NCBI RefSeq assembly: GCF_035594125.1
Contig: NW_026973751.1
Span: 1-64,000, forward strand
DNA: 64,000 bases
DNA from: Scylla paramamosain
Lineage: Eukaryota; Arthropoda; Malacostraca; Decapoda; Portunidae
Direction: 5' to 3'
Made by a program: the position numbers and the translations under genes. The notes under the pieces were generated by a model that was given only the letters and a program-made list of their open reading frames with translations, made no database searches and was not told the origin of the DNA. Positions 1 to 64,000 of this stretch are shown here, piece by piece. The stretch's first letter is position 1, and every line of letters starts with the position of its first letter.

Positions 1-283
1 GCTGCTGGAAGGCTTGACCATTCCATGCTCATTGTGGCTAAATGTTACTGTTCACTCAATTTGAAACAATTAACGCTGCACGGGTTTAATAATGGTTTTC
101 ACTCATGATTGACTTGCATGCAGATAATTCTGTATATTCGAGATTTTTATTAAAAACAATACATGCACATCGAATCTTTTTATCGCACATGTTTGCATCA
201 TTGCCCGCGAGTGGTTGTCAGCCAAATTATCAAATAACCTGTTCCCTCTTCCCGCCTTGAAACCACCCTTTGTGTATCATCAG

Positions 284-386
284 TCACAAGGAGGCTCCTA
301 ATTCAGCACTCGAAGAGGTTGAGCGACAGAAAAACGAACTAATGGAGCTCCTTCACGAAGAGCGGCACACACTGCCTCTTCGCTAA
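284..386 (+). CDS. Possible terminal exon of an unrecognised host gene
   Basis: A pyrimidine-leaning stretch ends in an AG at 282-283. An open frame then runs from CAC at 285 to a TAA stop at 384-386. The roughly 33 predicted residues are rich in Glu, Lys, Leu and Arg, with a helical, coiled-coil-like pattern (EEVERQKNELMELLHEE) and the end LPLR. Codon use differs from the AT-rich repeats that follow. The frame is closed by a TGA at 258-260 upstream, so it could only be coding if spliced in at about 283. I do not recognise the protein family and see no clear AATAAA nearby downstream. It may be a real last exon whose other exons lie left of the window, or a chance open stretch. Confidence 0.3.
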
Positions 387-869
387 TCTCTTTACTTATT
401 TCATGCTTAATTACATCGGTTTTCCATGTTATTGTATTAGTAATTCTTTATAGAATCAGATTAGACTGTCTAGGCGTCATATGAAAAATCATACCTTGCA
501 GGAAATATTACTTTTCACTGTGTTAGAGAAGTGCAAAACGGTTCCCACTTGTCCCAAACAAGGCTGTCAGCACCCGACATCAACCACAGGAATGGGGTCC
601 TCACTATCCTTCAGCTCAGCTGTTAATTGTAGAGTTTTTTGTTTCTTTCTTTTCAAACACTCATCATTTAATGGGTTTTTCTATTTCATTTGAAGAATAC
701 AATTTGTATTTTTTATACATATGTTTACTTCTTTGGTTGTTTTGAAATGATGGCCAAAAAATACTGGGTGGTGGCTGGGAGGAACGCTTCCCTCATCAAT
801 CTTGCTCTGATGGATTGGCTTTATGTTTTCAAGAACATATTCCAATCTTATAGCTAGGGAGCAGTGTGC
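387..869. other. Unannotated flank
   Basis: AT-rich non-repetitive DNA between the possible exon and the satellite. A 70-codon open stretch at 481-693 has low-complexity Phe/Ser-rich content and no family resemblance, so I do not call it a gene. Nothing else is recognisable. Confidence 0.5.
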
Positions 870-2535
870 TGCAGCTCTTCCTCACTCAAGTTCACGGCCA
901 ACTCTACCTTGGTGAGAGTGTTTTCCCATATAGCGTTATTTGCATGCATTTTCGCGTTGTTTTACATAGGAAGCACAAGAGAACTCAAAATACTTATTTT
1001 TGGTGATGCCTTATCTTTCTCCATAAAATGTGTTTTGCATTCGTTTTATCGTTTTGGTAAGGAAGCACCGGAAAACCACCGTAAAGAAACGTTTATCGTA
1101 ATTTTGTTTTGTTTTCCCATATAGGGTGCTTTCCATGCTTTGTAGCGTTTTAGTGCTTAGCACGCTAACAAATTCTCAAAAGACACGTTTCTGGAAGTCT
1201 TGTTTCCTTTCTTCATATACAGTATTTTGCGTGCATTTTTTGTCATTTTGGTACCCTAACAATGTGAAATAAAATCAAAATACACGTTTTTGGTAATGTT
1301 GTTTTGTTTGTTCATATACAGTATATTATTCATACGATTTTGAGTTTTTAGTACGTAAGATGCTGAAAAGCACTCTTAATACACGTAATGTTCTTTCGTT
1401 TCCCAATATAGGTTATTTTCCATGCATGTTGGCGTTTTTGTACGTAATAATCTCAAAAATACTCACATAATTGTTTATGGTAATGTTATTCTGTTTCTCC
1501 ATAAAGGGTATTTTGCATATGTTTTAGCGTTTTGATACGTACGTAGCTCAAAAACATTAAATGCAGACTTTTTTGTAAATGTTTTGTTTTGTCATGCTTT
1601 TTGCCGTTTTAGTGCCTAGTACGCTCAAAAACACTCAAAAGACATTATTGTGTATCTCGTTTTTCCTTTCTAATATAGGGTGATTTACGTGCATTTTTTT
1701 TTTTTTCATTTTGGTACCTAAGTGTGAAATATACTCAAAATTTCTTTATATAGAGTGCTATTTAAGAATTTTCGAGTTTTGGTACCCTAAAAGCTCAAAA
1801 AACCCCCATAATACACGTTTCTCGTAATGTCTTTTCGGTTCCCCATTTTGACGTTTTTATAGAGTAACAAGCTGACAACTTTGAAAATGCATGTTTTTGG
1901 TAATGTTATAGTGTTTCTCCATACAGGGTGTTTTGCATGTTTTCTTTCTTTTTTAAGTTTTGGTACCTAAGTAACAAAAAAAAAAAACACTCCAAAATAT
2001 ACGTTTTTGGTAATGTTGTTTTGTTTCCCTGTATTAAGTGTTATTTATGTGTTTTAGCATTTCATTACCTAAAAAGTAAAAAAAAAAAAACTCATGTACA
2101 CGTTTCTCGTAATGTCTGTTCTTTTCCTCATACAGCAGACTTTCCATGTAACAATCTCAAAATACTTTTTTTGGTAATATTATTGTTTCTCTCCCTCAAG
2201 GATGTTTTACATGGCGTTTTGGCAGGTAAGCAGCTTAAAAAAAATAATCATAAGACACGTTGTAATGTTTTCTTTTTCCATGTATTCTTTTTTAGTGTTT
2301 TGGTGTCTAACACGCTCATAAACAATCAAAAAACACGTTTCTGGAAATGTTGATTTCTTTTCTTATATAGTGTGCTTTGCTTGCATTTTGGCGTTATAGC
2401 ACGTCATAATGTGAAATACACTGAAAATACACGTTTTTGATGAGGTTAATTCTGTTTCTCCATATGGAGTGCAATTCATGCGTTTTACTGTTTTGATACC
2501 TAAGAAGCTCAAAAAACACTCATAATTCATGTATT
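870..2535 (-). repeat. Diverged ~95-bp satellite, inverted block
   Basis: Repeated motifs here are the reverse complement of the main array: blocks reading TTTTGGTACCTAA, ACACGTTTTTGGTAATGTT and CATATAGGGTG recur roughly every 90-100 bases. In the main array (5.1-33 kb) the same words appear as GGTACCAAAA, AACATTACCAAAAACGTGT and CACCCTATATG. The block is therefore the same satellite in the opposite orientation. Monomers are strongly diverged, with many homopolymer indels. Short open stretches in it are rich in Phe, Lys and Leu and are not genes. The LINE copy to the right separates it from the forward array. Confidence 0.85.
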
Positions 2536-2657
2536 TGGTTAGGATTCCTTTCGTGTCGAGTTGATAGATGGAGGAATTGAGTTTTTTGAGGCATTGAACA
2601 ATACTAAATTTGCTCTGCCCCATTAAATTTTTTTTTAGAAAGATAAGAACTCAAGCG

Positions 2658-3392
2658 TTATGTGGCTTCCCTGCGTGAAATGTTTACTTCCTGAGATATT
2701 GGACGTCTATGAAAATACGTGGAAAAGTGCAGGGTGGTATCATCAGCGTAGGAGTGGATAGGACAGAAAATTTGGTTTAAATCATTGATGAGTAATAAGA
2801 GAGTGGGTGACAGGACAGAACCCTGAGGAACACCACTGTTAATAGATTTAGGAGAACATTGACCGTCTACCACAGCAGCAATAGAACGGTCAGAAAGGAA
2901 ACTTGAGATGAAGTTACAGAGAGAAGGATAGAAGCCGTATGAGGGTAATTTGGAAATCAAAGCTTTGTTCCAGACTCTATCAAAACCTTTTGATATATCC
3001 AAGGCAACAACAAAAGTTTCACCAAAATCACTAAAAGAGGATGACCTAGACTCAATAAGGAAAACCAGATCACCAGTAGAGCGGTGATCTCTCTGATCGC
3101 CAGTATGGCGATCAGAGATAAGGTTGTGAAGTGATAGATGTTTACGAATCTTCCTGTTGAGGATATATTTAAAAACTTTAGATTGGCAGGAAATTAAAGC
3201 AATAGGACTGTAGTTTGAGGGATTAGAATGGTCTCCCATTTTTAGGAATGAGTTGAATTTAGGCAAACTTCCAGCAAGAAGAAAAGGTAGATGTTGACAA
3301 AAAAGTTGAAAGAGTTTGACTAGGCAAGGTGCTAGCACGGAGGCACAGTTTTGGAGAGCAATAGGAGGGAACCCTTCAGGTCCATAAGCCAC
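2658..3392 (-). pseudogene. LINE reverse transcriptase fragment
   Basis: A 244-codon open stretch. It contains the RT core in order: NPSNYSPIALIS (fingers), LDISKGFDRVWNKALISKL (palm with first catalytic Asp), NSGVPQGSVLSPTLLLL and SYADDTTLHFS, whose YADD carries the two metal-binding Asp residues. The family normally makes cDNA by target-primed reverse transcription. The upstream frame is interrupted from the endonuclease by stops and shifts, and the downstream part is cut at about 2540, so the protein cannot be complete. The catalytic motifs are intact, which suggests moderate age. Confidence 0.85.
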
Positions 3393-3551
3393 TCCGAGGG
3401 TTTAGGCCAGAGAAAGCATGGAAAATATCATTGCAGAAGAATTTTTAATTTTAATATCATGAAGTAGTCAGATGGCAGAGGAGAGGGAGGAAGAACCCCT
3501 GAATCATCCAAAGTAGAGTTTTTTGCAAAAGGTCTGGTGAAGAGTTCAGCT

Positions 3552-4478
3552 TTAGAAATATATATGATAGCAGTGCTGCCATCTAGTTGAAATAAAAGAG
3601 GGAAAGAAGAAGTTATTGGAGAAATTTTTGGCTAGATGCCAGAAGTCACAAAGAGGGGAGTTAGAACTTGAAAGATTTTCACACTTTTTATTAATGAAGG
3701 AGTTTTTGGCCTGGTTGGAGAATATACTTGGCATGGTTCCGGGCAGAAATATAAAGTGCATGAGATTCTGGTGATGGAGGGCTTAAGTACCTTTTGTGAG
3801 CCACCTCTCTATCATGTATACCGCGAGAACAAGCTGTGTTAAACCAATGTTTAGAAGGTTTAGGTCGAGAAAAAGAGTGAGGAATGTACGCCTCCATGCC
3901 AGACACTATCACCTCTGTTAGGCTCTTGGAACACAAAGATGGGTCTCTGACACAGAAAGCAATATTCATTCCAAGGAAAACCTGCAAAATACCTCCTCAG
4001 GTCCCTCCAAATAGCAAAGCGCCAAGGGCACCTTCCCTTAGGGAGATCCTGAGGAGGGATTGAACCCAGACAGGACAAGATACAGATATGAGATTGTGAT
4101 CGGAGGAGCCTAACGGAGAAGAGAGGGTGACAGGATAATCAGAAAGATTAGAAGTCAGGAAAAGAGTCAAGAGTGTAGGGGGTATCTCCAAGACGGTCAG
4201 GAATAAGAGTAGGATGTTGCACCAATTGCTCTAGGTCATGGAGGATGGCAAAGTTGAAGGCTAGCTCACCAGGATGGTCAGTGAAGTCAAAGCTCCACTT
4301 TGAAAGTTAAGTAGTCAATTTTTTTTTTTTTTTTTTTTTTGTAGTTAGAGGAGTTAGGTGGGAGATATGAAGCACAGATAAATTTAGTTTGAGAGTGACT
4401 CTGTAGTCGTAGCTTGATGGTGGAAAACTCGGAAGATTCAATAGTGTGGGCACGAGAGCATGTTAAGTCGTTGCTCAC
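3552..4478 (-). pseudogene. LINE AP-endonuclease domain, disrupted
   Basis: Several overlapping minus-strand frames together cover the endonuclease and linker: NDLTCSRAHTIESSEFST near 4470, [18 protein letters not shown] near 4130 with the catalytic SDH, and WFNTACSRGIHDREVAHKRY near 3830. Compared with the copies at 30.2 and 34.0 kb, the segment carrying the GDFN catalytic motif is deleted just after a poly-T run (4320-4340, read as poly-Lys). At least three frame changes occur. This domain would nick target DNA in an active element; here it is dead. Confidence 0.75.
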
Positions 4479-5325
4479 ATAAATGCATCATCCAGCTTTG
4501 GATTGAAAATGAGGATAGAGAAAGTAGGAGGGAACAGAAAAGGGTCTACTGTCAGTTGCCTCAGACACCTCAGTTTCAGTGAGGAAAAGAAGATGAGATT
4601 TAGAAGAGGAGGGCTGGTGTTCTACAGATTAAAAATTAGATCTCAGACTGCAGATATGTTGCAGAAGTTAATGAAGAAAAAATTGAGGAGGGGGATGTGA
4701 AGACACCTGGTATCCTTATCAGAAGATCAGTCTGACCTGGGTACATTTGTGGTCCCCTCTTTCAGACGGGGACTCCGAGGCTGGTATAGGAGTCGCCATG
4801 ATAATTTTATATTTTTTTTCAGTGAAGGATGTGTGTGTGTGTGTGTGTTATTAGGTGCTTGTAGTTTTGTGTGGAGGAAGAGAGTTGTATTTAGAGGGAA
4901 GGCTGTGACTGCCCCCTTGTGTGTTGTGAGACACAAAAGGGAACGTTCAGTGAGGGACACCTGGTTTTAGTGATAAGATCACAGCACCCCTTGATCATAC
5001 AGCTTTAGATCTCACTGGGAGTAATTTTCGTTTCGCCAGGTACTTACTACCTCCTCCTCCTAAGGGATGAGGAGGCAGTAGTAAAACAATAAAAAGTTTT
5101 AAAACAGTAAAAGTTTTTGTTTTCCAAAAAAAACATGTATTTTATTTTTTTTGAGCTTCTTACATAAAAAAAGCAAAATGCAGGCAAAGTACTCTATATG
5201 ATGAAAAAAAAAAAAAAGACGAGAAACATGTATTATGAGAGTTTTTGAGCTTACTGGATACCACCTTATATATGTACAAAAAATAACATTACGAAAAAAA
5301 AATAGTCTTTTTAGAGTCTTATTAC

Positions 5326-5330
<5 letters not shown>

Positions 5331-5402
<72 letters not shown>
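5331..5402. repeat. (TA)n microsatellite
   Basis: About 36 uninterrupted TA units inside a type D satellite monomer. The Tyr/Ile-alternating open frames it creates on both strands are artefacts. Confidence 0.97.
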
Positions 5403-5404
<2 letters not shown>

Positions 5405-8400
5405 CTTATTACGTACCAAAACGCTAAAGCTACATGCCAAAACAATCTTTATGGAGAAACAAAATAACATAAAAAAAAAAATATCAAGTATTTGAGTGTT
5501 ACGTACAAAAATGTCGAAATGCATGGAAAGTACCATATAGGGGGAAATGAAAAAGACACTAAAGGGAAACGTGTATTACAAGTGTTTTTTGAGCTTCTTA
5601 GGTACCAAAACGCTAAAACGAATGAATATATAGAAAAAAAGAACAATATTACGAAATACGTGTATTTTAAGTGTATTTTACATTATTAGGTGTCATAACG
5701 GTAAAATTGATGCATAAAAGCACCCTATACGGGGAAAGAAAACATTTCCAGAAACGTGTCTTTGGAGTCTTTATTGAGCCTGTTAGCAACCAAAACGCTA
5801 AAAAAAACATTGAAAGGATCGTATAAGGGAAAAGAAAACAATAATACCAATAATGTGTCTTTTGAGTATTTTTGAGCTACTTAAGTACCAAAACACAAAA
5901 ATACGCATGCTAAAACCCTTTATGGAGAAACACAATAATTACGAAAAAAACAAGTATTTTTAGTGTTTTTAAACTTCTCACCTACAAAAACGTCCAAAAT
6001 GCATGGAAAGTCTCTTATCTGAAGAAATGAAAACATATTACGAGAAACGTGTGTTATGAGTGTTTTGAGCTTCTTGGGTACCTAAGACTCGAAAACGCAT
6101 GAATATGAATATAAAGAGAAAAAACAAGAACATTAACAAAAAACGTGTATTTTGAGAGTGTTTCACATTGTTAAGTACGAAAATACTAAAATGTTTGCAA
6201 ATCAACCAATATGGGGTATGGAAACGATATATCCCCAAAAAAAGAAAAGTATGTTTTGAGAGTTTATATACGTTATAGGCACAAAAACGCTAAATAGCAT
6301 GGAAAGCATCCTATATGGGAAAACCAAAAACATTACCAAGAAATCTTTTTTTTTTTTATCTACTTCATTACAAAAACGCAAAAACGAATGCAAAAACACG
6401 CTTTATGGAGAAACAGAATAACATTACCAAAAATAAGTATATTATTAATAAGTATGATATTATGAGTGTTTTTGAGCTTCTTAGGAACCAAAACGCTAAA
6501 ACGCTTGAATAGCACTGTATATGGAGAGAAGAACAATATTGCCCCCCTCAAAAAAATGGTATTTTGAGTGTATTTTACATTAATAGGTACCAAAATACCA
6601 AAATGTATGCAAAACCCCTTATATGGGGAAAAAAAAACGACATTTCCAACAGCATATCCTTTGAATATTGATGAGCATGCTCTTCGTAAAAATACTTCAT
6701 CTGCATAGAAAGCACCCTATATTTTAGAACTCGAAACAACTTTACCAAAAACATTTATTTTAAGTGTTTTGAGCTACTTTAGCTAACAAAACTCTCAAAC
6801 GCTTAAAAAAGTCTATACGGAAAACATAAAAAACAAGAATATTGAGTTTTTTTGAGCTTATTACGTATAAAAATGACAGAATGTATGGAAAGTACCCTAT
6901 ATACTGAAAAGAAAGGACATTATGAGAGATGTATATTATGAGTGTTTTTGAACTTCTTAGGTAGCAAAACAATAAAACACACAAATAGAACTCTACATGG
7001 AGAAACAGAAAAAAAAAAAAAACATTACGAAAAGCGAGTATTATGAAGATATTTCACATTGTTAGGTGCGATAACACAAAAATGCATGGAAAGCAATCTA
7101 TATGGGGAAAGGAAATGACATTTTCAGAAACGTGTCTTTTGGGTGTTCATGAACATGTTAGACACCAAGAAGCCAAAAAGCATGGAAAGCACCCTATATA
7201 AGAAAATAAAACAATATTATCAAAAAAAGTCTCTTTTCAATGTTTTTGAATCTCAAAAACGCAATGCAAAATACCCTTTATGGAAAAAAGAAAATAACAT
7301 TACCAAAAACAAATATTTTGAGTTTTTTTCTCTATCTTGTTACGTATAAAAACGCAAAAAAGGTAAAGGGAAATGGAAAGACATTAAGAGAACCGTGTAT
7401 TATGAGTGTCGGTGAGTTTCTTAGGTACCAAAACGCTAAAAAGAATGAATATCACTCTATATGGAGAAAGAGAACAACAATATAAAAAAAAATGTGTATT
7501 TTGAAAGTATTTAACATTTTTAGGTCCAAAAATGCCAAAATGCATGCAAAGGACCCAATGTAGGGAAAGGAAGCGATTTTTAAGTGTTTATAAACATGCT
7601 ATGCACCAAAACGATAAAAAAAAAATCATGAGAACCCCCCTATATAGGTAAACAAAACAATATTAACGTCACTTTTCAGTGTTGCATGCAAAAAAAAAAT
7701 AAAATAAATAACAGTTAATGGAGAAACAGTATAACTTTTACTAAATACGTGTGTTTTTAACTTATTAGGTAGAAAAATGCCAAAAGAACTCTTTACTGGG
7801 AAACAAAAAAAGACATTATGAAAAACGTGTATTATTAGAGTTTTTTTTAGCTTCTTAGGCACCAAAATGCTAAAACAGATGAAAAGAACTATATATTGAG
7901 AAACATAACAACATTACCAAAACCGTGTATTTTGAGTGTTTTTTTTTTCATTAGTATTATTGAAATGAGGTACCAAATGCCAAAATTCAATCAAAGCCCC
8001 TTATTTCGGGAAACGGAACGACATCAGGGGAAAAGTGTTTTTTTTTATTAATTCATTTATCTAGCTTGCTAGGCACAAAAGAGATATAGAGCATGGATTT
8101 CATCTTATATGGGAATACAAATTTACATTACGAAAAACGTGTTTTTATTTTTTTTTTCTGACGAACCAAACAGTAAAACGCATGCAAAAAAAACTTTATG
8201 TAGAAGTAGAATAACATTATCATAAACAAATATTTTAGATGTTTTTAGCTTGTTAGTTACAATAACTCCAAAATCCATGGAAAGTACCTTGTATGGGTAA
8301 ACGAAAAGACATTACGAGAGACATGTATTATGAATGTTTTTGAGCTTAGGTTCCAAATTGATAAAACGTACAAATAGCACTGTAGATGGAAAAGCAGAGT

Positions 8401-10609
8401 TAGCAAAAATGTGTATTTTCAGTGTATTTCACACTATTAGGAGACAAAACGCCAAAATGCATGCAAATTATCCTATGTGAGGAAACTAAATAACATTATC
8501 AGAAACGTGTCTTTTAAGTGTTAGGCGTGTTAGGCACCAAATCGCTAAAAAAAAAAAAAAAACATGAAATTCACATAGTATGGGAATACAAAACAACATT
8601 ACTAAAAAAGTGTCTTTTGAGTATTTTTTCTTAACTTCTTACCTATCAAGACTCTAAAACGCATGCAAAACACTCTTTATGGAAAATTACAATAATATTA
8701 CCAAAAACAAATACGAGTATGTTATGCTTTTGACCTTGTTACGTAGAAAAAACGTCGAAATATAGGTAAAGTACACTATATCGGGAAACGAAAAGACATT
8801 ACGAGAAATGTGTGTTATGAATGTTTTGAGCATTTTAAATAGGAAAACGGGAAATGCCGCTCTCAATGGAAAAAATAAAAAATAAATAAATAAATAAAAG
8901 CGTGTAATTTGAGTGTTTTTCATACTGTTATCTTTTGGGCGTTTTTCATCTTCTTACGTACATGAACGTGTATTTCAGTGTATTTCACATTGTTAGGTGT
9001 CATAACCCCAAAATGAATGCGAAGCATCCTATATGTGGAAAGAAAAAGACATTTCCAGGAATGTGAGTTTGTCTGTTTATAAGAGTGTCAGACACCAAAA
9101 CACTAAAAACCATGGAAAGCACCCTATATGGGAAAAAGAAATCAACGTTACAAAAAAACGTGTCTTTTGAGTTGTTTTTTTAGCTACTTATGTACCGAAA
9201 AGTTAACAAAATAACATTAACAAAGACAAGTATTTTGAATGTTTTTTTTTAACTTGATGCATTGCAATGCAAATATACAAGCAAAATAACCTTTATGTGG
9301 AAACGTAAAGGACATTATCAGAGGCGTGTATTGTTGGTGTTATTTTTTTTTATCTTCTAGTAAGAAAACAATAAAACGCATGAACAGAACTCCATATGGA
9401 GAGACAGAATAGCATTTACCAAAAAATGTGTATTTTCAGTGTATTTAACACTGTTAGGTGCCATAACGCAAAAATGCATGAAAAGCAGCCTATATGGGGA
9501 AAGAAAACGACATTTCCAGAAAGGTGTCTATAGAATATCTATCCTGTTTGGCAACAAAACACTAAAAAGCATCTAAAGCACCCTATATGAAAAAAAAAAA
9601 GTTCCAAAAACGTGTCTTTTGAGTGTTTATGGCTACTTTACATACATAAACGCAAAAATGGATGGAAAACACTCGTTATTGAAAAACAGAATAACATTAC
9701 CAGAAAAAAAGTATGTTATGTGATTTTGAGCTTGTTACGTAGAAACACGTGCCACGTGTGCATGGAAAGTTCCCTATATGAGGAAACACATTACGAGTGA
9801 CGTGTATTTTTGAGATTCTCTTAGGTACCAAAGCAGCTTAAGCGGATGAACAGCATTTTTACATGGAGGAACAAAACAACAGTACCAAAAAACGTATAAT
9901 CTATGAGAGCACTTCACATTATTAGGTAATTAAACGCCAAAATGCGTACCAAAGCAAACTACATGGAGAGAAGAATCGACATGTCCAGAAACGTGTTCCT
10001 TTAGAGTTCACGAGCGTGTCATGCATCAAAACGGAAAAAAAAAGGAAATTGATCTACATATGAATACAAAACAACATTAAGAAAAACGAGTTTCGCAGGT
10101 GTTTTGAGTATACAAAAAACGCCAAAATGCATGTAATTTACCGTATATGGGGGACACGACAGGATATTACGAAGGTAGTAGATTATGAGTGTTTTTCATC
10201 TTCTTAGGTGACAAAACACTGAAATGCATGAATAGCATTCTATATGAAAAAAAAAAAAGAACAAACGAAAACGTGAATTTCGAATGTATTTTACATTGTT
10301 AGGTGCGAGATAATGCCAATATGCTTGCAATGCATCCTATATGCGGAAAGGAAAGGAAATTTCCAGAAATATATCTCTTTAATATTTGTGAGCGTGTTAG
10401 GACACCAAAAGCCTAAAAAGCATGGAAAGCACCTTATATGAAAAAGTAAACAACATTACAAAAAATATGTATTTTGAATTATTTTGAGCTATTGACGTAC
10501 TGAAACGCAAAAATGTAAACAAAACCCTTATAGGAAAAACACAAACTTTACCAAAAAAAACGTAAATTTTTAGTTTTTCTTTTTCAGGTTATTACGTCTC
10601 TAAAACTTC

Positions 10610-10705
10610 ATAATGAATGGAAAGTACTCTACATGAAGGAACTGAAAAAAAAAAAAACGCATGCATGGAAAGTATTCTACATGAAGAAACTGAAAAAAAA
10701 AAAAA
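10610..10705. repeat. Local ~47-bp tandem duplication with poly-A
   Basis: A segment beginning ATGGAAAGTA and ending in CTGAAAAAAAAAAAAACG occurs twice in a row with few differences. It sits at the left edge of the RTE insertion and locally lengthens the satellite unit. Confidence 0.7.
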
Positions 10706-10737
10706 CGTTGTAATAAATCTGTATTATAATTGTTTTT

Positions 10738-10746
10738 GAGCTTCTT
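10738..10746. repeat. Target site duplication of RTE element (left copy)
   Basis: GAGCTTCTT, repeated exactly at 13655-13663 on the other side of the RTE element. It belongs to the type A satellite monomer, which continues normally (AGGTATCAAAACG) after the right copy. Confidence 0.8.
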
Positions 10747-11414
10747 CATACGACTTTATTCCCACTGTATTGCAGGGTCAGCCGCTCGAGTTATCCTTCT
10801 CCATCTGTTTCTATCCATTGCAGCATCTTCTTGCACTCCCAGCTTGTTCATATCACTCCTTATTACGTCTATCTTATTCTCTGTCTCCAAACCCTCCTTC
10901 TCCCTCTAACCTCCACCATCATTGCCTTCCTCACTGGTTCATCCTCTTCTCTCCTTATCACGTGTCCAAAATATCTTAATCGTGCTTCTCTTGCCTTCTT
11001 GATATTACATATTCCACATTCTTCTTATATCTTCACTTTATCTCCTTTCTAACAGTGAAATACCAGCTATCCAACTCACCATCCTCATCTCCGTTCTCTT
11101 CCAGAATGCACTTCTGCTACACTCTTTCTTCCTTAAAGACCATTGCTGTCTCTGCACCATGCAGAAGTACTGGTCTCAACACACTTCTGTATATCTTCAT
11201 TCTCAACTTCTATGGTATTTTCTTATCTAAAGTTACTCCATTCACTTCCCTCCATTTTTCCCATCCAGCTTTTACTCTTTTGTCTAACTGCTTTTTATGT
11301 TCCTCCTTCTTCTGCAATTACTGATCCCTGGTATTTGAACTCCTCTTATCTGCTTCAATCTTATGCCATCCTCTGATGTTACATTTACTTCCTCATAATC
11401 TTCTGCTGCTTGCT

Positions 11415-12006
11415 TTACCGTACACTCTGTCTTTTATGTGTGTACACTTTCATTCCCTTTCTTTCCAGGTTGCCTTTCCATAACAAATATCTCTCCTGTA
11501 ACTCTTCCTCCGTATCCGCAATGATGACTATGTCGTCGGCGAACAGCAACTCCCACAAGTTCTCGTTGTCTCTCACATCCATCGTTATTGTGTCCAACAC
11601 CATGAGAAAGATGAAAGGACTCAAAGCTGATCCCTGATGGAGTCCTACTTCAACTGGGAAGGATTCCGTTTCCCCATATCTTGTCTGCACTGTTGTTTTT
11701 GCTCCCTCATACACATCATTTTCACTAGTCTTATCATCTTTTCTCTGGCACTCCTCTCTTTCTCAAACTCCAGTACAATACTTTTCCTAAGCACTCTGTC
11801 ATACGCCTTCTGCAAGTCCACAAAACACCAATACACTCTTTCTGTTTCCTTCTAGATACTCTTTTTCTTGTATCTGTCGCACAATAAATGTTGCATCTAC
11901 AGTGTTCAATCTCCTCATAAATCCAAATTGGTGGTTGTGTATTTTGACCATCTCTCTCAGTCTCCCTTCTATCACTCTCTCTAGTATTTTCAGATTTTTG
12001 CTCCAA
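11415..12006 (-). pseudogene. RTE reverse transcriptase fragments
   Basis: Three minus-strand open stretches (12006-11734, 11836-11645 and 11714-11415) cover the RT palm. Visible motifs are YWCFVDLQKAYDRV (first catalytic Asp), VEVGLHQGSALSPFIF and ELLFADDIVIIADTEEEL (FADD with the two metal-binding Asp). This wording is characteristic of RTE-clade RTs, which reverse transcribe their RNA at a nicked target. Frame changes near 11730 and 11640-11720, and others upstream, make it non-functional. Confidence 0.85.
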
Positions 12007-13021
12007 CAGCTTAATGTCTCTGTTGTTTTTCTAACTTAATATATATCCTTTCTGCTTATACAACTTAACCATTCTACTTTTTCCTTCCAGTTTTCAGGCA
12101 TTTTCTCCGTCTTCCAAAATCTTTTCTAACAATGAGTATGTCCACTCCACTCCAAACTCTCCCCTGTGCTTTAATAATTTTTATTGTTACTTCAGATTTT
12201 CCTCCTGTCTTGTTAGCCTTTCCTCTTCTTTATGGCCTTATCCTGTTTCCTTCTACTTATGTTGGGTATTGACCCTTCCACTGGTAATGTTCCACTCAGT
12301 TCTTCATATTCATTTTTTCCATGTTTAACAGGTTTGATAAATATTCCTGCCATCTTCTTTTTATGTCCTCCATCATAAGAATGTCTCCGTTTTGGTCCTT
12401 TACTATTGCTACTTCACCAACATCTTTCCTCATTTCATTTCTTACCTTCGCTACTCTGTATATAATCTTCTCTCTCCGTCTGGTGTATCCAGCCTCTCAT
12501 ACCAATCTCTGTATGTATTAATCTTTGCTCTGGCTACTGCTCTTTTCGCCTGCTTCTTTGGCTTGTCTGTAATTTTCTTTAGTGGTGTCATTCTCAATGT
12601 CTTTCATTTGCTTTAGTGCTAACTTCTTATCCTTTTATTGGGCAGCTTGAACCTCACGTCATTCCACCACCATGTATCTTTCTCTTCTTTTGGTTTCCCA
12701 CTCGTCTTAACCCAAATCTCTTTTGCTTTTTTATTTGCTAATATATCTTTCATATCTTCCCACAGCTCCTCTGCTGTTTCTGGTAAGCTGCCAGATCTAT
12801 GTCTTTCCATCAACGTTTCTTCAACTTTGTTTCTAAACTCATTCTTCTTTTCATTTTTTCAACTCCCAGACTTTAATCTTCTTTCTTTCTTCTTTCCTTC
12901 TCTTCCTTCCACTGCTAATCCTAAAATCTGCTACTAATAATCTCTGTTGGCGTCATCACTGGTTCTCCAGGGTATAAGTTTACAATCCATTACAAGTCGT
13001 TTGTCTTCTCTTTTCCTTACT

Positions 13022-13501
13022 TCAGGATGTAGTCAACCTGTGTCCTTCATTCTGACCGCTTTTATATGTAATTAGATAGCTTTGTCTCTTCTTGAACCAA
13101 GTATTCAATATTGTAATTTCTGCTGCTTCTGCCATTTCCAGTAATCGCCCACTTTCTACATTTCTGTCTTCCAAAACCCATTCCACCATGGACTCCTTCA
13201 TACCCATTGCCACTTTCTCCTATATGTGCATTCATGCCTCCGGCTATCAATATTAATTCTGTTCGTGCCATATCACTTTCATATGCTCTTCAAGTTTTTC
13301 TCTAAATTCCTCTTCTCTCCTCATCTCTGCAACCCTTGCTGAGGTGCATATGCAGATACAATATTCCATATTTTTCCATTTATGATTAGTTTCATTCCCA
13401 TTTAATCTGTCATTAACTCTTTTAACTTCAGTAACCTGTTCCTGTACATCTGGATGAAGAATAATACCCACTCCACCTTTCTTTTGTACTTTATCCAGCA
13501 T
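13022..13501 (-). pseudogene. RTE AP-endonuclease fragments
   Basis: Overlapping minus-strand frames (13501-13253, 13271-13062 and 13213-13022) carry KGGVGIILHPDVQEQVTEVK, ELILIAGGMNAHIGESGNGY (equivalent to the family's GDFNAHVG, with Asp replaced by Gly in this copy) and ILNTWFKKRQSYLITYKSG. This is the second half of the RTE endonuclease. The N-terminal half is absent because the element ends at 13654. Frame changes and loss of the GD(F/M)N aspartate indicate decay. Confidence 0.8.
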
Positions 13502-13663
13502 AATACACTTTGTATCCTTCTCCTATATTTCTAGCACTGTTTCCTTTCCATTTAGTTTCTTGGATGCACAAGATTTTAATGTTCCTTCTCTGCATTACAT
13601 CCACTAGCTCTCTTCCCTTTGCCTATAAGACTTCTCCTATGTTCCAGTTGCCTGGAGCTTCTT

Positions 13664-13691
13664 AGGTATCAAAACGCTGAAACGCCTGAAT

Positions 13692-13775
<84 letters not shown>

Positions 13776-16600
13776 CAACTTTACCAAAGAAACGTGCACT
13801 TTGAGTCTATTTTCCTCACATTATTAGGTACCAAAACGCCAAAATGCATGCAAAACACCCTATATGGGAAAAGGAAACAAAAAAAAGTGTCTGTTCATCT
13901 GTTTATGAGCGTATATAGACACCAGAATACTAAAAAAGCATAGGAGGAAAAGAACATAACATTACCAAAAACGTCTTAAAACATCCTTTATGGAGACAGA
14001 ATAACATTACTAAAAAACAGGTATTATCAGTTTTTGAACTTGTTACGTAAGAAAAGCGCCAAAATGCATGGAAAGTACCCCATATGGGGAAACGAATACA
14101 TTACGAAAAACATCTATTATGAAAGTTTTTGAGCTTCTTAGGTACCAAAATACAAAAACGTATAAATATCACTATATCGAGAACCATTACCAAAAACATT
14201 TTTTTCACATTATTAGGTACCATAACGCTAAAAAGCATGGAAAATATGGAAATACAGAACTTTATGATTAACGTGTCTTTTAAGTGTTTTGAACATACAA
14301 TTAAGTACCAAATATCTAAAAGTCATGCAAAACACCCTTTATGGAAAGAAAAAGAACTAACAAAAAACAGTATTATGATTTTTTTTTTTTGGGGGGGGTG
14401 GCTTGTTAAATAGAAAAACGCCAAAATCCATGCAAAGTATCCAATATGGGAAAACGAGAATTAGAAGCAGCATGTGATATCAGTGTTTTGAACGTCCTAG
14501 GTACCAAAATGTTAAAACGCTTGAATAACACACTATATTGAGAGAAAAAATCAACATTACTAAAAAACGCTGTATTTTGAGTGTATTTTACATTGTTAGG
14601 TGCCATAACGCGAAAATGCATGCAAAGTCTCCTTATAAGGAGAAAGAAAATGGCATTTCCAGAAACATGTCCTTTTGGTGTTTATAAGCGTGTTTGGCAG
14701 CAAAATGCTAAAAAAGCATCGAAAGCACACTATATGGGTAAAAAAAAAAAAAAATAGCATTACCAAAAACGTGTATTTTTAAGCAAGCTACTTACCTATG
14801 AAAACGCTAAAACGCATGTAAAATACAATTTATGGAGAAATTGTATAACTTTATCAAAAACTTGTATTTTGTGTGTTTTTGAGCTTGTTACGGAGAAAAA
14901 AAGTGCCAAAATGCATATAAAAATACTCTATATGGGGAAATGAAAAGATATTATGAGAAACGTATATTTTAAGAGAGTTTTTAAGCTTTGGTATCAAAAT
15001 GGTAAAAACACATGACTAACACTCTATAACGAAAAAAAAAGAGCAACATTCCGAAAAACGTGTATTTTGAGTTTTTTTTTTTTTCACGTGATAAGATAGC
15101 AAAACGCAAAAATGCGTAAAACCACCTTGTAACGGGATAAGGAAACGAAATTTAAAACAAACGTGTCTTTTGAGTGTTAATGAGCTTGTTAGGCACCAAA
15201 AACACTAAAAAGCATGGAAAGCAGCCAGGATGGCAACAGAAAACATTTCCAAAAAAAACGTCTAATAAGTGTTTTTGAACTAATTACGTAAAAAAACGCA
15301 AAAACGCATGCAAAAACACCCTTTATAGAGAAACAGAATAACATTACCAAAAAACAAGTACGCTATTTTGAGTGTATTTTAAGTTTGTTACATAGGAAAA
15401 CGCCAAAATGATTGGAAGGTATCCTATATGGGGAAACGAAAAACATTATGAGAAACGTGTATTATGAGTGTTTTTTGAGCTTCCTAGGGTACCGTTAAAC
15501 GCGAAAACGCGTGAATAGGACTTTATATGGGAAAATAAAAAACCATTACCAAAATCGTGTTAATTGGGTGTTTTTCACAATGATAGTACCAAAACATAAA
15601 AACGCATGGAAAGCTCTTCATATGGAGAAACGACACAACACTCCAAAAAACGTACCTCTTGAGTGTTTTTGTATTTGTTAGGCACCAAAAAGCTAAAAAA
15701 GAATGGAAAAAGAATGGAAATAATGGAAATAGAGAACATTACCAAAAAATGGCATCTATTAAGGTTTTTTTTTTTTTTTTTTAGCCACTAAACGCTAAAG
15801 CTAAAACGCATGCAAAGCAACCTTTATGGATAAACAGAATAACATTAACAAAAATAAGTATTTTTATTGTTTTAACTCGTTACGTACAAAAGCGCCAAAA
15901 TGCATGTAAAACATGGATAAACGAAAGGACATTGCGTAAGATGTGCATTGTGAATGCTTTTTTGACCATCTTTGTGTACAAAAACACTAAAGCGCATGGA
16001 CAGCATTCTATATAAAGAAGCAGAACATCACCAAACACAGGCATTTTGAGAGTATTTCACATTATTAGGCACCAAAACACCAAAACCGTGCAAAGCATGC
16101 TATATTGGGAAAATAAATGACGTTTCCATAAAACGTGTCACATTTGAGTGTTTATAAGCGTGCACCAAAATGATGAAAATGTATGGTAAGCACTCCATAT
16201 GGGAAAAGAAAACAAAATTATAAAAAAAAACGTGTATTTTCAGTGTTTTGAGCAATACTTAACCTAAAAGAACTCTAAAACGTATAGAAAACACTCTATA
16301 TGGAAAAGAGAGAAAAACTACCGAAAAACAGGTGTTTTGAGTGTTTTTTTTTAGCTCGTTACGTACAAAAACGCCACAAGGTATGCAAAATACATTATAT
16401 GGAGGAAAGCGAAGGTCATTACGAGAAACGTGTATTATCAGTGTTTTTTGAACTTGCTTAAGTAGAAAGACACTGAAACGCATGAAGAAACGTGAGAGGA
16501 AACATGGAGAAACAGTGCACAACGCTAAAACGCATGCAAACAAGAACAATAAAAAAAAGTTTTAATTATTTATCTTTTTATTTTTTTTAAGATTGATAGG
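13664..16600 (+). repeat. Satellite array, ~480-bp unit continued
   Basis: The five-type order A-B-C-D-E resumes directly after the RTE target duplication. Type A anchors lie near 14115, 14478, 14963, 15460, 15945 and 16432, with spacings of about 485-497 except one short gap. Removing the RTE insertion plus one target copy puts the flanking A anchors 476 bp apart, the normal period. No genes. Confidence 0.85.
13695..13774. repeat. (TA)n microsatellite
   Basis: About 39 TA units, apparently grown from the CTATATGG-like word of a type A monomer immediately right of the RTE insertion. Confidence 0.97.
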
Positions 16601-17120
16601 TACCAAATCGCCTAAACAAATAAAAATTAGTCAATATAGAAGAAATAAAAGATGCAATCTACTCATAAACGTTTATTATGAGTGTTTTTGCAGATCGTCG
16701 TAGGTATCAGAACGCTAAAACACGTGAATAGTACAACAACATAATAGAATAGTACACCAATAGAACATAATAGAAAAGAACCAGTTCGACATTATCAAAT
16801 ACGTGTATTATGAGTCTTTTTCATCATGTTAGGTACCAAAGCGCCCCCACCGAAAAAAAAACAAAAACGCAAAGAACCTTATATGTAGGAAACAGAGCAA
16901 CATTAGAAAAAAGTGTATAATGACTTTTTTTTTTTAGAATAAATTAAGCGTCTAAATAATACAAAGCACACTATATGGGAAAGGAAAAGAACTTTACCAA
17001 AAACGTGGCTTTCTTAACTGTTTTCAGCTTCTTTTCCTACCAAACCGCTAAGGCGCATGGAAACCACCCATTATGGAGAAACAGAACTTTATCAAAAACG
17101 TCTATTTATAGAGTTTTTGA

Positions 17121-17183
17121 GATTCTTAGGTATCAAAACGACAAAATGCATACGGCATTTTGTCGTTTTGATACCTAAGAATC
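17121..17183. repeat. Perfect 29-bp inverted repeat (hairpin)
   Basis: The arms 17121-17149 and 17155-17183 are exact reverse complements around the 5-base loop ATACG. The left arm is ordinary satellite (GATTCTTAGGTATCAAAACG and onward). The right arm is a fold-back copy of it, after which the array continues in forward orientation. Confidence 0.95.
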
Positions 17184-17280
17184 CTATCCTATGGGATAAC
17201 GAAACGAGATTACCAGAAACGTGTCCTTTCCGCGTTTTTCAGCATATCAGGCACCATAACGTTAGAAAGCATGTAAAATA

Positions 17281-17335
17281 TTATAATAATAAATAATAAC
17301 AACAAATAATAATAGTAATAATAATAATAATAAAT
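17281..17335. repeat. (AAT)n-rich microsatellite
   Basis: Imperfect ATA/AAT trinucleotide run within a satellite monomer. Confidence 0.9.
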
Positions 17336-17469
17336 GTATGCATACAACCCTATATGGGGTAGCGAGACGATATTACCAAAACCGTATCATTTTGGTGCTT
17401 TTGAAAGTATTAGGCATCAAAACGAAAAAAAAAAAAGTATGGAAAACACTCCTTAGGGGAAAACAAAAC

Positions 17470-17470
<1 letters not shown>

Positions 17471-17558
<88 letters not shown>
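17471..17558. repeat. (TA)n microsatellite
   Basis: About 44 TA units inside the array. The Tyr/Ile open frames on both strands are artefacts. Confidence 0.97.
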
Positions 17559-17560
<2 letters not shown>

Positions 17561-20459
17561 AAAAACAGAATAACGTTACCAATAATGTGTATTATGAGTG
17601 TATTTTACCATGTTAGGTACAAAAACGCCAGTGTATGTAAAACATACGTATGGAAACGAAAACAATATTATTACCAAAAACTTGTCTTTTGATTGTTTTT
17701 TTAACTTCTTTTCGTATCAAACCCTAAAACACATAAAAAAATCATTTATAGAAAAACATAACAACTTTATCAAAAACGTCTATTATTATTTGCCAAAATG
17801 CAGGCAAAGCACCCTATATGGGAAAAGTAAACATCATCAAAGTCGTGCCATTTTAGTTTTTTTTTTTTTTTTTTTTAAGCTTCTTAAAGTATCAAAAGAT
17901 GGATGGAAAATACCCTTTCTGAAAAAAAAAAAATAGTTTTGAGAGATAACTTTTGAGATTATTAGATACAAAAACGCAAAAAAACACATGTACAGTAAGC
18001 AATATGGGGAAAGTAAACGCTATGATCACAAACTTCTCTTTATGAATATTTTTTAGGTTCTTAGGTATTGAAACGCTAAAACACATGAAAATCTCTCGTT
18101 TTGAGAAGAAAAACATCTTTACAAAAAACGTTTATTATGAGTCTATTTCACCTTGATACTTCACAAAACGAATAAATGCATACAAAGAACGTGCGCTATG
18201 TGAAGAAACAGAACTATGATACACAAGCATTTTTTTTTTCTGTGTTTTTAAGCTTCTTAGCTAGAAAAAAACGCCAAAATATATGCATGAAAATCTCTAT
18301 ATTTGGTAGCAAGACAACTCTTTTATCAGACACGTTTAATTTGAGTGTTTTTGAGCCGTACATAAAAAAAAAAAAAAAAATGGAAAACACCATTAATGGG
18401 AAAACTAAATCACTTAATCGAACAAAAACGTGCTCTTTCAATGTTTTTTTTGTTTTAAGATTCTTTGCGTACTAAAATGCTAAAATGCATGAAAAACACC
18501 CGTTTTTGGAAAAGCAGAATATTTCAAAAAACACGTGTTTTATTTATTTTTATAAAGTTTTTATGGTCTCAAATAAAAAGCACATGCAACGAAATTAATA
18601 TAGGGAAGCGAAATGATATAATCATAAACGTGTATTGTGTGTGTTTTTCAGGTTCTTAGACATCAGAACGCTAAACATGTGAATAGTACTCTATATATTG
18701 AGAAACAGAACAAACATTACCGTGTATTATGATTCTTTTTCATGATGTTAGGTATCAAAACGCCAAAGTGCATGCAAAGCACATTGAATAGGAAACAACA
18801 TAACCAATAACGTGGCTTTTGAGTGTTTTTCAGTTTCTTTCATACCCGTAAATCCTAAAATGCACTAAAATACTATTTCTGCCAAAAACATAAAAATATT
18901 GCCTAAAAATACTGGTTTTGAGTGTTTTTTTGAGTTTATTAGATACCAAAACGCCAAAACACATACAAAGTAGCCAATATGAGGAAACTAAACAAAATTC
19001 TCAAGAAACTTTTCTTATAAACGTTTTTCAGGTTCTTACTCGTACCTACTGAAAAGTTAAAACACATAAATATCACTTTATTTTGAGAAAAGAAACATCA
19101 TAAAAAAAAGATGTGTATTATGAGTTTGTTTCACATGTTAGGTAACGAAATGCCAAAATACATAAAAAAAAAAACTATATGAAGAACCAGAACTACTTTT
19201 ATCAAAATTCGTGCATTTTCAGTATTTCTTTTTTTTTTTTTGAAAGCTTCTTAGCAAAATGCCAAAATCCATACAAATAACTCCATATGATGTAACGAGA
19301 CGACTTTCACCAGAAACATGTCACTTCAATTATTTTTTTTAACATAGTAGACACCAAAATGCTAAAAAGTTAAAAAAAAAACACCATATAAGGAAACTCA
19401 AAACAACATAAATCGAAAAATTGCGTGTCGTTTGAGTGTTTTTGAGATTCTTACGTACGAAAACAGTAAAACGCATGCCACACACCCATACTGGAGAAAC
19501 AGAACAACATATCCAGAAACGTGTGTTTTAGGAGTTTTTTTTTTTTTTTAGTTTGTTAAGTACCAAAACGCCTAAACCCATGCAAAGTAGCTAACGTATG
19601 GAATCTAAATTATATAATCACAAACATGTATTATGAGTGTTTTTGATATTGTTAGATATCAGAACGCTAAAACACGTGACTTTATATTGAGAAGTATAAC
19701 AAAATTACCAAAAAACATATATATAATGAGTTTTATTAATAACACCATAAGTATACGTACCAAAGCGACAAAATCTATAACAAAACACTCCTATTTGAAG
19801 AGACAAAACTATTTATTTTTACTTCTGTAAGTACTAAAACGCCAGATTACATGTAAAGTGCAAATCACATTATCAGTGCTAAAAAGCTTGGAAAAACACC
19901 TTAAATGAAAAAAAAAAAAAAAACTACAGCGTTTTTAAGCTTTCTTGCGTACTAAAACTATAAAATGCATGGAAAACTCCCTCTCTGGAGAAAAAGAACA
20001 ATATTGCGAAAAAACGTGTATTTTAACGTTTTATGAGTTTATTAGGAATGCCAAAATGCCAATACACATGCAAAGTAACCAATATGGAGAAAGTAAACGC
20101 TATTACCACAAACTTGTCTTATGAATGTTTTGGAGGCTCTTAGATATTGAAACGCTAAAACAGCATGAATATCACTCTGTATTGAGAAAAGAACAAAAAA
20201 AAAAAAAAAAAAAACGTGTATTATGAGTGTGTTTCAGTATGATAAGTACCAAAACGCCAAAATACGTAAAAAACAACCCTATTTCAAGAAAAAGAACTAC
20301 AAGACCAAAGTCAGGTGAATTTAAACGTTATTGAGCGTCTTAGTTACCAAAACATTACCACACAAACTTGTCATTTAGGTCTTTTTGGAAGCATTAGCAC
20401 CAAAAATGCTAGGAAAAAAAAAAAAAAGTGAAAAAAACATCCCTTCATGGGAAACAAAA

Positions 20460-20485
20460 AAAAAATAAATAAAATAAATAAATAA

Positions 20486-20527
<42 letters not shown>

Positions 20528-20548
20528 TAATAATAATAATAATAATAA
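20460..20548. repeat. (AAAT)n and (AAT)n microsatellite
   Basis: A short AAAT run followed by about 20 AAT-type units. It yields a poly-Leu open frame on the minus strand that should be ignored. Confidence 0.93.
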
Positions 20549-23090
20549 ACGTGTCCTTTGAATGTCTTTGAGACTCTTATGTACTAAAACGCTAAAACTC
20601 ATGCCAGACACCCTTTCTGAAGAATCAGAGTAACATTTACAGAAACGTGTTTTAAAGTTTTTTTTTTTTTTTTTCATTTTGTTAGGTACCAAGCGCTTAA
20701 ACACATGCAAAAATAGCCAATACAGCGATACCAAAATATATTAATCACAAACATGTATTATGAGTGTTTTTGATGTTCTTAACTATCAGAACGCTAAGAC
20801 ACGTGAATACTATTTTGTATTTGGAAATAGATCAGTATTACTAAAAACGTGTATTATGACTCTTATTCACCAATCAATACAAAAGAACTCTTATATAAAA
20901 AGAAATAAAACAACAATACAAAAACCCTGTATTATGACTGTTTTTGAACTTAGTAGGTATCAAAAACGCCAAACTGCATGTAAAGCATACTATATGGGGA
21001 AAAAAAAAAACATTACCAAAACTTTTTCTTTTGACAATTTTTTTCAGCTTCTTTCGTACCAAAACGTTTAAACGCATAGAAAACACCCTTTATGGAAAAA
21101 CAGAACAACTTTATCAAAACCGTCAAATTACGGTGTATTATTAAGTATGTTTCACCATGCTAGATACCAGAACATACAAATTCATATGGCAAAGAAACAG
21201 AACATTACTAAAAACTCTGTGTTATGACTGTTTTTGAACTTGTTAGGTACCAAAAACGCCTGAGTACATGTAAAAAACTTACTGTATGAAAAAAAAAAAA
21301 AACGTATGAAAAACGTATGAAAAAAAAAACGTTAAAACGCATAAAAAGCATCCTTTATGTGAAAAACAGAACAATTTTATCAAAAAAGAAAAAAATCTAT
21401 GCTGAGTGATTTTAAGCTTGTTAGACACAAAAACGTCAAAATGCAGGCAAAACCTTGTAGCCGATATCGGAAGATTATGCATGCAAATTATGCGTGCAAA
21501 AAAGCCTTTGAAAAAAAAAAAACATAATGAACAGTATTAACAAAAAAAAAGAAAAAAAAAGTTTTGAGCGTTTGCTTTGAGATCATTAGGTATCAAAACG
21601 CCAAAGCACATGCAGAAGTAGCCAATATGGGGGAAACTAAATGCTATTACCACAAACTTGCCTTTCTTTTTAATATTTTTTTGAGGTTCTTTAGGTACTG
21701 AAATCGCTAAAACACATGAAAATCACTCATATTACTGAGAAGAAACGTTATATTATGAATGTATTTCACATAACAAAGGATGCTATATGAAGAAACAAAA
21801 TTTCATTAGACAAACATATTTTGTTAGTGTTTTTGATCTTCTTAGGTATAAAAACGCCAAAATGTTCGCGAAAACACTATACATAAACGTGGCTTTGAGT
21901 GCTTTTCAGCTTCTTTCGTTGCAAAATAAATGTTAAAAGCCATAAAAAAAAATAACCTTTATGGAGAAATAGAACTTTATCAAAAACGTCTGTTGAATGT
22001 TTTTAAGCTTGTTAGGATACCAAAACGCCAAAAATGTATGCAAAGTACACTGTATATGGGGTAACGTGAAACGACATTACCAGAAACGTGTTATTGGTTT
22101 GTTTTTGCACATATTAGGCACCAACACGTTAAAAAAGATGGATAATACACTATTATTATGTTAAATCTAAACAAAGACCTAAATCCAAAAAATATATTAA
22201 AAAAAAAATTATAAAAAATTGTTCCGTTTAAGTCTTTTTTGAGCTTCTTACGTATCAAAAACTCCTAAAATGCATGCAAAACGCCCTTTCTGGAAGAAAC
22301 AAAAAAAAAAAAAACTTGTGTTTTGAGTTTTTGAGTTTATTAGGTACCAAAAAATGCTAAAACACATGCAAAATAGCCAATATAGGGAAATTGCATGCTA
22401 TTATCGCAAACTTGCCTAATAAATGTGTTTGAGGTTCTTATTTACTGAAAACGCTTAAACACTTGAATGTCACTCTATATTGAGAAATAGATCTTTATAA
22501 AAAAAACGTATAATATCAATTTTATTCATCATGTTATGTACCAAAAGCACAAAAATACATACAAAGGACCTTAGATGAAAAAAAAAAAACTAAACAACAT
22601 TACCAAAAAATCGTGAAATATTATGTTTTTTTCTTTTTTTTTTTAGCTTTTTAGGTACCTAAACGCCAAAATGCATGCAAGCAAACCTATATAGTGTAAC
22701 GACATTACCAGAAACGTAATCATTTGAGTGTTTTATAACTATTTAAGGGCACCAAAACACTAAAAAAGCATGGGTAACATCCTTTATGAAAAAGAAAAAA
22801 AAAAAATCGAAAACGTGTACTTTGAATGTTTTTGAGATTCTTTTTTCTGTTTTTCAAGTTTTCATTAGGTACCTAAACGCCTAAACACATACAAAACGAA
22901 ATTATATAATCACAAATTATGATATAATCATAAACACAAATGAGTAAGTGTTTTTAATAGCATACGAGAATAGTACTCTATATTGAAAAAATAGAACAAC
23001 ATCACCATAAACGTTTATTATGAGTCTTATGCACCATGTTAGAAACCAAAACGCTAAAAATGCATACAAATAACATGATATGAAGAAAAG

Positions 23091-23220
23091 AACATTACTA
23101 AATAACCTGTATGATGCCTGTTTTAGAACTTGTTAGGTACCAAAATGGTAGAAGAAAAAGAACATTACTAAATAACCTGTATGATGCCTGTTTTAGAACT
23201 TGTTAGGTACCAAAATGGTA
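23091..23220. repeat. Exact 70-bp tandem duplication
   Basis: Bases 23091-23150 are identical to 23161-23220 (both start AACATTACTAAATAACC and end CCAAAATGGTA), with a period of exactly 70. In an array whose monomers are strongly diverged, this identity marks a recent event. Confidence 0.93.
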
Positions 23221-24429
23221 AAGTGCCTGAAAATAAAACAGTTTGACCAAAAACATGGCTCTTCTGTGTTTTTCACCTTCTTTCATATCAAAACGTTAAA
23301 ACGCATGCAAAACACACTATGGAAAACAGAACAAATTCATAAAAAACGTCAATTTTGAGTGTTTTTGTACTTGTTGAATACCAAAACGTCAGAAATGCAT
23401 ACAAATGACCATATATGGGGTAACGATACGACATTACCAGAAAAGTGTCATTTGCGTGTTCTGGAGCAAATTAGGCATAAAAAAAAAAAAAGTGGAAAAA
23501 CATCCTATTTGTGAAATTTTTTTTTTTAATCGTGTCTTTTGAGTATTTTTGAGCTTCTTACGTACCAAAACTCTAAAAATGCATGGAAAAAAAAGACACT
23601 TTCTGGAGAAACAGAACATTAGCAAAAAAAAAAAAAAAAAAAAAATTGTTTTGGGATTTTTTTCAGTTTTTAAGGTACAAAAACGACAAAACACATTGAA
23701 AGAAGTAAATATATGGAAACTAAACGCTATTACCAGAAACTTATCTTATGAACGTTTTTGAGGTTCTTAGGTGCTGAAACAGTAAAACACATAAATATCA
23801 TTCTATAATGAGAAAAAGAACATTGTTGCAAAAAAAACTTGTATAATTAGTGTTTCACCATGTTAAGTACCAAAACATCAAAATGCATACAAAGAACCCG
23901 ATATGAAGAAACCAATTTACGTAACCAAAATCGTGTATTTTCAGTGTTTTTGAGCTTCTTGGTTACCAAAACGCCAAAATGCATGTAAATCATTCGATAT
24001 GTGGCGATAACGAGACGACATTACCAGGAACATGTCATTTCGGTGTTTTTTGGACGTATTAGGTACCAAAAAGCTAAAAAGCATGGAAAGCATCTACATA
24101 ATCGAAAACGAGTCCTTTCAGTTTTTTTTTTCAGAATCTTACCAAAACTCTAAAACGCATGCCAGACACTGTTTCTGAAGAAACAGAATAACATTTCCAA
24201 AAACGTGTGTTTTAAATGTTTTTCTGTTTGTTATGTACCAAAACACCTTAACACATGCAAAGTAGCCAATATAGGGAAACAAAATTTTATAATCACAAAC
24301 GTGTATTATGTTTTTTTTTGGCGTTCTTAGCCCTCAGGAAGCAGAATCACCTGAAGAGTACTCTATATTCAGCATATTGGGCAATAAATCGCTAAAAAGC
24401 AGAAAAAAAACACCTCTTAGTGAGGTCTA

Positions 24430-25068
24430 AAGCACTTGTTCAGGGTGTGTTGTGAACTTATCATTAAACCCAGCTGTGACCTCACAGAACCTTTGTGTCT
24501 CACAATACATGGGGCCAGTCACAGCCTGTCCTTTAAAGTCAACTCTCTCTTGCTTCACACAAAATTACAAGCACCTAATTACAGACACACCCCTCACTCA
24601 AAATTCAAATTTATTATGGCTATTCCCACACCAGCCTCGGAGTCCCACCTGGGAGGGAAGCACAAATATCCCCAGGTCAGACTGCTCTTTTGTTATCGAC
24701 CCTAAGTGTCTTGACACACCTCAACTTTTTTTAATTAACTCCTGCAACATTCGCGGTCTAATTTTCTAATCTATAGATCTAATTTTCAATCTATAGAACA
24801 CCACCTCTTTTCTACTAAACCTCATCTTCTTTTCCTCACTGAAACACAAGTGTCTGAGGCAACTGATAGTAGCCCCTTTTCTGTTCCTTCCTACTTTCTC
24901 TATCCTCATTTTTTATCCAAAGCTGGATGTTGTGTTTATGTGTGGAAAGACTTAACCTGCTCTCGTGCCCACGCTATTGAATCTTCCGAGTTTTCCACCA
25001 TCTGGCTACAACTAGAGTGTCACTCTCAAACTAAAGTTATCTGTGCTGTATACCTCTCACTTAAAACT
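24430..25068 (+). mobile_element. LINE (Jockey/CR1-like), copy 2: 5' part only
   Basis: Begins in the family leader (GTGAGGTCTAAAGCACTTGTTCAGGG) and contains the leader and N-terminal endonuclease: text such as MAIPTPASES near 24616, ETQVSEATDSSPFSVPSYF near 24840 and DLTCSRAHAIESSEFSTIWL near 24950. It ends abruptly near 25068, before the GDFN motif, and satellite resumes. No poly-A and no 3' region are present. Frameshifts and stops interrupt it. Confidence 0.85.
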
Positions 25069-28000
25069 ACTTCATATTACACGAAAACACTAAAAATCAT
25101 GGATAACACCTTATTTCAACACCTTATATCAAAACTGTGTCTTATTTATTTATTTAGTTTCTTATTTACCTAAACGCCAAAATGCATGTAAATATCTGGA
25201 CATGTGGCAACGAGACGACATTAAAAAAAACGTGACATTTCGGTGTTTTTGGACGTATTAGGTACCAAATGGTAAAGAAAAAAAAATAATAATAAAAACA
25301 TCCTACATAAGAAATGAAATAAATATGATCGAAAACGCGTTTTTTGAGTATTTTTGAAATTCATACGTACCAAAACTCTCAAATACAGACTATACACCCT
25401 TTTCGGAGAAAGAGAACAAACATTTGTGTTTTAAGAGTTTTCAGTTTGTTAGGTACCAAAACGCCAAAAATGCACGCAAAGAACCCTATATGAAGAAAAA
25501 AAAACATTATCAAAAGCCTGTAATAAGGCTGTTTTTCAAGTTAATGAATACGAAAACGCAAAAATGCATGCCAAACAAACTATAAAAGAAAAGAAAATAA
25601 CATTAACAAAAACGTGGCTTTTGAGAGGCTACCTTCTTTCTTACCAAAATGCTAAAAAGCATGCAATACACCTTTTATTGAGAAACATAACAACCTTATC
25701 AAAAACGTCTATTTTGAATATTTTTTTTGAGTTTGTTAGGTGCCAAAACGACAAAATGCATGGAAAGCACCTTATATGGGGTAACGTAACGACATTACTA
25801 AAAAGGTGTCATTTAAGTGTTTTTGAGCACATTAAGCATGAAAATGCTTAAAAGCATTGTTATTAAAACATAATTGTCATATAAATGTTTTTGAGGTTCT
25901 TAGGTACTGAAACGCTACAACACATGAATATTAATCTATATTTAGAAACAGATCACATCATTACCAAAAACACGTATTGTAAGATTCACCATATTAGGTA
26001 CCAAAACGCCGAAAACCATAAAAAGAACCATATATGGAGAAACAGGACATTACTGAAATCATGTATTATCAGTGATTTTGAACTTTTAAGAAAACAAAAC
26101 TCCAAAATGCATGCAAATAAATCGATATGCGGTAAGGACAAAACAGTAGTACCGGAAACGTGTCATTTTGGTGTTTTTTGGACGTGTTAGTCACAAAGAA
26201 AAAAAAATGGAAAATGCCCTACATGGGAGACCAAAACAACATAATCGAAAACGTGTCCTTACAATGTTTTTAAAATTCATACTTATTAAAACGCGAAAGC
26301 GCATGCAAGATACCCTTTTCCAAAACACAACATTTCCAAAAACGTATGTTCTAAGTATTTGTTTTATTTTGTTAGGTATTAAACACCTAAACACATGCAA
26401 AGCATCCAATACAGGGAAACACAGTTCTACAATAACAAACGTGTATTGTGAGTGGTTTTGAAGTTCTTAGGTATCAGAACGTTAAAACACGTGAATAATA
26501 ATCTATACTCAGAAATAAAACATAACAAAAAATCTGTATTATGTCTTATTCATCATGTTAGGTAGCAAAACGCCAAAATACAAAAAACCCTATATGAAGA
26601 AAAAGAGCAATAATAACAGAAACCTGTATTGACTTTTAAACTTCTTAGGTACCAAAACACTAAAGTGCATGCAAAGCAAACTATATGGGAAATGAAAACA
26701 AAGTTACGAAGAACTTGGCTTTTGAGTGATTTTCAGTTTCTTACGAGCCCTTTATGGAAAGCCAGGACAAAACGTGTATTTTGAATGTTTTGAGTCTGCA
26801 AGGTAACAAAATGCCAAAATGCATGCAAAACATCTTATATGGTGTAACATTACCAGAAATGTCTCATTTGTGTGTTTTTGAGCATATTAGACACATAAAG
26901 AAAAAAAAAACGCTAAAAAGCATATAAAATGCCCTATATGGGACAACTAAATAATATTATCAAAATCGTGTCTTTTAGGTGTTTTCAGCTTCTTACGTAC
27001 CAAAACTTTAGCATGTATTCAAAACACCCTTTCTATAGAAACAGAACATTACCAATATTGAGTGTTTTAGTTGATTATGTACCAAAACACCGAAACACAT
27101 GCAAAGTACATAATATGTGGAAAACAAAATGGTATTTCCACAAACCTGTGTCATAAATGTTTTTGGGACTGTTAGGTACTGAACACAAAAATATCACTAT
27201 ATACTGAAAAAAAAATAAATAAATAAAAAAATAAATAAATAAATAAATAAATAAATAAAACATTAATTGTGAGTGTATTTCAACATATTAGGTATTAAAA
27301 TGCCAAAATGTATACGAAGTACCCTATATAAAGAATAACATTATGAGAATCGCATTTTTTCAGTGTTTCTGAGCTTCTTAGTTACCAAAACTCCAAAATC
27401 CACGCAAATAACTCAATATGATGTAACGAAATAACATTACCAGAAACTTGTCATTTCGGTGTTTATGGAAGTATTAGACACCAAAATGTTAAAAAAAAAA
27501 AAAAAAAAAACATGGAAAACACCCTACATAGGAAACCAAAACAACAAAATCGAAAGCATTTCCTTTGAATGTTTTTAAGAATCTTACGTATCGAAACGCT
27601 AAAACGCATGCCAGATACCCTTTCTGGAAAAACAGAAGAACATTTCCAAAAACATGTGTTTTAAATCTTTTTCAGTTTGTTATTTACCAAAATGCCTAAA
27701 CACATGAAAGATAACCAATGTATGGAAAGAAAAAGATATAATCACAAAGGTGTATTATTTGTGTTTTTAACGTTCTTAGTTATCAGAACGATAAAACACG
27801 TGAATAGTACTCTATAACAAACAAACAAAAATGGTATCATAAGTGTTATCCACCATGTTAGGTACCAAAACGCTAAAATACATACAAAGAACAATATATG
27901 AAGAAATAGAACATTACCAAAACCTTTATTATGGCTGTTTTTTGGACTTGTTAGGTATTAAAACGCCAAAATGCATGTAAAGCACACTATGTAGAAAGAA

Positions 28001-28084
28001 GGAAACAACAATGCAAAAATATGGCTTTTGAGTGTTTTTTAGCTTCTTTCGAGCCAAAACATGAAAACGCATGTTCTGTTTCAG
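25069..28084 (+). repeat. Satellite array continued
   Basis: Forward ~95-bp monomers of the second register. CACGTGAATA-type anchors fall near 26488 and 27796. An AAAT microsatellite lies at 27210-27258. No genes. Confidence 0.8.
27210..27258. repeat. (AAAT)n microsatellite
   Basis: About 12 AAAT units in a satellite monomer. Confidence 0.93.
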
Positions 28085-29050
28085 GAGAAACAGAACAGAC
28101 ATTGCTATAACAAATACAGGGGCACCCCAACGTTGTGTTCTGGCTCCACTACTTTTTGTATTGTACACAAATGATTGCAGAAGTAAATATAAAAGTTGTT
28201 CTATAATTAAATATGCAGATGACACGGCAATAGTGGGAAAAATCAGTAATGATGATTCACGAGAGTTCCTGAAGCAAGTTGAAGACTTTGTTACATGGTG
28301 CAATAATAACTTTTTAAATCTAAATGTAAAGAAAACAAAAGAAATGATAATTGATTTCCTCACAATTAACACAATTCCAGATCCACTAGTCATAGCCAAT
28401 GAGCAAGTTGAAAGAGTACATGAATATAAATATCTTGGCGTAATAATTGATGACAAATTAACAGGATCTTCAAATACAACTAAATTATACAAAAAATGTA
28501 AACAGAGAATTCATTTTCTAAGAATATTGAAAAACATCCATATAGATCAATCAATATTATCACTATTTTATAAATCAGTAATTGAATCCATTTTGAGCTT
28601 TGCTATTACAGTATGGTATGGATCCTTAACATGTAAAGATAGAAATAAACTCAAAGAATTGTAAAGAACGTTGGTAAACTTAAAGCTAGAACTGATTCCC
28701 TAGATGATATATATATTATGATGGTGATAAAACAACTAAATAAAATTATGAATGATGTCCAGCATCCACTGCACTGCCAATACAAGTTCCTGAGATCTGG
28801 TAAAAGACTTGCCCTCCCAAAGCTGCAAACTACTAGATTTAAAAATACCTTTGTTCCTAAGAGTATAGATCTCTTCAATTCCTTTGCTTCCCGCTAACTT
28901 TTGTTTTATGTGTGTGAGTGTGTATTTTTAATGATGTATTATTTTTAGTATATTATATTATATGTGGATGAGCTACTGAGCAAGCCAAGAAGATTTTCAT
29001 GTTGTATGTAATTCAATGTGACAATAAAGCTTACTTACTTACGTACTTAC
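28085..29050 (+). mobile_element. Rex1/Babar-like LINE, 5'-truncated
   Basis: A 5'-truncated non-LTR element inserted in the satellite. It starts inside RT domain 4 and runs to a 3' end with a short untranslated region, the AATAAA-like word GACAATAAAGC near 29020 and a TTAC-repeat tail (TTACTTACTTACGTACTTAC). The RT wording (NTGAPQ.CVL, YADDTAIVG, YKYLGVIIDD) is that of the Rex1/Babar group known from fishes and invertebrates. Codon use is clearly coding-like compared with the array on either side. Confidence 0.85.
28086..28898 (+). pseudogene. Rex1-like reverse transcriptase C-terminal half
   Basis: An open frame to 28664 carries TNTGAPQRCVLAPLLFVLYT, SIIKYADDTAIVGKI (YADD catalytic Asp pair), DFVTWCNNNFLNLNVKKTKE, HEYKYLGVIIDDKL and SFAITVWYGSL, typical RT palm and thumb segments. 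A one-base frame change near 28660 is followed in another frame by the family C-terminus (KLKARTDSL to FVPKSIDLFNSFASR, stop near 28896). The N-terminal endonuclease and RT fingers are absent. Only the 5' truncation and the single shift separate it from the ancestral reading frame over this part. Confidence 0.87.
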
Positions 29051-29565
29051 TTAATCAAAAACGTCTATTTACACTGTTTTTGACCTTGTTACGTTGGAAA
29101 ATACCAACATGCAAGCGTAACGAGACGAAATTACCAGAAACGTGGCATTTGCGTGTTTTTAAGGATATAAGACACCAATAAGCTAAAAAGCATGGGAAAC
29201 ATCAAATTTGGGAAAACTAAACATAATCAAAATCGTCTCATTTTTTTTTTTTTTAGCTTATGTGCCAAAACTCTAAAACGAATAAAAAAAAAACTTTCTG
29301 TAGAAACAAAACATTAACAAAATCATGTTTTGAGATTTTTTTTTTTTTAGTTTATTGAGTACCAAAACGACAAAACACATGCAATGTAGCCAATATGAGG
29401 AAACTAAATGCTATTACCATAAGCTTCTCTTTTGAATAATTTTTGAGGTTCTTAGATGCTAAAATGCTAAACACATGAATATAACTTTATATTAAGAAAA
29501 GAATATCATTACAAAAAAAAAAAAAAAGTGTAGTATCAGTGTGTTTCACTGTTAGGTATTCCCAG
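29051..29565 (+). repeat. Satellite array between Rex1 and LINE copy 3
   Basis: Forward monomers of the second register, with poly-T and poly-A expansions. Nothing else is visible. Confidence 0.8.
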
Positions 29566-30688
29566 TGACGTCTAAAGCACTGTTCAGGTGGTGCTGTGAA
29601 CTTATCATTAAACCCAGCTGTGACCTCATTGAACGATTCCTTTTGTGTCTCACAACACAAGGGGGCAGTCACAGCCTGCCCTTTAAAGACAACTCTCTTC
29701 CTCCACACAAAACTACAAGCACCTAATAACACACACACCCTTCACTCAAAAATTTTAAAATCATCATGGCGACTCCTACACCAGCCTCGGAGTCCCCATC
29801 TGGGGAGGGGACCATAAATGTCCCCAGGTAGGACTGCCTTTCTGTCGACGATCCTAAGTGTCTTCACACCCCCCTCAACTTTTTCTTCATTAACTTCTGC
29901 AACATTCGCAGTCTAAGATCTAATTTTCAATCTATAGAACACCACCTCTCCTCTTCTAAACCTCATCTTATTTTTCCTCATTGAAACTCAGGTTTCTGAG
30001 GCAACTGACAGTAGCCCCTTTTCTGTTCCCTCCTACTTTCTCTATCCTCATTTTCAATCCAAAGCTGGATGTTGCGTTTATGTGCGCAACAACTTAACCT
30101 ACTCTCGTGCCCACGCTCTTGAATCTTCCGAGTTTTCCACCATCTGGCTACGACTACAGAGTCACTCTCAAACTAAATTTATCTGTGCTGTATACCTCTC
30201 AACTAACTCCTCTGACTATAAGAAATTCTTTGACTACTTAATTTCTAAAGTGGAGCACATTCTGACCATCTTCTTTTTTGCAGAGATCCCCATTCTTGGA
30301 GACTTCAATGTTCACCACCAGCTTTGGCTTTCCTCTCCCTTCACTGAACAGCCTACAACTTTGCTATCCTCCACGACCTAGAGCAATTGGTGCAATGCCC
30401 TACTCGTATTCCTGACTGTCTTGGAGATACGCCCAACATTTTTCACCTTTTCCTGACCTCTAATCCTTCTGCTTATGCTGTCACCCTCTCTTCTCCGTTG
30501 GGGTCCTCCGATCACAATCTCATATCTGTATCTTGTCCTATTGCTCCAATCCCTCCTCAGGATCCCCCCTAAGTGAAGATGCCTCTGGTGTTTTGCCTCT
30601 GCTTATTGGGAGTACCTGAGGAGGTATTTTGCTGATTTTCCTTGGAATGACTACTGCTTCCGTGTCAGAGACCTGTCTTTGTGTATGA
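29566..30688 (+). mobile_element. LINE (Jockey/CR1-like), copy 3: 5' part only
   Basis: Starts with the family leader (CCCAGTGACGTCTAAAGC). The likely coding start is the ATG at 29766 (MATPTPASES). Endonuclease text follows in several frames: NLTYSRAHALESSEFSTIWL near 30085, [18 protein letters not shown] near 30285 with the catalytic GDFN, and [18 protein letters not shown] near 30490 with SDH. The copy stops near 30688 in front of a 12-base A run and then satellite. No RT and no family 3' end are present. Frameshifts and stops (for example TAG after VPR) make it a pseudogene. Confidence 0.87.
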
Positions 30689-31229
30689 AAAAAAAAAAAA
30701 CATAACATTACGAAAAACGCGTATTTAGGGTCTTTTTCAGCTTCTTAGGTATCAAAACGTTAAAATCATACAAAACACCCTATATGGACAAACAATAACA
30801 TAACCAAAAATATGTATTTTGAGTAATTTTGAGCTTGTTAGGCACAAAAATGGGATAATGCATACAAAATACCCGATATGGTGAAACAAAACGTAATTAC
30901 CTGAAACGTTTATTATGAGTGTTATTGACCATAGAAAACAAAACGTTAAAACGCGCCAATAACACTCTATATGTAGAAACAGAACAACATTATCAGAAAC
31001 TCATTTTTGACTGTTTTCACATTGTTAGGTACAAAAACACCAAAATACATGCAAAGAACTTTTTATTAGGAAACGAAACGACATTACCAGAAACTTGCTT
31101 TTTTTTTTAGTGTTTTCATCGTTTTAGGTACCAAAACGCTAAAAAGCATATAAATAAGCAAAAAATATGTCTTTTGTCTTTAAGCTTCAATATCAAAATG
31201 TTAAAATGCATGCAAAACATATTTTTGTT
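30689..31229 (+). repeat. Satellite array segment
   Basis: Forward ~95-bp monomers between LINE copy 3 and the LINE tail fragment. Nothing else is visible. Confidence 0.8.
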
Positions 31230-31434
<205 letters not shown>

Positions 31435-33260
31435 CATAGAAAAACGCGAAAATGCATGAAAAAATAGTCTATGTGGGTCAAAGAAAAAAAAAATATTAGA
31501 AATGCGTATTATGAGTGCTTTTGAGCTTCTTAGGTACAAAAACTTTAAGACGCATACAAAGCACTCTATATGGAGAAACAGATTAACGTTACCAAAAAGG
31601 TCTATTTTTTACACCAAAATGCCAAAATGCATACAAAGCACACTCTATGGTAAACTGAAACCGCATATCTAGAAACATATCTTTTGAGTGTCTTTGAGAG
31701 CGTTTATTTATAAACGAAACGGCATTTCGAGAAACATGTCTTTTCAGTGTTTATGGACGTAATAGGCACTAAAACCCTAAAAAAAAAAACATGGAAATCA
31801 CTACATGGAAAAAAAATATACATATATTATCAAAAATCAATTTTGATTTTTTTTTTTTATGCTATTTACGTATCAAAACGCTAAAACGCATTTAAAACAC
31901 CCTTTATAGAGAAACAATAACTTTACCAAAAGTGTTTTTGAGCTTCTTACGAAGAAATCCGCCAAAATACATGGAAAGTACATTATATGGGAAAACAAAA
32001 GAATATTACGAGAGACGTGTATTTTGAGTGTTTTTGAGCTTCTTAGATACAAAACCGGTAAAGCTCACGAATAGTACTCTATATGGAGAAACAGAACAAC
32101 ATGTGCACTTTGAGTGATTTTCACATTGTTAGGTACCAAAACAAAAACAAAAATAAAAAGCATGGTAAAACGAAACCACTTTTCCAGAACAATGTCTTTT
32201 GAGTGTTTTTTTTTTTTTTGGCGTGTTAGCCACCAGAACGCTACAAAGAATTCAAAGTAACATATATGGAAAAACAACAATACCAAAAATGTCTCTTCAT
32301 AGCTTTTTTTTTTTTTTAGATAGTTACGTACCAAAACGTTAAAAAGCATGCAAAACACCCTTTATGGAGAAACAGAATAACATTACCATTCTATAAGGGA
32401 AAACGAAAGGATATTGCTAGAAACGTGTATTAAGAATGTTCTTGAGTATCTTAATAGAACTGTATATGAAAAAACAGAACAACATTACTAGAAACATGTA
32501 TTTTGAGTGCTTTTTACATTTGTAGGTACCAAAACGCCAAAATCCATTACAAGAAACGCATATTTTAAGTGATTTTGTGCATGTTTAAAAAGAAATCGCG
32601 ATAAAGCATAGAAAGCACACTGTACGGGAAAACAAATCACTCCCAAAAACGTGTCTTTTGAGTGTTTTTCAAACGATATTAGAAGAAACATATATTATAA
32701 GTATTCCTAAGTTTAAGAACATCAGAAACACGTAATACACGTTTCTTGTAATATCGTTTAATTTCTGAAATACGGTACTTTCCATACACTTTGGTATTTT
32801 TTGTACGTAACAAACTCAAAATATTGAAAATTCCCTTTTTCTGGTAATGCTATTTTCTTTCTCTATAAACGGTATTTTGCAAGCTTGTTAGCGTTTTGGT
32901 CCATAAGAAACTCAAAAACACAAAACACTCAAAAGGTACATTTTTTTTTAAATATCCCAATATAGGTTGCTTTCTATGTATTTTAGCATTTTGGGACCTA
33001 AAAAAAAAATGAAATGCATGAATAGTACTTTATATGGAGAAAAAAACACTCCCAAAAAACGTTTGTTTTGAGTGCTTTTTACATTGTTAAGCACCAAAGC
33101 GTGTAAGTGCATGCAAGGCATTCTGCATGAGGAAATAAAAGGACATTACGAGAAACGTGATTAGCGTTTTTTTTTTTTTTTTTTAGATATTTTTGGCATT
33201 TTGGTACCTAACATTGTGAAAATACTCAAAATAGACATTCCTGTTAAAATTGTTTATGCT
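31435..33260. repeat. Satellite array end, with inverted blocks
   Basis: Forward monomers run to about 32700. From about 32705 to 33000 the monomers are inverted (ATACACGTTTCTTGTAATATC, then TTTTGGTCCATAAGAAACTC). A forward piece follows at 33000-33150 (AAATGCATGAATAGTAC), then a short inverted piece at 33165-33250 (GGCATTTTGGTACCTAACATTG). The array ends near 33260 in unrelated AT-rich sequence before LINE copy 4. Confidence 0.75.
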
Positions 33261-33339
33261 GTAAATGCTAATCTCGGCATTTACTATAACTGGTGTTTAA
33301 GCAGCAAACTAACAGTCAATTTTAGCAAAATTTATTATG

Positions 33340-34578
33340 TTATTCATAAAGCACTGGATCAGGGGTACTGTGAACTTATCATTAAACCCAGCTGTGGCCT
33401 CACTGAACGTTTCCCTTTCTGTCTCACAACACAATGGGACAATCACAGCCTGCCTTCTAAAGACAACTCTCTTCCTCCACACAAAACTACAAACACCTAA
33501 TTACACACACACCCTTCACTCAAAATTAAAAATTATCATGGCGACTCCTACACCAGCCTCGGAGTCTCCATCTGGGGAGGGGACCACAAATCTCCCCAGG
33601 TTAGACTGCTCTTCTGACATCGACTCAAAGTGTCTTGACACCCACTCTCAACTTTTTCTTCATTAACTTCTGCAACACCTCTCCTCCACGAAACCTCATC
33701 TTCTTTTCCTCAGTGAAACACAGGTGTCTCAGGAAATTGACAGTAGCCCCTTTTTCTTTTCTCTCCTACTTTCTCTATCCTCATTTTCAATCAAAAGCTG
33801 AATGTTGCGCTTTTGTGCGCAACGACTTAACCTGCTCTCGTGCCCATCCTCTTGAATCTTCCAAGTTTTCTACCATCTGGCTATGACTACAGAATCACTC
33901 TCAAACTAAATTTATCTGTGCTGTATACCTCTCACCTAACTCCTCTGACTATAAGAAATTATTTGATTACTTAACTTCCAAAGTGGAGCACATTCTGACT
34001 CTCTTTCCTTTTGCAGAGATCTCCATCCTTGGAGACTTCAATGTTCACCACCAGCTTTGGCTTTCCTCTCCCTTCATTGATCATCCTGGTGAACTAGCCT
34101 TCAACTTCGCTATCCTCCAGGACCTAGAGCAATTGGTACAACACCCTACTCGCATTCCTGACCGTCTTGGAGATACGTCCAACATTCTTGACCTTTTCCT
34201 AACCTCTAATCCTGCTTATGCTGTCACCCTCTCTTTTCTATTGGGTTCCTCTGATCACAATCTCATATAATTATGTATTTTGTCCTATCACTCCAATTCT
34301 TCTTCAGGATCCCCCTAAGTGGAGGTGCCTCTGGCGTTTTGCCTCTGCCTGTTGGGGGGACCTGAGGAGGTATTTTGCTGATTTTTGTTGGTATGACTAC
34401 TGCTTCCATGTCAAAGACCCGTCTCTGTGTGCCGAGTGCATAACAGAGGTGATAGTGTCTGGCATGGAGGCGTACATTCCTCACTTTTTTTCGACCTAAA
34501 CCTTTCAAACCTAGGTTTAACACAGCCTGTTCTCGTGCTATACATGATAGAGAGGTGGTCCACAAAAGGTACTTAAAC
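33340..34578 (+). mobile_element. LINE (Jockey/CR1-like), copy 4: cut by Gypsy LTR
   Basis: Begins near 33345 in the family leader (CTGTGAACTTATCATTAAACC), with the probable coding start at the ATG 33538 (MATPTPASESPSGEG). The AP endonuclease occupies 33830-34270, with the two catalytic motifs [12 protein letters not shown] and GSSDHNLI. The linker (EVIVSGMEAYIPHFFST) follows to about 34560. The copy ends at 34578, where the Gypsy long terminal repeat starts, and does not resume on the other side at 39123. Frame changes near 33890 and 34270 disrupt it. Confidence 0.88.
33983..34270 (+). pseudogene. LINE AP-endonuclease C-terminal part
   Basis: An open stretch of 95 codons with the endonuclease core: [20 protein letters not shown] (GDFN: metal-binding Asp and Asn), a helical [18 protein letters not shown] segment, [16 protein letters not shown] text and LGSSDHNLI (general-base Asp-His pair). 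In the family this enzyme nicks the target before reverse transcription. The frame is lost at 34270 and upstream near 33890. Confidence 0.8.
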
Positions 34579-34883
34579 TGTAGAGCGGGGATCGGTACAG
34601 AAACTTCCAGACAGGTGCCGTGAGTTTATTTGCAGGGCGCTGTTCACAGGCGCAGTTAGATTCCTCAGACACGGTCACAGCAAGTATACAACAACAGAGG
34701 CCCAAACTCCAGGTGGTGCTTAAATCACAATAAAGGAAAACCATTGTAGGCGTGTGTGTGTGGTGTTTTAGATAGGCGTCCAGTCAGCCGAATGACCGAG
34801 ACCATGGCAGTACCCAACGAGGTGTAAACCACATTACTGGAACCTACCTCGAACTTCTAATGGTGTATCTATGTACTCCTACA
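34579..34883 (-). repeat. Gypsy 3' long terminal repeat
   Basis: 305 bp with TGTAG at one end and CTACA at the other. Read on the minus strand, it starts TGTAGGAGTACATAG right after a purine-rich tract (GAGGGGGAGTAT) and ends CCCCGCTCTACA. The end is confirmed by its 15-base repeat at 39108-39122 next to the primer-binding region. Confidence 0.8.
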
Positions 34884-34906
34884 ATACTCCCCCTCAAGAA
34901 CGGAGT

Positions 34907-37720
34907 TCACCTAGTAATATAAATTGTGAGGGTGTTGATTGAAATACACTGTCCTCCCTGAACGAGTTGTATGAGGGAAGTTAGGTATGGTATGGCGAGG
35001 AAGATCGACTGGAAATGAGCAGAAGGGGAAGGTGTAGAAGCAGAGATATCAGGCAAAGGAGATGAATTAGAGTCTAAGGTAGACGTAGTCAGGTCATCTC
35101 TATCATTAGATGTTGCTTGTCTGGTGATTGGTATATAAGCTGGCTTCAGACGGTCAATAGATACAGATGTGTCACCCTGAGGAAGTCTGAGGATGAAGTA
35201 TTTCGGGTCACGTTGTATTACTTCATAAGGTCCCGAATAAGGAGCTTCTAAACTTTTGCGAACTTTGTCAATCCGCACCCAGACCTTTGAACATGAAAAC
35301 AGAACGTTAGGAACATATGGTTTAAATGAGGAGTGACATTCACCTGATGAAAAGTTATAAAAATCAATGGCCTGCATTTCTTTAATCAAGTGGTGTATAG
35401 TATCTTTGTTCATTGATATTGGCGAGTCTTTAGTGATAATTGCAGAAGGACACAACATATGAGTTCCTGTGACAGCAGTGAATGGCGAGTAACTGGTCAT
35501 ATTAGGTGTCAAACGATATCCAAGTAAGACTATGGGCAAAGCATAAAACCAGTTCTCTTGTCTAGCACGTATCACTGAATTTAAAGAGCGGTGATGGCGT
35601 TCAATGATACCGTTCGCTTGAGGATGATAAGCAGTTGTTCGCATGTGATGGAAGCCAATAATTGAGGAAAGCTCAGAAAACAACTCACTTTCAAGTTGAG
35701 CACCTCTGTCTGTCACTACCTGTAGCGGGACTCCAAAATGAGAAATCCAACCAGCCACGAATGCAATAGCGACGGAGCTCGCGGTGGTGTCTATTACAGG
35801 TATAGCTTCCGTCCATCTTGTCGCTCTGTCAATGCAAGTCAGAAGGTAACTGTATGGGAGAGGGTATGGGTAGTTAGGAAGAGTAGCAGGAGGCAATGGT
35901 CCAACAATATCTATATGAACAGTCTGGAAGCGATCAGTAGGAGTAGAAATAGGAGAAACTGGTGATATTGTGTGTCTGTGTGTTTTAGCTTGTTGACACT
36001 TAAGACAATTCGTTACAAACTCCCTTATATCTTTGTTCATACAAGGCCAGAAATAACGTTGTTTAATTAGTTTAGCAGTGGTCTTAATACCAGGATGAGA
36101 TAGATCGTGTAATGAATGAATGACATTTATCCTAAGAGAAGAAGGAACAAACGGTCTTGGTGCGTTGGTAGATGTGTCGCACCATAGAGTAAGATTAGAG
36201 GGCAAGGTATAATTGGATAATCTTTCCTTGTACAAACCGACCTTGGTGTCACCTTCCTGGGAACGAGCTATGCCACACAAGTCGAAAGAATCAACTGAAA
36301 TTGCACATGATGGTCTTGATAAACAATCGGCAACAACATTGTTGTCCCTATGGATGTACAGTACAGATGATACATATTCAGAGATTAAAGAAAGTTGCCG
36401 TTGTTGCCTATCAGACTTTGCAACTGACTTAGAATGAAAGGCAGAAACTAAAGGTTTATGGTCAAGGAACAAGGTGACCGAGTGGCCATCAATGAGTGTT
36501 TTAAAGTGAATGACAGCCAAATAAGAAGCTAAGAGTTCTCTGTCATAGGTGGAATTGGTTTTCTGAGTGTCAGAGAGCTTTTTGGAATAAAATCCTAGAG
36601 GCGTAGGCGTAGGCGGGTCATCTATAATCTGGTATAGAGCTGCGCCAACTGCGAAGCTCGAGCTGTCAGTCACAAGCTGGTAATCTGTTGCCTTCTGAGA
36701 GGGATAGGCGAGGGTAGGACAAGTAACTAGGGCTTGCTTCAAATTGTTGAAGGAGTCCCTTGCAACATCTGTCCATAAGAGAGATTTAGAAGATGGATTA
36801 TGCTGTAAGAGTTCTGTCAATGAATAAGCAACATCGGCAAAATTAGGGATCATTTGTCTAAAGAAATTTAGCATCCCCATAAAACGGCGCAATGCAGTTG
36901 AAGTTTGAGGTAAAGGAAACTCTGAAATTGCAGTGACGCGGTTTTGAGGTGGTCTAATTCCATGAGCACTGGCCTCATAGCCAAGGAAGGTGAGCGATGA
37001 CTTGAAAAATTCACATTTATCTATAGATAGTCTTAAGTTGTGTTTTGCTAAAGTAGAAAGAACAGTCTTAACATCAGCAATGTGTTCTTCAAGAGCTGTA
37101 CTAGCTACTAAGATGTCATCCAAGTAGGTGAAAGTGTTCTTAACATTAACCAATATGGTGTCAATGAAGCGCTGAAAAGTGGAACCTGCATTTTTAAGAC
37201 GAAAGGGCATATACAGAAATTCAAACAGACCAAACGGTGTGCATACTGCAGTCTTAGGTACATCGTCTTTGGCCACAGGGATCTGTAAGTATGCACGCTG
37301 TAAATCGATCTTTGAAAATATGGTCTTACCCTTAAGTGACATGGTGAGACAGCGCAAATGTGGTATGGGATATTTATCATTCACAGTTACGTTATTGAGT
37401 CCGCGATAGTCACCACAAGGTCTCCAAGCACCAGGCTCCTTCTTAGGCACGAGATGCAGAGAAGACGCCCAAGGTGCGTTAGAGCGCCGAATGATTCCGG
37501 CATTAAGCAAAAACTTATATTCATCTTTAGCCGCTTTGAGTTTCTCACCTGTCAAAGGTCTTGCTTTGAAATGTATAGGAGGCGAGTCACCTGTATCAAT
37601 ACGATGGTGTATAGTTTCCACAGGAGGTGTAGTGGCTGACAACTGCAAAGGTGAAGTGAGAACCGGAAACTGAGGAAGGAGTTCAGCAGCTTTTGAGTCT
37701 ACCCCATTATAATTAACCAA
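34907..37720 (-). CDS. pol: Gypsy pol: RT, RNase H, integrase
   Basis: A 937-codon open frame. The start shown is the first in-frame Met after a stop, not necessarily biological, because protease lies upstream in the same frame. RT motifs: WRPCGDYRGLNNVT, FSKIDLQRAYLQIPV, FTYLDDILVAS (YLDD catalytic pair, about residue 200). RNase H: LVTDSSSFAVGAAL and TYDRELLASYLAV. Integrase: zinc-binding HDLSHPGIKTTAKLI with CLKCQQAK, then the DDE residues in HIDIVGPLPP, VTDRGAQLES and NGIIERHHRSLN. The C-terminal segment has a chromo-like or SH3-like region (VWVRIDKVRKSLEAPYSGPY). It would copy the element RNA and integrate the DNA. No env follows. Confidence 0.92.
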   Translation of the reverse strand: MVNYNGVDSKAAELLPQFPVLTSPLQLSATTPPVETIHHRIDTGDSPPIHFKARPLTGEKLKAAKDEYKFLLNAGIIRRSNAPWASSLHLVPKKEPGAWRPCGDYRGLNNVTVNDKYPIPHLRCLTMSLKGKTIFSKIDLQRAYLQIPVAKDDVPKTAVCTPFGLFEFLYMPFRLKNAGSTFQRFIDTILVNVKNTFTYLDDILVASTALEEHIADVKTVLSTLAKHNLRLSIDKCEFFKSSLTFLGYEASAHGIRPPQNRVTAISEFPLPQTSTALRRFMGMLNFFRQMIPNFADVAYSLTELLQHNPSSKSLLWTDVARDSFNNLKQALVTCPTLAYPSQKATDYQLVTDSSSFAVGAALYQIIDDPPTPTPLGFYSKKLSDTQKTNSTYDRELLASYLAVIHFKTLIDGHSVTLFLDHKPLVSAFHSKSVAKSDRQQRQLSLISEYVSSVLYIHRDNNVVADCLSRPSCAISVDSFDLCGIARSQEGDTKVGLYKERLSNYTLPSNLTLWCDTSTNAPRPFVPSSLRINVIHSLHDLSHPGIKTTAKLIKQRYFWPCMNKDIREFVTNCLKCQQAKTHRHTISPVSPISTPTDRFQTVHIDIVGPLPPATLPNYPYPLPYSYLLTCIDRATRWTEAIPVIDTTASSVAIAFVAGWISHFGVPLQVVTDRGAQLESELFSELSSIIGFHHMRTTAYHPQANGIIERHHRSLNSVIRARQENWFYALPIVLLGYRLTPNMTSYSPFTAVTGTHMLCPSAIITKDSPISMNKDTIHHLIKEMQAIDFYNFSSGECHSSFKPYVPNVLFSCSKVWVRIDKVRKSLEAPYSGPYEVIQRDPKYFILRLPQGDTSVSIDRLKPAYIPITRQATSNDRDDLTTSTLDSNSSPLPDISASTPSPSAHFQSIFLAIPYLTSLIQLVQGGQCISINTLTIYITR

Positions 37721-37795
37721 ATATGAAGAAATAGGAGAATAAGAAACTTCAAGAGGAATCTTACATTGGGTAGAGGAGTCTATTAGCGACTGGTT

Positions 37796-38110
37796 TTAAC
37801 AGTCTACTATTAGTGAGTTAGCTGCAAGAAAATCGGTTCCCAAAATTGGATGTATAACGTCAGCAATGATGAAAGACCTAGGGAAGGAATGCCTAATACA
37901 TCGTATCCCAAGGTCTACATCGACTTCACCATAACAATGTATGGGTTTACCTGAAGCATTAGTAAGAGTAACAGCAGTTGGCCTGAGGAACGGAGTAAGT
38001 TCTGATTCATTAGGAAGCAGCGAAAGTGATGAACCAATATCTATCAAAAATTGGCAATTCTTGCAGCCGATTGTGGCACTTACTTTAAGTGGCAGTCCGA
38101 CGGTCGCAAC
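37796..38110 (-). pseudogene. Gypsy aspartic protease
   Basis: The minus-strand frame carries FLIDIGSSLSLLP, the retropepsin active-site region with D-I-G in place of the usual D-T-G, then FIIADVIHPILGTDFL, matching the second conserved block (I-L-G-x-D-F-L). It is in the same frame as the 937-codon pol frame but separated by a single TAA at 37796-37798 followed by AAC. In relatives, protease and RT are continuous, so the stop is probably a point mutation (for example from CAA). Confidence 0.75.
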
Positions 38111-38133
38111 TGATATTTCTACAGACTGCCCTA

Positions 38134-38969
38134 CTAGTTTCCCACCTGGTGGAATACGCGAGTGGGAGAAGAAGAACGAGAATTAGGATGAGAATCTGAC
38201 AAAATATTAGAAGCTGTAGAAGAAAGTATACACCATCGTTTACATGATTTTGCCCTGTTACCATAAGACAGATGGTACCTGCACACCTGAGGACGCTGCC
38301 CTTCATGAAAGGCGCGCACTCCAATGGGAACACAAGTTCTAGAAAATACATTATCCTGACAAGCTGAAGTGAAATTTGGGCCTCTATACCATTATCTCTG
38401 TTCCGGTTCGCAGGCCTGGACCCTTGTCTACCTTCCACCATGGAAACATTAGCGCTGTTGTTTACACTTGCATTACTTGAGCCATAGGCCAACAATGTCT
38501 CAGCTACACAAGCCATTTCCTCTAGTGTAGAGCTCTCCTCATATGTCACTAGGAGAGGTCTGATGCTACTAGGTAGTGCTTTAAAAAATTTCAACTTTAT
38601 AAAGGAATCATCCATCCTTAGTTCAGCAGCTATTTTACGCAACTCTCTCAAATACCTGGAAGGTCTGTCACACATTATGTTATTTTGATTAACAAGAGAG
38701 TCAAAAAGTTCAGGTTTTGACCTGGTGAAAAGAGATATCAAAGATTGCTTTAATTCACCATAGTCTGAAGAATTGATGACTTCATCACTCAATTGATTGA
38801 TTACTCTAAGTGGCAAATTTGATAATATATGGTGAAATTTAATACTTGAAACAGTGATCTTGGCAAGAACAAACTGTGATTCAATTACTGTAAAACACAC
38901 CAGATGTAAGTAGCGAACCCTCGTCCTGCTTCGGCATAGTTCCAAGGGCATAGATTCCAAACAAGACAA
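38134..38969 (-). pseudogene. gag: Gypsy gag, frameshifted
   Basis: The frame from 38969 carries FTVIESQFVLAKITVSSIKF and ELRKIAAELRMDDSFIKLKF, capsid-like text typical of arthropod Gypsy gag. Near 38320 the coding sense shifts to another frame with CRYHLSYGNRAKSCKRWC, the atypical C-x-x-H...C...C knuckle common in this group, ending at a stop near 38134. The N-terminus is not clearly defined. Gag would package the element RNA. One frame change breaks it here. Confidence 0.75.
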
Positions 38970-39088
38970 AAGTTAAAATAATAGAGTACCTGGACGACCA
39001 GCATATAGTCACTGTGTAGTTATAGTCTGCCACCAATCACCACAGTCCGTAGGCCGTCCCTGCTCCACGATGATCACATCACGTCTAG

Positions 39089-39105
39089 TCACTCCGGGGT
39101 AACCA
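39089..39105 (-). promoter_or_regulatory. Probable tRNA primer-binding site of the Gypsy element
   Basis: On the minus strand, two bases (AG) after the LTR end, the sequence is TGGTTACCCCGGAGTGA. The TGG start and 2-base spacing are those of a tRNA primer site. I could not assign the tRNA. Confidence 0.5.
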
Positions 39106-39107
39106 CT

Positions 39108-39122
39108 TGTAGAGCGGGGATC
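39108..39122 (-). repeat. Remnant of Gypsy 5' LTR
   Basis: 15 bases (TGTAGAGCGGGGATC) identical to the outer end of the 3' LTR at 34579-34593. The sequence then changes to the poly-T of a LINE tail. Confidence 0.8.
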
Positions 39123-39765
39123 TTTTTTTTTTTTTTTTTTTGTAGGAAGGACACTGGCCAAGGGCAACAAAAATCTAATAAAAAAAAATGCCCACTGAAA
39201 TGCCAGTCCCATAAAAGGGTCAAAGCAGTGGTCAAAAATTGATGAATAAGTGTCTTGAAACCTCCCTCTTGAAGGAATTCAAGTCATAGGAAGGTGGAAA
39301 TACAGAAGCAGGCAGGGAGTTCCAGAGTTTACCAGAGAAAGGGATGAATGATTGAGAATACTGGTTAACTCTTGCGTTAGAGAGGTGGACAGAATAGGGG
39401 TGAGAGAAAGAAGAAAGTCTTGTGCAGCGAGGCTGCGGAAGGAGGGGAGGCATGCAGTTAGCAAGATCAGAAGAGCAGTTAGCATGAAAATAGCGGTAGA
39501 AGACAGCTAGATATGCAACATTGCGGCGGTGAGTGAGAGGCTGAAGACAGTCAGTTAGAGGAGAGGAGTTGATGAGACGAAAAGCTTTTGATTCCATCCT
39601 GTCTAGAAGAGCATTATGAGTGGAACCCCCCCAGACATGTGAAACATGCTCCATACATGGACGGATAAGGCCCTTGTACAGAGTTAGCAGCTAGGGGGGG
39701 GTGAGAAAAACTGGCGGAGACGTCTCAGAACACCTAACTTCATAAAAGCTGTTTTAGCTAGAGAT
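39123..39765 (-). mobile_element. LINE (Jockey/CR1-like) 3' end, 5'-truncated
   Basis: A minus-strand fragment with poly-A (plus-strand T run 39123-39141), a 3' untranslated region (39142-39231) that matches the tail fragment at 31230-31330, and the C-terminus of ORF2. It extends upstream to about 39765 in another frame (LAKTAFMKLGVLRRLRQFFS), where a CR1/L2-like element abuts. It supplies the 3' end missing from the four longer copies, assuming it is the same family, as its style and shared tail suggest. Confidence 0.8.
39232..39654 (-). pseudogene. LINE ORF2 C-terminal domain
   Basis: 140 codons ending in a natural stop. The text HVSHVWGGSTHNALLDRMES, LTHRRNVAYLAVFYRYFHAN, FIPFSGKLWNSLPASVFPPS and LNSFKREVSRHLF is the conserved post-RT C-terminal region of this decapod LINE group; its function is poorly known. 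The upstream RT is missing from this copy, and a frame change lies just upstream near 39660. Confidence 0.8.
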
Positions 39766-39779
39766 GAGATAGTGAACAG

Positions 39780-40610
39780 GTGTTTAGAGCAGATGAGAAT
39801 GAGAAGCTGACAGATATTTCCATAACTAGGGAGATAGTGGAACAGGAGATAGATAGGCTAAAAAAGTTCAAGTCACCAGGACCTGATGAAATATATCCCA
39901 GAGTACTTAAGGAATGTAAAGAGATTATTAGTGAGCCGTTAGTTTCTGTCTTTAGGAAATCACTGGAGTCGGGTGAGGTACCAGTAATGTGGAGGCAGGC
40001 TAATGTAGTACCCATCTTTAAGAAAGGAGATAAAACTTTAGCGTCTAATTATAGACCTGTCAGCTTAACTTCAGTCGTAGGTAAAATGTTAGAGTCAATA
40101 ATAGCGAGGAACATTAGGGAACATTTAGACAAACATAACTTGATAAATCAGTCACAGCATGGCTTCACGAAGGGGAAGTCTTGCCTGACAAACTTATTAA
40201 GTTTTTACAGTAAGGTGTACGAGGCAGTAGATAATGGTGATAGTTATGATATCTTATATCTGGACTTTAGTAAAGCATTTGACAAGGTACCCCATCAAAG
40301 GCTCCTGAGAAAGGTTAGGGCACACGGGATAGATGGGAAGGTGTTAGGCTGGATAGGATCATGGCTTGGTAACAGGCGACAGAGAGTGGTAATAAATAGC
40401 TCGAAATCCGAGTGGGGTCATGTAATTAGTGGGGTACCACAGGGATCAGTATTAGGGCCATTGTTATTTCTAATGTATATCAATGACTTGGATAGTGGAA
40501 TTAGTAGTGATGTTAGTAAATTTGCGGATGACACAAAGATAGGTAGATTAATTAGGTCAGAATCGGATGCCATCGCCTTGCAGGCAGACTTAGATAGAAT
40601 GAATGAATGA
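39780..40610 (+). pseudogene. CR1/L2-like reverse transcriptase
   Basis: 276 open codons covering almost the whole RT: FKSPGPDEIYPRVLKE, VPIFKKGDKTLASNYRPVSL, NQSQHGFTKGKSCLTNLL, ILYLDFSKAFDKVPHQRLL (first catalytic Asp), ISGVPQGSVLGPLLFLMYIN and SKFADDTKIGRLI (FADD). This wording is standard for CR1/L2-clade elements. Endonuclease and ORF1 are absent. All RT catalytic residues are intact, and the frame breaks only in a short tandem repeat at its end, so this fragment looks fairly young. Confidence 0.9.
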
Positions 40611-40767
40611 ATGGACGGATAGATGGTAAATGCAATTTAATATCAATAAATGCAAAGTGCTTAGCGTAGGTAGAGGAAACCCACACAATAGGTACACATT
40701 AGACAACCAAACTCTGGTAGGTAAAGGGTACGAGAAAGATTAGGAATTATAGTTAGCTCTGAACTCC

Positions 40768-40775
40768 GTCTAAGG
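40768..40775. repeat. Probable 8-bp hAT target site (left copy)
   Basis: GTCTAAGG immediately precedes the hAT terminal sequence CAGTGGTTCCC. hAT elements duplicate 8 bp, but the right end of the element is missing, so the partner copy cannot be checked. Confidence 0.45.
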
Positions 40776-42717
40776 CAGTGGTTCCCAAACTATCTTACCT
40801 GACGCCCCCTTTTTGCTTCCAGTAGACCCGCACGCCCCCAGTGCCTCTTTTTTTTTTTTTTCATATGAAATGATTCTTACATTTATTTCTTAGCATTGTT
40901 CAGGAAAACATATTTGTTTGTATTACATTTTAATAATGAAAGCCACTCAAACAAATAATAGTACATTCCAGTAACTAAAAAGGAAACATTTGGTTCAAAA
41001 TGAGCGAAAAAAAAGGTTTGAACATTAGCAAATTGGCAAAATTGAGTTGCAATTTTAAGAAAAAAATAATTTGAAAACATGGCATATAATATTTGGAATG
41101 ACTCATGAGACTAAGGCAAAATTTATGAACTAATTTAGTGAGATGGATGCTGCTGCTTCTTCCTCACAAGATCAGAAATTCTAGGATTGAAGGATGACAG
41201 CGCACAACGCAAGTCATTTTCTACATCAAGTCGGTTGCGCTGTTTTGTTTTCAGAACAACAAGAGCTGAAAATCCTGCTTCACAAAGATAAGTAGAAGAA
41301 AAGGGAAGAATCACACGAAGTGCTTCTTCACCTATTTTTGGGTACATGGGGAGATATTTCACCCAAAACTCTTCTAACTTAATTGTTTCAAAGTCCCTTT
41401 TCGCGCTGGAGTCACATTTCAAATCGATGGCTTCCTCTTGCAGTGATTCCAGTAACAACTCCACATCAGTGTTAAATGGATTCTGCACCAATGTCCAAAG
41501 AGAATTCTCCATTGAGACATCTGGAAAATAGTGTATAAATTCCTCAGCAAGGGAATGCAGATGTGATAAAACCTCTTTTGTCACGTCATACTGCTCATTG
41601 TTTCTCTCCTCAGATAAGAGCTCATTCAGATGTGAGAACGATGAAAAGTTCCCAACTTGTACTTTTCGTTTCCAAAGATGAATTTTTCGGTGAAAGCTCT
41701 GATCACATCAGAGTGTGCAATGATGTTTGTGTTTCTTCCTTGTAGCTTCAAATTGAGGTTGTTGATAGCCTCAAAAAAGTCCACAAGGTATGCTAGTGAG
41801 AGCTGAAAGTCTTCCTCTCTGAATGCTTCATACAGTTTGTCTTGTTTCTGCTTCTGCAAGAAAATTTTCACTTCATCTTTGAGCTCGTAAAGACGACTCA
41901 GCATGTTTCCCTTGGAAAGCCAGCGGACTTCGGTGTGAAACAGGAGAGTCTTGTAATCAGTGCCCAAATCTGAGCAAAGAGCTGCGAAAAGCCTAGAATT
42001 CAAAGAGCTATTCTTTACAAAATTCACCACTTTTATTTCCAAATTCAGTGAACTGCGTAGATTACCAGGCAGAGTTTTGCTTGCTAATGATTGTCTGTGG
42101 ATAACACAGTGAGTCCCAGTTACAGCAGGATTTTTTTTCTTTCACCAGCTTCACAAATCCAGAGCGAGATCCAATCATTGATGGGGCACCATCAGTACAA
42201 ACACCGACTAATTTTTCCCATGAAAGACCGTGCTCTTGGAAAAACTCATCAACCTTTGAAAAAACATTGATGGCCTTTGCTGTTGTCTCCAGTGCTGCTG
42301 AGAAAAGAATTTCTTCTTTCACAGTTCCTTCATCCACGAATCGAGAATAAACAAGCAGCTGGCAGAGGTGAGCAGCATCAGTACTTTCATCGCACTGTAT
42401 TGCAAAGAAGCGAGATGCTTTTATTTTGTCCAAAACTTGTTCTTTTATGTCTTCTGAAAGTTCGTCAATGCGACGCTTCACTGTGTTATCTGATAAGGAA
42501 ATCTTTGATAACTTTCTTTGGCTTTCTTCCCCAAGCACAGTATTTGCAGCACTCAAAATGCAGGGTTTTACAAGAGTCTCCCCCACAGAGTGAGGCTTCT
42601 TTGTTTTTGCAATAAGTAGTGACAGCTCGTAAGATGCTTCCACCAGTTTCCACGTTTCTTGAAAAACACTGCTTGAGTCCAGCTTCATACGATTCAGCAA
42701 ACAAAGAGAATAAAGAT
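40776..42717 (-). mobile_element. hAT DNA transposon (ZBED5/FAM200-like), right end missing
   Basis: Starts with CAGTGGTTCCCAAACT, a typical hAT terminal inverted repeat, followed by a non-coding end (40792-41134) and a minus-strand transposase (42717-41135). The N-terminal end, including any BED zinc finger and the second inverted repeat, is gone: at about 42718 the sequence becomes Penelope-like. It interrupts the CR1/L2-like LINE on its left. Confidence 0.87.
41135..42717 (-). pseudogene. hAT transposase, ZBED5/FAM200 type, broken
   Basis: Three consecutive minus-strand frames (42717-42062, 42042-41626 and 41584-41135) read as one protein with breaks near 42050 and 41600. Visible: IAKTKKPHSVGETLVKPCI, FFAIQCDESTDAAHLCQLL (first catalytic Asp region), LVGVCTDGAPSMIGSRSGFV (second Asp region), ALCSDLGTDYKTLLFHTEVR with WLSKGNMLSR, and the C-terminal dimerisation domain ILPFSSTYLCEAGFSALVVL with KTKQRNRL. 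In active relatives this enzyme cuts and pastes the element. Here the N-terminus is lost and two shifts inactivate it. Confidence 0.88.
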
Positions 42718-43281
42718 CCCTGTACAACCAGCGAAAGAGAGAGGTATATATGTGTACCAAATTCGGACAAGGCTTCCATAATCAATAAATATTTGTCTAA
42801 AACAGGATTAAAAATAGCAACATTAGCGGGAGAGAAAATTGGTGAGCTAACGAGGACTAAAGAGACCAGACTTGTTAATAATAACAGCGTAGTGTACAGC
42901 ATACCATGCAAAGGTTGTACAAAGCAGTACATAGGAGAAACAGGCAGGGGACTTAAAACAAGAATAGCAGAGCATAGGAAAGATGTTTTAAAACACAACA
43001 CATCAAACTCCCTTGTATTGCACATAGAAAAATGTAAACACCTACCAAAATGGGAAGAGGCTAAAGAAATTAGAGTTGGATTGAAGAAAAGAATGAGAAA
43101 AGCTATAGAGGGAGCCCTCATAACAACTAGGGCGGGTAATTCTGCCAAATTGGCCCTCAGGTCAGGTACAAGGAAAATCCCCAGTAAAGGCTCATCACGT
43201 AGGCGGATAATGCCATCTAGGAAAATAAAATTAGGTGAGCTACACGCCAGGATGGCAATACTCTGTACGAATGTCAAATGA
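42718..43281 (+). pseudogene. Penelope-like GIY-YIG endonuclease (5' incomplete)
   Basis: An open frame ending at a TGA at 43279-43281. The first credible residues follow the hAT junction (PCTTSERERYICVPNSDKAS). Then come VVYSIPCKGCTKQYIGETGR, in which a C-x-x-C pair precedes Y-I-G-E-T-G-R, and LKTRIAEHRKDVL with the catalytic Arg, plus SLVLHIEKCKHLP. These are the GIY-YIG core motifs used by Penelope-like elements to nick their targets. The RT that should precede is missing, so the fragment is a relic, although this domain itself is intact. Confidence 0.85.
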
Positions 43282-43332
43282 GAAAATTTTGTATGTTGTT
43301 ATAAATAGTGTGTTTTCACTCATGTAAATCAG

Positions 43333-43370
43333 TCTCTCTGAGGATGGCTATTCAGCCGAAACGTTAGAGA
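43333..43370 (+). ncRNA. Hammerhead-ribozyme-like motif of the Penelope-like element
   Basis: TCTCT (43333-43337) could pair with AGAGA (43366-43370). Between them lie CTGAGGA (43338-43344, one change from the hammerhead CUGAUGA core), a small hairpin GGCT-ATTC-AGCC (43346-43357) and GAAA (43358-43361). Stem III is essentially absent, so the structure is degenerate or minimal. Hammerhead motifs are known from Penelope-like termini. Confidence 0.4.
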
Positions 43371-43427
43371 TTAAAAGAATCCTAACTCCTCCCTGGGTCT
43401 TTATCCCCCTTCCTAAACCCTCTCTGT

Positions 43428-43560
43428 TATATATACGGTTTAAAACATGGAATTCCATTCCTGAGCAAACCAAAATTCATACATCATTGAAAACATTTAA
43501 AAAACACTATAAACAACATATAATTTCCTCATACTGACGTCTTTCTCTATTAGTACTTTC
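43428..43560 (+). mobile_element. LINE C-terminal remnant
   Basis: The plus-strand text FKTWNSIPEQTKIHTSLKTF followed by KKHYKQHI, ending in a stop near 43537, matches the usual post-RT C-terminus of many LINE ORF2 proteins (W-N-S-I/L-P, then a basic tail). Nothing upstream belongs to it. A low-complexity AT-rich tail follows. Confidence 0.6.
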
Positions 43561-43790
43561 ATTTTCGTTTTCTTTTCTTATTTTCTTCACCCAATATTTG
43601 ATTATGAAATATCTTCAGATAATAATCTCATGATTTCTACCGATAATGTAATTACATACATAAGTATACTGAAAATATTATTCATTTGTACTTTGTGTGC
43701 ATATACATCACAAATCCTTCTTTCTTTCTTTATTTATTTATTTATTTTTATTTTACTGCTCAAAAATTGGGCTGCCTAAAGAGTATAGAT
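43561..43790. other. AT-rich spacer
   Basis: Low-complexity AT-rich DNA with a TTTC and TTTA short-repeat stretch at 43720-43755. No feature is recognised. Confidence 0.5.
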
Positions 43791-43791
43791 C

Positions 43792-43865
43792 AGGGGTTCT
43801 TAACCTTTTGATGGTTCCATATGTAGTGCTGGAAATTAATTATGTATATTTCTATTTTTTTTTTT
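43792..43865 (+). mobile_element. Possible solitary hAT-like terminus
   Basis: CAGGGGTTCTTAACCTTTTG has the form of a hAT/Charlie-type terminal inverted repeat. I found no matching opposite end within the next kilobase, so it may be a remnant or chance. Confidence 0.35.
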
Positions 43866-43869
43866 TTCT

Positions 43870-44988
43870 AGGCTAAGGCCCATGTAATGTGCGGGGATGA
43901 CCAGACAGTCTCAGTATCATGTGACTAACCGCCCCCTTCCCCTCCTCTCCTCAGTTTCCTTTTGTCCTTACTTTTTCTCCCTCTCAGCGTCACTGTGTTG
44001 ACCACTTCTATGATAAATATACCCCGTGAATAAACGTAATTTCTCCTGCTTGGCCAGGTTATAGAGGCGAATTTTTCACCTAATTCCAGAGAATGGGGAG
44101 CCCTTAATACGATCAAATTAATTCTATAATGGTAAGGTCTTAAGCCAGCTCAAACAAATCCCAGATAATTACGCCACGCCAATGAGGTTGACGAATCTGA
44201 TAAGTCTTCTTTGCTTCGCCGTCCTCTTACCCCTGTTGCTACGCAAGCCGGGAAGAGATACCAGACCTTGACTAATTCCCCAATTGATTTCAAAAGTCCA
44301 TTGAATTAAACTTCTTAAAGTAACAACTATAAAGTAAACAGTAACTTAATTATTCATATTTTTCATCCCTGAACTCACAACCTAGTCGCCCCCCCCACTA
44401 ACACAAAATTATAACTCTTAATAAATTTCCCCACTGGAAACCTTTATCCTTAGTTTCCCGCCTATTTCCTCACAAGCAAAGCCAGTCTCTCTCGGATTCT
44501 CCTCAGTCTCTCTCGGATTCTCCTCAGATATTCCTGTTGATAAACTATTGTTCTGAGTGGATAGATATTCACATTTTTTCGTTCCTTTTGTTGGTTCTCT
44601 CCACGTGACTAGTGCAACCACCTGGTTCGAGATCACCGTGTGAGACTGTCCTCAGGTCTATACATACCTTTTAGGTATATTTTTTATTTATTTATTTATT
44701 CTCTGGTCTCCCCCGCAATTCAGTAGTCGCGAAGATATCTCCATCGCAGTTTTATGTAACTGAAGAGTACGCTACCATTCTTTTGTATTTCTGGATTCCT
44801 TTTTTTTATTATTATTATTCGGATTATTCCATTATCAATTAAAAATCTATAAAAGTGTCAATATTTGTATTTCTTTTAATCCAGTGATAGGATTTGTGAT
44901 TATCGTCTGCCACAAGGGAACATCACTCGTGGGCACTAACTGAAGGTGACTTTTATTTTATATATTTTTTTTTTTTCGTGGGCACTAA
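43870..44988 (+). repeat. Probable 5' LTR region of the outer LTR element
   Basis: This 1.1-kb non-coding stretch lies directly upstream of the outer element's primer site, where its 5' LTR should be. It has LTR-like content: a polyadenylation word AATAAA at 44029-44034, two tandem 21-bp copies starting CAGTCTCTCTCGG at 44483-44524, and a repeated CGTGGGCACTAA word (near 44928 and 44977) at the presumed 3' edge. I could not define the left boundary, and no matching 3' LTR is seen near 62.6-62.9 kb, so the call rests on position. Confidence 0.4.
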
Positions 44989-44990
44989 AC

Positions 44991-45010
44991 TGGTGAGCAG
45001 CGGTGGCATT
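44991..45010 (+). promoter_or_regulatory. Primer-binding-like site of the outer element (tRNA-Leu type, diverged)
   Basis: TGGTGAGCAGCGGTGGCATT resembles the inner element's primer site at 47885-47904 (TGGTGGCAGCGGTGGGATTC), with a one-base insertion and a substitution. It lies 46 bases before the first ORF of the outer element. Confidence 0.6.
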
Positions 45011-45056
45011 TATTTCGCGACTGACCGAAAGAGGTGGAGACTGGAAATAATTGTAA

Positions 45057-45581
45057 ATGTTGAAGGTGGCACTTGTAGGGCATAGCCAGATTCCCCGGCA
45101 TCTAAAGGTAACAAATGTGCAAATTAGGATATTCAGAGTCCCTGGAGCAAAGGCTAGAACTTTCTTTGAGGATGATCGGTTAAATCGAGTACTCGAGTGG
45201 GAACATGACTTGACCATCTTGTGGATAGGCAGCAATGACATAGAAACATCTACCAATCCCGCTAGGATTTTCTCCGATGTTAAGAACATCATCAAAGAAA
45301 TCACTGCCAAATGCCAATCACTAGTGCATGTCTGCCAAATTGAACCCAGGACCAACCCTAAGGGAATGTCAGTGGAGAAATATAAGAAATTCCAAGTAGG
45401 AATCAATAATAGAGTAAAGAGAGCCCTGAAGACCCCAAACATTCATTTTAATAATATTCAATTTGTACAAGAACTGAGCGAGGATGGTGTTCACTGGGAC
45501 GAGAGAGGCCAAGCTCAAGTAATCAGTAAGATCAAAAGAGTTATTGAAGGTCACAGTAGCGATAGAGAGGCAGTGGAGTAG
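45057..45581 (+). CDS. SGNH-hydrolase-like ORF upstream of gag (outer element)
   Basis: 174 intact codons from the ATG at 45057, the first ATG after the primer site. It carries the hallmark blocks of SGNH/GDSL hydrolases in order: block I GHSQ with the putative nucleophile Ser10 (GHS instead of GDS), block II Gly30 in FRVPGAKART, block III GSND with Asn60, and block V DGVHW with Asp143 and His146. Such enzymes remove acyl or acetyl groups from esters. No signal peptide or membrane segment is seen, so it would act in the cytoplasm. It precedes gag by 118 bases in a different frame. The related inner element has the same ORF in the same place, so it belongs to the element and not to a host gene. 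The substrate is unknown. Confidence 0.8.
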   Translation: MLKVALVGHSQIPRHLKVTNVQIRIFRVPGAKARTFFEDDRLNRVLEWEHDLTILWIGSNDIETSTNPARIFSDVKNIIKEITAKCQSLVHVCQIEPRTNPKGMSVEKYKKFQVGINNRVKRALKTPNIHFNNIQFVQELSEDGVHWDERGQAQVISKIKRVIEGHSSDREAVE

Positions 45582-45699
45582 AACACATTGTCCTGGAAGA
45601 AGAAAACCTGAGCGCATACTGTGTATCGCAGGTCACCTAACAATCACCCTGAGAGATTGTGTTCTACACCCAGTACGTTAAACTTCCATGTGAGCAAAG

Positions 45700-46520
45700 A
45701 TGACTGATAATGTTCGCCTCCCAAGGGGTGGATTAGACCCGTGGCAGGACTTAATGGATCACAACACCAGAGAGAGCCTGGGAGCAGTTAAACATGAAAG
45801 TAAAGGGAAAGACTTGAACACTTTAGAACAGGAAGTAGAGGAACTAAAGCAAATCTTAAATCAACAAAATCAGGTAATTGGGCGCTTGGCTAACATCCCT
45901 AATTTACACAGAGCACCTAGCACTCCCACCAAACCCCGAGATATCCCAATTCTTGAACTCCACCACCTACAAGGTCTTGACTCAACTACCCAACTGCAAA
46001 TTTTCATTGAACTGGTGGAGCAAAGTAGCAATGAGGACACCCGCAAAGTGCAAATTGCAAAGAGTAGGGTCAGCAGCGAGCTCGCGGCTCTCATACATAA
46101 CCATCAAACCTTACATCATTGTCACACCTGGAATAGTATTAAACAATTGCTTCTATCACAATTCTCCCAAGAGGTTAACTTTGACAGGGCGTGGAGAGAC
46201 ATAGACGCACAGACATATGACTGGGTAGAATCTCCCCAAGCATTTGCCAACAAATTCACTTGCAAATATGCCACCCTAGAGACGAGCTTTCCAGGAGAGA
46301 AACTCCCTAAATGTGAGAAAATTATCAAAAGAAAGTTGTGGCAGGGCTTAACCCAAGAAGCAAAGGCTAGACTAGAAGGTTTCCTGGATGAGGATTATCC
46401 TCTTGATAAATTTATTGACAGGGTAGAACATGAGCGCCAACTGCTCGAGGCTGCCCATACTTCCCCCATTGCTAGAATTAAACCTGAACTGGGAAAATCT
46501 AGATCAAAACCCATTGGTAG
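45700..46520 (+). pseudogene. gag: Outer gag, part 1 (N-terminal, interrupted)
   Basis: Opens at the ATG 45700 (MTDNVRLPRGGLDPW). A coiled-coil-like stretch (LNTLEQEVEELKQILNQQNQ) is followed by a capsid-like region with RAWRDIDAQTYDWVESPQAF, KLPKCEKIIKRKLWQGLTQE and DKFIDRVEHERQLL, each matched at the same place by the inner gag. At codon 274 the frame is interrupted by the inner element's LTR (46521). The apparent end at 46557 is read inside that LTR. The remaining 97 codons lie at 55471-55761. Confidence 0.85.
46517..46520. repeat. Target site duplication GTAG (left)
   Basis: The four bases before the inner element's TGTAACG end, repeated at 55466-55469 right after its CGTTACA end. Counting one copy restores the outer gag frame. 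Confidence 0.9.
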
Positions 46521-47883
46521 TGTAACGCTCCTTTTTATTATTTCTGTGTTTCTTTGAGTCTCCCCAATAATTGTTTTCTTTTGTAGCTTGCGGTGAAGAG
46601 GAGGATAATAGCGGTAATTAAAGGTTTAGTAATTATATGAAAAAGTATATTTATAAGGCGTGTATTCGTGGGAGTGATTTAAAAGTCTTGAAATATTTGT
46701 TATAAATAGTCTTTACTTATTTCAACTGTGGTTTTCTCTAATCAGTGGTAATACGAATAATAGGATTACATCATGTTGCGTCAGCCTACCAGTAACTCAT
46801 AAGGTGTCATTCCCTAGCTTATAAAATATGTTAGTAATTTAGAATTCAATTATTAACTTCAACTAATGTCCAGCCTATATGCTCACCTTGCTAGCCAATT
46901 ATTCCTGCATTTTTATTTAAACTAACGGTTCAGTAAAATTATTTGTGAAAGAAGAGAGAGAGAGAACTAGTTAAGGTTCCAATAACTTCAGAGGCCTGGG
47001 GGTGTTGAGGGAGAGAGCACAGAATGGCGTCTCCCTTCCCTCTGGCAACAGGTGGGTCTCGTAGCTCTGAAATATTTGATTTTTCTTTTATTTAGAAGTG
47101 AATATTACTGTGTTCATGTTTATTATTCATGTCTCTAGTGAAGATATAGTGACTGTACGTGTTGACAGAATGGCGTCTCCCTTCCCTCTGGCAACAGAAT
47201 GGCGTCTCCCTTCCCTCTGGCAACAGATAAAATAGCCAGTGTTGGTCCCACGTGGAGACAGGCCACAGAGTCTTGGGAAAGTGTTAGCCATGTAATGTTT
47301 CTTTAGTCAAGTATAATCTACTGTGAATGTGTTGTGAGCAATATTATTGCCTTAGAGAAGTGATGGATGAAGGCTGTGACGCTATTTAGGGATATAACGG
47401 TGCCCAGAATCAATGGTACTCTTGAGGAGTTATAAAAGTAATTATTTTCTTGTGTATTCGTAGTGTTAAGTAACGGAGTATAAGTGTATATGCCATACCA
47501 GAATTTCAAGTGCCTTATTTTTTTTTTTTTCTAGATTAACCACTCGATAGTGTCATAGTGGGTCAGTCAACCCAAAGAATCCCATCAGTATTATTCATTT
47601 AATTATTTTTTTGCTATTTTTATATTTTTCGTTCCTCCTAATAAAGCCACACTGTAGGTACTGTGTGATAATTAACCTCTCCCTACCCTCTGGCCATGAC
47701 GATGAAGGCGAGAACCATTACCAATCAAAAATGTTTTCTTTTTTTCTATTGTGTGTGCGTGCTTCACCTCTTCTCTCTTCCTCTTCTTTTTTCTTCTTTA
47801 CCGTGAAGATCTTTGCCTCGTCTCATTAGAGCTCTGATCGGACCGGTGAGGAGAAGGGAGGAGGGGGGGGGGGTGGCGTTACA
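46521..47883 (+). repeat. Inner element 5' LTR
   Basis: 1,363 bp from TGTAACGCTCC to GGCGTTACA, nearly identical to 54107-55465. It contains the polyadenylation word AATAAA at 47640-47645. A 29-bp motif starting CAGAATGGCGTCTCCC is present once at 47020-47048 and twice in tandem at 47166-47223. A poly-G run lies close to the 3' edge. Short open frames in it are not genes. Confidence 0.95.
47020..47223 (+). repeat. 29-bp motif repeated three times in the LTR
   Basis: CAGAATGGCGTCTCCC(T...)GGCAA occurs at 47020-47048 and, directly in tandem, at 47166-47194 and 47195-47223. The 3' LTR has the same layout near 54606 and 54752-54809. A role in transcription control is possible but not shown. Confidence 0.85.
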
Positions 47884-47884
47884 C

Positions 47885-47904
47885 TGGTGGCAGCGGTGGG
47901 ATTC
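47885..47904 (+). promoter_or_regulatory. tRNA-Leu primer-binding site of the inner element
   Basis: TGGTGGCAGCGGTGGGATTC lies one base after the LTR. It is the complement of the 3' end of an animal tRNA-Leu (acceptor and T-arm ending CCACCGCTGCCA plus CCA), recalled from known tRNA-Leu sequences. It would prime minus-strand DNA synthesis. Confidence 0.8.
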
Positions 47905-47972
47905 GCTGTAGTCTTGGCCAGTCGTATTGGGAGAGACAGAGTACTGGCAGTTGGGTAATATTGGGTCAAGTA

Positions 47973-48509
47973 ATGTTCAAAGTGGCTGTTGTAGGTCATA
48001 GCCAGGTACCACGTAGGTTTGATGTGGAAGTGGAGAATTCAGAAGTAAGGATATATCGTGCAGGAGGAGCAAGAGCTAGGAATTTCTTTAATGACGAGTG
48101 ATTGAATCACGTCTTGGCATGGAGACATGACCTCACTTTCCTCTGGTTAGGAAGCAACGACATCAATCCTAATACACAGCCTTGTGAATTAACAGATACA
48201 ATTCTGAACATTGGCAAAGAAATTGAACGAAATTGCGGTTCGAAGGTTATTTTGGTAGAAATAGAAAATAGACAGTATCCATCTAGCAGACCAGTAATTC
48301 CGAATGAACGCTATAAAAAGATAAAACGTGCAGTGAATGCCGCTTTGCTTAAAAGTAAACAGTTCTTGTGTATCAATTTTAACAGTTTTGTGTTTACCCT
48401 TGGAAGAGATGGAGTACATTTCGAAACCAGTGCCAAGGCTCAAATTCAACAAAAGTTGGCTATGAATATTAGCAAAGCCAAAGCTCGTCTATTTGGCCCT
48501 GTACACTAA
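47973..48509 (+). pseudogene. SGNH-hydrolase-like ORF upstream of gag (inner element), one stop
   Basis: A 179-codon frame from the ATG 47973 to the TAA at 48507, matching the outer ORF along its whole length. Block I is GHSQ (Ser10), block II GGARARNFF, block III GSND (Asn62) and block V DGVHF (Asp146, His149). One TGA at codon 43 (48099-48101) interrupts it where the outer element has CGG (Arg); a CGA to TGA change would explain it. The gag ATG follows the stop by only 8 bases in another frame. Translation could be by reinitiation or from separate RNAs. Either the stop is a late mutation, it is read through, or the protein is supplied in trans. Confidence 0.8.
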
Positions 48510-48517
48510 AGTTCAAC

Positions 48518-49738
48518 ATGGATCGCATAGAGTCACTAATAGATATGGAGGAGGATGAAGAATATGGTGGAGTTAGATGGGAAAATCCAGAGCAGGGAGA
48601 ATCAGAGGTCAATGCCAATCAGGTAATGATAGATACAATGAAGTTTATGGTGGCTAAACTTGAAAATATGTCAATGAGAATTGATGGATTGGAGGACTCG
48701 CTGAGTAGGGCAGTTCCCCCAGAGGGAGGAGGTACTCCAGCCGTTCTTTCAAACAGTCAGTTGCAAGTTCAAACCTCACTCCCTAGTCATTCCATGCCAT
48801 TAGCCCCAGTCATGACAAGTACCCCTGCGAAGTCAACCTCAGAGGTTAGAGTCAAGCCGGAAGTGGCTAAGTCGCGAGTTGATGGGGACTTGGCGGTTAT
48901 GATTCACACAGCGCAAAGACAAGGAGAAGTAAAGGTATGGGAGGACTGTAAGACATACCTAACCAAAGAGTTTGGCGTGGACCTGAATTTTGATCAAGCT
49001 TGGAGACAGAGTGACTCTTTTCACTATGATTGGCTAGAAAACCCTCAATCCTTTGTTCACAAGTTCAAATGTCACTATGCAGCTATCCGAGGGACATTTC
49101 ATGGTGAAATTCTACCTGATCGAGACAAGCTTCTCAAACGTAAGTTATTGCAGGGATTCCCCAAGAGCAGTAAAGATCTTCTTGAGACGTTCATGGATGA
49201 CAATATTCCCTTGAACAAATTCCTTGGACATGTAGAAAATGAACGGATCTTGCTAATGCAAAAACATGCGTCAGTCAATTCAGTTCCTAATCATCCTGGG
49301 GAGGATACCTCTCGTTCTTGCTCTCGCAGTAACTCGCAGAGTTTAGCCAGCATCCAATCAGATATTTCCTCTCCCCAGTCTGAAAATAATTTGTCAAAAA
49401 TTGCTGCTAAACTAGATCAGTTGCAACAACAAATAAGTAGGTCATGTGTCTCCAAAGCACCTTCATCACCTCGCAAATTCTGTGCATTTTGCCAAACTGA
49501 AACTCATTCCCTGAGAGATTGTTGGAGGAAACCAGAAAGGGGACACTGTTTCGATTGTAGGAGGTACGGCTGCCGTCGGGGTAATCCCACATGCCCGGGA
49601 AAAACCCCACGGACACCTTCAGTTCCCCAGAAAAATGATGGGAGAACAAGTGCCCTTCCCAAGAAATCCCAGTCAGTCCGTAACACACAATTGACAGAAG
49701 GAACACCCAACGTATCAGTCGGTGATTCTACTCAATGA
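48518..49738 (+). CDS. gag: Inner element gag
   Basis: 406 codons, intact. The N-terminus is acidic (DRIESLIDMEEDEEYGGVRW) with a coiled-coil-like segment (MVAKLENMSMRIDGLEDSL). The capsid-like middle includes FDQAWRQSDSFHYDWLENPQ and LKRKLLQGFPKSSKDLLETF. A serine-rich linker follows, then two cysteine knuckles: a canonical C-x2-C-x4-H-x4-C from residue 322 (CAFCQTETHSLRDC) and a variant C-x2-C-x4-C-x6-C from residue 344 (CFDCRRYGCRRGNPTC). It would form the particle and bind the RNA. It ends in a TGA at 49736-49738 that is in frame with pol. Confidence 0.92.
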   Translation: MDRIESLIDMEEDEEYGGVRWENPEQGESEVNANQVMIDTMKFMVAKLENMSMRIDGLEDSLSRAVPPEGGGTPAVLSNSQLQVQTSLPSHSMPLAPVMTSTPAKSTSEVRVKPEVAKSRVDGDLAVMIHTAQRQGEVKVWEDCKTYLTKEFGVDLNFDQAWRQSDSFHYDWLENPQSFVHKFKCHYAAIRGTFHGEILPDRDKLLKRKLLQGFPKSSKDLLETFMDDNIPLNKFLGHVENERILLMQKHASVNSVPNHPGEDTSRSCSRSNSQSLASIQSDISSPQSENNLSKIAAKLDQLQQQISRSCVSKAPSSPRKFCAFCQTETHSLRDCWRKPERGHCFDCRRYGCRRGNPTCPGKTPRTPSVPQKNDGRTSALPKKSQSVRNTQLTEGTPNVSVGDSTQ

Positions 49739-49742
49739 CTAG
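49736..49742 (+). promoter_or_regulatory. Gag/pol junction stop in a leaky context (UGA CUAG)
   Basis: The gag stop is TGA followed by CTAG. The next codons continue without any other stop into protease and the rest of pol, in the same frame. UGA-CUAG is an established high-readthrough context in animal genes. It offers a simple way to make a minority Gag-Pol product. The outer element has TGA CTC at the same place (55762). Confidence 0.75.
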
Positions 49743-52700
49743 GCCGAGAAGATCTATCACCTGTAGTCAACCTCATAGTTAGTGGTAAACTATGTTCTGC
49801 GTTACTCGACACAGGTAGTTGTGTAACCCTAATCCGGCGAAGTACGGTACGTAGGCTGAGTCTTGAAATAGATAAATCCAGGTGTTTGCCATCATTAACA
49901 GCGGTAAATGGAGATCCATTAAAAGTTCTTGGGATGGTAAAAGTTGAAATTCATGTGGGAGATCAAGAAGTGTGCAAACAGTGGATTTCAGTAGTGCCAG
50001 ATTCATACCTCCAAAGAGATTTGTTGCTAGGTTGTGATGTTATTCAGCGGTCAAGATTAACTTGGAATCCGCGGGAGAAGATGATGCTTTGGGGAGGAAC
50101 CTCATATTCTGTTTCTCATGTCCGTAAGACTCAAGTTTGTGTAGGAAGGGTTTGCCAATCTCTTCCCATGAGCGTTCAATGTGAAGAGAAGAGCCGAGTT
50201 CAGCTCAAAGATATGGTTCATCTGAAGCCCCACCAGGGTAAAGTAATTCAAGTTGAGGTTGATGAACACTCGGGATCGAGTCTGTTGGTATATCCTCAAT
50301 CTCGACATTCTTCTCAAACCTGCCCGTTGTTAGTAGAAGTCAGTGAAACCCAAACCATTCCTGTACTTGTAGACAATTTGTCCAAGGTACATAAGTTCCT
50401 AAAGACAGGTACAGTATTGGCCTATTATGAGAAATATTCTGGTCCAGTCGAGGATACATCCTCACAAGTGTGCCACTCCCGTATTGAGAATGAGTTGGAA
50501 CCTCAGAATGATGTGGTAGAAGGAAATGGTACCCGAGCAGAACGTTTGCAGAGTCTCATTAATCAACAGAATTGGGCTCACCTCGCGAATGATCAACAAA
50601 AACAATTGTCCAATGTAGTGTTATCACATGAGAAGCTGTTCATGTTAGAAAAGAAGGGCATAGGCACCATCTCGGGTGAACCTGCCCACATTGCCGTGTC
50701 CGACCCAAACCCTTGCCAATCTCCTATGTACCGTTATCCTGAACATGCTAAGATGTTAGTATCTCAAATGCTAGTGGAGATGGAGGAGAGAGGTGTGATT
50801 GAACCTTCGAGTGCAGCATGGCTGTCTCCAATTGTCCTCGTGAACAAACCTGATGGGAGTAAGAGAATGTGTTTGGATTTTAGACAGGTGAACGAACGGC
50901 TAGCTGCGGATCTTTACCCATTACCTCGGCTTGAGGATTTGGTCAATGTCGCGGCAGGTCACCAGTACTATGCCACACTAGATTTAAAGGATGCATACTT
51001 CCAGATAGTCTTGGATGAGGAAAGCCGAGATCTAACAACTTTCTCTGATGGAATATCACTGTATCGTTTCCGTCGGTTACCGTTTGGACTGAGTTGCGCA
51101 CCCGCAATCTTTTCTCGCAAGATGGCCGAAATCTTGACGCCTTTGTTGCGTGAGGGATGGGTCAAAAACTATCTAGACGATATCATTCTATGGGCCGAGT
51201 ACTTCGACCAGCTAATGGAAAGATTGGGTAGACTGTTCGCCTTGTTAGAGGAGAAAGGTATCAAGCTGAATCTGACTAAGTGCGACTTGGTGAAGCAGGA
51301 GGTGAAATTTCTAGGTCACCGAGTTTCTAAGGATGGAAGTACTCCTGATCAGAAAAATCTAGAAGCAATTAGAGAACAAGCTCCACCTAAAAATGTCAAG
51401 CAAGTTAGGAGATTTATTGGCATGTGTGGGTTTTATCGGAAATTTGTACCCAATTTTTCAAAGATAGCCATGCCTCTCACAAATCTCATGAAAGGGGATG
51501 TAAAGTTCAGTTGGACGGATGAACGTCAGGTTGCATTCGAGGTTCTCAAAACAAAACTTATGTCAACGCCCATTTTGGCTAGTTATCAACCTGAAATTCC
51601 TCTGGTGTTAGTCACAGATGCTAGCGATGAGTGCGTAGGAGCGGTACTGTACCAAGTTCAACCTGATAAAAGTGTCCGACCTCTAGGTTACTATTCTAAG
51701 AAGATCAGTAAGTGCGAGCAGAAGTATTCAGTCACCGACAAAGAAGCGTTAGCTGTCGTGTTAGCTTGCCGTCATTTCCACCATTACCTTTGGGGAACCA
51801 ACTTTGAGATTCAAGCCGACCACCAACCGCTCACTACTATCTTCCGTAGGCGGACTAAGTCGCCCAGAGTAACTAGGTGGATGCTGGAAATGCGCGAGTA
51901 TCACTTTCGCGTAAAGTATGTAAAGGGAAAAGATAATGTAGTGGCTGATCAGTTGTCGCGTCCTGTTAGGCTTATTACACATCAACCCAACATTACCTGG
52001 TTAGGCCTAACCCGAGAGGAATTCATTAAAGGGCAGCGCGAAGATCCAACTTGGAATGAACTCTTAGACTACTTGAAGGGTGGGGTGTTGCCAGGGCGAA
52101 AGATTGCTAAGGCAACCCTTGATCAGTTTGAAGTTCTGGATGGTGTGTTGCACTATGTTAGAGAGACCAAAGATGGCAGTCTAAATTACACTGTAGTAGT
52201 ACCCCGACACCTAGTCAGAAAGGCACTAGAAGTTGCTCATGATCAATCAGGACATTTTGGGCAGTTCAAATCCATCAAGCAGGCAGAAGGGTTGTTTTAT
52301 TGGCCTACTATTAAGTCGGATGTAATACAGTATCTTAAAGAGTGTCTAAACTGCCAAAAATTCAAACACAACCGAGGAATGTCACAGCCATACCGAGAGT
52401 TACCTATAGTGTCACAGCCATTGGAGAGGATTGCCATTGATCTCACTGACATGACCAATGGACAGGAGGGTCAAAGGTATATCCTCACCATCATAGACCA
52501 CTTCTCTAGGTATGTAAAATTTTATCCTCTAAAAACAAAACATGCTCAGGGTATAGTAGCTAAGCTTTCCCAATACATCTCTGACTTTGGCCGGCCACTC
52601 TCCATCCTGTGTGACAATGCCTTGGAGTTCACGGGACGAGAACTAAGAACCTGGGCTGGTCTTCATGGGATAGAACTGCTCTACACCACTCCCTATCACC

Positions 52701-53350
52701 CCCAGTCAAACAGACTCATCGAGAGAATGCACCGGACCCTGAAGACCGTGCTGTCCCAAATGTGCAAGGGTTACCCTTTAAGGTGGCCCGCCCTTCTCAG
52801 TGAATGTCAGTCACACATGAATCTGGCAGTACATAGCAGCACGGGGGTCTCTCCATATGTAGCATTCTTCGCAAGACAGCCACCTCGTTTCGTCACGGCG
52901 CCTCTCCTGACGGTGCAGTCTGAAGATAGTGACGTTCAGCAACTTAAGCGCATGATTAAAGACGCTAGTGTGACGTCACAGAGGAGGTACCGTGCAGTGG
53001 CGAACAGAAAACGACGTGATGAAAAGGTCTCAGTTGGGTCCTTGGTGTGGGTGAAATCAGAAACTCCGTTGCCTGGTACCTCTACCAAATTGAATGCTAA
53101 GTGGAAAGGACCATATCGAGTGAGTGAGGTAATCAGGGACGGTCAACTGTATGTAGTGGAGGACCCCTATTCTGGGAAGTTAGTACAAAGAGCAGCAGAA
53201 AAGGTGAAACCGTATGTGAGCCGGAGTGAAATTATTCCGGAGTTGGAGGAGAACTATTCAGACGGATGTGTTGAGGAGGAGGAGGAGGAGGATCAAGACC
53301 TCCCTCCCCACCGCCGTCGACCTCCCAGACGTCTTATTGAGGAGTGCTAA
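49739..53350 (+). CDS. pol: Inner element pol: protease, RT, RNase H, integrase
   Basis: 1,203 codons in the gag frame after the UGA. Protease: SALLDTGSCVTLI (active-site Asp at residue 24). RT: SPIVLVNKPDGSKRMCLDFR, YATLDLKDAYFQIVLD, FGLSCAPAIFSRKM and KNYLDDIILWA (YLDD about residue 478). RNase H: LVLVTDASDECVGAVLYQ and DKEALAVVLACRHFHHYLWG. Integrase: H-x-H region HDQSGHFGQFKSIKQ with CLNCQKFK, then the catalytic Asp901, Asp959 and Glu995 (AIDLTDM, LCDNALEF, LIERMH; 35 residues between the last two). The C-terminal domain has WVKSETPLPGTSTKLNAKWK and an acidic then Pro/Arg-rich end. All catalytic residues look intact. The start shown is the codon after the stop, not an initiation site. Confidence 0.93.
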   Translation, partial: LGREDLSPVVNLIVSGKLCSALLDTGSCVTLIRRSTVRRLSLEIDKSRCLPSLTAVNGDPLKVLGMVKVEIHVGDQEVCKQWISVVPDSYLQRDLLLGCDVIQRSRLTWNPREKMMLWGGTSYSVSHVRKTQVCVGRVCQSLPMSVQCEEKSRVQLKDMVHLKPHQGKVIQVEVDEHSGSSLLVYPQSRHSSQTCPLLVEVSETQTIPVLVDNLSKVHKFLKTGTVLAYYEKYSGPVEDTSSQVCHSRIENELEPQNDVVEGNGTRAERLQSLINQQNWAHLANDQQKQLSNVVLSHEKLFMLEKKGIGTISGEPAHIAVSDPNPCQSPMYRYPEHAKMLVSQMLVEMEERGVIEPSSAAWLSPIVLVNKPDGSKRMCLDFRQVNERLAADLYPLPRLEDLVNVAAGHQYYATLDLKDAYFQIVLDEESRDLTTFSDGISLYRFRRLPFGLSCAPAIFSRKMAEILTPLLREGWVKNYLDDIILWAEYFDQLMERLGRLFALLEEKGIKLNLTKCDLVKQEVKFLGHRVSKDGSTPDQKNLEAIREQAPPKNVKQVRRFIGMCGFYRKFVPNFSKIAMPLTNLMKGDVKFSWTDERQVAFEVLKTKLMSTPILASYQPEIPLVLVTDASDECVGAVLYQVQPDKSVRPLGYYSKKISKCEQKYSVTDKEALAVVLACRHFHHYLWGTNFEIQADHQPLTTIFRRRTKSPRVTRWMLEMREYHFRVKYVKGKDNVVADQLSRPVRLITHQPNITWLGLTREEFIKGQREDPTWNELLDYLKGGVLPGRKIAKATLDQFEVLDGVLHYVRETKDGSLNYTVVVPRHLVRKALEVAHDQSGHFGQFKSIKQAEGLFYWPTIKSDVIQYLKECLNCQKFKHNRGMSQPYRELPIVSQPLERIAIDLTDMTNGQEGQRYILTIIDHFSRYVKFYPLKTKHAQGIVAKLSQYISDFGRPLSILCDNALEFTGRELRTWAGLHGIELLYTTPYHPQSNRLIERMHRTLKTVLSQMCKGYPLRWPALLSECQSHMNLAVHSSTGVSPYVAFFARQPPRFVTAPLLTVQSEDSDVQQLKRMIKDASVTSQRRYRAVANRKRRDEKVSVGSLVWVKSETPLPGTSTKLNAKWKGPYRVSEVIRDGQLYVVEDPYSGKLVQRAAEKVKPYVSRSEIIPELEENYSDGCVEEEEEEDQDLPPHRRRPPRRLIEEC

Positions 53351-54106
53351 TGTGATGCACGAACTCAGGAGTGAGGAGAAGTGAACAGTGTTATAATGTA
53401 TAGGATGTGAGGGTTAGGAATGAAGTGAGTTAAGAGCAGGAAATCCTCATCCATCACAAGTGTTCGAAGGTCAGTGACACTGTCTCAGCCACAAATAGAG
53501 TGGGGCATTTCGGGAAAGTCGTCCCCAAATTCTCGTCGTGTCAAAACAGTTCATACCAGATGGTAGCTTATGTGTTTCAGTTCGGGGAAGTGTACCCCAT
53601 TCTTGTGGGCTTTAGTTCGAGAAGTGAGGTTTCCAGGGAACGTCGTACTTGGTTACTTCCTCCTCAAGTTACAGTCATCACCTCTAACGGGTCCTAAGTT
53701 TCCCTTGAGGACGTATTACCCCAGTCTTCGTTGTAGTAAGAGGAATGATTTGTGTGAATGGTGGCGAATGTGTCGAATGCTGCGAATGTAATAGATTATT
53801 CCTTTTCTATGAGACGGGAAATAAAGAGAGTGACGGAGTTAGTCAGGTGACTTCTCCATAGATTACCCGTAGAGCAGAGGGTGACTGGGGTCCAAGTTCT
53901 TTTTTCCTGTAAGTATTCTGTATGTGAAAGGTGTTGGTACAATTTCCTACGGGAAGAAATGTACGAGTCAGGTGACTCAAGGGTAAGTGGTTGAGTCAGT
54001 GTCAGCTGTTTAGTAGACCTTATGTATGGATAGGATAGGGAAAGTGTATAGGTAGGATTTTGCATGTATTCTTCACCGTGAGTTTAACTCTGGGAGAATG
54101 GGCGTG
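53351..54106 (+). other. Non-coding 3' region of the inner element
   Basis: About 755 bp between pol and the 3' LTR. I find no env or other ORF with recognisable features; the longest open stretches are under 90 codons and low quality. A purine-rich tract (CTGGGAGAATGGGCG) just before 54107 is the likely plus-strand primer. Confidence 0.7.
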
Positions 54107-55465
54107 TGTAACGCTCCTTTTTATTATTTCTGTGTTTCTTTGAGTCTCCCCAATAATTGTTTTCTTTTGTAGCTTGCGGTGAAGAGGAGGATAATAGCGG
54201 TAATTAAAGGTTTAGTAATTATATGAAAAAGTATATTTATAAGGCGTGTATTCGTGGGAGTGATTTAAAAGTCTTGAAACATTTGTTATAAATAGTCTTT
54301 ACTTATTTCAACTGTGGTTTTCTCTAATCAGTGGTAATACGAATAATAGGATTACATCATGTTGCGTCAGCCTACCAGTAACTCATAAGGTGTCATTCCC
54401 TAGCTTATAAAATATGTTAGTAATTTAGAATTCAATTATTAACTTCAACTAATGTCCAGCCTATATGCTCACCTTGCTAGCCAATTATTCCTGCATTTTT
54501 ATTTAAACTCACGGTTCAGTAAAATTATTTGTGAAAGAAGAGAGAGAGAGAACTAGTTAAGGTTCCAATAACTTCAGAGGCCTGGGGGTGTTGAGGGAGA
54601 GAGCACAGAATGGCATCTCCCTTCCCTCTGGCAACAGGTGGGTCTCGTAGCTCTGAAATATTTGATTTTTCTTTTATTTAGAAGTGAATATTACTGTGTT
54701 CATGTTTATTATTCATGTCTCTAGTGAAGATATAGTGACTGTACGTGTTGACAGAATGGCGTCTCCCTTCCCTCTGGCAACAGAATGGCGTCTCCCTTCC
54801 CTCTGGCAACAGATAAAATAGCCGGTGTTGGTCCCACGTGGAGACAGGCCACAGAGTCTTGGGAAAGTGTTAGCCATGTAATGTTTCTTTAGTCAAGTAT
54901 AATCTACTGTGAATGTGTTGTGAGCAATATTATTGCCGTAGAGAAGTGATGGATGAAGGCTGTGACGCTATTTAGGGATATAACGGTGCCCAGAATCAAT
55001 GGTACTCTTGAGGAGTTATAAAAGTAATTATTTTCTTGTGTATTCATAGTGTTAAGTAACGGAGTATAAGTGTATATGCCATACCAGAATTTCAAGTGCC
55101 TTATTTTTTTTTTTTCTAGATTAACCACTCGATAGTGTCATAGTGGGTCAGTCAACCCAAAGAATCCCATCAGTATTATTCATTTAATTATTTTTTTGCT
55201 ATTTTTATATTTTTCGTTCCTCCTAATAAAGCCACACTGTAGGTACTGTGTGATAATTAACCTCTCCCTACCCTCTGGCCATGACGATGAAGGCGAGAAC
55301 CATTACCAATCAAAAATGTTTTCTTTTTTTCTATTGTGTGTGCGTGCTTCACCTCTTCTCTCTTCCTCTTCTTTTTTCTTCTTCACCGTGAAGATCTTTG
55401 CCTCGTCTCATTAGAGCTCTGATCGGACCGGTGAGGAGAAGGGAGGAGGGGGGGTTGGCGTTACA
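54107..55465 (+). repeat. Inner element 3' LTR
   Basis: 1,359 bp from TGTAACG to CGTTACA, nearly identical to 46521-47883. Differences seen by eye include GGCATCTCCC for GGCGTCTCCC, AGCCGGTG for AGCCAGTG, TTGCCGTAG for TTGCCTTAG and a shorter G run near the end. AATAAA lies at 55225-55230. Confidence 0.95.
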
Positions 55466-55469
55466 GTAG
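55466..55469. repeat. Target site duplication GTAG (right)
   Basis: Partner of 46517-46520. The outer gag resumes immediately after it. Confidence 0.9.
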
Positions 55470-55470
55470 C

Positions 55471-55764
55471 CCTGACCCAATAACTCAAAATCCCCCAGAC
55501 CTAACAAATGCAACATCCAAGGAATCAAGGGAAATTTGGGAACTTAAGCAACAGATTAAAAGTCTCACTGATCAAGTAGGAAGGTTGAGAACCTCCCCCT
55601 CTCCAACACAACCCGCTAAATATTGCTCACACTGTCAAACCCATAGTCACACGCTGAGAAAGTGCTGGAGAAAACCTGCCCGTGGATCATGCTTTGACTG
55701 TAGACAGCATGGGTGCTGGAGAGGAAATAAAGACTGCCCCGGAAAACCAAATCAGAATATATGA
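55471..55764 (+). pseudogene. gag: Outer gag, part 2 (C-terminal) with terminal UGA
   Basis: 97 codons continuing the frame broken at 46520. The content is a coiled-coil-like segment (WELKQQIKSLTDQVGRL) and the same two cysteine knuckles as the inner gag: C-x2-C-x4-H-x4-C (CSHCQTHSHTLRKC) and C-x2-C-x4-C-x6-C (CFDCRQHGCWRGNKDC). It ends in TGA at 55762-55764 followed by CTC, in frame with the protease that follows. The gag is about 371 codons in total, close to the inner element's 406. Confidence 0.87.
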
Positions 55765-57286
55765 CTCACCCAGGGATTCACATCCCCCGCTATCAATCTC
55801 ATAGTTAACAAGAAAATTCTTAAAGCTGTCATTGACACTGGTAGCGGCTATACTTTAATCACAAAGGCTGCGGTAGAGAAATTAGAAGGAGCTATATCAC
55901 AAAGGCGAGCAGTATCTATACTGCAAGGGGTAACTGGTTCACCCTTACGAATCTTGGGGATGACCTTACTAGAGATAGGAGTAGGTGAAGAGACTATACA
56001 CAAACAATGGTGCCCTGTAGTCCCGAATAGCTACCTTGATGCTGACGTCTTACTCGGGACAGACATACTTTCACAAGCTCCTTTTCAATGGAATGGTAAG
56101 ACAAATACAGTAAAGTGGGGTAAAACCACATACCTTGTTAATCATATCAAAAGGCAGAAAGGCAAGGTGGAATGAGTTCGCGAGGTACCTATTCTTCCTA
56201 CCACTCCAAGTCAAACAGATCACATCCGTCTAACTCATACCATCAAACTTGATCCCTACCGAGCTCAGTTTCTTCCTATCTCGGTGAAAGAAGACCCAGG
56301 AGAAACTTTGTTAGTCCAGCCTCAGCCATGTTTAACGCCTAATCATCACCCCTTGATTGTAACAGTAGATGAGAATAAAAAGGTCCCCCTCCCATTTATT
56401 AATGATACTAAGGGCCAGAAAACAGTCAAACCAGGAACCCTATTAGGCACTTTTGAAAACATCTCCTCCCCGACGGTCAAAGTCATCCACCAAAAGCAAG
56501 CCACTCCTTCCCTAGAAATCCACAATGATCTGTTGCCACACAACGACCAAACAAGGTGTCAAGAGTCAAAGAGTAGGCCACAAAGACTCGAGGAGTTGAT
56601 AAGACAACAGAAATGGAATAACCTTACTAGAGAGCAGAAAACAATCTTAAAAAATATCATTCTCAATCACCATGATTTATTCATAGTAGACAAAAACGAA
56701 CTTGGATTAATGAAAGGGCCTCCTGCTAAAATTAATATCTCTAGTCCAGAGCCTAGTCGTGGTCCTAGGTACCGATACCCCGAGGAAGCTAAAACCCTGA
56801 TATCAGACATGTTAACAGATATGGAGAACAGAGATATCATTGAAAAATCTACATCTGCATGGCTCTCTCCTATAGTATTAGTCAATAAACCGGATGGAAG
56901 TAAAAGAATGTGCCTTGACTACCGACATGTCAACAAACACTTAACTACTGACATTTACCCGCTTCCCCGCCTAGAAGAATTAGTTGAACAAGCAGCTGGC
57001 CATCAGTTCTATGCCACGCTAGATATGAGGGAGGCTTATTTTCAAATTCTATTGGAGGAAGGTAGCAGAGACCTCACAGCCTTCAGTGATGGGGTGACTC
57101 TCTATAGGTTTAAAAGGCTACCTTTTGGATTAAGCTGTTCTCCAGCTATCTTTACTAGACATATGGCCTCATTGTTAGCTCCTCTCGTGAAGAAGGGTTG
57201 GATGAAAAATTACTTAGACGACCTAATCATTTGGGCTTCAGACTTCACCACACTCAGCGAAAGACTCAGTGAAACTTTCGCTTTAC
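55765..57286 (+). pseudogene. pol: Outer pol, part 1: protease and RT, interrupted
   Basis: A frame directly after the gag UGA. Protease: AVIDTGSGYTLI and DADVLLGTDIL. A TGA at 56173-56175 interrupts the spacer, and the same frame then continues into RT: SPIVLVNKPDGSKRMCLDYR, YATLDMREAYFQILLE, FGLSCSPAIFTRHM and MKNYLDDLIIWAS (YLDD). At 57287 the frame meets the TTAA and terminus of a piggyBac element. The few apparent codons beyond are piggyBac sequence. RT resumes at 60986. Close likeness to the inner pol supports one lineage. Confidence 0.88.
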
Positions 57287-57290
57287 TTAA
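57287..57290. repeat. piggyBac target site TTAA (left)
   Basis: TTAA immediately before the terminus CCCGTAAAGTG, matched by TTAA at 60981-60984 on the other side. Confidence 0.93.
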
Positions 57291-57785
57291 CCCGTAAAGT
57301 GTTTAGTACGTATATATACGTTCGGGAGGGAAAGTGTTTAGTACGTATATATACGATCATCGTTTTCTTTTACTTCACGGCACCTAAACCTGTAGAAATG
57401 GTTCAAGATGTCTTTTCTATGCCTAAATATGATTTTGAAAGCTCACTCTCATTTTTATTGTATTGCTGTGGTCTATTACATAGAAGGTATCCATGACCAC
57501 GAATGATTTATTGAAAAAATAGGTATATTTATAAAAATATGTTAGTGGTGTCATAATTACTTATCAATATACTCAAAATACTGTTCAGTAGATCAGCTAT
57601 TTTTATATTATTCCAACTTGAATAGCAATTTCAATATATTTTGTGTTCATGCGTACAGTCACCGTCGGTTGTGTTGGCAGCCCTGGGGCGTGAGGCGCCG
57701 GGTTGGCGGGCTGGCCCGGCAATGAGTCATGATAGCCAGACACGCTGCTACACCCTCGCTGTTAGCACGTGTTGTCCTGTGCACC

Positions 57786-59608
57786 ATGCCGCGGGGCTTG
57801 ACATCGGCGCAAATAGAGAATATTCTCTATGACGATAATGTCACAGAGTTGGGGGACAGTGATCTCTCTGAGGAGGACGATAAAGATGACTCTGATTACA
57901 TACAATCAGACAGGGGGAGTGATGATGAAAATGAAAGTGAATCTGCTCCTGCTCATTCCAGCAAGAAGCGGAAAAGGGATGGTGGGGAGTCCGGGCTTGT
58001 AGTAGGTGCTTCCTCACTATCAGCTTCTCAGCCACTGCATGACCTCGCTAGTCAAGCGCACACACCATCTACATCCCAAGCTCAACACCAAACAATAAAT
58101 GCTGATGCTGATGTACAATGGGAATGGAGAGATGGGCATGACTTTTTGCCCACTGATTTTCAGTTTGATCTTCATGGTCGTGGTATACCACATGGACTCG
58201 TTCATGATGGCAGCACAGAGAGTGAATATTTTAGGTTGTTTTTCACGGAAGACATAATGGCTCATATAGTCAAAGAAAGCAACAAGTTTCATGGCTTTAT
58301 GATAGCAGGTAAAATACTCCATCCACACTCTCGTTTCTTGCAATGGCAGGACACAGATGTAAAAGAAATGTACTCATTTTTGGCTTTAGTTATGCTGATG
58401 GGGCTCACTCCAAGGGAAAATTATAAGGAATACTGGTCGACAGATCCACTTCTTCGCCAGCCTATTTTCAGTAAAATCATGTCAGTAAACAGGTTCATTG
58501 CTTTGCTACAGGCCTTACACTTCCAAGATAACACTCAGCCAACTGATGATGACAAAATGAGAAAAATAGTTTCAAGTCATCATTCAAACCATTTCAAAAT
58601 TTAGTTATTGATGAAAGTTTGGTTCTCTGGCGTGGTAATATACACTTTCGCCAGTACATCCCATCCAAGCGCCACCGATTTGGCCTAAAACTATTTGTTC
58701 TTTGTGACTGTGAAACTGCCTTCATTTTGGACATGATTTTGTACACTGGGGCAAGAACAAACATCAAAGAGAATAAGAAGTTGGGCATATCAGGAAGCGT
58801 TGTCAGTACCATGCTTGAGTCTTACCTTGGTCAAGGACATATACTTTTTGTTGACAACTGGTACACCAGTCCTACACTGCTCCACTATCTGCATGAGAGA
58901 ATGACTGGGGCCTGTGGTACGGTAAAGCCAAATCGCAAGTTTATGGCCAAATTCCCCATCGGACTGCAGAAAGGCGATGTTGTTCACAAGCAGGCAAACA
59001 ACATTCTTGCAGTGAAATGGAAGGACAAGAGAGACGTTCATCTCCTCACCAGTGTCCACGAACCAAAGTTGCAAACGAGTGAGAACATTGACCATTCCAC
59101 AAAAACCTTCATTGACAAACCTGAATGTGTTATTGTCTACAACCAAAACATGCGCCTTGTAGATAAAAGTGACAGCATGATGTCATCTGTGGAATGTTCA
59201 AGGAAAACAATGAAATGGTACAAAAAGATGTTTTTTCATCTGATTGACTGTGCTGTCCTCAACGCCCATATTCTATACCAGGTCAAAACTGGCGAGAAGC
59301 CGACACTCCATGACTTCACAAGGGAGGTAATAAGACAGCTTCTTGAGCAGTATTCGGAGCCTCTTCCTACAGCAGGACGACGACGAGCATCTCATGGTGA
59401 CGATCCTACACGTCTCACAGGTCGTCATTTTCCCAAGTATATCCGACCTACAGCTGCCAAGAAAAACGCCCAAAAGCCTTGCCACGTCTGCCGCACCACC
59501 ACACTCCGGCCAAAGCAACGCTAAGATACGAGGTTCATGTGTGTGCCCTGCGACACGGCTCTTTGTCTGGACCCGTGTTTTGAGGTATATCACACTCTCA
59601 AGATATAC
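57786..59608 (+). pseudogene. piggyBac transposase (PGBD4-like), two breaks
   Basis: The likely start is the ATG 57786 (MPRGLTSAQIENILYDD) in a good Kozak context; an in-frame upstream ATG at 57729 is less likely. An acidic N-terminus is followed by the DDE domain with catalytic Asp at 58610 (VIDESLVLWRG), 58853 (FVDNWYTSP) and 59162 (RLVDKSD, with a further Asp at 59171). The frame changes near 58575-58600, apparently with a small deletion before VIDES. A TAA at 59522-59524 precedes the in-frame cysteine-rich C-terminus (CHVCR upstream, then CVPCDTALCLDPCFEVYH). The enzyme would cut and paste at TTAA. These two lesions inactivate it. Confidence 0.9.
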
Positions 59609-60980
59609 TAGAGTGGTATAGATAATTGTAAATAATGTATATACTATAGAGCATAGGAAAATATGTTTCATTTGCTGCTAATGAAAGACAGAAGTTTATA
59701 ATACGGAAACCTGAAAGTTTACAGGTACAGGATTTTTTTTCCCCATGGCCGTTTATAATACGGAAACCTTAAAGTTTACAGGCACAAGTTTTTTTTTCCC
59801 TATGGCCGTTTATAATATGGAAACCTGAAAGTTTACAGGCACAATATTTTTTCCCTATGGTCGTTTATAATACGGAAACCTAAAGTTTACAGGCACAAGA
59901 TTTTTTTTCCCTATGGCCATGAGATGCGTATTTGCGTGTCAACAGTTAGTTGTAGGTACATTAGCCAATACACTTTTCCCTATGTAAGCATCAATTGCCA
60001 CATTATTTCTGCTGTCTTTTATGCACATGTGCTTTCATATCATTCATTCCTCATCTTACTTACTTTGGCCCACAGTAGATAGATAGAAGTATAGAACTGT
60101 AGTTGTAGTTAGTGAAGTGTTAGCTATACAGGCAGCCTCGTTGGGCCCAACAGGGTTGTTGCTGTCTGTTTCTCCTTTGTATTCATTCCTGGCTCGGAAC
60201 CTGAGTCATCAGTTTCCCAGCCATACAGATTTTCATGGGATATGCTACAGTCCAGAGGTAATACACAATTACCTCTTAGATATACTTGTAAAATTGGGAT
60301 GTTATGTAAATTGTACAGTAGCAGAGCAATACCACAAATTGGTCGGCAGCAAATGCAAAGACGCGGAAGCTACGTAGTAAATGGGAAAATGTTTTGGGTA
60401 TGTGATCAGCTGGCGGGCGAGGGCGGGCGGGCTGTGGTATGCAGGAGTACCAACATAAAAAAACATAAAATTCGTATAATGGGTTATTTGAGCAGCTGTG
60501 TGTAATTTTTTTGTTGTTGGTGTTACAAAACATGTTATGCTTGTGCAATGAAGGGATAATATTGTGCTACTTATATACACATAGAGAAAATATAGTCTGT
60601 ACGAGCGTGATAAATTTGGTACTATGATATGACTATAGAAAGGCTAGACAAACAATCCTCAGATATATTTTACAAGAAACTCAAACTAAACAATATATAG
60701 TCATGGAAGAAGCATTCACAGTGTGTCAGAAATAATAAATAAGAAGCGGAAGTTACATAGTACTGTTCTACATGTTTCGTCTTACGCACCACCACTGGAG
60801 TATTGGTGCCACGCGTGAAAGGACTCACAGAAAACGACAGCTTACAGGGAACACACATATATCGCATTTATATCGTTCAAATCAGCTATTTTTTTGCAAT
60901 TTTATAAGACAATAATATTATTTGGCCAAAATCCAACCCCACATGACCTGTTTCACTCCTATAAAGCAACACTGTACGGG
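59609..60980 (+). other. Non-coding right part of piggyBac
   Basis: No ORF of note. It contains the four tandem repeats at 59694-59918 and then AT-rich sequence to the right inverted repeat. Confidence 0.7.
59694..59918 (+). repeat. Four ~57-bp tandem repeats in piggyBac
   Basis: Four consecutive units start GTTTATAATACGGAAACC, contain AAAGTTTACAGGCACA and a T run, and end CCCTATGGCC. They differ by single bases and T-run length. Confidence 0.93.
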
Positions 60981-60984
60981 TTAA
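60981..60984. repeat. piggyBac target site TTAA (right)
   Basis: Partner of 57287-57290, directly after the terminus GTACGGG. Confidence 0.93.
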
Positions 60985-60985
60985 A

Positions 60986-62640
60986 GAAAATGGAGTCAAG
61001 CTTAACTTATCTAAATGCGAAATGGCAAAGACTGAAGTTACGTTTCTTGGTCATAAAATTTCACAAGAAGGTATTCAACCCGACCCAAAGAATGTAGAGG
61101 CAGTATTGGAAATGAAACCGCCCACTAAGGTCAAGGAAGTGAGATGATTTTTAGGTATGGCAGGATTTTATAGGAAACACATCAGTAATTTCGCTCAAAT
61201 AGCCACTCCACTTACCAACCTAACGAAAAAAGATCAACCTTTCCTTTGGACAGACAAGTGTCAGGAGGCATTCGATACCTTAAAAAGATCTCTTGCCCAG
61301 GCCCCTATACTAGCGAGAGCGCAAAGTAACCAGCCGTTCATTTTAATAACTGATGCCAGTAATACCCACGTAGGAGGCGTCTTAAGTCAAACTCAGGAGG
61401 ATGGGTCCGTCAGACCTTTGGGCTATTTTTCAAAAAAATTAAACTCCACTGAGAATAGGTACTCAGCTACAGATAAAGAAGCCTTGGCAGTACTTCTCTC
61501 TTGTAGACACTTCCATCATTATTTGTGGGGAACTAGCTTCACTATATTCACAGATCATCAGCCCCTTACTAGTATATTTAAGAGAAAGACCAAATCTGCC
61601 AGGATGAACCGCTGGATACTAGAGATGAGAGAATACCAATACAACATCCAATATGTGAAGGGAAAGTATAACTACGTGGCCGATCAGCTCTCTCGCCCAG
61701 TGAGGATCATTCAGCGATGTCCTACTCCAAACTATTTAGGCCTAACTTTAGAACAAATCAAGATTCAACAAAGGGAAGAAATTAAGTGGAGAGACATGAT
61801 AGAGTATCTGGAAGGAGGGTCTATACCTACCAAAAAGTATCATAAGAGTATATTGCACCAGTTCACCATAATTGATGAGTTGCTGTACTACGCTAAGGAA
61901 AACATTGATGGCAGCATTCATTATTCATTGGTAGTTCCTCAGGTTCTGATTCCTAAAGCTTTAGAACATGCACATGAGCTTTCTGGCCACCTGGGTCAGA
62001 AAAAGACAATTAAAAAGGCCGAAGAATTGTTTTACTGGTGTAATCTCAAGTTTGACGTAACCCAGTACGTAAAGAATTGCCTTACCTGTCAAAGATTTAA
62101 AACCTCTCCAGGGTTACAGCAGCCTTATCAGGAATTACCTTCAGTAGAGAAGCCCTTAGATAGGATAGGTATAGACCTGACGGATATGATTGCAGGCAGT
62201 GGTGGCTACCGATATGTGTTGACTATCGTAGATCACTTTAGCCGATTTGTGAAGTTCTATCCACTCAAAAACAAACTATCAGAGGGAATTGTAGAGGCGC
62301 TGCAGCAGTACATTACCGACTTCGGGACTCCTCATTCCATCGTCCTGGACAACGGGGGCGAGTTCACCTCCCAGATCTTCCAACAATTCTGCCAGCAACA
62401 CCTCATCACCCTCTGTTACACCACTCCCTAACACCCGCAAGGGAACGCCATCACTGAACGACTCCATCGCATGCTCAAATCCATCTTGGCTTCCATGTGC
62501 TGAGGTTACCCGCTACGGTGGCCTCGCCTACTCCCTGTGTGTCAGGCCACTATGAATGCCGCCGTCCATACCAGTATCGCCCAACAACCTTTCTTCGCGT
62601 TTTTCTCCCGGCATGCGCCCCGAGTGGTGGGTGCCAGGGG
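60986..62640 (+). pseudogene. pol: Outer pol, part 2: RT end, RNase H, integrase, decayed
   Basis: Resumes RT in the same frame (KLNLSKCEMAKTEVTFLGHK). A TGA at 61145-61147 precedes a long open stretch to 62428. RNase H: FILITDASNTHVGGVLSQ and DKEALAVLLSCRHFHHYLWG. Integrase: zinc region HELSGHLGQKKTIKKAEELF with CLTCQRFK, and the first two catalytic Asp in GIDLTDM and VLDNGGEFTS. A TAA at 62429-62431 and a TGA at 62501-62503 lie in the catalytic core; the third acidic residue follows the first of these (ITERLHRML). Recognisable text fades near 62640. Several stops fit CGA to TGA changes. Confidence 0.88.
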
Positions 62641-62880
62641 TCACACACGTGACTACTCTACCACGGAACCAGGTGCCTGCCTCTCAACTCGTGGCGCTGC
62701 CACGTGTATAGCTTGAGGCATACTGGATACGTGACCTCTAGCAGGCTACCAAGCCGATAACGAGGGGTGGAGTTCCATCGAGCTTCAGTCTCCTCCTAGG
62801 GTCGCTACAGCTCTGAGGTCGCCTTGGCATACGCTGGGAGCCTCATATACACTCGAGAGCGGTGGTAAGAGTTACACCAG
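62641..62880. other. Unassigned segment
   Basis: 240 bp of GC-richer sequence between the end of recognisable integrase and the next LTR. It could be the decayed tail of the outer element. No feature is recognised. Confidence 0.4.
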
Positions 62881-63264
62881 TGTTACACACCCACACACAC
62901 ACACATAAACACACACACACACACACAAACACATTTATATTTATTTTCTATTATGTATATGTAAAGGTGTTTATTTTTGTAATTTGTATCTATATGCATT
63001 TACTAACTTGGCTTAAGTTATTAACTGAACCAGTCTTTTAAGTTATTCAGTCCAGTTCAGATTGCCACTCCTTGTTACTTACTTTTACTTACTTAAATAA
63101 TCTTCAATTTTGTATTGTTACTTAATTTAAGGGTTAACTTTAAGATATTAAATAGCAGTTAAAATGTCTCCTTTTCTCTTTTCTTTTAACCCTTCCATTG
63201 TTAGTGTGAGCAACACCCCTTCATGGTCCATCCCCTAGAGTTCAGTGTATGCTCACACGTAACA
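62881..63264 (+). repeat. 5' LTR of a third LTR element
   Basis: 384 bp from TGTTACACACC to CACACGTAACA; the ends TGTTAC and GTAACA are perfect inverted repeats. A (CA)n stretch follows the start (62886-62935). The boundary is confirmed by a primer-binding site two bases after the end. The partner LTR lies outside the window. Confidence 0.75.
62886..62935. repeat. (CA)n-rich microsatellite in the LTR
   Basis: Interrupted CA dinucleotide run just inside the LTR. Confidence 0.9.
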
Positions 63265-63266
63265 AT

Positions 63267-63284
63267 TGGGGGCCTGTCCGGGAT
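63267..63284 (+). promoter_or_regulatory. tRNA-Pro-like primer-binding site
   Basis: TGGGGGCCTGTCCGGGAT starts two bases after the LTR. It differs at two positions from the well-known tRNA-Pro primer site of murine-type retroviruses (TGGGGGCTCGTCCGGGAT). The position and TGG start support the call; the exact tRNA is uncertain. Confidence 0.7.
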
Positions 63285-63888
63285 ATTACACATGTTTACA
63301 CATACATATAACTACACTAGTTCCTTTCCTGCTCTCGAGTGTATATGAAGTTGTGCTTATTTCTTTGTTGGTGAATTTTTCCGTTTTTCTGCTTTAAAAG
63401 TACGCGAGGTACCGGCGTCTAGTCATAAAAGCGTTAAAAACCTAACAATTGATTTCCTCAGTGTTGCTTTAGTGTCGGTTCGATTCCCCTAGTAGTGACC
63501 TTCACCCCGAACTCCGAGACTCCTTAAAACTTGGGAACTTGCGTTCCACTCTTTGCTTGAAAGCAGCGAATACGGCAAGCCATTACAAGTGCTTAAGTGT
63601 TAGTTCTATGGTAGTCATTTTGGGGCAGTGATTATCGCTACACTTCTTCGATTCGTTGCCTCTTCAGAAGCACAGTTAAGGCGTTGCTAACCTTGACTCA
63701 ACTAGACTAAAAAACGAGTCTCTGTCGATGCACACGGGTCAACTCATTTCCCTCCGACTCGTGGTTTCGAACCTGTCGTTCACGCGGGTCCTTCCGACTC
63801 GTGGTGGCGAACCTAGGTCTTGGATCAGGTTTCAGTGTAGGGCTCAGACACACTTGATTTGGTTCAATTGACCTCACGCTCATTAATC
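63285..63888 (+). other. Leader of the third LTR element
   Basis: A 604-bp untranslated leader between primer site and gag start. A short imperfect duplication (TCCGACTCGTGGT followed by CGAACCT) occurs near 63755 and 63796. No ORF. Confidence 0.6.
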
Positions 63889-64000
63889 ATGTCGCATGAG
63901 TTAAACTTGGACGCATTTTGCAGTAATCCCTCTGTGGCGGAGCTACAAACTGCCAAAGTGACAAAGAATGATTTAAAGTACATAGCCCGACAGTTTGATC
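63889..64000 (+). CDS. gag: Start of gag of the third LTR element (runs off window)
   Basis: ATG at 63889, then 37 open codons to the window edge: MSHELNLDAFCSNPSVAEL and TKNDLKYIARQFD. A short acidic-hydrophobic start followed by a K-x-D-L-x-x-I-A motif is typical for the N-terminus of gag in animal LTR retrotransposons. It starts after a leader of ordinary length. Too little is visible to classify the element. Confidence 0.65.
   Translation, partial: MSHELNLDAFCSNPSVAELQTAKVTKNDLKYIARQFD

What the first reader, a model, noticed from the sequence alone, without database searches (positions are those of the whole stretch)
45057..48509. SGNH-hydrolase-like ORF placed before gag in two related Ty3/Gypsy elements
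Both the outer element (45057-45581, intact) and the inner element (47973-48509, one stop) carry, between primer site and gag, an ORF of 174-179 codons. It has all SGNH blocks: GHSQ, a block II glycine, GSND and DGVH. The two copies are diverged in sequence yet keep these residues, which implies selection on an enzymatic function during the lineage's history. Esterase domains of this fold are known in ORF1 of some CR1/L2 LINEs. I do not know of a standard Gypsy lineage with one upstream of gag. It may deacylate particle, lipid or host components.
Basis: partly seen in the sequence, partly recalled or inferred. Interest (0 to 1): 0.88.

Follow-up and report, generated by a model that had tools for sequence, protein, structure and literature searches.

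The report
Esterase gene ahead of retrotransposon gag
A group of jumping genes in a crab-like genome carries, ahead of its usual particle-coat gene, an extra gene for a small esterase-type enzyme that selection kept while the families diverged; our literature searches did not find this gene order described for animal elements of this kind.

Summary
Both ORFs (45057-45581, intact; 47973-48509, one in-frame stop) encode a 174-178-codon SGNH/GDSL hydrolase between primer site and gag of two nested Ty3/Gypsy elements. The outer ORF passes two Pfam GDSL cut-offs; AlphaFold gives pLDDT 93.8, and the listed PDB matches are, by title, mostly GDSL/SGNH esterases and lipases. The window's genome (1.21 Gb) gave about 100 near-full-length matches of the two window families, plus an older third. 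In 64 of 68 loci examined, gag or pol follows on the same strand. Other samples point the same way: six shared contig lengths, and a snow-crab gene model running SGNH into gag. Ser, Gly, Asn, Asp and His are all kept in 102 of 110 full-length proteins. Between families omega is about 0.10-0.15 (omega 1 rejected); within families 0.8-1.0, not distinguishable from neutral. SGNH and gag trees share 3 of 5 splits. Retroelement GDSL domains are known (LINE ORF1, bdelloid LTR ORF3, Ngaro, Penelope), as are other ORFs before gag in plants; SGNH before gag in an animal Gypsy lineage was not found in ten full-text searches. Verdict: new variant of a known kind; a functional accessory enzyme is likely, its substrate unknown.

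The parts
43822..44987 (+). 5' LTR of the outer Ty3/Gypsy element (start by alignment to other copies; end approximate, set by the primer site)
   Evidence: similarity of the 17 outer-type loci outside the duplicated composite begins at 43805-43822; no 3' LTR found in the window
44991..45006 (+). outer primer-binding-site-like stretch (TGGTGAGCAGCGGTGG), close to the inner one; tRNA-Leu assignment is recalled, not searched
   Evidence: sequence; primer-like match 60-65 nt before SGNH in 21 of 21 outer-type loci
45057..45581 (+). intact outer SGNH/GDSL hydrolase ORF, 174 aa (Ser10, Gly30, Asn60, Asp143, His146)
45700..46520 (+). outer gag, 5' part, interrupted by the inner element
   Evidence: 33% identity to inner gag; full-length relatives such as P0026; capsid-like fold and C-terminal zinc knuckle of that relative
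46517..46520 (+). GTAG target-site duplication, left copy
46521..47883 (+). 5' LTR of the inner element (TG...CA)
   Evidence: 99.1% identical to 54107-55465
47885..47905 (+). inner primer-binding site TGGTGGCAGCGGTGGGATTCG
   Evidence: tRNA-Leu assignment recalled
47973..48509 (+). inner SGNH/GDSL ORF, 178 codons, one in-frame stop in this copy
   Evidence: 31 of 35 inner-type genome rows are stop-free (my count)
48518..49738 (+). inner gag, 406 aa
49886..53350 (+). inner pol, 1154 aa: RT, RNase H, integrase in Ty3/Gypsy order
   Evidence: Pfam
54107..55465 (+). 3' LTR of the inner element
55466..55469 (+). GTAG target-site duplication, right copy
55534..55746 (+). outer gag resumes (nucleocapsid part)
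   Evidence: 49% identity to inner gag residues 292-362
55921..57288 (+). outer pol, first part
   Evidence: 47% identity to inner pol residues 4-454
60980..62635 (+). outer pol, second part, after a piggyBac-like insertion; three in-frame stops
   Evidence: 57% identity to inner pol residues 454-1005; stops

Best explanation
The ORF is an accessory gene (an 'ORF0') of a Ty3/Gypsy lineage in decapod crustaceans. Shown here: by sequence and predicted fold it is a single-domain SGNH hydrolase; it lies between primer site and gag in three families of one genome and, by indirect evidence, in relatives from other samples; it was under purifying selection while families diverged; and its tree partly matches that of gag. 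Inferred: it is made from the genomic RNA and is catalytically active (about 0.8), hydrolysing an acyl ester inside the cell; the protein begins directly with the first strand of the fold, leaving no room for a signal peptide (no predictor was run). Most likely substrate (0.35-0.4): membrane phospholipid or lysophospholipid, helping particles assemble on or leave membranes, as proposed for the LINE ZfL2-1 ORF1 esterase. How gag is translated behind it is unsolved: 8-10 intervening ATGs speak against plain leaky scanning; the 8-nt gap in the inner family fits reinitiation, the roughly 120-nt gap in the other families less well.
Against: Within-family omega 0.8-1.0, not different from 1; shared changes in the outer family give 0.91 on small counts. 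Between-family dS is saturated (pS 0.76-0.89), so the omega values are rough, and two of the six sequences in the main test are broken copies with stop codons masked. 8 of 110 proteins of 160 aa or more lack one or more catalytic residues, two of them through gaps, and the homology search favours proteins keeping the motif words. DGxH is missing in 1 of 21 outer-type and 5 of 36 inner-type loci. In 7 of 8 third-family loci the ORF has stops. L020 and L021, two of the three 'other' loci, show no gag or pol; L020 has no Pfam match and no block-V His. The gag data reject the SGNH tree by AU (p 0.036), though the SGNH data do not reject the gag tree (p 0.117). No activity, expression or localisation data; the membrane role is analogy only.
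Confidence: 0.75

Rival explanations
1. Same protein, different substrate: it removes acyl or acetyl groups from protein (for example Gag or a host factor) or from glycans, rather than acting on membrane lipid.
Against: No evidence here separates the substrates; ZfL2-1 esterase showed no histone-peptide deacetylation (PMC3905857, passages).
Confidence: 0.35
2. A non-catalytic SGNH scaffold: the fold is kept for binding, as in Oskar's OSK domain.
For: Weak, sub-cut-off OSK match (E 0.0028). The L021 host-fusion frame has lost the Ser. Block I is GHSQ instead of GDSL.
Against: All five catalytic residues in 102 of 110 proteins of 160 aa or more; fold matches are mostly to hydrolases.
Confidence: 0.12
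3. A matrix-like enzymatic module of Gag: SGNH works as the amino-terminal part of an SGNH-Gag protein in some lineages and as a separate protein in others.
For: P0155 (snow crab) reads SGNH straight into gag; L018 has one 623-aa SGNH-gag frame.
Against: In 35 of 36 inner-type and 20 of 21 outer-type loci SGNH and gag are not one open frame; the 21st, L022, runs into masked sequence. L018's frame comes from a small deletion seen in that locus alone; P0155 is an automatic gene model that may join two ORFs.
Confidence: 0.08
4. A captured passenger without benefit to the element, kept by chance or for cis-acting RNA signals.
For: Within-family omega near 1; an amplified derivative lost most of gag and pol but kept the 5' region with SGNH (5 loci, one junction), which cis signals alone could explain.
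Against: Saturated synonymous divergence with an open frame, about 44-57% protein identity between families and kept active site.
Confidence: 0.05

Closest known systems
GDSL ORF3 of bdelloid LTR retrotransposons (Vesta), Rodriguez et al. 2017, PMC5408684 (abstract and passages seen)
   Same: An LTR retrotransposon with a separate GDSL/SGNH ORF whose catalytic residues are intact; function unknown, membrane passage proposed; near-neutral intragenomic variation there as here.
   Different: There it is ORF3, after pol, in bdelloid rotifers, three of whose four major lineages carry a dUTPase; here it precedes gag, and Pfam shows no dUTPase in the inner pol. The proteins were not compared.
SGNH esterase in ORF1 of CR1/L2/RTEX LINEs and in Penelope-like elements (ZfL2-1; PMC3905857, passages seen)
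   Same: SGNH fold in a 5' ORF of a retroelement; ZfL2-1 is an active esterase that binds anionic phospholipids. Its crystal structure 4c1b is a Foldseek match (E 2.0e-6, TM 0.42, rank 27).
   Different: Non-LTR elements; the esterase is one domain of a multi-domain ORF1 protein with a coiled coil; here it is a stand-alone protein beside a true gag.
Hydro-SGNH ORF of Ngaro tyrosine-recombinase elements (PMC9210276, passages seen)
   Same: Separate SGNH ORF in a retroelement.
   Different: Placed after the tyrosine recombinase, in elements with split direct repeats; here a DDE integrase and LTRs.
Retrosat2/RIRE ORF0 and the ORF upstream of gag in an Ogre-type family, plant Ty3/Gypsy (PMC3485330 and PMC2533021, passages seen)
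   Same: An extra ORF upstream of gag in Ty3/Gypsy; Retrosat2 ORF0 was even placed among ester-bond hydrolases by model-based annotation.
   Different: No SGNH domain is named in the passages seen; Retrosat2 ORF0 was not found outside grasses and evolves faster than its ORF1. Homology to the present ORF was not tested.

Membership tests
SGNH/GDSL hydrolase superfamily | Profile match above curated cut-off | tested here: met
   PF13472 and PF00657 for the outer ORF; the partial inner ORF alone falls below cut-off
SGNH/GDSL hydrolase superfamily | SGNH fold | tested here: met
SGNH/GDSL hydrolase superfamily | Ser, Gly, Asn, His (and Asp) in the conserved blocks | tested here: met
   102 of 110 proteins of 160 aa or more, P0001 included; both window copies
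SGNH/GDSL hydrolase superfamily | Ser-dependent hydrolase activity | not testable with these tools
   needs an assay
Ty3/Gypsy retrotransposon | pol order RT-RNase H-integrase | tested here: met
   inner pol, Pfam
Ty3/Gypsy retrotransposon | LTRs, target-site duplication, primer site | tested here: met
   inner element; the outer 3' LTR was not seen
Ty3/Gypsy retrotransposon | Gag with capsid fold and zinc knuckle | tested here: met
Named Gypsy clade | RT phylogeny with reference elements | not tested
   no reference set at hand
Bdelloid Vesta GDSL ORF3 | GDSL ORF lies after pol | tested here: not met
   ORF lies before gag
CR1/L2 ORF1 esterase | non-LTR element, esterase within multi-domain ORF1p | tested here: not met
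   LTR element with separate gag
Ngaro Hydro-SGNH | tyrosine recombinase element | tested here: not met
   integrase domains in the inner pol (PF17921, PF00665)
Plant ORF0 elements (Retrosat2, Ogre) | homologous ORF upstream of gag | not tested
   position shared; sequences not compared

The most novel reading that the evidence does not exclude
A whole lineage of decapod Gypsy elements replicates with its own lipid- or acyl-hydrolase as first gene, an enzymatic stand-in for matrix/env functions that remodels membranes for particle budding and possibly cell-to-cell transfer, sometimes fused to Gag; and the host has taken the domain over at least once, as the Ser-less C-terminal domain of a long chimeric gene (L021).
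Probability: 0.15. Interest if true: 0.82.

Novelty: new variant of a known kind. Interest (0 to 1): 0.62.

Why it matters
SGNH hydrolases have been reported in LINEs, Penelope-like elements, Ngaro and bdelloid LTR elements; here one lies ahead of gag in a Gypsy lineage, with dozens of open copies of the gene in one genome. Repeated capture in different places argues that a lipid or acyl hydrolase gives retroelements something useful. This case offers a small, separately encoded, confidently predicted protein beside an ordinary gag, so the question of what the enzyme does for a particle-forming retroelement can be tested without the multi-domain complications of LINE ORF1.

Tried and rejected
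Viral contigs: three scans (P0001, alignment A1, inner pol) gave pattern hits but no confirmed relative. NCBIfam gave nothing. PDB sequence search with one protein gave only chance-level hits (best E 0.35); the profile gave weak SGNH hits (2hsj, E 0.00093). ZfL2-1 (4c1b) was not among the 13 profile hits at E<=1. Leaky scanning favoured by depleted ATGs: not supported; in four loci tested the ATGs between the two starts are not depleted (8-10; P(null<=observed) 0.71-0.86). dN/dS within families as proof of selection: uninformative. The composite as a unit moved by retrotransposition: unlikely; similarity of the C52, C47 and C98 copies runs to the edge of the fetched loci, 265 bp past the outer LTR start, so segmental duplicates or haplotigs. 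A 1841-aa 'fusion' at C46 (L022): rejected, the sequence beside it reads N. The deletion derivatives' intact SGNH as a sign of selection: too few changes to tell. Not done: copies of gag without SGNH in the genome (search did not complete), Gypsy clade, origin of the ORF among cellular SGNH genes.
Full report
WHAT IS THERE. The window lies in a 1.21-Gb genome (G000, contig C135). The 4 of 51 gag relatives that carry an organism name come from crabs (Eriocheir sinensis twice, Chionoecetes opilio, Portunus trituberculatus), so a decapod host is inferred. An older Ty3/Gypsy element (5' LTR from about 43822) is interrupted inside gag by a younger one (LTRs 46521-47883 and 54107-55465, 99.1% identical, GTAG duplication). 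The older element's pol is further split around a transposase of the PF13843 type (57729-59524; the name piggyBac is recalled). In both elements an ORF lies between primer site and gag: 45057-45581 (174 aa, intact) and 47973-48509 (178 codons, one of them a stop).

COPIES IN THE SAME GENOME. With P0001 the genome search scored 150 of 317 candidates. By my count of its table, 65 rows are outer-type (>=95% identity, 172-174 residues), 62 without a stop; 28 of these tie at one score, which suggests a recent burst. Thirty-five rows are inner-type, 31 without a stop. A third family (about 44-57% identity to P0001, nearest P0005) is mostly decayed. A second query (P0015, 150 of 418 candidates scored) gave largely the same places. 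I fetched 60 loci and had 8 from the search. In 64 of 68, gag or pol follows on the same strand: 20/21 outer-type (the exception, L022, reads N beyond the ORF), 36/36 inner-type, 7/8 third-family, 1/3 others. Of 68 loci, 19 were printed upstream of the ORF: most show an LTR end, a TGGTGGCA...GCGGTGGGAT-type primer site or a variant of it, then the SGNH start some 60-90 nt on. One further locus, L020, has a primer-like stretch and a diverged ORF without the block-V His, no Pfam match and no detected gag.

OTHER SAMPLES. The protein database gives no context, but 6 pairs of SGNH and gag proteins (122 SGNH against 51 gag entries) share the same longest-contig length and a source; jittered lengths give 0.42 on average and at most 3 in 2000 trials. 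A seventh equal length came from different sources and was not counted. A Chionoecetes gene model (P0155, 286 aa) has the GDSL match up to residue 165 and gag similarity from 175 (best E 1.5e-13).

SELECTION. Codon models on fixed trees give omega 0.15 for six sequences of three families (2dlnL 125 against omega 1), 0.10 for outer-inner (46) and 0.15 for outer-third (80). Synonymous sites are saturated (pS 0.76-0.89, pN 0.30-0.45), so the exact values are rough but the rejection is strong. Within families omega is 0.8 (16 unique outer-type), 1.0 (29 unique inner-type) and 0.8 (7 of the third), none different from 1. Counting shared and singleton changes gives mixed ratios on small numbers: outer shared 0.91, singleton 0.31; inner shared 0.28, singleton 1.27; third shared 0.87, singleton 1.17. 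This resembles the near-neutral intragenomic variation reported for bdelloid ORF3s (PMC5408684, passages). Gag between the outer and inner families has omega 0.15 too (four sequences).

CO-INHERITANCE. For eight elements with paired SGNH and gag, the two trees share 3 of 5 splits, reached by 240 of 40320 label permutations. The SGNH alignment does not reject the gag tree (AU 0.117); the gag alignment rejects the SGNH tree (AU 0.036). Six of the eight pairs rest on contig-length matching; the outer-type pair joins P0001 to P0026, a 99%-identical database gag.

HOW IT MAY WORK. Most likely the genomic RNA yields an SGNH hydrolase first and Gag second. In four loci tested, 8-10 ATGs lie between the two starts, no fewer inside the ORF than synonymous shuffles give, so simple leaky scanning is not supported. 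In the inner family gag starts 8 nt after the SGNH stop, fitting reinitiation; in the outer family the gap is 118 nt and in two third-family loci about 120 nt (coordinates). One inner-type locus (L018) has a single SGNH-gag frame. The enzyme's substrate cannot be read from the fold: lysophospholipase/thioesterase, PAF acetylhydrolase and O-acetylesterase structures score alike. I favour a membrane-lipid role by analogy with the ZfL2-1 esterase, which hydrolyses pNP-acetate and binds anionic phospholipid (PMC3905857, passages).

COMPARISON AND NOVELTY. Known before: GDSL as ORF3 after pol in bdelloid LTR elements and in Penelope-like Athena/Terminon elements (PMC5408684, abstract and passages; PMC6431247, passages), SGNH in LINE ORF1 (PMC3905857, passages), in Ngaro after the recombinase (PMC9210276, passages), and ORFs upstream of gag in plant Gypsy elements: Retrosat2 ORF0, given a model-based ester-hydrolase label (PMC3485330, passages), and an Ogre family (PMC2533021, passages). 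Ten full-text searches listed no paper that, as far as I read, describes an animal Gypsy with an SGNH ORF before gag; most listed papers were judged by title and abstract start, and subscription papers and Repbase entries lie outside that library. I therefore call it a new variant of a known kind.

SIDE RESULTS. Five inner-type loci share one internal deletion (gag residue 33 to pol about 862), show 5' LTR and the start of the 3' LTR, and keep an open SGNH frame: an amplified non-autonomous derivative. L021 is a low-copy 1029-aa frame (686 aa of it seen) ending in an SGNH-like domain without the Ser, with a sub-cut-off GDSL match (E 5.4e-4); its N-terminal part has a 57%-identical paralogue about 150 kb away and a 27%-identical relative on C6, and in the 2.2-2.3-kb stretches fetched neither shows a credible SGNH match. 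It looks like a host gene that captured the domain.

Noticed in passing
L021 (G000:C39:7537711-7541672), frame 1-2058; relatives in L069, L070: Low-copy 1029-aa open frame whose C-terminal ~185 residues are an SGNH-like domain (35-36% identity to the retrotransposon proteins) lacking the catalytic Ser; the rest resembles two other long frames, one about 150 kb away, where no credible SGNH match was found in the stretches fetched. Candidate host-transposon fusion gene.
   Followed up: partly
L036, L041, L047, L050, L052: Five copies on different contigs or places share one deletion removing most of gag and pol while keeping LTRs, SGNH ORF and integrase end: an amplified non-autonomous derivative.
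   Followed up: partly
L018: SGNH and gag lie in one 623-aa frame after a small deletion across the SGNH stop.
   Followed up: partly
P0155 (Chionoecetes opilio GWK47_015517): Annotated hypothetical protein that runs SGNH directly into gag.
   Followed up: partly
window 43557-48500; G000:C52, C47, C98: The nested pair is present at three further places, with similarity beyond the outer LTR: segmental duplicates or haplotigs.
   Followed up: partly
57729-59524: Transposase of the PF13843 type (piggyBac-like, name recalled) in two frames, inserted in the outer pol.
   Followed up: no
34907-37720, minus strand: A third, distant Gypsy-type pol (27.5% identity to the inner pol; PF00078, PF17919, PF17921, PF00665); no SGNH match near it in the window. 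A DUF7041 ORF (38085-38969) lies beside it.
   Followed up: no
about 900-34500: Dense array of diverged (roughly 70-90%) direct and inverted repeats, seen in a cut output.
   Followed up: no
2658-3392 (minus) and 39780-40610 (plus): Fragments of other reverse transcriptases (PF00078).
   Followed up: no
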